This document shows positions 1-64,000 of a stretch of 64,000 nucleotides of DNA, piece by piece. The notes under the pieces were generated by a model, which ran no database searches, was not told where the DNA came from, and saw only the letters and a program-made list of their open reading frames with translations. A program made the position numbers and the translations under genes. This DNA is from Sphaerolaimus hirsutus (Eukaryota; Nematoda; Chromadorea; Monhysterida; Sphaerolaimidae): positions 3,290,529-3,354,528 of the forward strand of contig OZ038451.1 of the NCBI GenBank assembly GCA_964036195.1, read 5' to 3'. Each line of letters opens with the position of its first letter. The stretch's first letter is position 1.

Positions 1-470
1 CCCAATTTGCCAATTATGAAACATACGTTTCCAGGAAGTGATTATTATTATCATGTTGAATATACCTTATTCTATTTACGTCATTAGGAACATTTACACT
101 ACTATTTACAGTTTTCAAACCCTATTTTATTAGTTCCAATGTGCGTCAATGTTTTCTGACAAATTGAAGCAAATTAGTAAATCGGCCGAGTTTGCCGACT
201 TCGCGCCTCTCAAGATTAATAGTTTTCTATTAACCCAATTTGTACCTGGTATTTCTTTACCATAAGTATTTGAATGTATGCACGCATAGAATAGGCCAAC
301 TGTTTCTGTCAAATGTGTCTTATTGCTATATTAGTGGTTTATCTGTGCATTTATATTAGGAAATTACTGTAGCTGTTTTTCTATACGTGATTTCCGTGTC
401 TTAGCTACTTTGAGAGTTTTTACTTCAGTCTGCGGACCCACCCCAAGTGAACAAAATAAGCTAGCGATAG

Positions 471-684
471 AAACTTCGACTAGGAAGCTCGCTAGGCTTT
501 GCGCCTTTATATTTGGCTGTATCTGATCAAATAAAGTACCTGCAACAATTTCGAACCCCTTTCAACACGCAACCACGAAATAAACTCAACTTGGCTGTCG
601 ACAAGTGGACGTACGGCTACAACGGGAAATCAACCACTCTAAAGGCCGTTTCTCACTACGGTCTTGAAGCAGCCGGATTCGGTG
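471..684 (+). CDS. Exon 1 seen: ectodomain and start of hydrophobic Gly/Ala segment
   Basis: The open frame begins after a stop at 468-470, with a possible acceptor (gatag) just before 471, so an upstream coding exon is likely. It ends at a GTAGAA donor at 685. The last residues before the donor are Gly/Ala/Phe-rich and run on into the next exon as one hydrophobic stretch. Reading through the donor gives an apparent GGRRR basic site, which is intron sequence if the donor is used. The start of this exon is the least certain border of the gene. Confidence 0.45.
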
Positions 685-3600
685 GTAGAAGACGCTGACT
701 TCGGTGGCTTCATCACAACATTTATTATGGCGCCTTCTGATTTGTCGGATGTCACCATTTTGTTACCTTTTCCGTACACTATCTGCAAGTACCACGCAAG
801 AACAGTGTGCACAGGGAATTTTTGTATTAGCAATTTAGTGAGGTCATCCCTGAGGGACCCCTAAACTGTGACCGATCAAATTGTCGATTGCACTGCATGA
901 TGTGCACACAAAAAATGTTGTAAGGGGGTAAGCAAGTCAAAAATTTGCGAGAAAAACGGCTAGCTGTATTGATTTCGACAACGAAACATGTAACAGTATT
1001 ACCTCGAAATACCCCCACCCCCAGCAAATATTTTACAGTCTAAATTTAAAGGGGGCGAAATGACGCAAAAGAGGGGAGTGTAATTTAGAGGTAGAGGGGG
1101 GTCAATTTTTATCCATGGTACTATAAAAAGCACAGAAAACTTGTAACTTAGATGTGTCATTGTCAAAATCCATACAGCTATCGCGTATACTCGATTGGGA
1201 AAAAAATTGAATACACTGTTGAATACCCCCCTTGAAAATGTTCACCTCCATTTCCCTGAATGTTTCCGGATTGAAAAAGATGCTATTCAGAAGCAAGTCA
1301 TAAATCCATGGTCCATAAATATAGTAAAAGAATTGTAAAAAACCCATTAGTAAACATTTCATTAGTGTATTTGCTTGAATATACACTTTTTATCCATCTT
1401 TATTAAGTGGGGACAATTTCCGAGGGGGGATTATTGAAACAGATGCATCATTCAAGAAAATATGCAAATGTTTTGAGCTAATGTATTTACTGCGCATGTT
1501 GCCACCACCTAAATCTGATTGCAGCAAGTTTGGCCGGCATGGGCGTCATGATGGTGGACCAAAATGGACAGATTCACGACCTGAAAACGCAGGTGCACGC
1601 ACATCACCAGATGCTGATAAACAATGCGGAGTATCTGCAGACACTGGCAAATGCCAGTAGCTTTCAATCGTGACAAATACTTGTGGCCACAAAGGGAATA
1701 AGCCACAACAACAACAGGTAATATAAAATTTTTTGGCACTCAGCTTAGACATATAACCTTGCCAATAACATTCCCATTTTTAATTTTAAACTTTAAGGAT
1801 CATCTTGAATGGGAATGTGGGCCTACTCTGCGGTGTGTATAATGGTTACACAAACGTTGTCGGAACCAACGTAGATAGTGTGACATCGACAAACGTATTG
1901 TTCAATGCACTCTGCCCCAGCTCCTGCATCAGGGAGATTGCGCAGCGCATGGGGGTCGCATGGAACAGCAAAACGTTATATGACCAGGTGAGCAATGCAA
2001 TTATCGCAATCAACGTTTGCCACTTAAGTTTGTCTGGTGAAATGTACAAACGTTTTAATCATGAAGATGCCCGGTCTGCTCGCTCAACTGGGTTCTGCCT
2101 ACCCGAGCAACTACAACAAGAAAACGAGGACGCTGTCTTTGACAGTGTGCGCGCCCCGGGTAACCAGCACTGATGACGTATTTATCATAGGCCACCTGAC
2201 GCATGCTGGCGGCTTCACCAAAGATGGCGCGTGCTATGCCAAGCCCAGTGTCAGTTCATCCAATTCCAAAATTGTACAAAAAACAGTAAAAGTGCAATAC
2301 ACTGTTATTTCTTCACAGCTAAATCCAAACATTGCGTTCCCGATGTCTGCCAAAGGCCTGAGCGATGCTGTTTTCCCACAGGATTGCAAGAAAGTCGCCA
2401 ATGCAGGTAGTTTTACCTACAAGTATCAGAGTTGTTAAAAGTACTACACTTTCGCAAGGAAACCTAAACGTATTTACGCAGTACTCTAGTATCTGTAATT
2501 ATCGAGTAAATGTAAATACGTTTTAACAACTGTGCTACAAATCTAGATGTAAAATATAAATGTAAATACAACCATATCCGTAGAGCGCTGCGAAGATTTC
2601 CTGACGGACATGCCACACAGCAACAAATCGTGCTGGGTCAAAGAAAAAAACAACTTCAAAGAATGCCCAATGGTAGAAAATTCTATATTTCAATTATTTC
2701 ATTCATTTTTCTACTATTATGCAAATGAAATACATTCTTTCAGGATGAAGTAAAGTGCATACCGCCACACGAACAATTCATCCACGTCACAGCATCCGGC
2801 GACAGCTACATTGTGGCAACAACGTGCAAAACGTAAATTTTTTATTTTTCCATGGTACTTTTTTTTAGTGGTAGAAAAAATGGCCAGGCGTAGAGACGCA
2901 GAGTATGCGTACAAATCGACCATAATTAAATGAATAAAACCTTGTGAACTAATTCCTAATCAATTACTCCATAGTAGTATTATGATGAAAAACTGTAAAC
3001 CATATTTACTCGAAATACCCACAGGGTTTTTTTTCACAGTCATAGGAAAAATTGAGACATCCAACTAGTGATGGAAATGGAAGTGATGGAAAGGCACCGG
3101 GGCACCAGCACTGGTGCTGGTGCAGTGTGGTGCCATTTTTCAGGGGTGCGGAGGTATTTCGTGGAAATATCGTAATATTTGATACATACGTTTCCATACC
3201 ATGTGTGATGAGTATACACATGTACAATTGTACCCCCTTTTCCAGCTACAGCCTGATGAACCGCACTGACGCCTGGGATCAGACTACATACCCGATCGGT
3301 CCGGAACGCGTCTTCCAGCTGCACGTGCCAGTCGGCCATGTCGCTCAGGTATGCGACCACCAGCACAGGGTGATCCTGCCGCACATTGGCGCTGGAAACC
3401 CCGTGCCGCGCCACAAGTTTGTCATCAAGCAGTGGAACGTGTCGCACCCGGACGTTGTCGAAGCCAAGACAAGTGAGATTTCTTGCACTTTTATCAATTT
3501 CACTATACCACCTTTGTTAAAAAGTATTTACATTTACTCATTAAGTGCGTATAGTCGCGAATAGTGATGCAAAAGCAGGCGCTCATGCCAAAATAAAAAG

Positions 3601-4866
3601 CCATGGCGCTTCTGGCGTTTGGAGTTAATTTTCTCACCATTTTTCTGGCACCATTCGCATTATTTCCATCACTAGTTGAGAATGTCTGAATACATTTATG
3701 TTTCCTCCAAAAAATACTGGTACTAAAAAGTTAGAAAAAAAACAGACATTGTATAAGTAAAAAGACATTTGTGGAGAAACGAAAGACCGAATGATCCTCA
3801 AAATCTTCAAAAGTAGCCTCAACCTATAGTAAAAAGTAATACAGGTTTACCTCGAAAATGTACTTTGAATAACACAACACTATATTACATAACCACAAAC
3901 AACACAACGCAGTGTTGGATGCTGCGACCAAACTCATGACGGACGCCAAGCAAACACAAGCCCGCATCCAGAAAATGACTGACGGGCAAATAAAGGCCAC
4001 AACCGTTAGTTTAATTGCTCCACATGCTATGAAAGGCGGTGTTTACACGCAATGACTGTGTGACGACCATGGCTTGATTTTTTTACCATTTTGGGGGGAT
4101 GAGAATGAAATGTTTGACATTTGTGATGGCTTGATCAAAAATGTTTTATCAGCCTCATCACCTAGAAAAAATGTCAAATGGCAGATATTTCATTATCATG
4201 AATACTACATCATATTTTTTTCTTGTCATAACACTGTGTCGTGGGTTGTCGCCAAAACTTGTTCAACGAGGTTCATAGTACAAAAATGTCTGCGACAGTC
4301 TGTGATGACAGGAAAAAGGTATGATCTAGTGTGCATGATTGTGAAATATATTGGGTTGATTTTTTTATTAGGTTGTGGGCATGTATTACCATATCACATG
4401 TTTCATTCTCCACAAATGTTCAAAAAATGAAAACATTTGTGGTCACACGTAGGGTTCAAACGGGATACCGATCACTATCCCGGATCCCGTGAAATTCCAG
4501 GATTTAGCATTCCCGATCCCGATCCCGAAACCCCAATCCTGATCCTGATCCCGATCCAGAAATCTCAAAAAGTGAATCCCGATCCTGATCCCGATCACGA
4601 AAAGTCAATCCCGTTTGAACCCTAGTCACACGGTCATTGACAGTAAACAAGCCCTTAAAGTCGGAAGTGCACACACACAACAATGTAAATGTCAATCAAT
4701 GTAGGTGAAAAGCGTGTCGGCAACGAAGAATAACTGGGCCTTGTGGGTGATCATAGCTGGCAGCACCGCTACTGTACTGTCTATCTTCTGCGCCTGTTTC
4801 TGCTTCATGAAATTTTACTGTTGTGTGCCCAGGCGCCCATCGAACTACGAAATGTGCGCCATGTGA
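471..4866 (+). CDS. Multi-exon class I fusion-like membrane glycoprotein gene (N-terminus missing)
   Basis: Nine exons can be read on the plus strand: 471-684, 1525-1669, 1798-1987, 2067-2406, 2584-2672, 2744-2832, 3246-3472, 3913-4004 and 4705-4866. Each of the eight introns starts GT and ends AG and every junction keeps frame (leftover bases 1, 2, 0, 1, 0, 2, 1, 0), which is hard to get by chance. The product is about 515 residues plus a missing N-terminus. Order of parts: leader domain, hydrophobic Gly/Ala-rich segment, amphipathic helix, Cys-rich middle with several N-glycosylation sequons, a second polar helix, a transmembrane span of about 25 residues, and a short Cys-rich tail. This is the plan of class I viral fusion proteins (paramyxovirus F-like, retroviral or arenaviral envelope). 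No family was identified. The introns say it is a cellular gene, either an old domesticated envelope or a host protein of like design. No disabling lesion is visible. Transposons occupy several introns. Confidence 0.6.
1525..1669 (+). CDS. Exon 2: hydrophobic segment end plus amphipathic helix
   Basis: The acceptor is tctgattgcag and the donor is GTGACA at 1670. An earlier GTAGCT at 1657 breaks the frame with the next exon, so 1670 is preferred. The exon begins with a Gly/Met/Leu-rich hydrophobic run (SLAGMGVMM), followed by a polar helix with heptad-like hydrophobic spacing (LKTQVHAHHQMLINNAEYL) and an NAS glycosylation sequon. This order matches fusion peptide then heptad repeat 1 of class I fusion proteins; that assignment is an inference from layout. 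Confidence 0.55.
1798..1987 (+). CDS. Exon 3: Cys-containing ectodomain
   Basis: The acceptor is aactttaag and the donor is GTGAGC at 1988, in phase with its neighbours. It encodes about 63 residues with three cysteines (LLCGVYNG and CPSSC), followed by a helix-like stretch ending at YDQ. No known domain was recognised. Confidence 0.6.
2067..2406 (+). CDS. Exon 4: beta-rich ectodomain
   Basis: This is the longest exon, about 113 residues. The acceptor is atgaag, before an ATG that is internal here, and the donor is GTAGTT at 2407. The product alternates polar and hydrophobic residues as in a beta sandwich and holds cysteines in SLTVCAP, GACYAK and PQDCKK. No domain family was recognised. Confidence 0.6.
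2584..2672 (+). CDS. Exon 5: Cys-rich linker
   Basis: The acceptor is atccgtag and the donor GTAGAA at 2673. The exon encodes about 30 residues with three cysteines (RCEDF, SCWVK, ECPM) and an NKS glycosylation sequon, as expected of a disulfide-bonded extracellular segment. Confidence 0.55.
2744..2832 (+). CDS. Exon 6: Cys-containing beta segment
   Basis: A strong acceptor (attctttcag) precedes the exon and a GTAAAT donor follows at 2833. It encodes about 30 residues with two cysteines (EVKCIPP and ATTCKT). It keeps phase with both neighbours. Confidence 0.55.
3001..3172. mobile_element. C-rich CCGTATTT-type element fragment with nested TAGTGATGG insert
   Basis: Left side reads catatttactcgaaatacc and right side ggtatttcgtggaaatatcg, a decayed inverted pair. 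Between them, from 3066, is a TAGTGATGG end followed by GGTGCC-type motifs (gcaccagcactggtgctgg), related to the element ending at 60177. It lies in the intron between exons 6 and 7 of the glycoprotein gene. Confidence 0.45.
3246..3472 (+). CDS. Exon 7: ectodomain
   Basis: The acceptor is ccccttttccag and the donor GTGAGA at 3473. It encodes about 75 residues with NRT and NVS glycosylation sequons and a single cysteine (VCDHQH). A possible internal donor at 3348 (GTATGC) could give a shorter isoform, but the longer form keeps frame with the next exon. Transposon fragments sit in both flanking introns. Confidence 0.55.
3562..3674. mobile_element. Short hAT-type MITE, TAGTGATG ends
   Basis: A 113-bp element with ends tagtgatgc and ccatcacta, flanked by gtcgcgaa and gttgagaa (6 of 8 match, a plausible decayed 8-bp duplication). 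Internal ggcgc motifs link it to the larger element at 13671-14595. It lies in the intron before the helix exon at 3913. Confidence 0.5.
3913..4004 (+). CDS. Exon 8: membrane-proximal helix
   Basis: The acceptor is acacaacgcag and the donor GTTAGT at 4005. About 30 residues form a polar, helix-favouring stretch (KLMTDAKQTQARIQKMTDG) with hydrophobic residues at roughly heptad spacing. It lies just before the transmembrane exon, where heptad repeat 2 sits in class I fusion proteins. Confidence 0.55.
4450..4624. mobile_element. hAT-type MITE with CCCGATCC subterminal repeats
   Basis: A 175-bp element with inverted ends tagggttcaaacggga and tcccgtttgaacccta, flanked on both sides by a perfect 8-bp duplication gtcacacg (4442-4449 and 4625-4632). 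Almost all of the interior is iterated cccgatcc/cctgatcc. A related copy without a clear duplication lies at 30515-30652 and a fragment at 27570-27632. Confidence 0.85.
4705..4866 (+). CDS. Exon 9: transmembrane anchor and cytoplasmic tail
   Basis: The acceptor is caatcaatgtag and the stop is TGA at 4864-4866. After a short polar lead the exon encodes one hydrophobic span (WALWVIIAGSTATVLSIF), then a Cys-rich juxtamembrane patch (CACFCFMKFYCC) that looks suited to palmitoylation, and a tail of about a dozen residues ending NYEMCAM. This is a type I membrane anchor. The preceding intron holds the transposon at 4450-4624. Confidence 0.65.
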   Translation: MKSVSATKNNWALWVIIAGSTATVLSIFCACFCFMKFYCCVPRRPSNYEMCAM

Positions 4867-5138
4867 ATGATGGTATCTACATTTTTTGGGGATGCTTTTT
4901 CTCTGTGTTTTTCGGTCGTATAGGTTTCACAGTGATTCAATTACTGCGTCGAAAAAATATCATTGACAATAACCTCCTCGAATAACTGCTTGATTACTTC
5001 AGTACTGTGCAGTGTTCCTAATTTTTGAAAATAACCCCTGCAAAAATCCTCATTCATAAAATGAGATGAAAAAATATATATATTCAGGAGTTATTCGAGG
5101 ATACACGTACACCGTACCTGGAAATCCCCCCCCCCCCA

Positions 5139-5855
5139 TGTTTGCATGTTAATTAGGTAAATTAGCACCAGCATGCACAATATTTGTGCAAGATGGTTAC
5201 AGATTTTTTGGGGGTGTACATTTATTTCGATTTGTATAAAATGTGACATGCGTGTACTCCTTAGTTTAGTGAGCTCACATGCCAAGTGTCAGGTCAGAGC
5301 AGTTAGTGGTTTTTCTGTTTGTTTTTTACGCTTTCATTTTTGTTGTTCACTATAATTTTGTTCAGTGAACGAAATCTAATGACTGGGGAGTGGTCGCTGG
5401 CAATAGGAATGGCCCCAACCATTTCTTTCCAGTAAACAAACAATTCTATTCGCTGACCGAGGACGTTCATCCCCGACAGGAAAGAGGGGTCCGTCCACTG
5501 TCCACTGATGAACGTCCAGCGGGACCAAAATTGTTTGTTTACTGGAAAGAAACGTTTGGGGCCATTTCTATTGCCACCAGGGCCGGTATCGCGGTGAAAA
5601 TTTGTTCACAAAACAAAAATACAGTGAACGACAAAAATGAAAGCGTAAAAAAACCAACAGAAGAACCACTAACTGCTCTGACCTGACACTTGGCATGCGT
5701 ACTGAAGAAATGAACTCACTTGCCAAAATTGAGACAAATCGAGAAAATTTATACACCGCCCAAACAATATGCATCCGCATGTCTAACCATCTTGCAGAAA
5801 TGTTGTACATGCTAATTTGGTGATAATTAACCCACTTGAAATGCAAACAATCCAT
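5139..5855. repeat. Foldback repeat, about 350-bp arms
   Basis: The left half (tgttaattaggtaaattagc onward) and the right half (ending gctaatttggtgataattaa) are imperfect reverse complements. The inner arms are 5390-5450 and 5520-5580, which share ggcaataggaatggccc and its complement. The right half is related to 12290-12650, so this is a dispersed family. The open frame at 5390-5686 lies inside the hairpin and is not considered a gene. Confidence 0.6.
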
Positions 5856-5869
5856 ACACAACAATTATT

Positions 5870-6935
5870 GACTTTTTTTGTTATTTGAAAAAAAATTTTT
5901 TTAGCGTGGATTTCATCATACCTTCTTTGATGTAAATACAGCGGGGGAGGGGGGGGGGGGGGGGGTTCGAGGAAATACGCACCTTGTATTTTTGTTTTGA
6001 ATTTTCTGAAGTGGCTGTTTTGGAAAAGTTCAATTGTTTCAAAGTTGCCTTCTTGATGAATTTCATTTTAATTTACGTGTTAATAAGGGGTAGTGATGTG
6101 AAAAGCACCAGGACTTTGGCGCCAAGTGCCAAAAGCGCCAATTTGCACTTTTTGCTTTGGCGCTAGCGCCAGGCGCCAGGCATGACGCTTTTACATCACT
6201 AGCTTTGCACCGCTTCGCAAACTAATGTTCTGTTTTGAAATGTTATTGATGTTGCATTAAATTGTTATTTTACATTTTTATTTTATGTTTTTTTACATTG
6301 ATAAGGGCCACTTTTAACTGTTGTTGAACATGGGAAGTAGAAATGCTAAATGCTTCACACCTTTCACATTTGTTTGTTTCCTTCAATATATTGGTGTTTA
6401 GTGGATAAAATGTTTTTGTATGCTGTCAAAAATGATGTTTTTTTTCATAGAAATGTGTGTCAAAAAGACTTTTGAAGTTTTAAAAATTCCTGCAAATGCT
6501 ACAAAAACACCCTTGAATAACTCCCTAATCTATTCAGTACTGTGTGGTTGTCTTCTTACGAAAGGTACAACAATCACCCATGCAAAAATCTTTTTTCATA
6601 AAATATAAAATAAATGAGAAATTAATCTATTCGGGACTTATTCAAGGATTGAAGGATGTACTCCGTATTTCTGCCGAAATCCCCCCTCCGGGTTGCCCGG
6701 ATGTTTACTATTACATAGTGAACATTTTTAGTACGAGCATGGATTTCATCATACTTTCTTTGATGAACATACAGCGGGGGGGGGGGGGGGGGGGGTTCGA
6801 GGAGATACACTTTTAATTTTCTGTTTTTCATTTTCTGAATTGGCTGTTTTGGAATAGTTCAACTGTTACAAAGTTGCCTTCTAGACAAATTTCATTTTAA
6901 TTTGCATGTTGATAAGGCTTTAGGCCGCTTTGCAA
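5870..6935. repeat. Diverged direct duplication with nested element
   Basis: Segment 5900-6090 is repeated at 6735-6920: both have ggatttcatcata, a poly-G run of about 19, ttcgaggaaata-like sequence, then ggctgttttgga and aaagttgccttct. The first copy is interrupted at 6091-6201 by a 111-bp element with ends tagtgatgt and acatcacta and internal ggcgccagg, absent from the second copy. The flanks do not show a clean 8-bp duplication. Confidence 0.6.
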
Positions 6936-7314
6936 ACTTTTGTTCTGAAATGTCATTGATGGCGAAGTAAATTGTTATTGTATTTACATGTTGATACAAA
7001 TTTGCATCGATTTGAACTCGCGTTGCACTTTGGACATGGAAATGCTGAATGTTCCTCCTTTCACATTTTGTGTTTCATTCAAGGTATTTAAATATAGTGC
7101 ATGATAATAAGCAGTGCGATTACATTTACTTTTGCCATTGTATGAGAACTGGATAATGGTATCAAAAATGATGTCTTCTTCTTGTGGACAATTTCTGTTT
7201 AACTGAATGAATCCATCAAAACAATTCCCCTAAATACACAGAAATTATTAACTGCAAAAAATACAAATTGGCACATACAAAAATCTAAATACAAAAATAA
7301 AGTACCGTATTTCT

Positions 7315-7648
7315 TCTAATAGAAGAGCTTCATTCTATTTTTTCATCAACTTTTTTACCTACCGTTATTTTAGAGGTGCCTTTCTACTGGAAAATGCCGT
7401 TCTATTTTTTTCACCAAAATTTTCAAATTTCTCATTTCAAAAAAGCTTTATTTTAAATGAATTGAGCAATATTTCAATATCAGAGAATCAATTTCAGATG
7501 TAAGACATATTTGAATGTTTTGCATGTTATCACCATCCATCTTTATCAATTTTTGCGCTTTGGCACACTCCCAACATTATACATACATGCCATTATATTT
7601 GAGGTGTCGTTCTATTGCAGGTAAGCCCTTCTATGTTACAAAATACGG
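7315..7648. mobile_element. CCGTATTT-type MITE with TTCTATT motifs
   Basis: Ends are ccgtatttcttctaatag and acaaaatacgg, each bordered by TA (7313-7314, 7649-7650). The interior repeats ttctattttttcatcaa and ttctattgcagg. The same internal style recurs in the tandem repeat at 61000-61260. Confidence 0.6.
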
Positions 7649-7765
7649 TATTGACCTTAATTGCATTACAAAATCATGGAAAAAATGGTACATTTGACAA
7701 ACATATCGCCAAACCAAGAAAAACATTTGAAACATTGAAAAATAACCCAAAACACAACTTATAGA

Positions 7766-7909
7766 TCACACATTATGCATGACGCGGTTGCCCTGAATGA
7801 ATTTTTTGTGGTAAGTGAAAAAAACTACCACCAGGGAAACGAGAACGATGATGGCGGTCACCTGTCCCACAACCAGCACGTGCATAGCCCACCTGCTGCG
7901 CAGATCTTC
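7766..7909 (-). CDS. Terminal transmembrane exon, paralog 1
   Basis: On the minus strand the acceptor (cgcaatgcag) is followed by 47 codons and a TGA at 7766-7768. The product has a short polar lead, one transmembrane span of about 23 residues (VTAIIVLVSLVVVFF) and a basic tail (TYHKKF...MHNV). It is a close copy of the exon at 10082-10231, which shares the FFTY.KKF.QGNRV core. The upstream exon at 8401-8618 ends in frame with it. Confidence 0.6.
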   Translation of the reverse strand, partial: EDLRSRWAMHVLVVGQVTAIIVLVSLVVVFFTYHKKFIQGNRVMHNV

Positions 7910-8400
7910 CTGCATTGCGATAAATACAAATTGTACACTTTATTATGCAACCACGAGTAAATCAATAAAATCTACGAATCTGAACAAGCTTACTACCGAC
8001 TACAGATCATACTTGTCCGAGAGCTTAAGCGCTTCCAACAGCTTTCCATGAGAATGACCTGATTTGGACAACCAAACAGCTTATTTAAATTTGCAGGATT
8101 TTGTATTTCGGCCACAGTAAAACACATGCATTAAATAAAATGATCCACCATATTTACTAACGATGGATCAATCAATCAATGTCATCTTCATAGGATCTTA
8201 TTCAAACAGGGAGCTGTTCAAGATGCACGTTTACGTGAGGATATCATTGTATGTAACAGGGATCTCCAAGGCGGACTTAATTGAGGGCTCAATCGAGTAG
8301 AAGCAGCAGCTCCAACAATTTCTAAGTGTAGGTTTTTTGCACTATCTTGGCGTACCACGCAAAAATTGTGCAATGACATCCACTACTAAACGGAACTCAC

Positions 8401-8618
8401 CATCTGGGGTAACTGTTGCATCTTGGCGGTGAGGTCGTACAGCTTGGTGATGAGCTCGCACATGACCGTGGTGCACGGCTGCGTCATGTTCGCCCCGTTG
8501 AGCGCCTCGGCCAGCCAACCGTCAGTCGTGTTGCTCAGATGAATATCAACGTTACGCCGGTTGCGAGACAGCACGTCTGTGCTGCTCTCATTATCCAACA
8601 AGGATGCTTCCGTCAAAC
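8401..8618 (-). CDS. Ectodomain exon with basic site and helix, paralog 1
   Basis: The acceptor is atccatag and the donor GTGAGT (8395-8400). The 72 residues contain a basic cluster SRNRRN, NTT and NMT glycosylation sequons, a conserved block GWLAEALNGAN then CTTVMC, and a C-terminal helix (ELITKLYDLTAKMQQL) leading into the transmembrane exon. The paralog at 10976-11175 shares intron phases and the AEALNGAN..TQPCTTVMCEL block. The function is unknown. The layout (cleavage-like site, disulfide, helix, anchor) again resembles a viral envelope C-terminal part, but no family was recognised. Confidence 0.55.
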
Positions 8619-8624
8619 CTATGG

Positions 8625-10080
8625 ATTACAGGCTATTCATTTTAATGTGATCTCATGGGCCATGCTTAACCGATACCAAATTTAGACCGGGAAACCGCAC
8701 ACATTTTATTGACACATTTAATTATACCCGGCATGCTGACAGTAGGCAATAAAACACATGACCTAATGATTTGGAAGGTGAACATTTATAAGAAGTATAA
8801 AAATGTCCAATTTTTGATGTAAATTAGATAAAAATTACTCAAAAGAGCTCCAGATACATAAATAGCTAGGCAATTCGAGGGGGGGGGGGTTCAGGGAAAA
8901 GTTGCCAAAAAAATGACTGCCAGGATAGATACATTGATAGATAGACAAATAAGATTGCTGGGGTGACACGTTGACACGGATGACACAAAATTTAATGTGC
9001 GTTAGGTCTAGATGTGGGATGGGTTTAGAGGTCGGATGACACGGGCTCATTTCATGCACCAGTCTTCTTTTAACTATGCCAAACTTTGACTAAACCAAAA
9101 GGAAGAGGGTCGAAATGGAACTACACTGAACTTACACACTGTAGTGTGTGAACGTAACTTCTTTACTACTTTAACAAGATTTAACAAGATGTTCCATCAT
9201 TCAGAAACATTTATTTAAAAAATATAAAAAGTGAAACAAACAGAAAAAAAACAGCAGCGCCGCCATGAAGCTGACGAAACCCATTGTAATAATTTCTGTT
9301 GTTCAATAGCTACAAATCAATTTTCAAAAGAATGTGACGATTTTGCAGGGAGTGCACATATGAAAGAACATTTACTTGCCCACATGTGCCATTCACTCAC
9401 AAAGTGTCCATCATAAACAGTTTACATTATCGCGATTGTCTGTCAACCTATGGGACTTATGCTATATTATATTTTCGCGGGGTCAATATCGTGTGCGAAA
9501 AATTACGTCCGCCTGGATTCCCGTCCAGAGAATCAAATAGAATAAAATTATAGCAACTCATACTAATAAAAAAAGTAGCGAATAACAAAGCCATATATGA
9601 AAATACACTAAACAACATAATACTGTTTTGTTTTTACTGTTTTGTTTTAACTGAATGCATTTAGCTTCAAAGTGCATTTCCATGCTAAGTGTACTGTTCG
9701 CCGAGTATACGGCCAGACATAATTTTCAACACACACCATTGACCCCGCGAAAACAATATGACAAAAATCCCGTAAAACAGACGTTGCATGTGATGAGTGC
9801 ATAAACAATTAAGTAACACAATCCTTGCAATAAACATTTGAATGGCAGATGTTGCATTCTTGTTTGAAATTGGGCGCCAAAAATTCAACGTGCATGGTGT
9901 ATTTAATTTACACTGAATACAATTTCAATTTTACACTAGTATATAACAGACAAATAAATAATCAATAATATAAAATACCATGAGACTACTCACAAAAACA
10001 AATATCATAGTATTTAAACATTTAATTTAAACAAATTTCGTAATTTGCCAAATTAAAAAATTCGCCAGAGAACAAAAAAT
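8625..10080. other. Intergenic or intronic, no gene seen
   Basis: AT-rich sequence between the two minus-strand paralogs. It contains a short poly-G tract at 8880-8890, and I see no exon or complete repeat. Confidence 0.4.
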
Positions 10081-10081
10081 T

Positions 10082-10231
10082 TCACACTTTATGCAGGACG
10101 CGATTGCCCTGCATGAACTTTTTGTAGTAGGTGAAAAAAGCTGCAGCGATGCCCACGAGAATGATGACGGCCATTATGATGAGATGTCCATCAACCAGCA
10201 CATGCATCGCTGACGTGCTGTGCAGATCTTT
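10082..10231 (-). CDS. Terminal transmembrane exon, paralog 2
   Basis: The acceptor gcaacgcag is followed by 49 codons and a TGA at 10082-10084. A transmembrane span (HLIIMAVIILVGIAAAFF) is followed by a basic tail (TYYKKFMQGNRVLHKV). It is homologous to 7766-7909 with many amino-acid differences but no frame break, so both copies look selected rather than dead. Confidence 0.6.
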   Translation of the reverse strand, partial: KDLHSTSAMHVLVDGHLIIMAVIILVGIAAAFFTYYKKFMQGNRVLHKV

Positions 10232-10975
10232 CTGCGTTGCGATAGATGGATAAGGAAAAAACACTAGCACTGTAATATATAACCACGATGAAACAATAAC
10301 CACCCTCTCGAAGAAACCCCACTCAACCTTTCATGTTGAAATAATAAACCCAATGGGGTTTTTCTAGGTATTACGGTAGTTTGATATGTTTCACACAGCG
10401 TGAAACAGAGTGTTATTTCATCCTAAATCAACTCTTACCTTTAAGGGATATTTTGAGAGGTGATATTTCAAGGAAATTCGCTAACTCTGTTCATTTTGGC
10501 AATGAAACATCAGATTGGAATTATTGATGCGTGGTATGCAAATACCATGCAATTTTAAGCAGTTTGAGCACAGTGAAAGAAATGCGACAAACAAGTCAAA
10601 CCCATTTAAGAACAACAGTATTATCAATAACATCTCACTCTTGAGTGTAGTACACAAATATCCAATGTGGACTTTTTCGAGTACAGTGGAATTATTCAAG
10701 GGGACGGTAGGTATTTACTTTTTTTCAAGGACAACTTCATCTACTGAGTGATGCAAAACAGGTATTCATTCGAGCTTCCGTACTTTACGTGGAGATGGTA
10801 TTATTCAAGGGGGGTATTCAAGTTCTCAATCGAGTACAAGCAGCAGCAGCTCTACCGATTTCGACAACAATTTCTAAGTGATAGGTTTTGTGCACTATCT
10901 TAAAGTACCATGCAGGAATCGTGCGACGCCATTAACTACCTTAACTAAGTAAGCACAGAAAATAAGAGCACTCAC

Positions 10976-11175
10976 AACTTTGGTGAAGAGCTCGCACATG
11001 ACCGTGGTGCACGGCTGCGTCGTGTTCGCCCCGTTGAGCGCCTCGGCCAGCCAGGCGGGCGCCTCGGTCGTCTCGTGCAAATGCACCGAACTGCCGCCGA
11101 CTGAGCGGCGGAAACGCAAACGCGACAACACCTCAGTGCTGTTGCGCACATAATCGAAAGCCTTTGGAGCAAAAT
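10976..11175 (-). CDS. Ectodomain exon with basic site, paralog 2
   Basis: The acceptor is ctcag and the donor GTGAGT (10970-10975). The 66 residues contain an NST sequon, a strongly basic furin-like run (RLRFRR) followed by Ser, then the AEALNGAN..TQPCTTVMCEL block shared with paralog 1. It ends at a shorter helix (ELFTKV). The furin pattern R-X-[RK]-R is met by R-F-R-R. It is expected to splice to the transmembrane exon at 10082-10231. Confidence 0.55.
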
Positions 11176-11806
11176 CTGAGTGGGATACAAGGGATACACT
11201 TTACAATGATAAAATAATATATAAATAAACAAAACATTTAAAACTAAAACATTTAAAAAGAAATAGAAAGATTGTGATCGAACATTTTGCAAAACATTGA
11301 AACAATCTTTTTCAATTCACTAATTGAATTACAGTACACTTTTCACATTTAATTTTTCATTTACTGTATATTTTTACCATGAACAAAATTATAACAGCAC
11401 CTTCTACACTGTCATGACTGTCACTATCTGTATTCAATTTTGCACAAAAACTGTACACTTCCATGGCCTTTCCATGGACAATCGGAAAATCGAAATCGGG
11501 ATCGGAAAATCGGATTGCAACAGCCCAAAAACAAAACTCAATCAGGAAACAAACCAATAACGGCTCCGGTTAAGTATGCCAAGGAGCCAATGACCGACAT
11601 CCTCACTATTTATAATGGTTGAAATAGATGTCCGGTAGTAACAATAGCAAATAAGTGACAAGAGTGCTAAAGTTTCTCCTTTTATACAACAGTTAACTCT
11701 ATGCCGCTTCATTCACTGACCCTTTTCCCATTGCAAAATAGAGATAATGACACAATAAATACCTGATTGTAAAAAATGGTCAAACGCATAACCTACCAAA
11801 GTAATT

Positions 11807-11920
11807 CCCGCTGTGCACCACGGGTCATCGTAAATCGCAATCTCGATCATTTGGAGATAAAAAATGGTGCCGCAGGCCATATGCAAACAGATAACAGATA
11901 GATGTTCTATTTTCCCATCA
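11807..11920 (-). CDS. Possible upstream exon of paralog 2
   Basis: A possible acceptor (aaaatag) precedes about 38 open codons with three cysteines and acidic residues (YDDPWCTAGITL), ending at a GTAGGT donor. The phase does not fit the next exon directly, so another exon would be needed between them. This is a weak call. Confidence 0.25.
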
Positions 11921-12099
11921 ACTTTTACCCACCCATCTATTGGATGGGTGCAATTCTCTTGATTTCATGACCGCAAAAATGTGCCAAAAAGTGCCACACT
12001 ATTGGGGTTGTCGTTCTATTAGGAGAAACGCTGAAAAACAAAAACGAAAACAAAAAATGGACAACGAACGAAATGAAGCAAAAAACGCTTCATTTCCCA

Positions 12100-12725
12100 A
12101 AAATAGTGGTGTCGAAAAAAAAATTTACAAACGGGGACGAATGACCCCGACCGGGGCCACTAATTTTCTAATTACAGAAAAAAATATTTCTTACCGGGGT
12201 CGTTTGGCCCCGGTCGGGGACAATTACCACAAAGTGCAAAAAAGTACCATTAATTTTCGTGTGGTACCGGGGCCGATCGACCCCGATCGGGGACAAAAAT
12301 TCTTTGTTTACTGAAAAAAAAATTTTGTATCCGGGGACGTTCGGCCCCGATCGGGGACATTTTGATTTTGCCGGGGACCCGACCCCGGCAATATTTCAAG
12401 CACTGTACAAAAATACAGTGATTGAAAAAATTTAAAGCGTGAAAAAAATGACAACCGCTAACTGCGCTGAGCTGAAATTTTGCATGCGAACTAACCACAC
12501 GCATGAGTACACGCATGCAAAAATTGAGCCAAATCGATAAACTTTTACATACCGTCCAGACAAAAATTCGTCAGCGTGTTTAAACGTCCTGCGGAAATTT
12601 TGCGCATGCTTATTTGGTGATAATTACCTTAATTAACATGCAAATAACCCGTAGAAACCAATTTTTAATTTTTGTATTTTTTTAATTTCTTGCCGGGTCC
12701 CGGTCCCCGGCCGGGACCTGTGTAA
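12100..12725. repeat. Palindromic CCCCGATCGGGG repeat unit and foldback half
   Basis: Between 12130 and 12395 the sequence repeats gaccccgaccggggcc-like blocks at least five times, separated by AT-rich spacers (for example ggccgatcgaccccgatcgg, then gttcggccccgatcgggg). The 12400-12650 part matches the right half of the foldback at 5139-5855. A further ccgggtcccggtccccggcc block sits at 12693. The layout fits a MITE whose subterminal palindromes have multiplied. Confidence 0.55.
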
Positions 12726-12934
12726 ATAGCCAAAAATCAAGGCATTTAAAAATGTGATTTTTTCCAGCCCTACTTGTATTCACACAAAATTTCCACATCT
12801 CCCAATATTTATACTAGAACTTGCATTCCCCTAAATTTTTCATGTCTCACATTGTGCAATGTTTTTGAGGTGGTGTGTGTGTTTCAAGTATAGTGTGTGT
12901 TTGTTTCAGTATGTAGAATTGTATGAGTGTGCAA

Positions 12935-13125
12935 TAGTGATGGAATGGCGCCATGGCGCTGGCACCCTTTAATGGCGCCAAAGGGCACCATCGCCATGGA
13001 GCCATTGGCGCCCTTTTCTCTGGCGCTATCTGGCGCCATTTTTTCAAATGGCGCCATGGCGCCCTTGGCGCCATTTTCGCTGGCGCTATTGTTTTGGATG
13101 GTGCCAGGAATGGCGCCAAAATTCT
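12935..13125. mobile_element. GGCGCC-type element, one end only
   Basis: Begins tagtgatggaatggcgcca and carries about ten GGCGCC or near copies up to 13118. No closing CCATCACTA is seen, so it is truncated or has lost its right end. The four open frames over it are translations of the hexamer repeat. Confidence 0.5.
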
Positions 13126-13196
13126 GCAAATAAATGTGACCAGATAGGACAGTTAGGACATTTTATCGTCGATTGTTACACAAAGCAGTCAATGTA

Positions 13197-14673
13197 TGAT
13201 ATTTCCTTGAAAAACCCCTTCTAATTAACCCCGCCCCCCATTGAAATACCCCCAGGTCTTTTCGAGCTGAGTAAAAAATAACACCCCCTCGATGCCAACA
13301 TGCATCACAGCCACATACGAGACTAGTTTGTGTAGCCATTACCCTTGATATAAAAAAATGATGACATTACGCCGTACATTTTTCGGAGGAAACACTCCAT
13401 CATGACATGATCACTTTGTCGCCATCATCATCTCTCGCCATCACTTTGTCTTCATCACGTCTTCCATAAGTTCTCGGCTGGCCGTCTGCCAGCCAAAGAC
13501 ATAACTCCTATTTGTTGTAGAGTATCGTGTCTGCCGAGTATACATCTAAATATATCCTGTTTTGTTGTTTTTATTACCAGTTTTGGGTAGGTAAAAGTCC
13601 ATCTTTACTACAGTCTGTCTCGAAAATTTCTATTGGGAAGTAATACAACCACCCCTCGAATAACCCCCACTAGTGATGGAAAAGCGCCAGAAAAAAGGGC
13701 GCCAGGCGCCAATGGCGCCATGGCGCCATTCGGAAACTGGGCGCCAAGCGCCGAGGGCGCCACAGAAAAAGGGCGCCAAGCGCAAGGGCGCCATGGCGCC
13801 ATTCGGAAAGTGGGCGCCAGGCGCCAAGGGCGCCACGGAAAGAGGGCGCCAAGCGCCAAGGGCGCCATGGCGCCAATTGAAAAGAAGGGCGCCAGGCGCC
13901 AATGGCGCCAGAATAAAAAAGCGAGTAGAATACCCTGCGTGTGCTAAAAATGCTTCTCCAGCACTGTAGTGCACACATTCACTTCTTTATTCATGTTCTC
14001 AAGGATGTAATCAGCAAAAATGAGCCTAGCAACAAACTTTTGTGCAAAAACCGTACTCACACACGTTATATTCAATTCAAACACTTTGAAAATTCTCATT
14101 CGACAAAACAATGAATGCACATGAAATAGATTTTCCAATATATGTTTTCTTCAAGCGGACGACATCGGAATTCCGATAATTTGAATCCGTTGAGTTACGA
14201 GTTTGCAAGTTCACCGGTCTATCATGCTCAGCTTCTGATCCGTTACACGCATCTGATAAAAATTGGATGAAACATATACATCCACTCACACCACTTTGTC
14301 TATTTTCCAGTGAATTTCCGTCATTCACAGACCCGTTTTTTTATTTTTTATTCATTCACGCAGCACTCACCTTGAAACCATGCTGGCGCCATTTTGGCGC
14401 CCTTTTAGGGCAGGGCGCCAGGCGCCAAGGGCGCCACGGAGAAAGGGCGCCAAGCGCCAAGGGCGCCATTCAGAAAGTGGGCGCCAGGCGCCAAGGGCGC
14501 CACAGAAAAAGGGCGCCAAGCGCCAATGGCGCCATGGCGCGGCGCCCTTTGGCGCCCTCAAATGGCGCCAGCGCCATGGCGCCATTCCATCACTAACCCC
14601 CACCCCTCGAAATGCACCTTCGAAATTTACACTCTGAAAAATAAACCCCATATGGGTATTTCGAGGAAATACG
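13197..14673. mobile_element. CCGTATTT-type C-rich element with nested hAT MITE
   Basis: Left end tgatatttccttgaaaaacc and right end gggtatttcgaggaaatacg, both next to TA. Interior tracts are acccc-rich. The hAT element 13671-14595 is inserted in its right part, so the C-rich element is the older one. Confidence 0.55.
13671..14595. mobile_element. hAT-type MITE with GGCGCC subterminal arrays
   Basis: A 925-bp element with inverted ends tagtgatgga and ttccatcacta, flanked by a perfect 8-bp duplication acccccac. The first 245 and the last 210 bases are dense in GGCGCC, often as gggcgccaggcgccaagg, in both orientations since the hexamer is its own complement. The middle (13920-14390) is ordinary AT-rich sequence with no recognisable transposase. 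The long Ala/Pro/Arg-rich frames over the ends come from the hexamer. Confidence 0.85.
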
Positions 14674-14937
14674 TATAGCTGCGATGTAAATTGGCAGCCA
14701 TTAAAACATCATGTTCATTGCAAACATGATGTATCTACCTTATTACAGATGGGGGTGTCGAGTTGGGGTTATTTTTTTCCCAGCTCGCTCAGACCTGAGG
14801 TATTTCGAAGGGGAATTAATTCAAGGGGTATTTGGAGCAAATATGGTAACATATTGCTCTTCTAAAAAAGCTTCTGTTATGATATACCTTCTAAAATAGT
14901 ACTTTTCCAGTCGAGTCTTTCGAGTCGAGTTTGGACC

Positions 14938-15260
14938 CTACCCCTATGACTTGACTATACTTGGAATTGTTAACTATAAGAGCAAAACCAACATTTCACA
15001 GTCATTCCGGGAATATCCACCACAGATAAACAGTTTGCCATGATTTCAGGACTTTTCAGCCGGACTGGCATTACTAACTATGGCTCTATAAATCGCATGC
15101 TGAATCCATTTCTTGGTTCAGCCCCACCTATGACTTGACTATACTTTGAATTTTAATTATCAAAGCAAAACCAACATTTCACAATCATTCAGGAAATATC
15201 CACCCTTTAGTTGACCACCACAGACAAACAGTTTACCATGATAAATTTCTGCAGCTGCCT
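14938..15260. repeat. Local duplication covering part of a kelch exon
   Basis: Segment 14938-15060 (tatgacttgactatacttgg through gataaacagtttgccatg) is repeated with changes at 15127-15242. The first copy holds only a short kelch remnant in the minus strand (HGKLFICGGY) and lacks a full exon, so it looks like a dead partial copy. Confidence 0.55.
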
Positions 15261-15335
15261 GGACATGGTATCTGACTTGTTTGAGGGAAGGTTCAGTATG
15301 CCATGCTTGCAAATTTACATCCAGTGATGTCACAT
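15181..15335 (-). CDS. Kelch-repeat exon
   Basis: After an acceptor (tattacag) the minus strand encodes a stretch with the kelch hallmark of an aromatic/hydrophobic strand followed by a double glycine (AAEIYHGKLFVCGGQ). The donor is not clear and the frame stays open to 15163. A (TA)n run lies upstream at 15345-15364. It may be the most C-terminal exon seen of the minus-strand kelch gene whose other exons are at 24402-24762. Confidence 0.5.
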
Positions 15336-15889
15336 CTGTATTAATATATATATATATATATATAAAATCAAACAAATATGGTGACTGGTATTTCATCTCA
15401 CACTAGCAATGGGATGGTCAACGACAGCGTTGCAGCAGAGTTCACACGTTTTCACATTCACACATACACACATAAATACTGCTGGCAAGTGCAGCAATTT
15501 TTCGGTGACACAACATTTGTTTATTTTACATGGGAGGTCAAATCACCACCGAAAAATAACACACAAATGTTTTTTCGGTAATACAAATCAAATCGCGCTA
15601 GCACACAACAGGCGCACCGTAAAAAAATATTGTGTGAATGTTATTTGCAATTACGCGATCGTGATTTGTCAGGGAAAAGATTCACACACTGGGTAACTAT
15701 GACATTTTCGGTCAAATGTGTTTTTAACACCATAATAGGGGACCAGGGGAACGTGTGAATTTTATATTTTTTGGCCAAAAATGTGATATTTAGTGATAAG
15801 GACAGAGGGCAAAATTGAACATGAAAGGCTGCTCTGCTATCCATGTTTCGTGTCAGTCAATTGCGGACTTCTAACAACCTAATTACATT

Positions 15890-16100
15890 CATAAACTATC
15901 AACTGTGCACTTCTAATTAACTAATAATTGAGGGTGAATTAACTAATTAATTAAGACTATCAAAAATTTGTACTAATTATCTTAAGTTTAGTACATAAGT
16001 TATTATCTAATGTGTTAATGGGACTACTAAGGGTTAATTAATAGATTAACTAATTAATTAAGAGTACAAATTGTTAACATGAGGTCGATAATTAATATAG
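15890..16100. repeat. TTAATTAA-rich degenerate repeat
   Basis: Iterated ctaattaattaag and similar words between 15895 and 16095, partly in inverted order. No gene is seen from 15400 to 16680. Confidence 0.4.
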
Positions 16101-16686
16101 AATAATTACAATAATGAATAGAATGGCGCTCTTCTATTAGGCACTGATTTTTGCACCTTAATCCCCGATATTTTTGTGTGCTTATTGCCATCTTTGATAT
16201 CATTTTCTCTTTTCATTTTTGCCTTCTCAAACAATTGCCAATGTAACATTTTCTTGCTACACTTATGTAACATCAAAGATGCCAATCCCATTATGGCACA
16301 ATGAAATGTCATGTGCCCCCATTTCCCAAGTGAAAACAAAATGGTAATCTCATGAGAAAAAAACTTTTTGACCACAAATGGCATAACAGATTGCGTTAAT
16401 CCTTTGTATAAGAATCTATAAATTTGTAGGTATGTAGATGGCATAAACTCTGTTCTAACAGAGCACAGTCATTGTTTTTATGTGTTCTCCAGCGCCCAGA
16501 TAACAAACTGCAGCTTTTGTTTTAGACTTCAAACTGTATGGAAAATATTTATGTAGTTTTCACACATTCACACAAGAAAAAAACCCAAAAAGTGATCGGC
16601 TATTCACACAGAATTTTTTAACACACTGTTGAAGCACCCCCCATTCACACATAAACAAATCAATGCATATATGCATCTGTGCATTG

Positions 16687-17372
16687 GAAGGGTGTGCTTC
16701 TAAAAGTACCGATCTACAAAAAATCGATCTTGAAATAATCACAATTGAAAGTTTGCAGTATGCAATACCCATACATGGGTATTGGGTATGGAAATTTTGG
16801 GTATGGGTATTTTGGCCATATTGTTGGGTATCCACATGCATGGGTATAATCATTGATTATACAAATAACACTAGCTATATAAAATTTAGTGACTTATATT
16901 TTTGTAGTACAGTACATTTTAAAGGAACAAATTGGTAATAGCATGTAGATCAGTATTTTTTAAAGCACAAAATCAGACAGCTGTAGATCGGTACTTTTAC
17001 CCATAATAAAAAAACACAAAATGAGTTTTTGCTGAATCGGATGCTGATCTGACATGGGTACTTTTAGAAGCACAAAAAATAATGTGCAGATTGGTACATT
17101 TAAAAGAACAATTTTGAAAAAAGTGTGTAGTTTGGTACTTTTAAAGACACAACAGCTGAAAAAGCTTGTAGATCGGTACTTTTAAAATTTCAATAACCGT
17201 ATTTTGCAATTTTTTTGCTTTTTTTGACCTCCCATATCTCAAAATTGAATTTCGCACCCCCCACATATTATATATTTTTTTGAAGCACATGTTTATGGGG
17301 ACCCCAAAAATGATCCTACCTAACTCAAATTTGAAAAATTTGTAGATCGGTACTTTTAGGAGCACACCCTTC
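16687..17372. mobile_element. MITE with iterated GTACCGATCTACA motif, copy 1
   Basis: Ends are gaagggtgtgcttctaaaag and cttttaggagcacacccttc. The motif gtaccgatctaca, or its complement tgtagatcggtac, recurs about eight times with a-rich spacers. The middle repeats the word gggtat (catgggtataatcattg). Copy 2, inverted, is at 27957-29032. The borders suggest a short duplication (attg/attt), so the superfamily is not settled. Confidence 0.7.
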
Positions 17373-17672
17373 ATTTTGTCGATTTTTTCACCCGGTTTTT
17401 CACACGTGCAATAATCACTGTTATTTTTATGTGTGTGTTTTCTACACATTGTAATAAAATACATTCAATTGTGCCCAACAATCGTAAGAATATCACACGC
17501 TCCCAAATTCACACATTTTTTCACACACCGAAAACGGGAGATGCACGCCTGGTCAACTATGGGTAAGTTCTCAAATAAAAAAACACTTTCTGTGTTTTGA
17601 GTTTTCCAAAAATGAATACCTGTGTTTTGAGTTTTTTTCATGAGAAAAACTTGAGTTTCCATGTCTTATTTA

Positions 17673-18123
17673 CCGTATTTCCTCGAAATACCCCCCCCCT
17701 CGAAATACCCCCCCCCTCGTTTGACCCCCCCCCTCTCGAGACCACTATGAAACAATCACCCCCCCCCCTCGAAATACCCCCCCCCAAATTGAGTGTAAAG
17801 AGAACGTACATGACAAATACAGCAGTTTGTGTTCTACGTAGTGCAGAACACACGTTAAAACAATGTCGGAATCACGTTAGAACAGTGTACATACCATCTA
17901 CATACTAATATTAGTCTACAGAACCTTATAAATGGCGGTTTTTGTTGCATTTTTCGACGTCTGCGTACGTTTCAGACGACAATTTCGTACTTGGTTTTCA
18001 AATTTTTTCTTGTGAAACAATAACCCCCCACCTCGAAATACCCCCCCCCCCTCGTTTAACCCCCCCCCTCTCGGGACCACTATGAAACAATCACCCCCCG
18101 GGGGGTATTTCGAGGAAATACGG
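17673..18123. mobile_element. CCGTATTT-type C-rich MITE, short copy
   Basis: Ends ccgtatttcctcgaaatacc and ggtatttcgaggaaatacgg are flanked by TA (17671-17672, 18124-18125). The subterminal parts are runs of seven to ten C broken by tcgaaata and tcgtttga. The interior (gacgtctgcgtacgtttcag) is shared with the copies at 18230-19300 and 55055 onward. Confidence 0.75.
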
Positions 18124-18229
18124 TATGTGTTTTTTGGTAAAAACTCAAGTTTTATAGTAAAAACTCACGTTTTCTTACAAAATGTTGCATTTTACTGCAT
18201 TTGGATGTGGAAACAGTGGTTTTATCATA

Positions 18230-19300
18230 CCGTATTTCCTCGAAATACCCCCCCCCCTCGAAATACCCCCCCCTCGTTTGACCCCCCCCTCTGGAGACCA
18301 CTATGAAACAATCACCCCCCCCCCTCGAAATACCCCCCCCCCCCAGATTGAGTGTAAAGAGAACGTACATGCCAAATACTGCAGTTTGTGTTCTGCGTAG
18401 TGCAGAACACACGTTAAAACAATGTCGGAATCACGTTAGAACAGTGTTTATACCATCTACGTACTAATATTAGTCTACATAACTTTATAAATGGCGGTTT
18501 TTGTTGTATTTTTCGACGTCTGCGTACGTTTCAGACGACAATTTCGTAAAGTCGGCGGACATTTCACCCTACAAAATCGGAGAGTTAGAATTCGCTCGCG
18601 AATAGAGCGAACACAACACTTGGGTCCCACCCGGACGCTCTGAATTGAAAAAGAAAAAAATATTAAAAGAGAAATGGACGCTTCGCCGTGTCCGTGCGTG
18701 CACGCCGCCCGTTTCAACGTTTCGTTTCAACGTTGTCGGTTGGAAGCGAAAAAATTTGACTGTTTAAATGACCCTTTTACCGTTTTTGTCAATTTTTCAT
18801 TCGTTGGCTCCGTTCCAATGGAGGAGTCCCCATATGAGAACTTGGCAGCCAGCCAAAATTGCGAAATCCGCTATAAATGTGAATAAAAAAGGCTAACACT
18901 AACTATATAACCATGTATATAAACAAAAATAGCGATGATAAAGGTGGAAATTGGCAAAGTGGAGCAACTTTTAACAATTTTTAGCTAACTTTGACTTTTC
19001 ACTCGCATTTATATTACGCAACTGGAAACTGGGATAAGAGCCAAATTTTCATACGTGACCCGATCCATTCCAATCATTAAAATATTGCGTCACAATAATG
19101 ACGACATGCACTCTCCACTGGAGAGACTGACGCAAATGTTTGTAGGGCGATATGTCTGCCGACTTTACTGGGATTCAAAAAATTTTCTTGTGAAATAATA
19201 ACCCCCCCCTCGAAATACCCCCCCCTCGTTTGACCCCCCCCCCCCTCTCGGGACCACTATGAAACAATCACCCCCCGGGGGGTATTTCGAGGAAATACGG
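18230..19300. mobile_element. CCGTATTT-type C-rich MITE, long copy
   Basis: Same ends and TA borders as 17673-18123. It shares sequence up to gacgacaatttcgta, then carries about 630 extra bases (18549-19170) before the shared right part caaattttttcttgtgaa-like. The short copy is therefore probably an internal-deletion derivative of this form. The extra segment has no clear transposase frame. Confidence 0.7.
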
Positions 19301-19512
19301 TATATAGGTTTTGCACACTTGTCTTTACACTTTTCAGGGCTTGGGACTGCCACCAGAGGATAAGCATCAACAAAATGTCAAAAACCGACAATTTACACTG
19401 TACAATAGAATATTCCAATGGATGTGTTCTTTATGGAATGTGCACTGTATGTTAGGCTGTGGAATCGATTTAAACTGCAACTATACTTGAAGCCTTCAAG
19501 GTATCTGAACTA

Positions 19513-20198
19513 CCGTATTTCCTCGAAAAAACCCCATTGGGTTTATTTTTTCAGAGTGGAAATTTTGAGAGAAAAACGTGAAAAATGCAACAATAACCAC
19601 CATTTATTAGTTTTTACAAACGATGTACCGTATTACCTCGAAATACCCCCATGGGGGTTTATTATTTCGCCAGCAAAATTTGAGGGGGGGTTAATTCGAG
19701 GGGGGGTTTATTCGAGGGGGGGTTTTATTATTTCCTCAGAAATTTTCGTAAGGACCGTAGTAAATAGTAGGCATTTTCATACCCAAAACAGGTAAAAAAT
19801 GTGTCCAAACAGGATATATTTGGACATAAAAACGTAGATAGCTACACAAACTAGTCTATGTGTAGCTGCAATGTAAATTAACAGTAATATACATCATGTA
19901 CATTGCATACATGACGTATTTATTATGTACGTGACGTACATCATTCCGAAGGGGGGGGGGTATTTCGAGGGGGGGGTATTATTTCCCCAGCCCATTTTGA
20001 GGGGGGGTTTATTCGAGGGGGGGTCAATTCAAGGGGGGGGGGATAATTCGAGGTAATACGGTAGATGTTATAAACGATGTTCTAACGTAACACAGTAAGT
20101 GTTTTGAACATCTGTTATGCATTTCCCAGACCACAAATACATAGTGCCCATTTTGAGGGGGGCTATTTTGAGGGGGGGGGGATTTCGAGGAAATATGG
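19513..20198. mobile_element. CCGTATTT-type element with an inner one nested
   Basis: Outer ends ccgtatttcctcgaaaaaac and gatttcgaggaaatatgg, TA borders. An inner element 19628-20061 has ends ccgtattacctcgaaatacc and ataattcgaggtaatacgg, also with TA borders. Both carry G-rich right halves. Confidence 0.6.
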
Positions 20199-20280
20199 TA
20201 CTTACCCATCCCAAAACACCTCATATTAAATTCCAATAAAAAATCATGTTCGAGAAAAATTGGTTTCATGTGGAGATGCC

Positions 20281-22160
20281 TAGGGCCAGATTTAATACGC
20301 CCTACAAATATTCTTAAGTTATGCACTACACCCGACATGCGTCTCCCTACACGCCCGACAAAACCGTTCACAATCCATAGCGGAGTTATGCATGTAAGGC
20401 GCCCTATACATCAATTTCTAATTTAATTCTCGCGTTTTGTCGGGCGCATGGCCGACAAAATAAAAATAAAAAGAATATTCTTCCCTCCAGCAAAATGCCA
20501 ACGGGTAGGAAGAAAACCAAGTTGATAAAAAGAAAAGCTTTCTTTAGAAATTTTTTATGAAAATTTATTGGCGCACCGCACACTGAAATCTTGTGTTCAG
20601 CGTTAGAACGTTTTTGCACGCTGAACTTCAAATGCTGAAATCAAAATCTAAAGAACATAACATTTTTAATGCGCAAAAAACGCAGCTCGCAAATTACACA
20701 AATTACGCGAAATACTGCAAATTCCAAACTTTTATGCTTTAAAAACGCTGTGTTCATTAGATTTCGATTTCAGCGTTTGTAGTTCATTCGAATGCTGAAG
20801 GCAAAATTTCAGTGTGCAGTGCAACTAAATACAAACACACTTTACAACGTATGGATAGTGGATTTTCGCATTTTTCCCCCAATCTAAACCCATTCGAGCA
20901 CACAGTGCCCTGCCTCAAATGCAGATTGGTCCAAAAATGTAGAAATTCAACTGTTCCCATGTTTCACTGCACTGCCTGGTTTGAATGTTTTGAAATGGCC
21001 ATCCTGATACATGGTGGTGCAGATTTTTTTTATATTCCGAAAATTATTGTTAATGTTTAAATTTATTTAAATTCTATGAGTATAATAAATATATGTTTCA
21101 GAATGGGCCCACACACACTAGTTGACATCGCAAATTTGTGTCAACTTAAAAACACAAAAACATTTAAAAGCATCACAGTTAACAGGAACAATGAAAATAA
21201 AGTGTGATGATATAAATCAAACAATGGTGTATCACATAGGAAAGTTGAAATCACATAATAACCAAGAAATTAGTTGAATATAGTTGACACAAATTTTGAT
21301 GTCAACTAGTGTGTGGGCCCATTCTGAAACATCTATTTTTTACACTAATAGAATTTTCATAACTTGAAAAATCAACAATATTTTTCAGAATATAAAAAAT
21401 CTGCGCCACCATGTATCAGAATGGCCATTTCAAAACATTCAAACACGTGCAACGCAACATGCTACAGCGAGTGGGTAGCATAGACACACCAGTCACCGTT
21501 TAAACAGATGTGGTGTGACGGTGTCCCCAACATAAATGTTTACTAGTAAATATTTATGTACATTTTGCCATTTTACGTGCACATGTCCACACAGCGTTAC
21601 AAAACATGGAGATGCCGCAAATTGTCAACTACTGGTTGGTGATACAGTAAAATTGAGAATATCCTATCTAAATAAATACCCAAAAACATTTGTAGGTAAA
21701 ATTTCAACACATCACATTTTGTCACTATTGATTGATTTTGATCGATTGTTTTTTCAATACATGACTTGATTCACCAATTTACAGTATCATTTTCTCTAAA
21801 GCATCCCGCGTCGCTGCGATCAGTCATAAATTGTGAACAAATGATGATATTACTTTTTAGTGGTACCACATTATTTAAAGTCATTTTTATTAAGTGTAAA
21901 TTGGTTTCTGTGTAATTTCTTTTTGTCCATTGCATTTTTCTTTTTCTTTTATTTTATTTTCTTTTTCTACCCGACAAATTGCACGCATTCCCTACACCCG
22001 ACATGCGTCTCCCTACACGCAATTGAATTGCGTTTTATCTTGTCGGGAGCCTGACGTGTAGGGTAGGGCATCCGTAAACAGTTTGTAGGACGGCTGCCCG
22101 ATTTCGGGCGCATTACTTTCGGGTAGGGCACATTACTCGAGAATTAAATCTGGCCCCTAG
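20281..22160. repeat. Cluster of nested inverted repeats
   Basis: Several structures overlap here. Ends tagggccagatttaat (20281) and attaaatctggccccta (22159) belong to one family with gtcgggcg/ctacacccgacatgcg motifs, probably as two separate copies. Segment 20574-20817 has inverted ends caccgcacactgaaat and atttcagtgtgcagtg. Segment 20980-21450 is a palindrome around 21210 with the inner pair gaatgggcccacacacacta and tagtgtgtgggcccattc. No gene is supported. Confidence 0.5.
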
Positions 22161-22645
22161 TGTCCAATATCACTTGGCACAAGGGCACACGGAGGCTTAA
22201 GGGGCCCTCCACACCGCCAGGGGACACTGGCAGGCTAAATACACCACCTTGTCACCAAAACCACACCAAAACTTGACAGCAGCAAAACTTTTTTCTTCAA
22301 CAAATCATCACATTATTTTTGCAAAAACCATGTCAGCTCATCAGAAACTTGTTTATCGAGAGCCTGATTAACTAACTCATGTCATTACATATAAAAATAC
22401 TATACATACATACATTATCTATGCACATACTCACATTGTTCAGTTCAAATGATGTTCCTGAAAAAAACTAAAAAAAACTTTTCTGTATTTTCTGTGTTTA
22501 TGTGTTTCCGTGTTCTCCACAAAAAACTCATTTGAGTTTCCGTGTTTTTCGAAATTGTTGAGTTTCTGTGTTTCTGTGTTAAACAAAAACATGGAAACTC
22601 AATGAGTTTCTGTATTTAATATGTGTGTTTTTGCCATCGTTGGGG
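21526..22645. mobile_element. Possible hAT-type element with GTTTCTGTGTTT motifs
   Basis: Ends cccaac and gttgggg are flanked by acggtgtc and atggtgtc (7 of 8; the difference is a CpG change). The right third repeats gagtttctgtgttt-like words. The end repeats are very short, so this is tentative. Confidence 0.35.
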
Positions 22646-22769
22646 ATGGTGTCATAGTGCTGTGCTGGCCGTGGCACCATTGACAGTACCAAATGTTGAT
22701 ATGCACTTAAATGGTGATAAATGCTTTTTATGGTGATAAATGCTCTTGTGGTGTCCTTTTATGCTTAGC

Positions 22770-24070
22770 ATTCGAAAAATAACCCGTGATTTATATTTTC
22801 AAAAATCACAATAAATATAAATAACCCGTGATTTATATATATTTATATTTTTTCCAAATTCTGAGTGATATATTTATATATATTTTTTAAATTTGCGAAA
22901 AAAATCACTGAGAAAATCACCCATACTTGATACATTGTTGTGCAGTGATTGCGCTTTATGACTAAAACATGTAATCTGTGCAAGAGAAATTTAAAAAAAT
23001 TTTGAGAAATATTCTCCAGAAAATCTCTCTGCTCATGTAGAGCATTATTGGGTTTAAATGGTATATGAAGCAGGTAAATATTTCCATCAAGTTTTCCACT
23101 ACTGAATGCTGTATAAATATGTTCAGTTTTCACAAATGCCATGAATTTTGGTGGGGTGGTGTTGGCAAATCACTAGTTTGATCACAACTCAAACTCAAAT
23201 GATGACAAATGGTGATATCACCAGCAATTAGTTTTCATTTTGTATGTGACAAAGATGTAAACTGTTTTAGTAACTTTTTATTTATGTCATCCTGCTATGA
23301 ATTCTATGGTTATGTTTTTGGTATAAAGCATCTCTCTATCTTATAAGATACTTTTCTGAAATAAAAAATGACTGAATCAAAAAATACCAATTTGGTGTGA
23401 TCAAAATTTATCTACAGTGATTGAGAGCTCAGTTCACCATTTTTGAAAACTGATGATGCTTGGTGACATGTGCAGCAATGTCAGCTGTTTTCAAATATGG
23501 AGAACACTGTGGAAAACTGTCACCATGGTGTCATCACAATGTCACCAAAATGTAGCCATGTGCCCAAAAATGAGTTTTCACAGCACACCACCATAGAAAA
23601 AGTGCTGAGCATGAGCACCTAGTCAAACATCCATTGCCACAACCAGGCGCTTGAGTGCTAAATGTTTGCAGTGCAAAATATTTTTGAAGTTGTCATTGAG
23701 GTTGAACTGAAGGTTGAATTTTTCTGTGATATTTGCTTGATGTTTTAACTTGTAAAATATAGTATAAATGAATACTGTTTGTGGAATGATAATAAATAAA
23801 CTGTGGTATATTAGAGTACATTTTTTTGAGCTTGTAAATGGTAAATAGAGCCCAGAATATCACTTGAAATTGAAATAAAGTGCAAGTGATTTTTTGAGAT
23901 TTTAGAGTTATTTTTAGAGTTTTTTTAGAAGCTTAGAGTTATTTTTTCAGTAATTTAATTATATTTTCTGGAGACCTAGAGTGATTTATATATATTTATA
24001 TTTTTTCCAATGTTGGAGTGATATATTTATATATATTTTCCAAAAAATCGGTGATTTTTTTGAATGCTAT
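22770..24070. repeat. AT-rich region with paired ATTTATATATATTT blocks
   Basis: Near-identical blocks gtgatttatatatatttata at 22830 and 23981 enclose about 1.1 kb. Outer words agcattcgaaaaataa and tttttttgaatgct are inverted. I see no coding exon in 22660-24390. Confidence 0.35.
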
Positions 24071-24401
24071 TCATGCTTAGTGCTATTATTGGGAACCCCA
24101 TCCGAGTTGGAACCCATGTTCCAAGCCAACCCAACCTAATAAATGCATGTTTTTGGAATTGAAACCATAGACCCAAACCAAACTCTACAATACAAGCCTG
24201 AACCTGATAGGATAGCCAACACAAATATCTGAACCAACAGTAAATACACAAAAACACCCACAAAGACTTCTTGCAGTTTAACACATACAAAATAAAAAAT
24301 TCAAATTTACAACATACATAAATACAGGTGTGATGAAGGTGATACAGGTTTGACAGAAATATCGCAAACTATGAGCACATGCATTGCTGCTATACACTAA
24401 C

Positions 24402-24532
24402 CTCCAGTACATAGGCCAGTCAATCCTCCAATTGAGTATATTCTTCCATGGTAATAGGCCAGTGCATGAGTCCAACGTGCTGCTCCCAGCAGATTTGGTG
24501 CCCACTCAATTGCACCGTTTTCCAACCAATAT
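24402..24532 (-). CDS. Kelch-repeat exon
   Basis: The acceptor is tattttaag and the donor GTTAGT. The exon encodes a kelch blade with tryptophan spacing and double glycine (ARWTHALAYYHGRIYSIGG). It lies immediately downstream, on the minus strand, of the kelch exon at 24613-24762. Confidence 0.65.
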
Positions 24533-24612
24533 CTTAAAATAAGGTGTATATGAAGTGGTTGCACACAAAAATTTAACAATGAATAAGACTTACACAAAGC
24601 AAGTCACAACAC

Positions 24613-24762
24613 CAGCTGGGTAGTATCCACCACAGACCAGTACTCTGCCACCAGGTATTTGGGTCCCACCTGCAGAGCGTCTCCTATATTCTGCTGATAT
24701 GTCCAACAGCCTAGTCACGCTGTTGTCATCCACATTGATCCGGTACACATGCCCAACTGAAG
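24613..24762 (-). CDS. Kelch-repeat exon
   Basis: The acceptor is gaatgtgtag and the donor GTGTTG. The exon encodes two strands of a beta-propeller blade: HVYRINVDDNSVTRLL, then GGRVLVCGGYYPAG, the kelch/galactose-oxidase-like pattern. With 24402-24532 it gives about two blades. The rest of the propeller must lie in other exons. Confidence 0.65.
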
Positions 24763-25117
24763 CTACACATTCAAAATGTGTGGGGGTATTTTGTAGTAAC
24801 AATCAGTTAGAACTGAATACATTCGCAGATTTCTGCTATCAGATAATAAAATTTCACATCAATTACCTGACGACCAGAGTTGTAAGAATTACTGAACTGT
24901 TTTAAAGAAGTATACATAAATGTAAAGTATATTTTTTACTCACCACAAATTATAGAAAATGTAAAATACATTTTTTTTTACTCGTACATACGTGTAAATG
25001 TGGGTACTTTTCTTGTGAGTGTAGAAACGACTAATTTTATCCATAGAATATGTAAAAGTGAACACTTCTTCACTTTTTGCTTCACGTTGTATGCTGTCTA
25101 AAAGCATACAATACAAA

Positions 25118-25345
25118 CATTTTTATGCTTTCCCAGTAGCTGGGTATTTCAGCAAGGAAAGTGTGACAAAGCATATGGGTATTTGATGAAGTGTCAGTGT
25201 AAATATATATAAATACCCCAAAATACCCAGGTATTTTGGGTAAGTGTAAATATGTTTTGCTACTCTGATTAGTGACAGGTGGTCAGCAAAGTTGTTAAAA
25301 GGCACGTACGTTTACTCGAAAAATATGCGTACGCGAGTACGCGGT
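25118..25345. repeat. Dispersed repeat, inverted copy at 29640-29900
   Basis: Shares atgctttcccagtagctggg, caggtattttgggtaagtgt and cgtacgcgagtacgcggtaa with the reverse complement of 29640-29900. Related ends (ccagagttgt and gcgtact motifs) recur at 24872, 56944, 30943 and 61400-61730, so this is a family of CAGAGTTGT-ended repeats. Confidence 0.55.
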
Positions 25346-26389
25346 AAATACATATTTTTAAATTTTTAAATACCGTACACACTTGTACGCATACATTTTC
25401 AAAGCATACACATATGGAAAATGTAGTTCTGAAAATTCAATGAGGGACAAAAGGGATTCCAGGTATTTATCCCCCCATGGACATCTTCCCCCCAGTGCGT
25501 TTTTAACGTGGGGAGAAATAGTCCTCCATACAAAATAGTATTAAATGGTAAAGTCGGCAGACATGATATTATACAGGTTTGGTCCACTTATGTTTCCCTT
25601 CGCTGAGCGTCAACTGAGGCAAAACATAAGTTCTGACTGCCAATATCAATAACAATAGAAATAAAAATTGTAAAAAATTCTGCCGCTCTATCCGGGGTAG
25701 CTCATTGCCGCAAGCCACAACATTCATATCACTTAGTGGATAATAATCAATTGACCTAACATTATTGCAAATTAATAATTTACTGACAATTTCTAATATA
25801 TAATCATAACCCTCATTTTTATTGGGTTAAAATTGGTTTTAAATCCTGAAAACGCTCAAATGCGACATCTAAGCATGTTCACTGTCCCATTTTTGCTTTT
25901 TTTGGGGTAACAATAGCCATTATAGTGAAAAACGAATTTATTTCTCTCGAATTTGCACCTTCCGTCGGAATGCAACAACAAAAATGATGGGTGAGTACAA
26001 ATTTGGGTGATGATTTGCTTGGTTTGTTATGATTTTACTGAGTTTACATGTTTAGAACGAATTTTTGAATGATTTTTGAGTTTACATCAAAACATGCATG
26101 GTTCTCATGGTTGTTAGCATATCAGGAATCGCTGACCCACTGTGCTCAAGCATTTTATTCATTCATATTTTGGCATCGTGCCAATATCCTGAAACATTGA
26201 CAAATTTAGTTCTACTACATGTATATGCGTCAGATCTGGAAGCATGATTTGAGTGTGGACACTGCAACAAACAAAAACTCATGAATTGCTGAACGAGTGT
26301 ACTCAGAAATAAATGTGTTATCTGCCAGAACAGCCGTATGGGTTCAGTAGAGGGACCGCCAGGATTATCTTGAATTTTGACCCTCTGAG

Positions 26390-27364
26390 CAGGGTTGGCA
26401 AAATCTCAGACAAAAATAAAAATAAAATAAAAATAAAATGGAAAATTTAAGAATAAAATAAAATAAAATGGAAAATTTAAGAATAAAAATAAAAATTGTA
26501 TAATAATTCAAACTTTTGTAATTTTTTTGTAAAATTGTATAAAAATTTGTATTTTTGTAAAATTGTATAAAAATTCATATTTTTTGTAAAATTATTTCTC
26601 ATTGCTTGAGTGTCTACCTGTTTATTCATGATTCTGGGGGACAGTTCCAAGCTTTGGAAAGTGTAAAATGTCATGTAAAATGTCAAGCAAATTGTATCCA
26701 CATCTTATGTTTTGTATCCAAATTACATTGTTGTTGAATCCAAATCATATGTGAACATTTGGGTACAAAAACATAAGATTTGGATACAAAACATACTATG
26801 AATACAAAAACACAAAATTATATTCACAATTTACACTTTGCATGACATTTGTCATGACAATTGCCACTGTGCTTGAAATTTTACATGACACTTGACATTT
26901 CTCATGACAATTGACACTTTACTTTGCATTTGTCATGACAATTGACACTTTGCATGACATTTTACAAATGTGCCCAGCACACTCCAGTAGTCCTTCTACT
27001 GAAAATGCAAACCATTCTTATGAATTATTGTAACTTTACACTTGCAGCTAGCTAACAATACCTACAGCATGCAACTTTTGAAAAGTAAGGGAAAAATTTG
27101 TCACAGGTTTTTCATGTAAATGTCTAATTATAACATTTTTGTGGCCTTGCATGCATGATTCCGATTTTTTTGTAAAATTTTGTAAAATTTTTGTAAAATT
27201 TTTGTAAAATTTTTGTAAAATGGTGTCATTTTATTTTATTAATGACTTTTGGGAAAAAAATAAAATAAAATCAAATGAAACAAGAATAAAATTAAAATTA
27301 AATAAAATTTTTATACAATTTTTATACAATTTTACTAAAATGAATTTTTATAAAACCAACCCTG
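26390..27364. mobile_element. hAT-type MITE with AAAATAA subterminal repeats
   Basis: A 975-bp element with ends cagggttggcaaaa and ttataaaaccaaccctg and a perfect 8-bp duplication cctctgag. Both ends are long runs of aaaataaaataaa or ttttgtaaaattttt. The interior has inverted tgacattt/cacttta words. No transposase was recognised. Confidence 0.8.
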
Positions 27365-27956
27365 CCTCTGAGTGGTTGGATAGATAGCAAATGATAGCAT
27401 TCTCAAGTTATTCATGTAAACAACAATAATTGTCACTTTACTCCCAGTCTCCCACATTGCTTAACAACCAATTACGCAATTTTCCTTACCGGTAAGGCGG
27501 ATTAGTGGCGCGCGCGCACGCATTTTGGCATGCCACTGTGAAAATAAAGAGAGAAAATAACTGAAAAAACAATCCCGATCCCAATCCGGGTCCCGAAAAG
27601 TGGATCCCGAAAAGTGGATCCCGTTTGAATCCTATCACAGGGTGGTGGTAAAGTGACAATTACGCGTTTGCATGAATAACTTGAGAACGAGTGGAGCTAT
27701 CGCAACCATATTTTTAGAGATATTTTCCTATTTAGTTGTCAATGTTGACCTGAAATTTAATGTGAATCCGACCACCCAGTGACAAGTTATTCGAAATCTA
27801 GAGCGTAGGTCTAAATTGCCGCACCCTGTATGTTTTTCTGTGAGCAAATGATAGACAAAATAGTTTTCAAGGTCTCTTTAGGTATTCTAGGAGATAAAAA
27901 TCATCACTCTCCAGACTCGTTTCCACTTCTATTGTTGCCACAACCATTTCGATTTG

Positions 27957-29032
27957 AAGGGTGTGCTTCTAAAAGTACCGATCTACAAATTTTTCAAATT
28001 TGAGTTAGGACCATTTTTGGGGTCCCCATAAACGGGGCAGGCCTGATACGCACACGTGCCCGATACGCACATATGCCCGTTTTTTTCACTTGACACCTTT
28101 TCAAGTGATTTTCAGATATGTGTAAAGTGCAAAAAAAGTTGCGCAATGACATTAGTGAACTTTTTTCACTTCACTCATATCTGAAAATCACTTGAAAATG
28201 TGTCAAGTGAAAAAAAAACAGTGAAAAATAGCCATTTTTCACTGTTTTTCATTTGACACATTTTCAAGTGATTTTCAGATATGAGTGAAGTGAAAAAGTT
28301 TACTAATGTCATTGCGCAACTTTTTTTCACTTTACTCATATCTGAAAATCACTTGAAAAAGTGTCAAGTGAAAAAACGGGCATATGTGCGTATCGGGCAC
28401 GTGTGCGTATCAGTGCACGCCCCCCATAAACACGCGCTTCAAAAAAATATAATTCAATCGGGGGTCGCGAAATTCAATTTTGAGATATGGGGGGTCAAAA
28501 AAAGCAAACAAATCGCAAAATACAGTATTTGAAATTTTAAAAGTACTGATCTACAAGCTTTTTCAGCTTTTGTGTCTTTAAAAGTACCAATCTACACACT
28601 TTTTTCAAAATTGTTCTTTTAAATGTACCGATCTGCACATTTTTTTGTGCTTCTAAAAGTACCGATGTCAGATTGACGTCTGTTTCAGCAGAAACTCCTT
28701 TTGTGCTTTTTTATTATGGGTAAAAGTACCGATCTACAGCTGTCTGATTTTGTGCTTTAAAAATACTGATCTACATGCTATTACCAATTTGTTCCTTTAA
28801 AATGTACTGTACTACAAAAATATAATTCACTAAATTTTATATAGCTAGTGTTATGTGTATAATCAATGATTATACCCATGCATGTGGATACCCAACAATA
28901 TGGCCGAAATACCCATACCCAAAATTCCCATACCCAATACCGATGTATGGATATTGCATACTCCAAACTTTCAATTGCGATTATCTCAAAATCGATTTTT
29001 TGTAGATCAGTACTTTTAGAAGCACACCCTTC
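27957..29032. mobile_element. MITE with iterated GTACCGATCTACA motif, copy 2
   Basis: Ends gaagggtgtgcttctaaaag and cttttagaagcacacccttc are flanked by attt on both sides. The interior is the reverse complement of 16687-17372, apart from the nested element at 28034-28423. Sequence divergence between the copies is modest. Confidence 0.7.
28034..28423. mobile_element. hAT-type element forming a four-unit hairpin
   Basis: 390 bp flanked by a perfect 8-bp duplication ccataaac (28026-28033, 28424-28431). Copy 1 of the host element (16687-17372, reversed) has the uninterrupted site, which confirms the insertion. Outer arms carry tgatacgcacacgtgcccga and its complement. Inside, four alternating units of tcacttgacac...tttcagatatgagtg pair with each other around a central tttttcactg palindrome at about 28235. 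Confidence 0.85.
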
Positions 29033-29165
29033 ATTTGGTTGAGATTTCTTTCATTTTTAAAGGCACTACCCCCACATATCTTTAATATTCAACGGAACCA
29101 CTTCTGTAAATACATACCAGTGTAGTCACTTTATAAATATGTCCCACATTGAATTTTCAGAAATA

Positions 29166-29580
29166 CCGTATTTACTTGATTAATTCCCCCCACTTGAATA
29201 ATTCCCCGCCTCGATCAATTCCCCCCTGCTAGATGAGTGAGGAAAAAATAATTCCCCCACTTGAATAATCCCCCCACCACAATGATGAATGCACATTTAT
29301 TAAAAAGACAATCAATGAAATCAAACCAAGCAAAATAGCAGTGTCTCATTTGATTAATTGAATACAAATGCAGCACATTCAGTGTGTAAGGATGCAAAGG
29401 AATGTGCACTACGAATGGAAATTGGACGTACATGTGTATGTTGTGTGACAGAAACATACTTGAAAATTTTGAGGAAATAATAATTCCCCCACTTGAATAA
29501 TTCCCCCCCTTGAATAGTTCCCCCTCAAAAATGTCTGACGAAAAAATAATTCCCCGGGGGAATTATTTAGATAAATACTG
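29166..29580. mobile_element. CCGTATTT-type MITE, AATTCCCCC variant
   Basis: Ends ccgtatttacttgattaatt and aattatttagataaatactg sit between TA dinucleotides. Subterminal words are cttgaataattcccc. Confidence 0.65.
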
Positions 29581-30074
29581 TACATTTTCCGTTCGCGTAA
29601 GCTTGGAAAATGTATGTGTACAAGTGTGTACGGAATTATAAAAAGTATACCTATGTAAGTGTATTTACCGCGTACTCGCGTACGCGTATTTTTCGAGTAA
29701 ACGTGCATACCTTTTAACAACTTTGCTGACCACCTGTCACTAATCAAGGTTGCAAAACATATTTACACTTACCCAAAATACCTGGGTATTTGGGTATTTA
29801 GATGTATGCTTACACTTGCACTTTCATCAAATATTTACCCATATGCTTTGTCACACTTTCCTTGCTGAAGTACCCAGCAACTGGGAAAGCATAAAAATGT
29901 TTGTATTGTATGCTTTTTAGACCTAAAAACCTAAAAATGTTGTAGCATACAACTGGGTTATGTAAATGCAAAAAAATAACTGCATGCAATTATGAAATAC
30001 TGGCATATGTATGAAATTTGCCAAAGCTAAAACTATTGTCGGTGCCACTTACATCAGCTGCTAAAGAGTGTTTA

Positions 30075-30500
30075 CCGTAAATCCTCGAATAAGTCCCCCC
30101 CTCGAATAACTCCCCCCCTCGAATAACTCCCCCCCTGTAAACTGACTGAGGAAAAAATAACTCCCCCCCTCGAGTAACTCCCCCCTCTTTTATGGGTGGG
30201 AACGAAGTCCACATATAAAAAACGTATGTATGTATATGTTCATTAAAAGCATTCATTATTTTGCAGTTTATGCACACTAGCATTGATTTTATTGCATGAA
30301 TTACGGGATTTCTATTCTGGCTCCAACGTTTATGCAGTCTACCTAACACCATTCAGATGATATACTGATCAAGTATTTTACTCAATATTCCGACAAAAAA
30401 ATAACTCCCCCCTCGAATAACTCCCCCCTTGAATAAGTCCCCCCTCAAAAAATTCTGAGGAAAAAATAACTCCCCTGGGGACTTATTTGAGGATTTACGG
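30075..30500. mobile_element. CCGTAAAT-type MITE, AAGTCCCCC variant
   Basis: Ends ccgtaaatcctcgaataagt and acttatttgaggatttacgg are perfect apart from one base and are flanked by TA. Subterminal words are cgaataactcccc. A related copy is at 45473-45838. Confidence 0.7.
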
Positions 30501-30514
30501 TATATACCTAGTCA

Positions 30515-30652
30515 TTAGGGTTCAAATTGGATCCTGATCCTGAAAAGACAAAGAACAATCCTGATCCCAATCTGAAAAGGCAAAAAAAACTATCCTGAAC
30601 CTGATACTGTGACCACAATCCTGATTCTGATGTTAATCCTATTTGAACCCTA
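30515..30652. mobile_element. MITE with GATCCTGATC repeats
   Basis: Inverted ends tagggttcaaattgg and ctatttgaaccctag with iterated gatcctga interior, a diverged relative of 4450-4624. No convincing duplication at the borders. Confidence 0.5.
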
Positions 30653-31109
30653 GTAATCATCCTGGTCTTGTGAATATCAGAAAACGAATCATTTGGGACA
30701 AAAAAATTGGAATGGGGGTTATTTCCATTGTTGATTTATGTCACAGCTGTCTGTGCTTAACAATGTACTTATGTAATGTAATGCACATAATTGGCTTAAT
30801 ACTCAATCTAAAAGATAAAATAATAGCAGTTTATTCCAATGTCCTACAGCTAGAGCACTTTCCAAAAAAAAACATTTATGCTTACACTTTGGAAAGTGTA
30901 TTTGTGCTTATGCTTTCCAAAAATACTGGTATTTGCACAACTCTGCCACTGATTCAATGTGCTTCAAATGCAGAAAAAAATATCCTGTTAAAAGTTAAAT
31001 TCTCCTGTATTGATTGGTGCACAATTCACATTGTTTGCATGCCAACAATAAGTGACAATAATTGTATATGAAACTATTATACAAATGAAAAAATTATGAA
31101 TGAACACAC

Positions 31110-31274
31110 GTATAATAAAGTAAGCAAAGCCTCTGTATCGGGCTGACACACTATCAGATGCCACATACACATCTGGTATTGCCACCATTGCACTTTCCTG
31201 TGGCACCACCACAGCATCGCTGCCTGGCTGCCACTGCTGCCACTTTGCAATGCCCATTTGTGAAATCCATACCT
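31110..31274 (-). CDS. Exon of unknown extracellular protein
   Basis: A good acceptor (ttttgctcacag) precedes about 55 open codons rich in Trp, Gln, Val and Ala (KWQQWQPGSDAVVVPQES, then VASDSVSARYRG). The donor is uncertain (GTGTGT at 31109). The Trp pattern would suit a strand next to a kelch blade, and the strand and position fit the kelch gene, but no domain hallmark is present. Confidence 0.35.
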
Positions 31275-31302
31275 CTGTGAGCAAAAACATTCTTCAAACA
31301 AA

Positions 31303-31503
31303 TCCAAATACTCTGACATTCTGAGCACACAAGTTAGTTTTCACAGTTCCTCATTGAAAACTCCCCCCCCCCCTCGAAACACCCCCCTACAATTTGGCTG
31401 AGGAAATAATAACCCCCCTCGAAATTTCCTTTTAGAAGCACACCCTTCAAATACTCTGACATTCTGAGCACACAAGTTAGCTTCCACAGTTCCTCATTGA
31501 AAA
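31303..31503. repeat. 55-bp direct repeat around a C-rich fragment
   Basis: The 55 bases caaatactctgacattctga...cattgaaaactc occur at about 31304 and again at 31448. Between them lie a C-rich CCGTATTT-type fragment and a gaagggtgtgc-type end (ttttagaagcacacccttc). This looks like a duplication created with, or around, a rearranged insertion. Confidence 0.55.
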
Positions 31504-31509
31504 CTCATG

Positions 31510-33360
31510 TTTTAGTTTTCAAAATTGTGTAAACAATGTGTCATAATCGCCCAAAATTGTTGCCATCTTTGTTTGTTTTTGTTGCATAATTGAATACTTT
31601 CAAAAAATGCTGCGGACAAAAAAAAATTCTGTGCAATAATTAGATGTTTGTATAACTTGTGGTGAATGTCATTTGATGGCCAAATTATACTGCATTTTGA
31701 AATTATTTCAGTTTTATATGTTCAACTATTTTTTTTAAATCACATATTTCATTGCAGATGTTACCTGCATACTTGTGCTCACCCAGTGCCAGTGTACACA
31801 CGTACTTGCATACAGATATTCAGCAGCCAAATTTGCTCTCCTACACTAGCATATGAGAGTTGTGTATTTCCGGTAAATAAACTCACAAAAGCATGCGCCT
31901 ATACGTCCCAAAACAGCTGTGTGCAGAGATGTACTTTATAAATGCTGCATAAAACAAACATCGGAATGTGTAAAGATACACCAGCTGCACGCGGCAGTGC
32001 ACTAGCAGCTTACTAGCAAACCTACTAGTGTTGGAAAAACATCAAAGAATGGTGTTAGCTGCGCCTATTAAAATGGAAATGCGCGCACACCTAAATATTG
32101 CGCAAGTGATTGCTGCTGATGCTATGAGATGGGGCGCAATATAAACCATGTGAAATGCAACTAAATATTATGGAGCTTGCCAAACACTATGTAAAAAGGA
32201 ATGCTAGAACTTGCTTGAAATGGTTTACACCATTTGGCACACTACAGTAAGCCAATTGGCTTGGTGCCAACAAGGTTGGCTTGTCCGGAAATTTTAAAAT
32301 TAAAATTTGAGGTTCCAAATTTGAAAAGAGCTTGCATTTTCACCTGTCAGCTGTCAAGAAGAAGCTTGGATAAGATCTAAGCTAAGATGATTGATGACAC
32401 TAACTTCAAAGGGAAAACCCAGAACCCAAAAATGATTGACAGTTATTTTGGCGCACTACAGTAATCTGGGCTTGGCATCGTGCCAAAAAGATGGCTTGTC
32501 TAGACATTTGAAGCAAAAACCTAGATAAGATCTATGAACTGAAGCAAAAAGACCAAGATAACGATCTAGAGCTGTCAATCATAATGCATAACTGACAGAA
32601 AGTGCACACATGTTGCAAAAATGTTGAGCATTTGTTGACAGACAAGTGCAGGTGTTATTATGCAACAATGCAAATAGTCCCCCACAGAGAGCATTGGTGG
32701 GGAAGTAGCTTGTGCAAAAGCTATTAAGTCATGACAGAAAGTGTACCCAGTTTTGTGTTGATGCAAAAGTCACCAATTAAGGTGAAACTTCAGTCGTACA
32801 CTAAGGTGTGTCTGTCTTACACACATGCTGAGTGAATTTACTTGCATCCAGTGTTTTATGAAAATCACTTACCTGCCTATGTTAAACTCTGCCGACTCAG
32901 GTAACAAAACTGGAGCTGTCATGTCAAATGGAAAAGCAAAAATGGTTTTGGAGCTGCAACATTTTTGCTTGGAAAAATCAGTCTGACTTCCAATGAAAAT
33001 ACTCTGTTTCTGTGCTGAACCTATCTTTTGCTCTGTGCTATTTTTGGCTCTGTGCCAAATTCCGTTTTCCTAGGTCACTGGACCTAAAGGGCCACTGGGC
33101 CAGTGTAGCTGCGGAGGGCTGCTTAGCCTATTGACGGCCAGGAGTTTGAGAAAAGCTCTCACAAGTCTGCTTGCAGTGATAAGTGATCCCTGCAATTTGC
33201 ATATTTCGCATTTTACCTATTTATTCTGCACTTATTCGCTTATTTTGCTACTACTGAACCTATTATCTGCTAATTGCGACTTAATACTAATTTTTGCTGC
33301 AATTTATTCCCCATTTATTGTGAACCTACCATTTTACTGCTTAAGTTAGGTAGAAACCTA
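31510..33360. other. No gene recognised
   Basis: AT-rich sequence. A short Cys-rich frame at 31740-31940 (plus) follows an acceptor-like tttcattgcag but has no partner exon and I do not call it. Two related blocks with cttgtc(c/t)(g/a)ga(a/c)att-like sequence lie at about 32270 and 32500. Confidence 0.3.
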
Positions 33361-33364
33361 GTTT

Positions 33365-33545
33365 TGTGGGCACGAAGCCAATGACAGCAGCAGAGATTTG
33401 TTTGTGAAGTTTATGTCAATCATCTGAACTCCCCATGTCGGCCCAAGTGGCCACTTTTACAGTATCACCAGAGAAGCATAAATGTGCATATATACCAGGA
33501 TCACACATTATCTCCCCTCCACTTTTACACTTCTAAAATCATGTT
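33365..33545. repeat. LTR fragment related to the LTR at 43304
   Basis: Begins tgtgggcacgaagccaatga and matches 43304-43480 at a little under 90 percent by eye, for example gtatcaccagagaagcataa. The similarity stops abruptly near 33545, so it is either a decayed 3' LTR of the Gypsy element at 36.5-43.5 kb or a separate solo fragment of that family. Confidence 0.5.
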
Positions 33546-33751
33546 ACCAAAAAATCGAAATTCATGAAATCCAACCAATCAAATCAACACTCTTCTCTCC
33601 TCTCTTTAACAATAAATTAACGGCGCGAGTGTGGCGAATGAGAGTGACAGCGAGAAGTATTGCGTGACGCTGGCTGACAACTCCACCGCGCGGCGGTGTT
33701 ACGGGAGGTAGCGCTAGCAGGGGGGCGCTGTGCATGTGCACCACCACCATA

Positions 33752-34838
33752 GGGGATTTTGGGGTTAGCATTTTGGGGGGGGTTAACCTGCCGGCGCGTG
33801 CTAATAACTCGGGACCCACTTGGCGAAAAATGTTGAAATTTGGATATGATATAGTTCTAGGTTGGGGCTACGCACAATTTTGACGATTTTTTGTCTATGA
33901 CCCCCCAGACCGGAGATAGGGGGGTCTATAAAAACACTGTCATTTGCGTTTTTTTGGGTGTCGCCGAGAACATGCAAACTTTGAACATCAATAGCTCGGT
34001 CATTTGTGAATCGATTTTAGTCATTAAATTGTGAAAATGATCACAAATGTTCGGACAGTTCTCTTCTGAGGTCCAAGTCAGAGATACACATTTGTTTATA
34101 TATCGATTTAGCCCAATTTCGAAATGCAAAATTTCTGCAAAAGTTTTGCATACAAATAAACAAATTTTGCATACAGAAAATGCATACAAATAAACTGTGG
34201 ATAAAAATGATATCTACATGTCATTCTGATCATTTTAAGTGTTCATCAGTGCAAATCGGCTGAGAAATGGCCGAGATATTGAGTTTTGAAGTTGCATGCA
34301 TGTGCTTATTTATGTGGATGGGAGGGAAAAGTTTGAAGCGCCATAACTTTTGATCGGAAAGAGATATCGGACTCATTTTTATTTCATTGAGTTTCTCTCG
34401 ATCAGGAGAATAGGATAGCATGTTCAAAAAGCAAACTTTTGCGGAAATTTTGCATTTCGAAATCGGGCTAAATCGATATATAAACAAATGTGTATCTCCG
34501 ACTTGACCTCAGAAATGAACTGTCCGAACATTTGTGATCATTTTAACATTTTAATGACACAAATTGGTTCACAAATGACCGAGCTATTGATGTTCAAAAT
34601 TTGCATGTTCTCGGCGACACCCGAAAAAACGCAAATGACAGTGTTTTTATAACCCCCCCCCCCCTATCTCCGGTCTGGGGGGTCGTAGAAAAAAATCGTC
34701 AAAATTGTGCGTAGCCCCAACCTAGAACTATATCATATCCAAATTTCAACATTTTTCGCCAAGTGGGTCCCGAGTTATTAGCACGTGCCTGCAGGTTAAC
34801 CCCCCCCCCCCCCCCAAAATGCTAACCCCAAAATCCCC
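33752..34838. mobile_element. Foldback transposon with 400-bp arms, TA borders
   Basis: Ends ggggattttggggttagcat and atgctaaccccaaaatcccc lie between TA dinucleotides (33750-33751, 34839-34840). Arms 33752-34150 and 34430-34838 are reverse complements with few differences and carry ttaacctgc, cgggacccacttggcgaaaa and ctatctccggtctggggggt. The low arm divergence suggests a recent insertion or recent gene conversion. Related arms occur at 44100-44680 and 56040-58560. Confidence 0.75.
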
Positions 34839-34842
34839 TATG

Positions 34843-36310
34843 ACCACCACGCCGAGGCTCCATACGTCGGCCGAGCTCCTCCAGGTGAGCCTCAGCCGCG
34901 ATTTCCTCAGGCGTCGGTTGAGCTGCTGGGCGGCTATGTTCAGCCTCGGCCAACTGCGCGTGGTGCCTGCGAACCTCCGGAGGGTTCAGGGCGACCTCAG
35001 ATAGTGTGTCAAGTTCTGGTGCAAACTCTCGGTGTCGGTAGAATGTCCAGTGATTATCGAGGTCAATATTCACACGCTGAGATGTTAAAATAAATTGATC
35101 TGTTGTTGAATTGTGTGATTGTAACCAAAACTTGAATTTAATTTAATTGAACCTTTAATTTTGAATAATTAATTTACACACAATTACCCAATTTAACAAT
35201 CTCTGTAGGATTAAGCATTTACAAAGAATTTAGTATTAGCAGAGCTTCGAGTTGGCAAACAATACTGAAAGACAATGAATCCGCGCAGTGAAATCTCCCC
35301 AAAAAATAAAATTTTGAACCAGAGTCATTAGTCACCATGGAAAATGCTGAGGTTTCAGTTTGGGTAGATGCATTGATGGTGGAAATTTGCAGGCGCATGC
35401 ATGCTGCATTGCGCTCATGAATGAGACAATTTATTGCCACCGCTTGCTTGTCATGGAAAGCTCGGTTTTCCTCAAGCGTTTTGTAGTAGTTGTCGCATTC
35501 GACCTACAGTGACATTTAAAAAAACTAACACCATGGTGGGATATTTCAAGTGATCAAAAAGAATTGCAATTTTAATCCAACTATGGTTCTATGGTGTAGT
35601 TCAGTTTCGTCATGGAGTGTAATGACGTCGCCCCTCACGTCATTGAATCTTGCGGTCAATGTTGCGAAATCCTAAAAATTACCATTTCGTAGACACCATT
35701 TTACCACGTTCCCAATTATACCATTTTATAGATTGAGTAACAATTTTACAGTAAAAAATCACCATTTTGTAGAAAACAGATTTTTGTAGATAAATCATCA
35801 TTTTGTAGATAAATAGGTTTTTGTAGATTGAAGATTAGCAATTAAAATTGCACAACTGTGGCTGCGAGAATCATTTCCCCCTTGCTTGATCTCACCCACC
35901 TGACAAATCCGGTTATATTTTGCTGTGGCTTTTCTGTACTTCACTTCATAATTGCTGAGCAGGGCATCGCTCGGGCCGGTGCTGCATCCCGGCTGTTCCA
36001 GGTCCGGGTCAGCTTCGGTCGGGTCATCTGTCGCTGTTGGGTGTTCCGGTGGCATCGCGTTGTAGGGGGGAAGTAGATCATCTCTGTCTGATGCGTGCTT
36101 GGGCTGGTCTTCCAAAATTTGTCCTCTGTTTCATCAGATGAGATAGACACCCTGCACAGTTGACTTTTTTGTAATAATTGTTCCTGCACATAAAAGTTGA
36201 ATAACTGTAGCTTGCCTATCGTCTTCCATTGGATGGTCAGGTGGTGGTGGTTTCATGGCGGACACTGACACAAATGTGACGACAATTGCGCAAAATGTGA
36301 GAATGTGCAT
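34843..36310 (-). CDS. Spliced gene with signal peptide downstream of Gypsy pol
   Basis: Four minus-strand exons keep phase: 36310-36216 (ATG at 36308-36310), 36125-35900, 35503-35336 and 35076 down to about 34866 or 34843. Acceptors are aaacag, actgtag and catctcag; donors are GCAAGC (GC type), GTGGGTGAG and GTGACT. The first exon encodes a clear signal peptide (MHILTFCAIVVTFVSVSA). The second is acidic and Pro-rich with DDLLPPYNAMPP. The third has two cysteines and a polar helix. The fourth is rich in Glu, Ala and Arg (PTPEEIAAEAHLEELGRR). No family was recognised. The gene starts 236 bases beyond the integrase stop on the same strand, where an envelope gene would be, but its introns argue for a host or captured gene. 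The foldback element at 33752 lies at or just past its last exon. Confidence 0.5.
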
Positions 36311-36545
36311 TTTGACACAATGGCAGCTAGTTTTGTAAATTTTGTGTGTTTGTGTTTTTTGTGTGTTTTAAAACAAATTGTGGGAAGTGAAACACTGCTC
36401 AATTCCGGAAGTTATTTGTGTTATATGAAGTAGATGTAGTAATCAAGTATAACTTTCAGATAACATTTTAAAGCAACCAAAACGGCATAACAAGTAAAAA
36501 TTCAAATTGTAATAATTAGTAAGTATACTGTTTTAGTTATTTACT

Positions 36546-37439
36546 TTAAAGTGGCCGCAATAGCTTCCAACAACATCGGTGCGGCACTCGCAGCACAGTA
36601 TCTTCAACTTCAACAGTGACAGTTGCCCCTTCTACACCCTTAACTTCATACGGCCCCTGGAACTTTGGTAAGCTGCGGTCTGCAAACACCAAAAAGAATG
36701 GGCAACAGGCAGTGTTTTTGTTATAAGCCAGGTTATGCTTTAAAACCACAAGAGGTAGTAAATTTTTCCAGTGACAATTCGGATTTTCCCTCTTAACAAT
36801 GGCATAAATATCTCGCAATTGCCCATTAACCCCTTCCACCATCCCGTTAGCTGCTGGGTTGTGTGACAAGGTAGGTGAATGTGCAGTACCGAATTTATCA
36901 CACAACTGCCAAAATGTGCTATTAACATACTCTGTGCCTTGATCAGTAATAATCAAGTGTGGTGCCCCTACCACTGGAAATATGTTTTTCCAAATGTTCC
37001 TTGTAATTGTTTCTGCTCCGCAAGAGGGAATGGGGAATGCAATGACATATCTCGTTAATGTGTCAACTGCTACAACTACTTTTGAATTCACTGTGTCGTG
37101 TTCAAATTGGAACTTGTCCAAATGGATAATTACAAAAGGTTGTGAGGGTGTACCCGTGGCCCCAATCGGCCCCGCGTGCAATCTATGTTGCTTAAATTGC
37201 ATACAGTGTGTGCAAGCCATGCAATATTGTAATACATCAGATTTGAGTGTGGGCCATGAAAAGTACTGGCAGAGTAAGTCGATTGTACATTGCTGCCCCT
37301 CGTGGCTACCATAAATTCCCATGTGTGCTTCTGACAAGCACGCCTGCTGCCATGTGTGTGGTAACCATATAGCATATGTGTTAGCATTGTTTGCAGTCAC
37401 AAAGTATAGTATACCGTCTATTAACAATGCACCTGGCAC
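36546..37439 (-). CDS. Ty3/Gypsy integrase
   Basis: An uninterrupted 297-codon frame. An HHCC zinc module (H39, H46, C73, C76 in EAHMGIYGSHEG and QYCMACTHC) is followed by a complete catalytic triad, D108 (IIHLDKF), D166 (LIITDQGTEY) and E202 (NGMVEGVNG). The D166-E202 spacing of 35 residues is the classical DD35E. A GPY/F module follows (FQGPYEVKG, about 262). No chromodomain is seen. This is the best preserved part of the element. The start given is where the frame opens; the true protein is cut from a polyprotein that is broken upstream. Confidence 0.9.
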   Translation of the reverse strand: MPGALLIDGILYFVTANNANTYAIWLPHTWQQACLSEAHMGIYGSHEGQQCTIDLLCQYFSWPTLKSDVLQYCMACTHCMQFKQHRLHAGPIGATGTPSQPFVIIHLDKFQFEHDTVNSKVVVAVDTLTRYVIAFPIPSCGAETITRNIWKNIFPVVGAPHLIITDQGTEYVNSTFWQLCDKFGTAHSPTLSHNPAANGMVEGVNGQLRDIYAIVKRENPNCHWKNLLPLVVLKHNLAYNKNTACCPFFLVFADRSLPKFQGPYEVKGVEGATVTVEVEDTVLRVPHRCCWKLLRPL

Positions 37440-37512
37440 ACTGTCAGGATCCGACAGTAATTGCGCGCAAACACGTGAAAGTTCTGGGTCTTCCGACTAT
37501 ATTTTATTCCAA

Positions 37513-38059
37513 TCAGCTCTGAAGACAGATGAAATAGTTTTTTGCAAATGTGTTTGTGTTGGTAAAGTGGCCCCCCCGTGGCATCATACAAGCAGCCGCC
37601 CCCCAACCTAAAGCTGTGGGATGTGCTAGTTTGTCATCTCCAAATGCGGGTTCGGAAATAGGGTTACGTGAAAGCGCGTCCACCACCAGATTCAAATTTC
37701 CCGCCCTGTTGCGGAACTCCAAAAATTTTTCTTGTAGGAAGATTGACCAATGTTCTAATTTAGAATGATGTGGTGTCTTAAGCGCTTGAGCAATTCCACT
37801 ATGATCTGTAATCACAATCAGTCTTTGCCCCTCAACAAAATCCACCGGGCGTCGAATCACCCATGCAATACACAAACTTTCTAACTCGGCCGCGGAAAAT
37901 GTAGTGTGTGGGTGTGTTGTGGAACCTTTTGGAAATGTATGAAATTGGATGCAACTTTTTGTCATTCCCGTATTGAGACAGCACACCGCCTAACCCCAAG
38001 GCGCTAGCATCTGTCTCCAAATAATAGGGACGTCCATCATGAATGGGGTGTATCAACAC
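37513..38059 (-). pseudogene. Ty3/Gypsy RNase H, frameshifted
   Basis: Two overlapping frames carry one domain. The 38059-37832 frame has the first catalytic Asp (LETDASALGLGGVLSQ). The 37986-37513 frame has the catalytic Glu region (FSAAELESLCIAWVIRR), the next Asp (IVITDHSGIAQAL) and the C-terminal VVDALSR. At least one frameshift lies between them near 37900-37980, and another separates this region from integrase near 37440-37510. Confidence 0.8.
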
Positions 38060-39105
38060 CTGGTGGGGTTGCCAAGCAATGTTTTAGACTGTGCCACGCA
38101 TCTAACATCGCCACACTCCTCTTAAATTGTGTGTTACCATGTTTCGGCACCTTGCCCTTGAGAACCGTGTAAAGTGGCACTGCGATGCAACTGAAATTGG
38201 GAATAAAATGACTGTAGTAAACACATTTCCCAAGAAACCGCCGCAAATCCTGTTTGTTATGCACCTTCAGTAGGTCTGTCATAGCTGTGACACGTGACGG
38301 TGCTGGTGAGATACCTTCAGCAGTGATTTGATGACAAAGGTACTTGAGTGTGGAGGTGAAGATGTTGCACTTTTTTGGTTGCATGCGCAAATTAGCCCAT
38401 CAAAGGCGTGAAAATAAGTGCCGCAGGTGGACCAAATGCTGCGCAATTGTATCGCTACAACACAAAATGTTGTCAATGTACGCCCTGATCCATGCACTTG
38501 ATAAATTCTCATTTAAATCGGCCAGCACGATATTGATCATTCTCTGGAAAGTTGCTCCAGCGTTTACTGTACCAAATGGGAGATGAGTGTAGCGGTACTG
38601 ACCCAAGCTGCAAACAAATGATGTTTTCTCCCTCATGTCCTTGTCCGCTAGTGGCACATTGTAGTAGTTGTGGCGAATATCTATGGCTGTGAACACTTTG
38701 TGGCCTGCAAACCTCGCTAGAATCTCACCAATACGCGGCAGAGGATAGCTGTCAATTTTGGTTACCAAATTAACCATTTTCAAGTCCACACAAAACATTG
38801 TATAGTCATTATCCCCTTTTGGGGCGATTGTGATAGGGGATGCCCAAGGGCTGTCGGAGTGTTCAATTATTCCTTCCTTGAGCATAGAAGCTATTGTATT
38901 GTGATTAAAATCTTGTTTATTGCTCATAGTGAGATGCTTGTTTTAATGGTGGGTGGTTTGGGTCTGTGAGTATAGCATGCAACACAAGTGGTGTGCACCC
39001 CACATCATAGTCGTGACATGAAAAAAAGTTGTGGAACTCTGTCAACAAATCCTCAAATTGTTTTGTTTCTACATCATTAAGTTGTATTCTATTCTGCATA
39101 GGCAA
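38037..39105 (-). pseudogene. Ty3/Gypsy reverse transcriptase with altered YIDD
   Basis: Upstream motif HPPLKQ (39105-38917), then the fingers/palm: FCVDLKMVN, SYPLPRIGEILARF, FTAIDIRHNYYNVPL, PFGTVNAGATFQRMI. The active site reads YIDN (38469-38480) where the family has two aspartates. A TGA stop at 38400-38402 separates palm from thumb (QPKKCNIFTSTLKYL, RRFLGKCVYYSHFI), both in the same frame. The 5' part joins by a frame change near 38925. The enzyme is predicted dead. Confidence 0.85.
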
Positions 39106-39111
39106 GTTCTC

Positions 39112-39330
39112 CTAAATAAATTTTACTCTGTCCTCCACAGTTAGATTAGTGGAAATTTTGGGGGTAGAGTATTCATCTGGCGGTGGTTTGGGTGTGTGCA
39201 AGGCGCCAGCACAGGTGGCAACTTCATATACCGCTCCAAACATAGCCGCGCAGGTGGTTGAATTCAACAGATGTCCATTTTCACCAAGTGTGAAAAATTG
39301 ACTAGTTGGTAAAACATCAAAATCAGCCAC
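39112..39330 (-). pseudogene. Gypsy pol segment between protease and RT
   Basis: A 72-codon frame in the same strand with no motif of its own. Position indicates the protease-RT linker of pol. The neighbouring 39340-39520 sequence has stops in all three minus frames. Confidence 0.5.
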
Positions 39331-39523
39331 ATTGGGTTTTTTTTAGATAAACTAGCGAACAAGTGGGATTGAAAATTGTCAAGTAATATGATGTAGTTCT
39401 CGCTATGTTCATTCGCATGTTGTACATTTGTAGACCAACTCGTTCCATCTCCTCAGATGGGGTAATGATTAAAGCCGAATTTTTCCACAAAATAGATGGT
39501 ATTTTTTCAGGTTTGTCAGGGGT

Positions 39524-40027
39524 TCAAACTGGCACATTGACATAACCATTTGCTGGTACGTATAAATCCTTATGTAAGCATATGTAGTCGGATAGCATTG
39601 TAGAAAAACTATCTTGAATGTGGTCAAATTGTCTTTGTGCTTCTTCATTTTCAGTTGGAACAACAGTCGTCAGTTTTTCTAGGGCTAATGGTATGATCCA
39701 AGACAACTTCAAGAATGACATAACATCCGTGCCCACAAGTATGTCCTTCATAGTCGTGTTGTTAAAATTCACTAAACACACTACTAACACTTTGTGTCAA
39801 TCTTTATCAATGGGAGAAATATGTTCAAAGTATAATGGCATCTCATACATGGAGCCCTCTGTGGACTTTCCATTTAACATGTGAACTTCAATTTTGGTTG
39901 GGCGTAAATGTTTGTCCATGTCCAAACTGCTTTTTGTAGCGATTTCTCGTAAAAAACTTAGCGGAATGATGGTGTGGTTGCATCCAGTGTTGAGTAACCC
40001 TTTACAAGGTACCCCTTGTATTTTCAA
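39524..40027 (-). pseudogene. Ty3/Gypsy aspartic protease with altered catalytic triad
   Basis: The 40027-39797 frame contains the retropepsin active-site loop, but as GLLNTGCNHTIIPLSF, with Asn at the catalytic Asp position (codon 39989-39991). The second half, DILVGTDVMSFLKLSW, is in the following frame (39790-39524), so there is also a stop or shift near 39795. Predicted inactive. Confidence 0.75.
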
Positions 40028-40260
40028 CTCTGCAAAAATCTGTGGACCATTAGCTTATTCTATTTTTACACATAGTCACTGGTTTTCACCAATGCATGTG
40101 AAAGTGGTGTTTTTTATGTTTGAATTGATTGAATAACTGTCACACTGCTTTGTGTGGTTGTTTTTATACATCAAATTTGAATGTGTCATCGGAACATCAG
40201 TAGAGGCAAAATCACTACAATCTTCAAGTGAATCAAACGTCATCAAATTTTCCTGAAACA

Positions 40261-40794
40261 TCAGAGGCGTCGGTGGGGAAAACGTCTCCAAAAAATTCTG
40301 CCACTTTGGATGTTGTGGTGTCTGCAGTGGGAAATGTGTGTGTAATTTGACCCAAAAATTCCTATGCCAATCATTAAATGACGCTGCCAGGTGGTGTTTG
40401 AATTCATCACAGTAGATCCCCCACAGGCTGTTGGAAAAGTCATTTTCCACACCCATTTCATTATTTTCAGAATAATTATCCTGGTGCTGAATGTTATCAG
40501 TAGTAGGCAATTTAGCAAATGTCTGGGGTTTAGGTTGCCCCCCCCCCCCTGCATAGTGTGTGTGGGTCCAATGCGTTGCACATGACCATGCCCCTGCGAT
40601 TTAGGGGCTAGCGAGTTTGGGTTTATGGAGGTTGAACCAGCAATTTGTGGTCCCTGTGACTCCCATTGTGTCAATCTGCATTCAGAAACCAAGTGTCCCA
40701 CATGATTGGGGTGCAGGCACCATGGATTTTTGGCATTGTCTGCCATGATTTTGGAAATGTTGAAACACGTTGACACACATGGTGTTGGCGTCAC
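40261..40794 (-). pseudogene. Gypsy nucleocapsid region with variant zinc knuckle
   Basis: Reads WCLHPNHVGHLVSEC, a zinc-knuckle-like motif of the C-x2-H-x5-H-x4-C form found in some Gypsy Gag proteins in place of CCHC. The frame differs by one from capsid, with the switch at about 40791. A run of ten C at 40541-40550 (Gly run in the protein) is a likely shift site, after which the coding signal continues in the overlapping 40510-40076 frame. Confidence 0.6.
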
Positions 40795-41807
40795 GTTGAC
40801 TCCCCGTTGGTTATTTGGGGTGTAATTTGTGGGGTTTTTACCTGGAGGAAAAAGTCCTCCACCATTTGTACCATTTGCACTGTTGTCAAATTTTTAGTTT
40901 TGCCTATGTTTGAAAAATTTGCCATCACAAAATGATCATATCTTTGATTGTCATACTTTGCCCACAACTTTGTGGCAACAATGCGGTCTACCATTGCCCA
41001 GTCATAGTTCACCGATTCCCGCAATTCGCGCGTAAATTTTGAAAGTAAGCGTAGATAAAATTTCAAGAATGATTCAGTGTGCGCCATAGCTGCGGAATCC
41101 CATTCTGCCATAGAATAAACTTTATTGACATCTTTAAAAATAGAACATAGATCCTGCAACACTTTGGAATAATTCAGTTAATCGTCTGGAACACACAATG
41201 TTGTCAAAACTCTGTGAGCGTCACCCGTTAATTTAGTGGACAAAACCTCCACCCAGAACTGCTGAAGCATACTGGGGTCCACCACAGACAAGGAGGCCAT
41301 TTGTGCAGAACGCTTCCACTCGGTGAAAGTCTGCTGGTCAACCTTATTAGAAAAAATCAGGATTTTGTCCATCAAGTGCGGTTTCGCCAACATCCAATAC
41401 TTCAACAACTCTACATTTGGTGTGTGTGCCACCGCCACTGGCAACTTCATGAGGTCTTTAACCAACCATGGATCCCTTTGATTTGGTGGCCCCTCAAACG
41501 TAGTTGCGGGCATCTCGGCCACCGCTGTTGTCACCGGCGCTGGGTCCCGCGCGGTAGTTATCTGGGTCCGGTCAAACCTTGGTGACAAAACATCTGTGGG
41601 TGGTGATGTTTGCTGCCACTGCAGTGCTTCAAACCACACTTGTAGATCACTGTACGCCTGCAGCAAGGACTTGACATTATTAGGGTCACTGAATTCACGC
41701 GAGTGCACTAGATCAACATGTTGTGGTGCAGTGACCACAATGTGTCCGCCGTCATGGGCACTTTGCTGAACCAATTCAGATTTGTGCCCCGCCGGGGTAT
41801 TTTGCAA
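40791..41807 (-). pseudogene. Gypsy Gag matrix/capsid with one in-frame stop
   Basis: Two frames in the same register, 41807-41178 and 41162-40791, are separated by a single TAA at 41178-41180. The second half carries a capsid-like helical region (FLKFYLRLLSKFTRELRESV, then KLWAKYDNQRYDHFV). The ATG at 41805-41807 is a plausible Gag start. Assignment rests on position upstream of the nucleocapsid and pol, plus composition. Confidence 0.65.
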
Positions 41808-42178
41808 CCAACATTTGGTCAGTCACCCAAAATAACTGTCAACTCAATGGGTGCCATTGAGTCCGCAATGCCATTGAGAGCGATCTGGCTGAGTGTCGCT
41901 CATACTAGCCCGCGAGGGTGCCAAGAAGCGTGAATTGCGTATCACGTGGTCCCTTACTGGAGTCAGCACGATGGATTCCGGTAAAGTTTAATGCGCTACC
42001 GGTAAGTGCAGAGCATCACAAGCATGGTGCCGACCCTGCGCAATGTGAAGCGCCTGATCCTGATAATGGCGCACCTGTTCTGGGTGGACATGTTCAGGCC
42101 GCAACGCGTTCACAGGATGGGAACACGTGTGGGGGCGCAAAAAGCATGCAGTGCTCACAGTGTCCTCAGACTGGACAC

Positions 42179-43133
42179 TAGGGCTCGAACTTGACTCAAC
42201 TCGACTCGACTCGACTCGAGACTCGAGGGTAAAATAGGGTACCGACTCGACTCGTCTGACTCGACCGGAAAAATATGGCCCAAACTCAAGAGTCGAGGTT
42301 TTTGCCTGACTTGACTTGAAATTTTGGCAAATTTTGAGTCAGGGTTTCCATTGAATAATGTCCTAAAATATCAATTTTCATATGAAATTTTAAACCTATT
42401 TTTCAAAAATTTTGCATGCGAGCGCGCATTTTCGCACCAAATGTGTGATATGTTGTGGATTGGCTTGGCATATGTATTGAATGGTGTTAAAACTCAAATT
42501 TCATATTGCTATACTTACAATTTACATAATGTGCATGTGCACGCTAGTTTAGCGCCAGATTGGCTTTGATAAAATGCATTTGAGTTTACTGAAATGAGTT
42601 ATTCGTAATCCCCATCAACTGCAGTTGACAGATACATCATTATGGTAAATCCAAATGTGTTCAAAGCCAATTTATGAGTTTACCAAAATCTGACAGTAAA
42701 CTAGCATTTGCAGCACCACATGTGAAACAGACACACACCACCTCAAATGCATTGCACAATGTTGGCACTCATGCAAAAAAATGTTGTAAAAGATTTTCCA
42801 TCCCTAGTCCAATTTTATGTTTGCAACTTTATTTGTAGCAACATGAGTGATAAAAAGTTCTATTTTTGCTTTATCTTGATATTAAAATGAACTGTTGGCA
42901 TTTAGACTCGATTAAGTGTGTGTGAAAAGATTGATAGAGAAACCAGTATCAAAAATTACTGCAAGGGTCAAACCAAAAAGTAATGCATCCGACTTGACTC
43001 GAGACTCGAGATTTTTCCCCGACTGGACTCGATCTTTCACTGGCTCGTCCGACTCGACTCGCCGACTTGACCGGAAAAAAATTGAGGTTGTGACTCAAAC
43101 TCAAGTTTGAGAAAAATCAGGTTTCGAGGCCTA
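42179..43133. mobile_element. hAT-type MITE with ACTCG subterminal repeats
   Basis: Ends tagggctcgaac and gtttcgaggccta are flanked by ctggacac and ccagacac (6 of 8). Both ends iterate gactcgactcga, degenerating inward. It sits in the leader of the Gypsy element and so inserted later. Confidence 0.7.
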
Positions 43134-43283
43134 CCAGACACTCATAGCGACTAAATAGCGTGCAATTAGCAATTATAATGAATAATTAGATAATAGACAT
43201 TGTAGCCGAAGTAGCTGAATTAGATGATAAAACCACATATTCACTGCCGGGTAATTGAATGGCGAAATAGCTCTAATTCAATT

Positions 43284-43300
43284 CCCCAGCACATCCACCA
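43284..43300 (-). other. Gypsy primer binding site
   Basis: On the minus strand tggtggatgtgctgggg begins three bases after the LTR end (ccacatt). The plus strand ccccagcacatccacca reads like a tRNA 3' end with CCA, and the next bases (ttcaatt) resemble a T loop. The tRNA isotype is not assigned. Confidence 0.65.
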
Positions 43301-43303
43301 CAA

Positions 43304-43480
43304 TGTGGGCGCGAAGCCAAAGATGGCAGCAGAGATTTGTTTGTGGAGTTTATGTCAATCATCCGAACTCCCCATGTTGGCCCAAGTGGCCATTTTTACA
43401 GTATCACCAGAGAAGCATAAATGTGCATATATCCCAGGATCCCACAGTTTCCACCCCTAGTTCTACTTGTTTACAAAAAC
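43304..43480 (-). repeat. Gypsy 5' LTR (conserved part)
   Basis: Plus-strand start tgtgggcgcgaagccaaaga matches 33365-33545. As the element is on the minus strand, this is the end of the 5' LTR next to the primer site. The LTR probably extends to between 43800 and 44000, but the outer end is not resolved. Confidence 0.6.
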
Positions 43481-44089
43481 ATTCGATAGTAGCATGGTTG
43501 TCTTTTCACAAGAGCCTGCCATTTATCATTTTACCCCATTTACACCTAGTAAACTTATCTAAACTACCAATCTAAAAAATACATTTTTGCTTGCACTCAT
43601 GTGCCTAGGCTTAAATGTTACATTTAGAGACATTTGCATTTGCGGTACAGCCATTTCCATCTGCATTCAACTCTTCATTCTCTATAATTGGCCAGCTTCC
43701 AGATATTGGAATTTTCTGCTGTGTCCCACCGCACCACTCGAGTAAGAACCGCGCAGCGCAAAACTACCGCATTAAATACCTAATTTTTACCGAACTTAAC
43801 ACAGTAAAAGCATCATAAGTAAGAGCGTTAAATTAAGCAATTTAAATAACTAAATAGTGCAAGGCTATCTCCTTGCTGGTGAGTGCACCCACCCTACCAA
43901 AATTTTCCTATCTATTTACATCCTAATTAGAGTACCTGTCACCGTGTAATTAAGAAGTCTGAAAGTGACTGCGATAGTGTAGCAGCATACACGGTGACCC
44001 ACGTTTGTGCACAGGCATAAACAAACAAATGAAACTGGCCGGAATTTTCACTGTTCAAACTTAAATGCAATTTCAAATGAATGTCCACA

Positions 44090-44683
44090 CAAATGAAATA
44101 TTAGCATTCCTCCAGATCTATGGAACGATGGAACCATTATCCATGGAACTGCCTTCAGTTGATTTAAACCATTCTTTCAATTGCTCTCCCATTTCTCTGG
44201 ACTTATTGCTTTTTGGGCCAGATGAATGCTTTTTGTCTGAAGTATATGATAGCATGTTCAGAAATATATATTTTTCATATTGAAAAACTGGGTCAAATCT
44301 AGATATGTAATTTAGACATCACAACTGACATCTGACTTGAAAAATTAAATCTTCAGGTTGTCCCGATCATTGTTAGCATTAAACGATCCAAATCAGCCCA
44401 AAAATTGTCAAGTTATTAAGCTTCAAAGACAATCTTCCAACCCAGCCACTTTTTTATATTGTTATCACCCACCTTCTTTAGACCGCCTTTATATCAGGCC
44501 TGGGGGATAATTTGAGCAAACAACAACATTTAATAGTAGCCCTGACTGACCTCAACATACTCCAACAGCATCAAAATTGGGCAAAGGACAAGAAACTGGG
44601 AAGCAAAGAAAGTGTGGTGGATCCCCAGCCTCCTGTATCTCTAATGGCAGAGAGTTTCAACTATTCTTTACAGTACTGTAGTG
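44090..44683. mobile_element. Decayed relative of the CACTACCGTGC element
   Basis: Carries caaaattgggcaaaggacaa and tagcatgttcagaaatatat, the reverse complements or copies of words in 57660-58560. It ends gtttcaactattctttacag near 44683, a decayed form of the terminal repeat at 58045 and 59298. Confidence 0.5.
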
Positions 44684-45158
44684 CAAAAAATGTTTATGTT
44701 TACTGTTTATGATTGGTGTTTATCATGTTTATTATTTTCACATGATGCGAAAACTTGTGAAAACATGCCACATTACTGTAATTTAGCTGAACATGATAAA
44801 TCTTTAAAAATTTGTCTAACTTTTTCTGAGCATTTATAGTGAACATGCTACCCACCATTAGATGCAGCATTAAATACTGCATATATAGTGCAAATTTGTC
44901 CTGGCGAGCATTTGAAAACTGGTTGTGCCTGGTGACGTTTCAGTGAAGTTTTTGAGAGTATGATGATGCATTTTCACATTTGTTTTACTCTAATTGAAAA
45001 CTTACAATGCATTGCCAGACATTGCCATGCATCATCAGTTTTCAAAAATGTATGCAGTAGTAACATTGAGTACTAAATTATATTGAAAACTGAATTTTAC
45101 ATTTTTTAAAACTGCTTTTGCATTTATGGAAACTTATCAGTTGGCAAAGCATCTGGCT

Positions 45159-45323
45159 CATAGGCGGTGCAAGGTTCCAATTTGTGCTTGTGACATTCAC
45201 AATCATATTGGCCAAAATTTGACCTTATGGCACATTTTACTAGGTAAACAGGTATTTCTGCTTGTGACACCGAAAATTCCGCTTGTGACATTCACAAGCG
45301 CACAAGCACTTACGCCGCCTATG
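45159..45323. mobile_element. hAT-type MITE, CATAGGCGG family, copy 1
   Basis: 165 bp with ends cataggcggtgcaag and acttacgccgcctatg, flanked by atctggct and atctgggt (7 of 8). The interior repeats gcttgtgacattcacaa in both orientations. Confidence 0.75.
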
Positions 45324-45472
45324 ATCTGGGTCATTGGTGACATTCAAGGTTACGTTGGTGATGCATCACCATTCAGTTTTCAAAAAGCATCAGCAAATAA
45401 GAAATGTAGACAAACTGTGAACTTCCGAATCCGAAATCAATAATTGCATATGATTGTAGTTTTTGAAAACTA

Positions 45473-45838
45473 CTGCAAATCCTCGAATAAGACCCCCCTC
45501 GAATAACTCCCCCCTGTTGGCGAGGTGAAGAAAAAATAACTCCGCCTGAATAACTCCCCCTCCTGAATAACTCCCAATGTGTATGAAAAGGATACAATAC
45601 AAAATACGAATGAGCCAACGGCAGTGACAGCAGATAAATACATGATGTGTATGCAGTGTATACTCATATTTTTGTCGTTGTGTACAGTGAAATATCTAAA
45701 TAACATGAGTTGAGAGACTGCATCTGCAGTGATTTGAGTTCAAGTTTTCTGAGGGAAAATGACTCCACCTTGAATAATACCCCCCATAACATCAGACGAA
45801 AAAATAACTCCCCCGAGGTCTTATTCGAGGATTTAGGG
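45473..45838. mobile_element. CCGTAAAT-type MITE
   Basis: Ends ctgcaaatcctcgaataaga and cttattcgaggatttaggg with TA borders; cgaataactcccc interior. A relative of 30075-30500. Confidence 0.6.
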
Positions 45839-46024
45839 TATAAATGCAAATTTACATTGTTTAAAAACTGTACAGCCACACGTCGCCATTCAGTTACAAA
45901 TTAAGTTTTCAAATTGGAACTGTCAAAAAACTAGCTTGTGTGGCCACATTGTTACAGATTATTATCTCAGTCAAACATATGAACTAAATACAAAAATCTA
46001 CGAATTGAGTGAAGTATAACTGAC

Positions 46025-46243
46025 TGCCAAGTGTGATGCATCTATACTCCAAGGGATCCCAATATAACCATTTCCCATTTTGACATGCCACTTGCAGTTT
46101 ATCTTCTTTACTGGATGGGAAATAAGTTTTGTTCTGGCAAACTATAGTTGCCACTTCACCACTCTGATACCTTTTCCCTTTGGTTTTTGGGCCACTGGCA
46201 TACCTCAGCTCTGCATTCTCACCAACTGACAGCATGCCACAAG
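46025..46243 (-). CDS. Sushi (CCP) domain exon
   Basis: The acceptor is acttttatag and the likely donor GTCAGT at 46024. About 72 residues carry the Sushi pattern: an early Cys (CGML), a Tyr/Gly-rich strand (KRYQSGEVATIVC), a third Cys before NGKW (VACQNGKWLYW) and the last Cys (EYRC). One domain per exon with a phase-1 acceptor is usual for CCP modules. It is extracellular and probably part of the minus-strand kelch/lectin gene or a neighbouring one. Confidence 0.7.
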
Positions 46244-46810
46244 CTATAAAAGTTGAGAATATTTAACATGTTTTTCAAAAAAAAAAATTGAAAATGTATT
46301 TGAAAAGTCAGCAGACATTAACCGATGTAATTTTCTATTTCCATGTACAAAAAAAGACGTCTCAAATTTACATTTTAACGGATGGATTCTGTTCGATTCA
46401 CAGTTTATTTTAGCCAATAAAACTTTCAAATGCAAAAAAATACCGTATTACCTCGAATAAACCCCCCTTGAATTAACCCCCCCCCCTCGAAACACCCCCC
46501 TAAAATTTGGCTGAGGAAATAATACCTCCCCCCTCGAAATCCCCCCCCCCCCCTAAAAGTGAATGTGAAGAGAATGTAGATGACAAATACAACAGTTTGT
46601 GATCTGTACAATGCAGAACACACGTTTAAACCGATGATTGAGTGATGTTAGCAATGGGTTTATGCCTTTTTACAGTTATATATGCCTATAAACACATATA
46701 CATCTATGTAATTGTTTGTTTTTTCTACGTCTGAGTATGGGGAATTTCCAAAAATTTCTAGCAAAATAATACACCCCCCTCGAATACCCCCCTCGAAATA
46801 CCCCCTAAAA

Positions 46811-47329
46811 CAGGGGTTTAGTAGGGGGGTTGGGGGGGGGGGGGGTTACTCTACCCCCCACAAATCTATCTATACCGGAGGCCAGCTCAGCTATCTATCT
46901 ATCCCGGAGGCAATTTTTTTGGCTACTTTTCCCTAACCCCCCCCCCCCCCAAATCGTTCAGCTATCTATCTATCTGGAGCGATTTTTGAAAATTCTTGGC
47001 CAATTTTCGCTCAAAATCGCTGATTTTTGTACCTTTTTTATAGTTTTTCGCCTCCAAAATCGCTAGTTCATGTTCATTATTGCCTATTTTGGCTATATAT
47101 GTGCTTATATACTTTTTCTTAGCCATTTTTCACCTACTTTTAGCGATTTTTTCCCCTTTTCTTCCTTCTATAGTGCGGAAAACCCTATATATTGAACCCC
47201 CGCAAACCCCACCCCCCCCAAACCCCCCTCCCAAAAAAAAAATAAAAATTTTTTGCTAGTCATCCATCTAGAGGACCGATTTGATATCTATATCAACCCC
47301 CGCGGGGGTCCAAATCTACAAAACCCCTG
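46811..47329. mobile_element. hAT-type MITE with CTATCTAT motifs
   Basis: 519 bp with ends caggggtttagtag and ctacaaaacccctg and a perfect 8-bp duplication ccctaaaa. The left part repeats cagctatctatctat; the interior is ordinary AT-rich sequence with cgattttt words. Confidence 0.8.
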
Positions 47330-47383
47330 CCCTAAAATTTTGCTGGTGAAATAATAAACCCCCTGGGAGTATTTCGAGGTAAT

Positions 47384-47584
47384 GTGGCCACACAAGCTAG
47401 TTTTCAATGTTCCTTTTTGAAAACTCTTAAATCAGCATTGAACGCATTGAGTTTTCTAGAATGAGTCATTTTTACTTTCCGTCAACTGTAGATGATGGGC
47501 ACCTCATTCTAGAAAACTCAAATGCATTCAATGCAGATTTACAAGTTTTCAAAATTTTGGTTGAAAACTAGCTTGTGTGGCCAC
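47384..47584. mobile_element. MITE with GTGGCCACACAAGC ends
   Basis: 201 bp with inverted ends gtggccacacaagctagttt and aaactagcttgtgtggccac. It splits the right end of the element 46443-47591 with a 3-bp duplication aat, the uninterrupted order being ggtaatacgg. An isolated end of the same kind lies at 45928-45948. Confidence 0.75.
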
Positions 47585-47623
47585 AATACGGTAGATAAAT
47601 TATGAAGGGATGTCAATATACAG

Positions 47624-47789
47624 CATAGGCGGCGCAAGGTCCCAATTTGTGCTTGTGACATTCACAATCACATTGGCCAAAATTTGATTTTGTGACACTT
47701 TTTACTAGGTAAATTAGGTATTTCTGCTTGTGACACCGAAAATTTTGCTTGTGACATTCACAAGCTCACAAGCACATACGCCGCCTATG
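47624..47789. mobile_element. hAT-type MITE, CATAGGCGG family, copy 2
   Basis: 166 bp, closely similar to 45159-45323, with ends cataggcggcgcaag and acatacgccgcctatg. The 8-bp duplication atatacag is perfect on both sides. Confidence 0.85.
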
Positions 47790-48282
47790 ATATACAGAAA
47801 TGGAAAGCTTGATATCTCGCACAAACAGTGCTGACAAATTCATCCAGAAAAATAAGAATGTGATAAATACCTGTGAACTTGGCACATGCCCAGGTTTAAT
47901 ATTGTACGAATGATGGTAAAAGATGCAGGATTTAAATTTACGTCACAGTATATGGCTGCGGAATGCAATTAAGCAACTGCAGATGATCGCTAAATAGTCA
48001 ACTGTGTCAAGTGGCCGCCATTAACGATTCTGGCTGATGAATTGCATTCTGCAGCCATTATGGGTGAACTGAATGTAAATCCTGCATCTTTTACCCCTAT
48101 TTGTATAATACACAACCAGACATGTGTCAAGTTAACATGACACATGATTATTAGTTTAAAGCAGTACCCTTACCAAATATAAATACCATACCGTATTTCT
48201 CTAATCAAAGCACCCCTGGTGCTATACAAAATTGGGTCACTTTTCAAACTACTTTTCAAGTGCCATTTATAGCACCCTGGTG

Positions 48283-48469
48283 GCAATCCCAAGCCCTGTA
48301 AAGTGTAAAGTAAAGTGTCAAATGTAAAGTCAAATGCAAAGTAAACTGTCAATCAAAACAAAACAAAAAAAAAATTATTACTGAACTTTGCATGACAATT
48401 GACACTTTACTTTGCATTTGACTTTACATTTGACACTTTACTTTACACTTTACAGGGCTTGGGACTGCC
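48283..48469. mobile_element. Near-palindromic MITE with TAAAGTGT motifs
   Basis: Arms gcaatcccaagccctgtaaa and tttacagggcttgggactgc are inverted over about 70 bases, flanked by ccctggtg on both sides (one base shared with the element end). A lone end of this type is at 19330-19352. Confidence 0.75.
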
Positions 48470-48539
48470 CCCTGGTGCAATGCAAATCACGGGGTGCTAT
48501 ACTATGTTTTGCTCGATACCATAAGATACTTAAGGTAAT

Positions 48540-51500
48540 GATAGTGACTGATCAACTTTTATTCAATTTATATATCAATTATTATATGCAAATGTAATAT
48601 ATATATATAAACTGGCGGAAAATATAAATGAGAAAATCACTTAATTGTATTTTACAAATCCCACATGCAAGCTGTTAGGCTTTCATTATGTGTGAGGGTG
48701 CCCCCAAATATTTACTATATACACCCTAGGGGGCACCCCCCAGAATCCCCACACAATGATGGCATTGTTGGTCAAAGTGAAAAAAAATTTTTGGACAAAA
48801 ATATAGGTTTTACAAAGTGGATAATCCACTATCCCAAGCTATTCATAGAGCACATGGGAGCCAGAATTGGCTTGTTCGGTGTCAGGGGCAACATCTGGCT
48901 GCTCCTGGGCCCCGTTTTTGCTCTCAAATATTTTTTTATAGCACATGATAAAAATGGCCCTGTGTAAAGAGGGCACTTGGGTGACAGCATGTCCGATGCC
49001 TCCAATGTCGCCAGATAAATCACAAAAGAATTGTGCCCATTTAATGTAGGCACTAATTATCTGTAAAAAATCTATGGGGGCCAATGGGCAATGTGCCATG
49101 TATCTAGTTTGAATGGGCCAGACAAAAAACTAGGTCATGTCCAGAAAGTTGAAAATCATGGTTTTTCAATAACAATCGCAATTTGGATTATCACAAAGTT
49201 CAAAATAATTGTTGAGCTGGCTTCATAGCACATGTCTCCATATTGTTAGCCATTTTTATGTTGGGGTAGTGGAATGGGGGTCAAAATATACCCACAAATG
49301 ACCAGCGGGTCAAAATATGGCTTTTGGCAAGCCACAAGGAACTTTTATTTTTTGAAAAAGCACCAACACAAGTGTATTCATTACTTATGTTGTCAGCACA
49401 CCAAAAAAATGGCTGCACACTTTACCACAGTTATATTTTGTGTGGTTTTTTGAAAATTCTCATTTATATTTTCCAGGAAAAAATTGGCAAAAAACCTTCA
49501 TCAATATGTAACAGCAGAACAGGGGGCTGCCATGGGGTGCCACTTGGCATTTATGTAGACAAATGTTGTGGGCACCCCCACAACAAATGGCAGCCATATT
49601 GGGTTGCACGTTTCCCTGTGAGATTGTTGTGAAAAATGAGGTACCTGATTTCTCATTTATATGTTCCACCAGTTTATATATTCATCACTTTTCAAAACAT
49701 AGCTTCACAAAATATTTCACTTTTCAAAATGTCACTTCATCTCATTGCCACGACCCACAAATCTCTGAACACAAGCACCACTTCAAGTTGCCCTGGTGAA
49801 TTACACCAGAAGCGTCAGATTTTGCTGCAGCATGCAATTAAATAGGCATGTGTGCCAAAAGAAAGCCTCGCGCCATGCAAAAAAGTATTATATAACAGAT
49901 AGTCTTCTGACTTTTACTCTCCGCAATATTTGAATATGCTGATGATCACCACATTTTTCCCGGGTGCTTTACATGGAACATTTTGCACAGCACAGCACCC
50001 CGGAAGCTTTGAATGGGGGGTGTTTTTATTGGAGAAATATGGTAAACCATTGACTCCCATGATGTCCACCAAGTTTATTACAAAATTACTGTTCAAATAA
50101 TACTGTACAAATATGGAATGAACTAATTATCACATTTATTCTAATATGAAAGTGTTTGTTCAAGCTTTACTAGAAGCAGGTAAATGTTGTGAATTGAGAT
50201 AAACTGATTGTAAAGTGCCAATTTGGGATTGGGCAATGGGAAGAAAGAGTGCCAGTCAGGTGTTCAGGGCACCGCAGAAAAAAGGATGCAAACTGATTAA
50301 AAAATCTATCATGCATGTCATTTGAAATGAGGGATTAGGTACATAATTTCATAGTTATGCTATGACTACAAAATAACGAATAATGTTGTTGTATTTTCAG
50401 TGCTGGACTACTTACAGCAAAAACATGACAATCCAAGAAATAGTCAATTACGCCATCAGTTTTGCCATTACCATGTCACCACTTAAAAGGAATTACAAGG
50501 CACCGATGGAACCATGGAGATCCATGGCATGTCATGGTTTGGTTCCGAGGAATCAGTTTATTGTCAGATATTTTACGTTTTTACTAATTTTACTAACTTC
50601 CGTTTTTTACCACAAAATACGCCACTCGTCGAATTGCCGCGACAGAGAATTGTAAATTCCGGTCCCTTTGCGCTTCTAATTGCGTGCGTAATTAAATAAA
50701 TGGTTGTTTTTATGGTACAGGGATTTTACACGCAAATCAGGAACAGCGCCAGTACCCCTTGGGGTCCTGACAAGTTCCCGAGGACGGACACGGCAACTTA
50801 CCAATCCCTTTCGTAACTGCAGCCGGCGGTTTACTTCGATTAATTGTTAATAAGCCGTAATAAATTAAAGCCGTAATTAATAAAATCAAAATTAAAATGC
50901 AAAGCAGTTAGTGTGCTTCAGGGGGACCAAGTTGGATTTCACGGGAACTTTATTTAGCAATCAGAGTCAATTTCACAATAGCACAAGTGAGTCATAAAGC
51001 CTCTAGTGGGTGAAAAAATGTAAAATCAGCGTGTTTTATAATCACCAAAAGTCTACCATAACATTACTAAATATTACATCTGAGACACAACAATTAACCG
51101 TAATTAAAGGATTACAAAGCAAAAACAATGATCACTTTAAAACAAGTAATATAGTATACAAGGCACGGGAAAATTAAGTAAATGCGGGAAAAATGACAAA
51201 AGTAAATTAAACTAATTGGATAAAGGCAACTGTGAGTAATCGAACGTAATTAAGCGCAATTAAAATATCTCAGAGGTGAGTGTCATAAACCGGGTTTTTA
51301 TTGAAAGACTACAGTACAATTTAGAACAGGTGGTGTGACACTGCGTTATCACCCCGCGCCACTTTAGGTGAAAAATATTTTATAGCGCGCCCGACCAAGG
51401 CCACTGAAAGAACGCTCGGGGGTTTGTTCAAGGTTATTGCATTGCCGGATAAAGGGTTGGAACTTTGGGCATGAACACACGCTGCAAAGACACTAACACT

Positions 51501-52320
51501 TGTGAGTTCACCAATCACCCTGGGTGATGGGAATAATTAATTGGCACTGCTGTGCTCTTCACTTTATACTGTGCTCTGCACGTGTCTTGCAGTCGCATGT
51601 CGACAATAATTGCTGTTTTGCCACTTTTCCACCCATTACCTAGTCCTAAATAAAAATGCACTTGGTCGGGGAAATTTCTGAATGTTATCTGTCGGGGTGC
51701 CAAGGTGTTTAGCAGCGTGGACACCTTTAGCTTAGCGAGAAACTTTAAAGCTTGTCTAACCCATTCTCAGACACTGCACCCTTTGGATCAGCTATGTAAA
51801 CTTAATCGAAACTTTAAATAATAAAAAAATTGAAATTAGAATTACATGTCTAAAAGTACATTCAACCAAAAACGGAAGTAATTACTTACTTAAATGCGGG
51901 TAACTTAATTAATGAACAGGAAATGAAGCAATTAAAATCACACGGGAATAATTACGTAATTAACGGAAAGAAAACACTTAATAAATTTCATGGCTGCAGT
52001 AGTTTCCATTCGGGCGTACCGTCCTGGGGCTGCAGCCTCGTTGGCGGATTTGCAGTGCACAGCGAACCTCGCGTTCACTGTGATATCCCTGTGCACCGCG
52101 GGCCGTTATTCGGTCGCACATGGTCGTTTTTGAGTCATCGGAGTGTCTGCACAAAATTGTCATTACGTTTTTACGCATGATTGGCTAGCCATATTTCCAC
52201 CTACATTATCACTACTGGACACACACTGGTTGACTTCTAAATAAATACTATACCTTAATACTGAATTAAAGTTGGCAAAAAAAATTAGTTTGTCAGAAAA
52301 ATATTGGTTCAGATCTACCA
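48540..52320. other. No gene recognised
   Basis: Only short frames are found. 50660-52000 is rich in gtaattaa words and recalls LTR-type noncoding sequence, but no LTR pair could be defined. Frames at 48830-49100 (minus) and 49460-49670 have no motif. Confidence 0.3.
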
Positions 52321-52327
52321 CACTCAC

Positions 52328-52401
52328 CTCTTTCAAATGGTAGATCATGCTTTGAACAAAACTGTGCCCCAGCCATTGATTCCTGGTGGACTTGTGATGA
52401 A
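52328..52401 (-). CDS. Small exon after PAN-like exon
   Basis: Acceptor gaactgcag and donor GTGAGTG. It encodes about 24 residues with one Cys (GAQFCSKHDLPFE). It follows the exon at 52473-52813 on the minus strand. Confidence 0.45.
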
Positions 52402-52472
52402 CTGCAGGTATTATAATGCTTTGTCATGAATGGTAAAGAAAACAAATGTATGAAATATGTGTAAATGTATAC

Positions 52473-52813
52473 CTGTATCCCACATGGATAATGCACTCAT
52501 ACCCACCATCATTTACTTCTTTGAATGTGAATGAACTGCAGTTTGATTGTAAGCAGTGTCTCTCACAAATCCTGTCATGCCTGTCCATTGGCCATGTGAC
52601 ATCATGCCCATCATGCACCCCACTTCCATGCACTCCATCTGTGCAGTGCACCTCCATCTGGTACGGAGCAACGCCTGGTGCCTGCCACAGTGCCGGGAGC
52701 TCCTCACTGACATCCGCAGTGTGCAGTTGGCCAGTGTCCAGATCAACAACTGCACTGGAATGGTTTTCATGTGATAGGGTCGAGCCCAAGCCAGGCCAGA
52801 GAACAAAGTCATC
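52473..52813 (-). CDS. Exon with PAN/apple-like Cys module
   Basis: Acceptor tttattgcag and donor GTATAC. About 113 residues: a Trp/His-rich part (DDFVLWPGLGSTLSHEN, SEELPALWQAPGV), then a Cys-rich end (RICERHCLQSNCSSFTF, then YECIIH) whose spacing recalls PAN/apple domains. PAN modules bind proteins or sugars outside the cell. The domain call is tentative, the exon call firmer. Confidence 0.55.
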
Positions 52814-52881
52814 CTGCAATAAATGAATTGCATAAATTGATGCCATGATGCACATGTATGGATGTGAGCTACTGCACTGAC

Positions 52882-53001
52882 CTGTATACTGCTGTTGGCT
52901 GCAATCACCCTGTCACTGTGAATGTTTCCATGCCAATTCCATGAATGGTTACCATTGTGCCCTAATGCTAGCCTCAATCTTACTCCATACAGATTGAGTT
53001 G
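52882..53001 (-). CDS. Exon of extracellular protein
   Basis: Acceptor catttacag-like (tcattacag) and donor GTCAGTG, exactly 40 codons in phase 0. The product (RLRLALGHNGNHSWNWHGN) looks like a beta-strand pair of a lectin-like module, with NHS and NSS sequons. It belongs with the exon at 52473-52813. Confidence 0.5.
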
Positions 53002-53383
53002 CTGTAATGATAAATACCTATAACTACAGTATTCAGAATTGGTGTACTCACATCCAAGAACAACATGAAAAGCAGTTTATTGGCAACATTGCATATAAAT
53101 AAATAACACTTTTACACAAAGAAATCAGGGTTTCATAATTCAGACATGAGGGTTTCCTAGATTGTAGACACCTAAGTGCCTAGAAACTTGGTGCTTCAGC
53201 CCACAGGGAAGCCAATTAGACTTCACCACTTCAAACTTTAACGCAGCATGCATAATTGTGCAAAACTGGTCTGAAAGGACAATTTTCGTGTTAAGAAATG
53301 AAGGGGATATCAGTGTAACATTCCAGGCTGAGCAATGTGAATTTTGCAACACTGGTTTTACATAACCAGCTCCAGTTTCTCGA

Positions 53384-53850
53384 GTGGTAAAGTAAAGAGT
53401 GAAAACTGAAGAGAAATGTAAAATGAGGAGTGGCAAGTAAAAGTAAAGTAAAGAGTGAAAAGGAAAGTGAACACTTAAGAGTAAAGTAAATAGTAAGGTG
53501 AAGAGTAAAGTAAAAAGTGAAGGGTAAAGTAATGGGTAAAGAATAAGGAAGTGATTATGATAAAGTTTTTTTTAGAATAAAAAAACGTAAAAATGAATTC
53601 AAACCTAAAAAATAAAAATAAATACAAAGAAAAATCTTGGTCTTAATTCATTTTTACTTATTTATTTATTTTTTAAACATTTTATCACTATTTTCCATTT
53701 GTCTCATAGCTCTATATTGTTGTATGTTATTCTTCACTTAACTTTTAACTTTACTCCAACTTTACTCTTCACTTTTTACTTCACTTTTACTTGCCATTTG
53801 TCGCTTTACTCTTCACTTTTTACTCTCTACTTGACTACTTTCAGAACTGG
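53384..53850. repeat. Inverted repeat of AGAGTAAAGT words
   Basis: 53390-53545 iterates agtaaagagtgaa and 53735-53850 iterates the complement tttactcttcacttttt. AT-rich spacer between. This has the look of another element with multiplied subterminal motifs; the ends are not defined. Confidence 0.5.
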
Positions 53851-54010
53851 CCCCAGTAAATCTGTAAACTTCCTACATCCTTCAAAATTCTTATACAACA
53901 TTTTTTTCGCTAATACAGCTTCAGGTTCCAATTATTGCTTCACATGTTGTAAAGGACAATGAATTACAAAGAGGATTAAACAAAAGAGTAGAAAAGTTCA
54001 GTGACCTCAC

Positions 54011-54218
54011 CTGCTTGAAGGCATGCGCGAGGGCGAGTCTGAGATGGGGGTCGTGCAGGGAGGCGAGTGCGTAGTGCCGCATGCAGCTGGGGGACAGGCC
54101 GTGCTGGGCTGCGCGCGCCTGCTCCCAGCTCACCAGCCCCCTGCCATTCGCACTGGTCACGAAACACCCCCCAGCGTAGTACCGAGTCTGATCAAACTGT
54201 CCTATACTCCCATGATCA
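54011..54218 (-). CDS. C-type-lectin-like exon
   Basis: Acceptor aattggtag and donor GTGAGG. About 69 residues: GCFVTSANGRGLVSWEQARA, then an Ala/Leu-rich helix and strand (HYALASLHDPHLRLALAHAF). The WEQARAAQ..(Ala-rich)..LASLHD order matches the first half of a C-type lectin fold (strand, helix 1, helix 2), although the expected Cys near helix 1 is not obvious. It is the most upstream exon found in the possible minus-strand gene. Confidence 0.5.
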
Positions 54219-55054
54219 CTACCAATTAAAGATGTTGCAAAATGATTTAGAATGTTTCTAAAATTATACATGCATGGCAATTCATCAAATACATAAAAAC
54301 TCATATCAACTTCAAGATAATTACGTCATTGGGTTACGATGCAGTTTGGATTAAATTAGAGCCACTGATGTGTTGCAATGGCTTGTTGTACTTAGTCCAG
54401 CTGAAATGTGCCCTGGGCAGTGCTCGCGATTCGTACTTGGGGGTCAGCTACGGTACGATCAAAAATTTTTACAGGTTAAGACATCAAGTGTTTTGAGTTG
54501 TCACCTAAAATTTTACTCATCTAGCTCCATTCACTGCAAAACTGTGGGGGTCATAATTTTGGTAATTTTGTACTGATGTACACGATGGTGCTCTAGCTCA
54601 ATGCCGCATTGTATTGGATTGCTGTATTGGAAATTGTTGCTCTATGTTCTATTGGAAATAACCATAATGGTAGTTGATTCATGCACTTGGCACACTTCAA
54701 CGGAATCATTTCAGGTGTGCCAATTAACCAGATAAGTGTGATTGCAAGCTGCAGACAGTCACAAATGCTTATTCAAGTGATGTAGATACTCTGGCAGCTG
54801 ATTGTAAATAGTGTGCTGTCTGTTGCATAGTCTCACTCATGAGTGCTGGATGACATGTACATGCTTACATGCTGGATTAGTCTGCAGTGGATCACATAGC
54901 ACATGTGCTTACAAACAAACATAAACATGTCATCAGGTGCATGAATGAGAGAAAGACTATGGTACAGACTGCACACTATTTACAATGAGCTGCCAGAGTA
55001 TCTATATCACTTGAAAAAGCATTTGTTACGGTCTGCAGCTTGCAATCACACCTA

Positions 55055-55387
55055 CCGTATTTCCTCGAAATACCCCCCCCCCCTTGAAATACCCCCCCCC
55101 CCTCGTTTGACCCCCCCCCCCCTCGGACCACTATGAAACAATCACCCCCCCCCCTCGAAAAACCAACCCCCCCCCCAAATTGAGTGTAAAGAGAACGTAC
55201 ATGACAAATACGGCAGTTTATGTTCTGCGTAGTGCAGAACACACGTTAAAACAATGTCGGAATCACGTTAGAACAGTGTTTATACCATCTACGTACTAAT
55301 ATTAGTCTACAGAACCTTATAAATGACAGTTTTTGTTGCATTTTTCGACGTCTGCGTACGTTTCAGACGACAATTTCGTACTTGGTT
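55055..55387. mobile_element. CCGTATTT-type C-rich MITE, truncated by assembly gap
   Basis: Left end ccgtatttcctcgaaatacc after TA at 55053-55054; then the same C-tract and interior as 17673-18123, up to gacgacaatttcgtacttgg, where the N run begins. Confidence 0.7.
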
Positions 55388-55587
55388 NNNNNNNNNNNNN
55401 NNNNNNNNNNNNNNNNNNNNNNNNNNNNNNNNNNNNNNNNNNNNNNNNNNNNNNNNNNNNNNNNNNNNNNNNNNNNNNNNNNNNNNNNNNNNNNNNNNNN
55501 NNNNNNNNNNNNNNNNNNNNNNNNNNNNNNNNNNNNNNNNNNNNNNNNNNNNNNNNNNNNNNNNNNNNNNNNNNNNNNNNNNNNNNN
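55388..55587. other. Assembly gap of 200 N
   Basis: A run of exactly 200 N. The left neighbour is a C-rich element and the missing bases probably include its right C-tract end, which is hard to sequence. The stated size may be arbitrary. Confidence 0.95.
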
Positions 55588-56593
55588 ACCTGAAATGATT
55601 CCCTTGAAGTGTGCCAACTGCCAAGTGCATGAATCAACTACCATTATGCGGCGTTTACACGGATTTCATGGCTACCACAAATCTTTTTTTTAAAGTTCCA
55701 TAACTTCGTAATAAAGTTCCATATTCACGCGTAAAAATATGGTTGAGTATATATCATATGTAGGTGTATATGCGTGTGTAATTTCAGTTGAATTGGCTTA
55801 GTCATTAGATAGTTATGGACCGTTGAATTTTTTTTATTCCGCCGGGCCTTCCGACAGCTTTCCGACAAATCTGAAAAAACTTGATTTTCACGCTGCGACA
55901 GTGTGACGATCACAGATTGTCGTCACATGCAGAATCTGACAGGATGACAAAGTGGTTGATATTTGTCAAAAGCTGTGAACGGTTTTTTTGTGACGACAAT
56001 GTGAACGTTTTTTTTGTGTATTAAGGTGTAAACTAAGTTTCCTATATTTTTTGGGATCTCATTCCTGGATTCCATTCTGTTATACATTGACCGATTTTGA
56101 TGCCTTTGAGTATGTTGGGGTTAGGGGTCTTGGCTATGACAAAAAAAAATTCGCACATTGACGTTGTACATTGACCTTCACATGATCCCCCGGTGGTGAG
56201 ATGAGGGGGGTCTATAAAAACATGGTCATTTTGCATGGCCAATCTGGCCAATTGACTTCTGAGCTCAATAACTTGGCTATTTCTGGGCCTATTTGCACCA
56301 TTCAAAATGATCAGCACAACCTGTAGATAACATTTGAGAAGTTGGCTTCGTTATGTCAAAATCCCTTATGCTGATTTGACCCGGTTTTTCAAGGCAAATT
56401 ATGTTTCTGAACTGCTATCATGTACTGTATATCCTTGAATAAGACCCTCCCCTCAAATAACCCCCCCCCTCTGGGTGAAAAACATGCTATAAAATTTACA
56501 AAATTTATCGCTGAAAATAAAATGTATGTGAAGGTTTTTTTTATTTACAATTTACAAAGGGACAACAAATACATAATGTGTACGCAGTGTATA

Positions 56594-56939
56594 CCGTATG
56601 GCGCCAAGTATAAATCCCCCCAATCATAGTGCCCGGGGCACTACACATTGCAAAAAGTTCCATTCATGGCACCATGCAATGCACAAAAAAATATTCGGCA
56701 AACAAATCCAATTACCTAAGTCTTTCAAGCTAATTTTCTTTTGCTGGCACCAAATTGTATAAAGATGAAATGATTTAGTGGTGCGTTGCAATCACAACTT
56801 TCACTGTGCAATCATGCATCGGCAGCTTCATTAGGTGAATGGCATGGTAACCGGGCACTTTTCACAGCACTTGGAAAGTGTTTCAAATTAACCCCCAAAT
56901 TTGTATAGTGCCCAGGGAATTATACTCTGAGCCAAACGG
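56594..56939. mobile_element. CCGTATGGC-ended MITE
   Basis: Left ccgtatggcgccaagtataa and right ttatactctgagccaaacgg are inverted with scattered changes, next to TA on both sides. Interior words agtgcccggggcact and agtgcccagggaatt. Confidence 0.5.
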
Positions 56940-57224
56940 TAAACCAGAGTTGTTATAATTACTGAACTTTTAAAAAAGTATATGTAAATGTAAGTATTTA
57001 TTTTTTACTCACCACAAAGTATAGAAAATGTAAAATAGTTTTTTACTTGTACTCATGTGTAAATGCGAGTACAATACTCCATATCTCAACCATATCTCAG
57101 CCATAAACTCCATATCTCAGCCGATTTCAACCAATGCACACTTGAAATGATCAGAATATTTAACCTGAAAATTTCATTTTTATGCTAAGATTATCTGTAT
57201 ATAGAAAGAGTGAAAAATTGCACT

Positions 57225-57297
57225 TGCCTCAGGTGGGAATCGAACCCGCACCTCTCGTATAGAACACAAGTGCCCTAACCACTAGACTACAGAGGCA
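57225..57297 (-). tRNA. tRNA-like gene, anticodon UCU, copy 1
   Basis: The minus strand gives a 73-base cloverleaf: acceptor TGCCTCT/TGAGGCA (6 of 7 pairs), A box TAGTCTAGTGG, anticodon stem CTTGT/ACGAG with loop GTTCTAT (anticodon TCT, Arg), B box GGTTCGATTCC. A TTTTT run follows 10 bases after the 3' end, as a pol III terminator. The D arm and acceptor look like a Glu/Gly-type tRNA rather than a standard Arg one, and a second copy with shared flanks lies 306 bases away, so a tRNA-derived SINE is as likely as a working tRNA. Confidence 0.55.
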
Positions 57298-57530
57298 GCT
57301 GGGCTCTTCACTATTAGGGGCTGACATGCTGCGTCGGCAATGCCCTTAACACCTCGCGGCGTTGTGGAGATGTCATCCCTGACATCGTGTTGATGTAGGG
57401 GTAAGCTACGGATCGCGGTCCGTGCTGTTTAAAGACCGGTGTTCGCACCACACTCGGCCAGCCATGTGTGATGGCCAGACGTCGTCATGTGATCCACGGT
57501 CGCGGCACCAGAAAAGTGCAAAATTGCACT

Positions 57531-57603
57531 CGCCTCAGCCGGGAATTGAACCCGCACCTCTTGTATAGAACACGAGTGCCCTAACCACTAGACTACAGAG
57601 GCG
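57531..57603 (-). tRNA. tRNA-like gene, anticodon UCU, copy 2
   Basis: Same cloverleaf as 57225-57297 with acceptor CGCCTCT/TGAGGCG. The loop GTTCTAT is unchanged; the anticodon stem has one mismatch (CTCGT/ACAAG). The T stem reads GCGGG/CCCGG. A TTTT run follows the 3' end. Flank ctgggctcttcact.ttagg with gctgacatgctg is shared with copy 1, so the pair is a tandem repeat of about 306 bases. Confidence 0.5.
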
Positions 57604-57659
57604 GCTGGGCTCTTCACTCTTAGGGGCTGACATGCTGTGTCGGCAATGCCTTTTACAAT

Positions 57660-58560
57660 TTTTCACCAGATTTCCCATACATACGATTTCCCATTGGTTA
57701 AAATCAGCTGAGAAACAGTCGAGATATGGAGTTTCAAAGTTGCACGCTTTGTTCTACATGTGGTTTTTTTTATGTTGATGGCAGGCGGATGGTTAAAGTG
57801 CTATAACTTTTTATTGGAAAGAGATAGTGAAAAAATTCTTTCAGTGTATGCATTCTCATTGTCTAAACTATATGATAGCATGTTCAGAAAATTTATTTTT
57901 TTTGTGTTAAAAATGGATCAAATCGGAATAAGGGACATTGGCATCACTAATCCGACCCCAAAAATGGAAACTACAGGTCATCCCGATTCCCGATCATTTT
58001 GAGTGTTGATATGTGGAAATCGGTTGTGAAATGACCGAGATATACACTACCGTGCAGAATAGTTGAGACTTTTCACACATAGAGAAACAGTAGGCTTTGG
58101 GTCCACCACACTTTTTTTGCTTCCTAATTTCTTGTCCCTTGCCCAATTTTGATGCCGTTTGAGTATGTTGGGGTTTGATGTTGGGGTTTGATGATGGGGC
58201 TATTATGAAATTTTTTTGTTTGCTCAAATAATCCCCCAGGCTCGAGATAAGGGGGGTCTATAAAAAGATGGTCAATAAATATACAAAAAATGGGCAATCT
58301 GGATGAGTGTCTTTGAAGCTAAATAACTCAACCATTTCTGGGCTGATTTGAATCATTGAACACTTAAAATGATCGGGACAACCTGCAGATTCTATTTTTT
58401 TGGTCGGTTCAGTGATGTCTAAATTCCGTAAGTCAATTTGACCCAGTTTTTGAACATGAAAAAATAATTTTTTGGAACATGTTATCATATACTTTAGACA
58501 ACGAGGATTCATTTAAAACAAAAATGAGTTCAATATCTTTTCCCAATCAAAAGTTATGGC
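57660..58560. repeat. Inverted pair of foldback-arm relatives
   Basis: 57700-58040 (gatagcatgttcagaaaa, cgatcattttgagtgttgat) is matched in reverse by 58260-58510. The same words occur at 56050-56430, 44090-44680 and, more distantly, 34240-34440, so these are copies of one foldback family. The right half overlaps the element at 58045-59298. Confidence 0.55.
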
Positions 58561-59298
58561 ACTTCAAAAAAAATTCAATGGTGTCTAAATATTTTATGCT
58601 TATTTTACTGGGGTTTGCAACATGAAAATTTTGTTATTGAACAGTTTATAACATACTTTAGATGGAGGATTTATATGACAAAAACGTTTTTTCAATATCT
58701 ATTTCCAATCAAAAGTTAGTGCACTTACAAACTTCCATTGTCATTCCATCCAAAATAATTGCACATTACTCATTCACAGTTGGGCCAACTTTTCTCCCTA
58801 ATAGAGCAAAGCCAAAACCTCAACTTTACACACCAAAAAGTCCCACTCAGTAGTATGCTTACCCCCATTTCTGAGTTGCTGGCAATGGATGCAAAACTGC
58901 AGCAAAAATAAATAAATGCCACATTTCCATATATGCATTGCAATATGCTGTTCATGCTTAGAATGTTTCTTGCTGCACACAGAGCTCAGCGATGCAGGCA
59001 AGCGGTTGCCATGGTGAACATTTTGTTTAAAAATGAACATAGGAATTGGATATAGACTTTAAAGTGAGATACTGGGTGGCTACTGCCCAAAACAAGAAAA
59101 GTCTCAACTATTCTGAAACATGAACAAACAGTGTAAATATGTTTGTACACTAGGAATATATGCAGATTTGAACTCGAAGGGCGGTCATCCCGGGGTACAC
59201 ATGTATAGTATCCAAATGTTTTGCATATCGACCATTTCGAAATTCTGGCAACAATTATCACGCAGCGCAAAAAGTCTCAACTATTCTGCACGGTAGTG
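58045..59298. mobile_element. Tc1/mariner-like element, TA duplication
   Basis: Ends cactaccgtgcagaatagtt and aactattctgcacggtagtg are perfect inverted repeats of at least 27 bases and are flanked by TA on both sides, the Tc1/mariner signature. An inner copy of part of the end (agtctcaactattctgaaac) is at 59100. No transposase motif was recognised in its short frames. Confidence 0.75.
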
Positions 59299-60064
59299 TA
59301 TATAATAGAATATTTTGTTGGAATCATGAAAATCGGCCTCGCTAGCAAACTTTGCCATTCCGCTTGCAGATGCGTTTCCGAATTGTCGTCACAAGCTGTG
59401 AACGTGTGTTTCTTGTGACAATATTTCACAGGGCCCATCACCTATTCTCGCATGAAACTCCTTTTGTCGGAGGCCACGAAGCCAATTTTGGTCGGAAAAA
59501 ACGAGGCTGATTTGTCGTCACACACGTAAAATTTGCAATTTTCATTAAAAAAATGTCTGTGACGACACACATTTTTTGTTGTCACTAAGATACCGTGTAA
59601 ACGCGGCCTTATGTGAATTTCCAATACAACATAGAGCAACAATTTCAAATACAACAATCCAATATAATGCAGCATTGAGCTAGAGCACCATGTGTACATC
59701 AGTACAAAATTACTAAAATGATAACCCCAACAGTTCCGCAGTGAATGGAGCTAGATGGGTAAAGTTTTAGGTGAAAACCAAAAAAAAAACATGATATCTT
59801 AACCTATAAAAATTTTATTACCGTAGCTGACCCCCAAGTACGAATGGGAGCACTGCCCGGGGACATTTCATCCGGACTAAGTACAACAAGCCTTCGCAAC
59901 ACATTTGTGTTGTGCATTGGAACAAACTGTGATGTTTATGTAAAAAAGTCTTCTGCACACAGCTATTTGTTCTGCAGAAGTATATGCTGATGCATGGGAT
60001 GACAAAATTTGACTATATCTCAGGTCTAAAAAACTTTGAATTCCCATGTTGCACATGTGTAGTC

Positions 60065-60177
60065 CTGTGCATGGCACCCTGAAAAAATGGCACTGCACCG
60101 CACCAGCACCGGTGCGGGTGCCATTCCGTTCTGTGCCGAGCACCGGTGCACGGTGCCCCTGTGCCTTTCCATCACTA
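60065..60177. mobile_element. GCACCGGTGC-type element
   Basis: Ends tttccatcacta at 60177. The interior iterates caccagcaccggtgcggg and gagcaccggtgcacggtg. Its reverse complement resembles 3081-3150. The left border is not certain. Confidence 0.5.
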
Positions 60178-60399
60178 GCTATCACACAGCAATGACAACT
60201 TCATGACAAAATATTGAAAATGCAAATGTTTGCATGCTTCCAACAGAGGAACTAGGGTGAACTATTATTTCTAACCTGAAACTTAGGTAAACACTGCCCT
60301 ACTTCAATACTGATAAAGTGGACATTGAAAAAATATTTAATTTTTATAGCTGTGCATGACTTTCCATATGGCAGAACAGTAAAGATTTGTCATGTGCAG

Positions 60400-60573
60400 C
60401 ACACTCTCCAACAAAACTGCACAGCATAGTGCAGGCCTCTGACAACGTGAACATGATGCTCACAAGTGTCAACAGTTTCAAAGCAGCTGCACAGCCAGCA
60501 CATGGGTGGACCATATTCATTTTATTAGTTATCTCAGTCACTACTATTGTCATCGTTACGATATTTTTGTTTG
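60400..60573 (+). CDS. Helix plus transmembrane exon
   Basis: Acceptor gtcatgtgcag and strong donor GTAAGC at 60574, with the same leftover base (1) at both ends. About 58 residues: a polar helix (KLHSIVQASDNVNMMLTSVN), then a Trp and a strongly hydrophobic span (TIFILLVISVTTIVIVTIF). The layout, a helix directly before an anchor, recalls 3913-4866 on the same strand and 7766-8618 on the other. No partner exon was found within the window. Confidence 0.4.
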
Positions 60574-60599
60574 GTAAGCAAGCTTGCAGCAAGTTGCCA

Positions 60600-61000
60600 G
60601 TGAGCTACCTACTTTGTCTGTGTGGCAGAGTTTTCTATGAAAATTCATTGCAGATTTTGAGGTCTGTTTGCATTGACAGGAACCATTCCTTTATTCACCT
60701 TAAGCTTTGTTTCTGATGTTATCAAAGATTGAAGATTGAGACTTCAGTTGAGGCAATCATTTTAATAATGATCAATTTTGTGGTTGTGCAGGACATTTTG
60801 CTCAGACTAATCACTCAACAATCATATCTGTTTCACCAAAGCACGGGCATTTGCTTGCATGCCTGGCTGCTATGCCAAGTGTGGTCACCAGCAACAGTAG
60901 AGCTCTCAATACAGTAGTTGCCATATCATTGAAGTAGTGAATTTTCTGCACTTAGGTTATTCATACATTCTGTAGTTGAAAAATTGACTACCATATTTGT
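60600..61000. other. No further exon identified
   Basis: Downstream of the transmembrane exon I see no convincing acceptor with an open frame and stop; the tail exon may be here unrecognised or farther on. Confidence 0.3.
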
Positions 61001-61260
61001 TCTAATAGAAGAACTCCTTTCTATTATTTCATTCATGGATGAACTGATTTTACTCTATTCTTTCCTGGCCCAAATAATTGAAAAAGGAGTACATTCTATT
61101 TTAAACACACTTTCTATTATAGTATTTCCTGGCTCAAAAAATTTAAAAAGGAGTATATTCTATTTTAAACACACATTCTATTATAGTATTTCCTGGCTCA
61201 AAAAATTTAAGAGGGTGTACATTCTAGTGTAGACACACACACCTCTATTAAAAAATATTG
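61000..61260. repeat. 64-bp tandem repeat in a TTCTATT element
   Basis: The unit ggagtacattctattttaaa...cctggctcaaaaaatttaa occurs nearly twice, then a third truncated and diverged copy, with a 64-base period (61086, 61150, 61214). The start accatatttgttctaataga resembles the end of 7315-7648, so this is probably an element with expanded subterminal units. Confidence 0.6.
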
Positions 61261-62389
61261 TATAGTCACTAAATTCACCAATCCATACAAGTTTGAAAAT
61301 CAAAGGCATTATATTCTATTCTATCACATAAATCGAGGCATCTAATTCTGAAAGTTGACAAGTCCACAAAACGTGATTTTGAGTCAATTGTATTTTCATA
61401 AAGTTTCAGCCAGAGTTGTCAAATGTACTGTATTTTTTTATTTTACTCAATTGTAAACATGAGTAAATTACTTTTGTTAGTTGAAAACATAAAATTAGGT
61501 AGGTATTTTGAAATTTTCCCCCTATTTTCACTCGAAATCATGAATTCCTTAAACTTTTTTACCCTCAAATTCACTAGTTGATGTGTTTTTGCCCATTTAA
61601 AAAGCTATTATAGATACGTTAGCCTTCTTTTTTTCTTTTTATCTCTTCATACCTTGAAAAAGCCAATATAAAAGCCGTAATTTAAAATACGTTTTCTGTA
61701 CTCGCGTACTTTCAAAAAGTATGTGGGTAATTGAGTACCGGTATTTTTTCGGGATACAACGTAAACGTAGACACGGCGACGATGAGGCTGCCTTATGGGC
61801 AATTTATGCACTTGTTGACTTTAGAAATCGGTGTCCACAGTGGACTTATCAGATTTCTTGCTTTTTCCATAAAAAATGCTGCAGCAGGGGGCCTTGTCCA
61901 AAACTTTTAGTCCAAAACTAAGTGGACTTGTCGTTGTTGACTTCTTGTCCAATTTTTTTACACTTTTTCAACAAAAATACCAAATTTGATCTATCATATA
62001 GGGGCATGTCAGGTGAAAAATATTATGGAAAATAATGAAAAATGTGCAGAGGTCAGGTATATGACTTTTCAGTGCCTAACTTGAAATTTACATCTTTTGA
62101 ACTTGTTGTCTTTTAGAATTAGTTATTATAGAAGAGTTATTAAAGTCTACAGATTTAAAACCTAATCTATGTTTTTCTATGTTATAATCGAGGCACAGTC
62201 ACTCGGATACCAAAGAAAACGTAAAAATCGTATAGAAAATGTGCACCGAGCACGTTTTCTACTACATTTGACACGATTTCTATCACTGTGGTTACAATTG
62301 TGCAAATGCAAATGCAATCGGACTGATTTTCAAATTTGGACATAGTGCTAATCGTATGATCCGTGTTATGTGGAAATACTGTATATGTG

Positions 62390-62830
62390 GAAATACTGTA
62401 TTTGCTTGAATAATCCCCCTGGGGGATTATTATTTCGTCAGACTTTTTTTTTGGGGGGAGGTATTATTTAATCAGACTTTTTTTAAAGGGAGGGGGTTAT
62501 TATTTCGTCAAAGTTTTCAAGCATGTTTCTATCAATTCATTGTGCAAAATATGCTTTATTACCAAGATAACATGATATTTTTGTTCAAATTGCACACTTC
62601 ATTCAAACTCAATTTATCAAATGCCTAAAATTTGTTGGCATCAGTGTACATTCACGTGTACAATCTGTACACACAACATTCATTGTGTACAATGTGCCCA
62701 TTCCATTACATTGCTGCACTTTTAGCTTTTTTCTTGGTCTGGCTTCATCAATTGTGATTTTAAAGATCTACAGGGATATTAGTTCATCCATGGGGGGGGG
62801 GATTATTCAAGGGGGTAATTGCTTTTTCCT
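62390..62830. repeat. Fragments of CTGTATTT-type element, G-rich
   Basis: Begins ctgtatttgcttgaataatc with ccccctgggggattatt and ends near ggggattattcaagggggta. Related to 29166-29580 but without a clean right end. Confidence 0.4.
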
Positions 62831-63065
62831 CACGCGTCCAACAGGGAACCATGGCGCTGTTACATCACTACTCCTGGTGCTCAGCCACCGCCAAATCGCT
62901 CAACTATACACCACGTGGAAAGTTCATTTGCCCTAATTTTTTCCCGTGTTTTTAACTGCACGTAATGATCACATCTTGCTAGAGGGCTTATACATAACAG
63001 GTATCAAAAGAAAGGCCATACATTTCTCTATGAATTTGAAGCATATGAATTTTCAGCCCCCTAGC

Positions 63066-63906
63066 TAGGGTTGGGAACCCGACCCAACCCGACCCGACCC
63101 GACCCGAACCCGATACCGTACTGCATGTCTTCATTCACATTTGAAAAAATTTGATTCAATTGAAGACAATTCAGATAGCTGCCTTTCCCTTGGCCAAAAT
63201 GGCTACCAGATATCTGGGTACACTTGATTCCAGTTTTCTTCTCAAAGTGTGTTCAGTTGCACTGGTTCAGTGAGGCAGACAGTCTGACTGGGTGCACTGC
63301 CAGGCAAGGTTCAGGAGCAACTTAAAAAAGTGGTTTGCTCAACCAAAAAGTTGCAAACTACACAGTTGAGTTTGCAACTGTTTCGTAATCAGGCATGAGA
63401 ATTCATACTGAGTGTGCCAACAGTTGCACTTTATTGGCATCCTGTGAAGGCCACTGCAATACTGCTCCCATTAACTTAGATGTTTCAAGCACTGTTGAAA
63501 TTGTTTGGTGGGTTTAGTGTTTATATAATATAGGTATTCTACTTGCCACTGGTTTTTGACCAAATATGCTGAGGTAAAAACTGTGGGCCAAAATGAAACC
63601 TGCAAAAAATATGTTACAACATTCTTGGGACCTCAGCAGCCATGGCATGACACTGTGCAAAATAACAGAGCCATTAAGCTCAATTACTACAACTGGAAAT
63701 GATTACTAAGTATTATTGAAAAATATTTCTGCTAGGTTCACAGTGCGATGCTTTCAGCAGTTATTACACAGGCATGTTGAGGTAACACTGTGCCATTTTT
63801 TGGAAAAACTGCAAAATTTTTGGAACCGATACCCGATACCCGACCCAAAATTTTAGGACCCAAAACCGGACACCCGAACCCAAAAATTTTGAAATTCCTA
63901 ACCCAA
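63066..63906. mobile_element. hAT-type MITE with GACCC subterminal repeats
   Basis: 841 bp with ends tagggttgggaa and ttcctaacccaa and a perfect 8-bp duplication cccctagc (63058-63065, 63907-63914). The left end iterates cccgacccgacccga; the right end has cgatacccgatacccgaccc. The interior is non-repetitive with no transposase. Confidence 0.8.
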
Positions 63907-64000
63907 CCCCTAGCTTCGTGTCCCAGTTGAGAGTGGCCCAAGTAAAATTTGTGCAGAGCAGATTTAAGTCTGTTCACCAGGAACAAAATGAACAAAAATT

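What the first reader, a model, noticed from the sequence alone, without database searches (positions are those of the whole stretch)
471..4866. Intron-split gene with the plan of a class I viral fusion glycoprotein
Nine exons with eight phase-compatible introns encode a Gly/Ala hydrophobic segment, a helix, a Cys-rich sequon-bearing middle, a second helix and a membrane anchor. Directly seen: splice borders, phase, anchor, sequons. Known: class I fusion proteins share this order. Inferred: an old captured envelope or an unrecognised host fusogen. Viral envelopes have no introns, so a working nine-exon version would be a long-domesticated gene.
Basis: partly seen in the sequence, partly recalled or inferred. 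Interest (0 to 1): 0.8.

Follow-up and report, generated by a model that had tools for sequence, protein, structure and literature searches.

The report
Fusion-protein-like gene inside giant transposon
The spliced gene is real and has the plan of a membrane-fusion protein, but it is not one tamed host gene: it is carried in several copies by a very large jumping DNA element whose type could not be recognised.

Summary
Partly confirmed. Eight exons (1525-4866) are real: GT/AG borders, phases 2,0,1,0,2,1,0, and a second family (B), 38-71% identical by exon, sharing the 12 borders compared, pN 0.33 against saturated pS 0.78. The true 5' exons lie upstream of the window: a signal-peptide-like exon, and an exon with a basic site directly followed by a Gly/Ala-rich hydrophobic stretch, found in both families. 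The order fits a class I fusion glycoprotein; the fold is untested, heptad periodicity is weak, and no known family matched.

'Long-domesticated host gene' is not supported. The gene lies in a multicopy element with terminal inverted repeats and exact 9-bp target duplications at 8 of 10 end pairs read. One copy spans 67 kb. It holds other intron-split genes without Pfam matches; no Polinton polymerase, Merlin or MULE match fell in located copies. The window holds its right-hand 12 kb (718-12731). Best reading: a giant, intron-bearing, possibly virus-like DNA element with its own fusogen-like gene.

The parts
1525..1669 (+). exon e2 of the fusion-like gene: hydrophobic start and presumed first helix; starts in phase 1, ends in phase 2
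   Evidence: B homologue; start border shared; donor weak
1798..1987 (+). exon e3 (CPSSC motif)
   Evidence: 38% identical to B
2067..2406 (+). exon e4 (split by one more intron in family B)
   Evidence: 61% identical to B over the two parts compared
2584..2672 (+). exon e5, Cys-rich, one sequon
2744..2832 (+). exon e6, best conserved (71% to B)
3246..3472 (+). exon e7, two sequons
   Evidence: (11 places in the genome)
3913..4004 (+). exon e8, presumed second helix
   Evidence: periodicity reached by 133 of 5000 shuffles
4705..4866 (+). exon e9: membrane anchor, Cys-rich short tail, stop
   Evidence: B homologue
718..12731 (.). right-hand part of the giant element (the rest lies upstream of the window, beyond the Bel/Pao insertion)
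   Evidence: aligned with three other copies; exact right end
12450..12731 (+). right terminal repeat of the element (at least 282 bp; found inverted at left ends of other copies); flank AAAAATCAA
7766..8640 (-). gene 2, first copy: basic site, ectodomain exon (about 8389-8625) and membrane exon (7766-7909); limits approximate, read by eye
10082..11600 (-). gene 2, second copy, with a possible signal-peptide exon at 11555-11600; limits approximate, read by eye
5139..5886 (.). nested palindromic repeat whose arms resemble the subterminal part of the element's ends

Best explanation
The gene is an intron-split type I membrane glycoprotein gene with the plan of a class I fusion protein. It is carried by a giant DNA transposon or virus-like element (67 kb in the one copy with both ends and no known nested LTR element) with terminal inverted repeats of at least 282 bp and 9-bp target duplications. 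Most likely mechanism: the host spliceosome joins the exons; a host protease cuts at the basic site; the Gly/Ala-rich stretch at the new N-terminus enters a target membrane; the anchored ectodomain folds back and joins the membranes, so that the element can pass between cells, perhaps inside an enveloped particle. Shown: exons, phases, conservation between two families, basic site with adjacent hydrophobic stretch, anchor, multicopy element with terminal repeats and duplications, other intron-split reading frames in it. Inferred: cleavage, fold, fusion, particle, transfer. The window copy has a recent Bel/Pao element in an intron of this gene and may not be expressed.
For: Eight exons with matching phases. 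Two families with pN 0.33 against saturated pS 0.78 and 12 shared borders. Basic site followed directly by a hydrophobic Gly/Ala-rich stretch in both families (DKR- and REKR-). Hydrophobic start of the upstream exon, anchor in e9. 11 places of e7: 6 at 96-100%, 5 at 52%. Same right end before unrelated flanks. 20 of the 40 listed end matches form ten inverted pairs as I paired them, 8 of 10 with identical 9-mers outside. Partner genes found with both families.
Against: No sequence match to any known fusion protein. Helix periodicity is reached by 978, 4391, 133 and 1254 of 5000 shuffles in the four segments tested. AlphaFold2 of e4 alone gave pLDDT 33. No transposase, polymerase or capsid gene was found in the element; about 12 kb of the 67-kb copy were not read. 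2 of 10 end pairs lack a 9-bp duplication, and the window copy's own left end was not found. No RNA evidence.
Confidence: 0.5

Rival explanations
1. The gene is ordinary cargo or an element-specific surface protein without fusion function: a receptor or adhesion-type glycoprotein carried by the giant element, whose basic site is a propeptide or chance site.
For: No match to any fusion family; weak heptad signal; the element also carries a second membrane protein gene.
Against: The basic site and the hydrophobic stretch directly behind it are kept in two families whose sequence there has otherwise diverged; the order signal, basic site, hydrophobic stretch, Cys-rich middle, anchor is that of class I proteins.
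Confidence: 0.33
2. An old captured envelope domesticated as a host gene.
For: Introns; protein constraint between families A and B.
Against: Multicopy, 96-100% identical copies at several sites, bounded by terminal repeats and 9-bp duplications; single copies carry losses and a stop (A2591).
Confidence: 0.05
3. The copies are segmental duplications of a host gene cluster, not transposition.
For: Three of the family A copies lie within 1 Mb on contig C2.
Against: Exact common right end before unrelated flanks; inverted terminal repeats with identical 9-mers outside at 8 of 10 pairs, against 2 equal 9-mers in 200000 random pairs from the window.
Confidence: 0.04

Closest known systems
Class I viral fusion glycoproteins (and domesticated ones such as syncytins; recalled)
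   Same: Order of parts: hydrophobic signal, basic site, Gly/Ala-rich hydrophobic stretch, presumed helices, Cys-rich sequon-bearing middle, anchor
   Different: No sequence match over a cut-off, spliceosomal introns, carried by a DNA element rather than a retrovirus or RNA virus; fold untested
Teratorn, piggyBac-herpesvirus giant transposon of teleosts (PMC6431247: passages; PMC5601938: start of abstract in listings)
   Same: Very large DNA element that moves as a transposon and carries virus-like genes including an envelope glycoprotein
   Different: Here 9-bp duplications, no herpesvirus-type Pfam match in 29 reading frames scanned, genes split by introns, 67 kb instead of 180 kb
Polintons/Mavericks, some of which carry a fusogen (recalled)
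   Same: Large virus-like DNA elements with terminal inverted repeats in animal genomes
   Different: No PF03175 polymerase match in the located copies (70 of 391 candidates scored); duplication 9 bp here, 6 bp in Polintons (recalled)
Merlin and MULE DNA transposons (recalled: 8-9 and 9-11 bp duplications)
   Same: Duplication length
   Different: No PF12762 or PF10551 match in the located copies; far larger, with several intron-split genes

Membership tests
Class I fusion glycoprotein | N-terminal signal peptide | tested here: met
   Upstream exon begins with ATG and a hydrophobic stretch, 12-residue Kyte-Doolittle mean 2.9 (L028); no dedicated predictor was run
Class I fusion glycoprotein | Proteolytic site directly before a hydrophobic fusion peptide | tested here: met
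   DKR- and REKR- each followed by a Gly/Ala-rich hydrophobic stretch, families A and B; by sequence only, cleavage not shown
Class I fusion glycoprotein | Two heptad-repeat helices | tested here: inconclusive
   Helical periodicity reached by 978, 4391, 133 and 1254 of 5000 shuffles
Class I fusion glycoprotein | C-terminal membrane anchor | tested here: met
   19-residue hydropathy maxima 2.1 (A) and 2.5 (B) in e9
Class I fusion glycoprotein | Sequence match to a known class I family | tested here: not met
   Pfam (8 A exons, 6 B pieces, none over a cut-off); PDB; searched exon by exon only
Class I fusion glycoprotein | Trimeric helical-hairpin fold and fusion activity | not testable with these tools
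   e4 alone gave pLDDT 33; step on the whole product referred
Domesticated host envelope gene | One locus kept at a fixed site | tested here: not met
   6 near-identical family A copies plus 5 of family B, in a bounded mobile element
TIR DNA transposon | Terminal inverted repeats with target-site duplication | tested here: met
   8 of 10 end pairs with exact 9-bp duplication; not shown for the window copy itself (0 matches)
TIR DNA transposon | Transposase encoded in the element | tested here: inconclusive
   No PF12762 or PF10551 match in located copies; 29 ORFs without Pfam family over cut-off; about 12 kb of the 67-kb copy unread
Polinton/Maverick | Protein-primed PolB | tested here: not met
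   142 PF03175 matches (70 of 391 candidates scored), none in located copies
Polinton/Maverick | 6-bp target duplication (recalled) | tested here: not met
   9 bp
Teratorn | piggyBac ends with TTAA duplication (recalled) and herpesvirus genes | tested here: not met
   Ends GGCTATTTACAC... with 9-bp duplications; no herpesvirus Pfam match in the 29 ORFs scanned

The most novel reading that the evidence does not exclude
A previously undescribed class of giant, intron-rich, enveloped mobile DNA element of animals (67 kb, 9-bp duplications) with its own class I fusogen, a second membrane glycoprotein and several unknown gene families, which moves within genomes as a transposon and between cells or hosts as a virus-like particle.
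Probability: 0.25. Interest if true: 0.88.

Novelty: new variant of a known kind. Interest (0 to 1): 0.62.

Why it matters
If the product is a fusogen, this is an entry-type gene that depends on the host spliceosome and is kept by a giant DNA element. That would blur the line between giant transposon and nuclear DNA virus, and offer a route by which such elements pass between cells or species. It also warns that an intron-bearing envelope-like gene need not be domesticated: the introns can belong to the mobile element.

Tried and rejected
Rejected: exon 1 at 471-691 (inside an LTR). Rejected: single domesticated gene. Rejected within the limits of the searches: Polinton, Merlin and MULE as owner of the element.

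Led nowhere: Pfam on exons and element ORFs (no family over its cut-off for any piece of the giant element; the Bel/Pao ORFs did match); PDB by sequence (only E 0.75 or worse); IMG/VR with e4, e7 and one Cys-rich ORF; the protein library with e4, the Cys-rich ORF and the e7 alignment (only 2, 34 and 2 candidates, and only proteins of similar short length are tested there, so full-length relatives are not excluded); AlphaFold2 of e4. The HAP2 family search rang nowhere, controls included, so it says nothing. Exon coordinates were off by a few bases for some exons and were mended. In alignment A1 the row L005 was in the wrong orientation; A1 was dropped and replaced by A3.

Literature: eight searches listed no paper that I recognised as this element. 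I saw listings and starts of abstracts only, and passages of PMC6431247. Most subscription journals are not in that library.

Full report
Observation. The eight exons at 1525-4866 are real. Borders are GT/AG, phases run 2,0,1,0,2,1,0 and the frame is open to the stop at 4866; exon GC is 0.517 against 0.364 in the introns. Two donors are weak. The strongest evidence is comparative: the same genome holds a second family, B, in five places, 38-71% identical exon by exon, with pN 0.33 and pS 0.78 (saturated) over the seven exon pieces compared. Twelve splice borders that I could place by eye in both families agree in position and phase: the end of the upstream hydrophobic exon, the start of e2, and both ends of e3, e4, e5, e6 and e7. 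B has one extra intron inside e4. The end of e2, both ends of e8 and the start of e9 were not determined in B.

Exon 1 is wrong. Against the copy at C2:2374056 ('A2374') the window locus carries a 12.5-kb insertion from about -11823 to 717 in window coordinates. Its LTRs differ at 2 of 1288 bases and a 5-bp duplication flanks it, so it is young. Its body, upstream of the window, matches Peptidase_A17 (E 5e-46), DUF1759 (E 1e-32) and, in its envelope region, PF24664 Monjiviricetes_fusion (E 2e-16). A recognisable viral fusion gene of another family thus lies in the retroelement next door, but it is not the finding.

The true 5' exons. In A2374 (L028) one exon begins MHAITIIALIVMISPLCADD, and a second has DKR-AIGAVIGVLARGGAQLL and ends in phase 1, which fits the start of e2. 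Family B has REKR-AAFLGPLIYAGSALLKVGKVV at the homologous place with the same end phase. The window locus carries this DNA too: its stretch -19999 to -11823 aligns with A2374 at 99.3%, and the first of the two exons is visible as an open frame in L024.

What is not shown. The presumed helices are not convincingly heptad-like (978, 4391, 133 and 1254 of 5000 shuffles reach the value). None of 8 A exons and 6 B pieces matched a Pfam family over its cut-off; there was no PDB match better than E 0.75 and no library protein (only exon-length proteins are candidates there). AlphaFold2 of e4 gave pLDDT 33.

The carrier. e7 has 11 places: 6 of family A at 96-100% and 5 of family B at 52%. Four family A copies read at the right end stop at the same bases...GTGTAAATAGCC, before unrelated flanks; three of them share the last 23 bases exactly and the fourth (C1) has a short deletion just inside. 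The last 282 bp match at least 40 places (40 of 1713 candidates scored; 81-100% identity); 20 of the 40 rows form ten inverted pairs as I paired them, 3.6-95 kb apart. Of these ten pairs, eight have identical 9-mers on both outer sides, one of them low in complexity (AAAATAAAA). C3:26790459 and C211 have none; C211 bears the flanks of two other copies and may be chimeric. Random 9-mer pairs from the window agree in 2 of 200000 draws. A2374 runs from C2:2316609 to 2383518 (67 kb) and A2591 from 2506438 to 2601085 (95 kb, with a whole and a partial copy of the same LTR element inside). The C474 copy is 28 kb and also carries e4 and e7; a 28-kb member at C2:27602673 carries gene 2 and the Cys-rich gene, but no e4 or e7 match. 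A search for the window copy's own left end with its flanking 9-mer gave 0 exact matches, so this copy is cut or changed at its left, and its own duplication is not shown.

Other genes of the element. Gene 2, a small membrane-protein gene with a basic site, lies in two copies at 7766-11600 on the minus strand, and again just inside left ends (23 places in all). A Cys-rich, apparently intron-split gene has 34 listed matches: four genes in A2374, four in A2591, two in the member at C2:27602673, one in C474, two just upstream of the window. Weak matches (22-24% identity) lie 13-69 kb from family B on 4 of the 5 contigs that bear B (C571, C16, C11, C664; none listed near the C9 copy). This suggests, without proving it, that A and B travel in related elements; the ends of B elements were not found. 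None of 29 different ORFs of the A2374 copy had a Pfam family over its cut-off. Polinton-type polymerase (142 matches, 70 of 391 candidates scored), Merlin (15) and MULE (1) matches exist in this genome, none in the located copies.

State of the copies. Against the window, exon changes are 0 synonymous/1 nonsynonymous in A2374, 0/2 in C422, 4/4 in C474 (the last two from partial loci; C422 has a gap in e8, C474 in e4), 8/9 in A298, and 5/13 in A2591, where e2, e3 and part of e4 are missing and e8 has a stop. In A298 exon and intron divergence are alike: 17 of 1334 exon bases and 28 of 2008 aligned intron bases. So single copies seem to decay nearly neutrally after insertion, while the A-B comparison shows constraint over the longer term. 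That is what one expects of genes of a mobile element, not of one domesticated gene.

Explanation. Best reading: a giant DNA element with terminal inverted repeats and 9-bp duplications encodes, in spliced genes, a fusogen-like glycoprotein and a small membrane protein, and may spread between cells in an enveloped or membrane-borne form. Shown: exons, constraint, plan, mobility signature. Inferred: cleavage, fold, fusion, particle. The nearest known systems are Teratorn and fusogen-bearing Mavericks (the latter recalled); they differ in duplication length and gene content. Eight literature searches listed nothing that I recognised as this element, in a library that lacks most subscription journals.

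Host. Unnamed: 348 Mb in 762 contigs, those seen up to 34 Mb. Bel/Pao elements point to an animal (recalled).

Noticed in passing
Window 1-717 and 12.5 kb upstream (L024, L025): A very young Bel/Pao LTR element (LTRs 2 of 1288 bases different) whose polyprotein includes a Monjiviricetes_fusion (chuvirus-type) envelope; further copies of the same LTR element sit inside the A2591 and C1 copies of the giant element, at other places, which hints at a preference.
   Followed up: partly
Window 36546-41822, minus strand: A broken Ty3/gypsy-type retrotransposon: integrase, RNase H and reverse transcriptase pieces in separate frames.
   Followed up: no
Window 5139-5886: A palindromic nested repeat whose arms resemble the subterminal part of the giant element's ends, perhaps a small non-autonomous relative.
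   Followed up: no
Genome-wide: The host genome holds many long, uninterrupted PF03175 polymerase frames of about 1500 codons (at least dozens), so it is rich in Polintons, but none lies in the located copies of this element.
   Followed up: partly
Window 52424-54325, minus strand: Several GC-rich open frames that look like exons of another gene; the three frames scanned had no Pfam family over its cut-off.
   Followed up: no
Contigs C211 and C435 of G000: The flanks of the C211 end pair are those of two other copies (C2:27602673 on the left and, inverted, C435 on the right), so C211 may be an assembly chimera or a recombination product.
   Followed up: no
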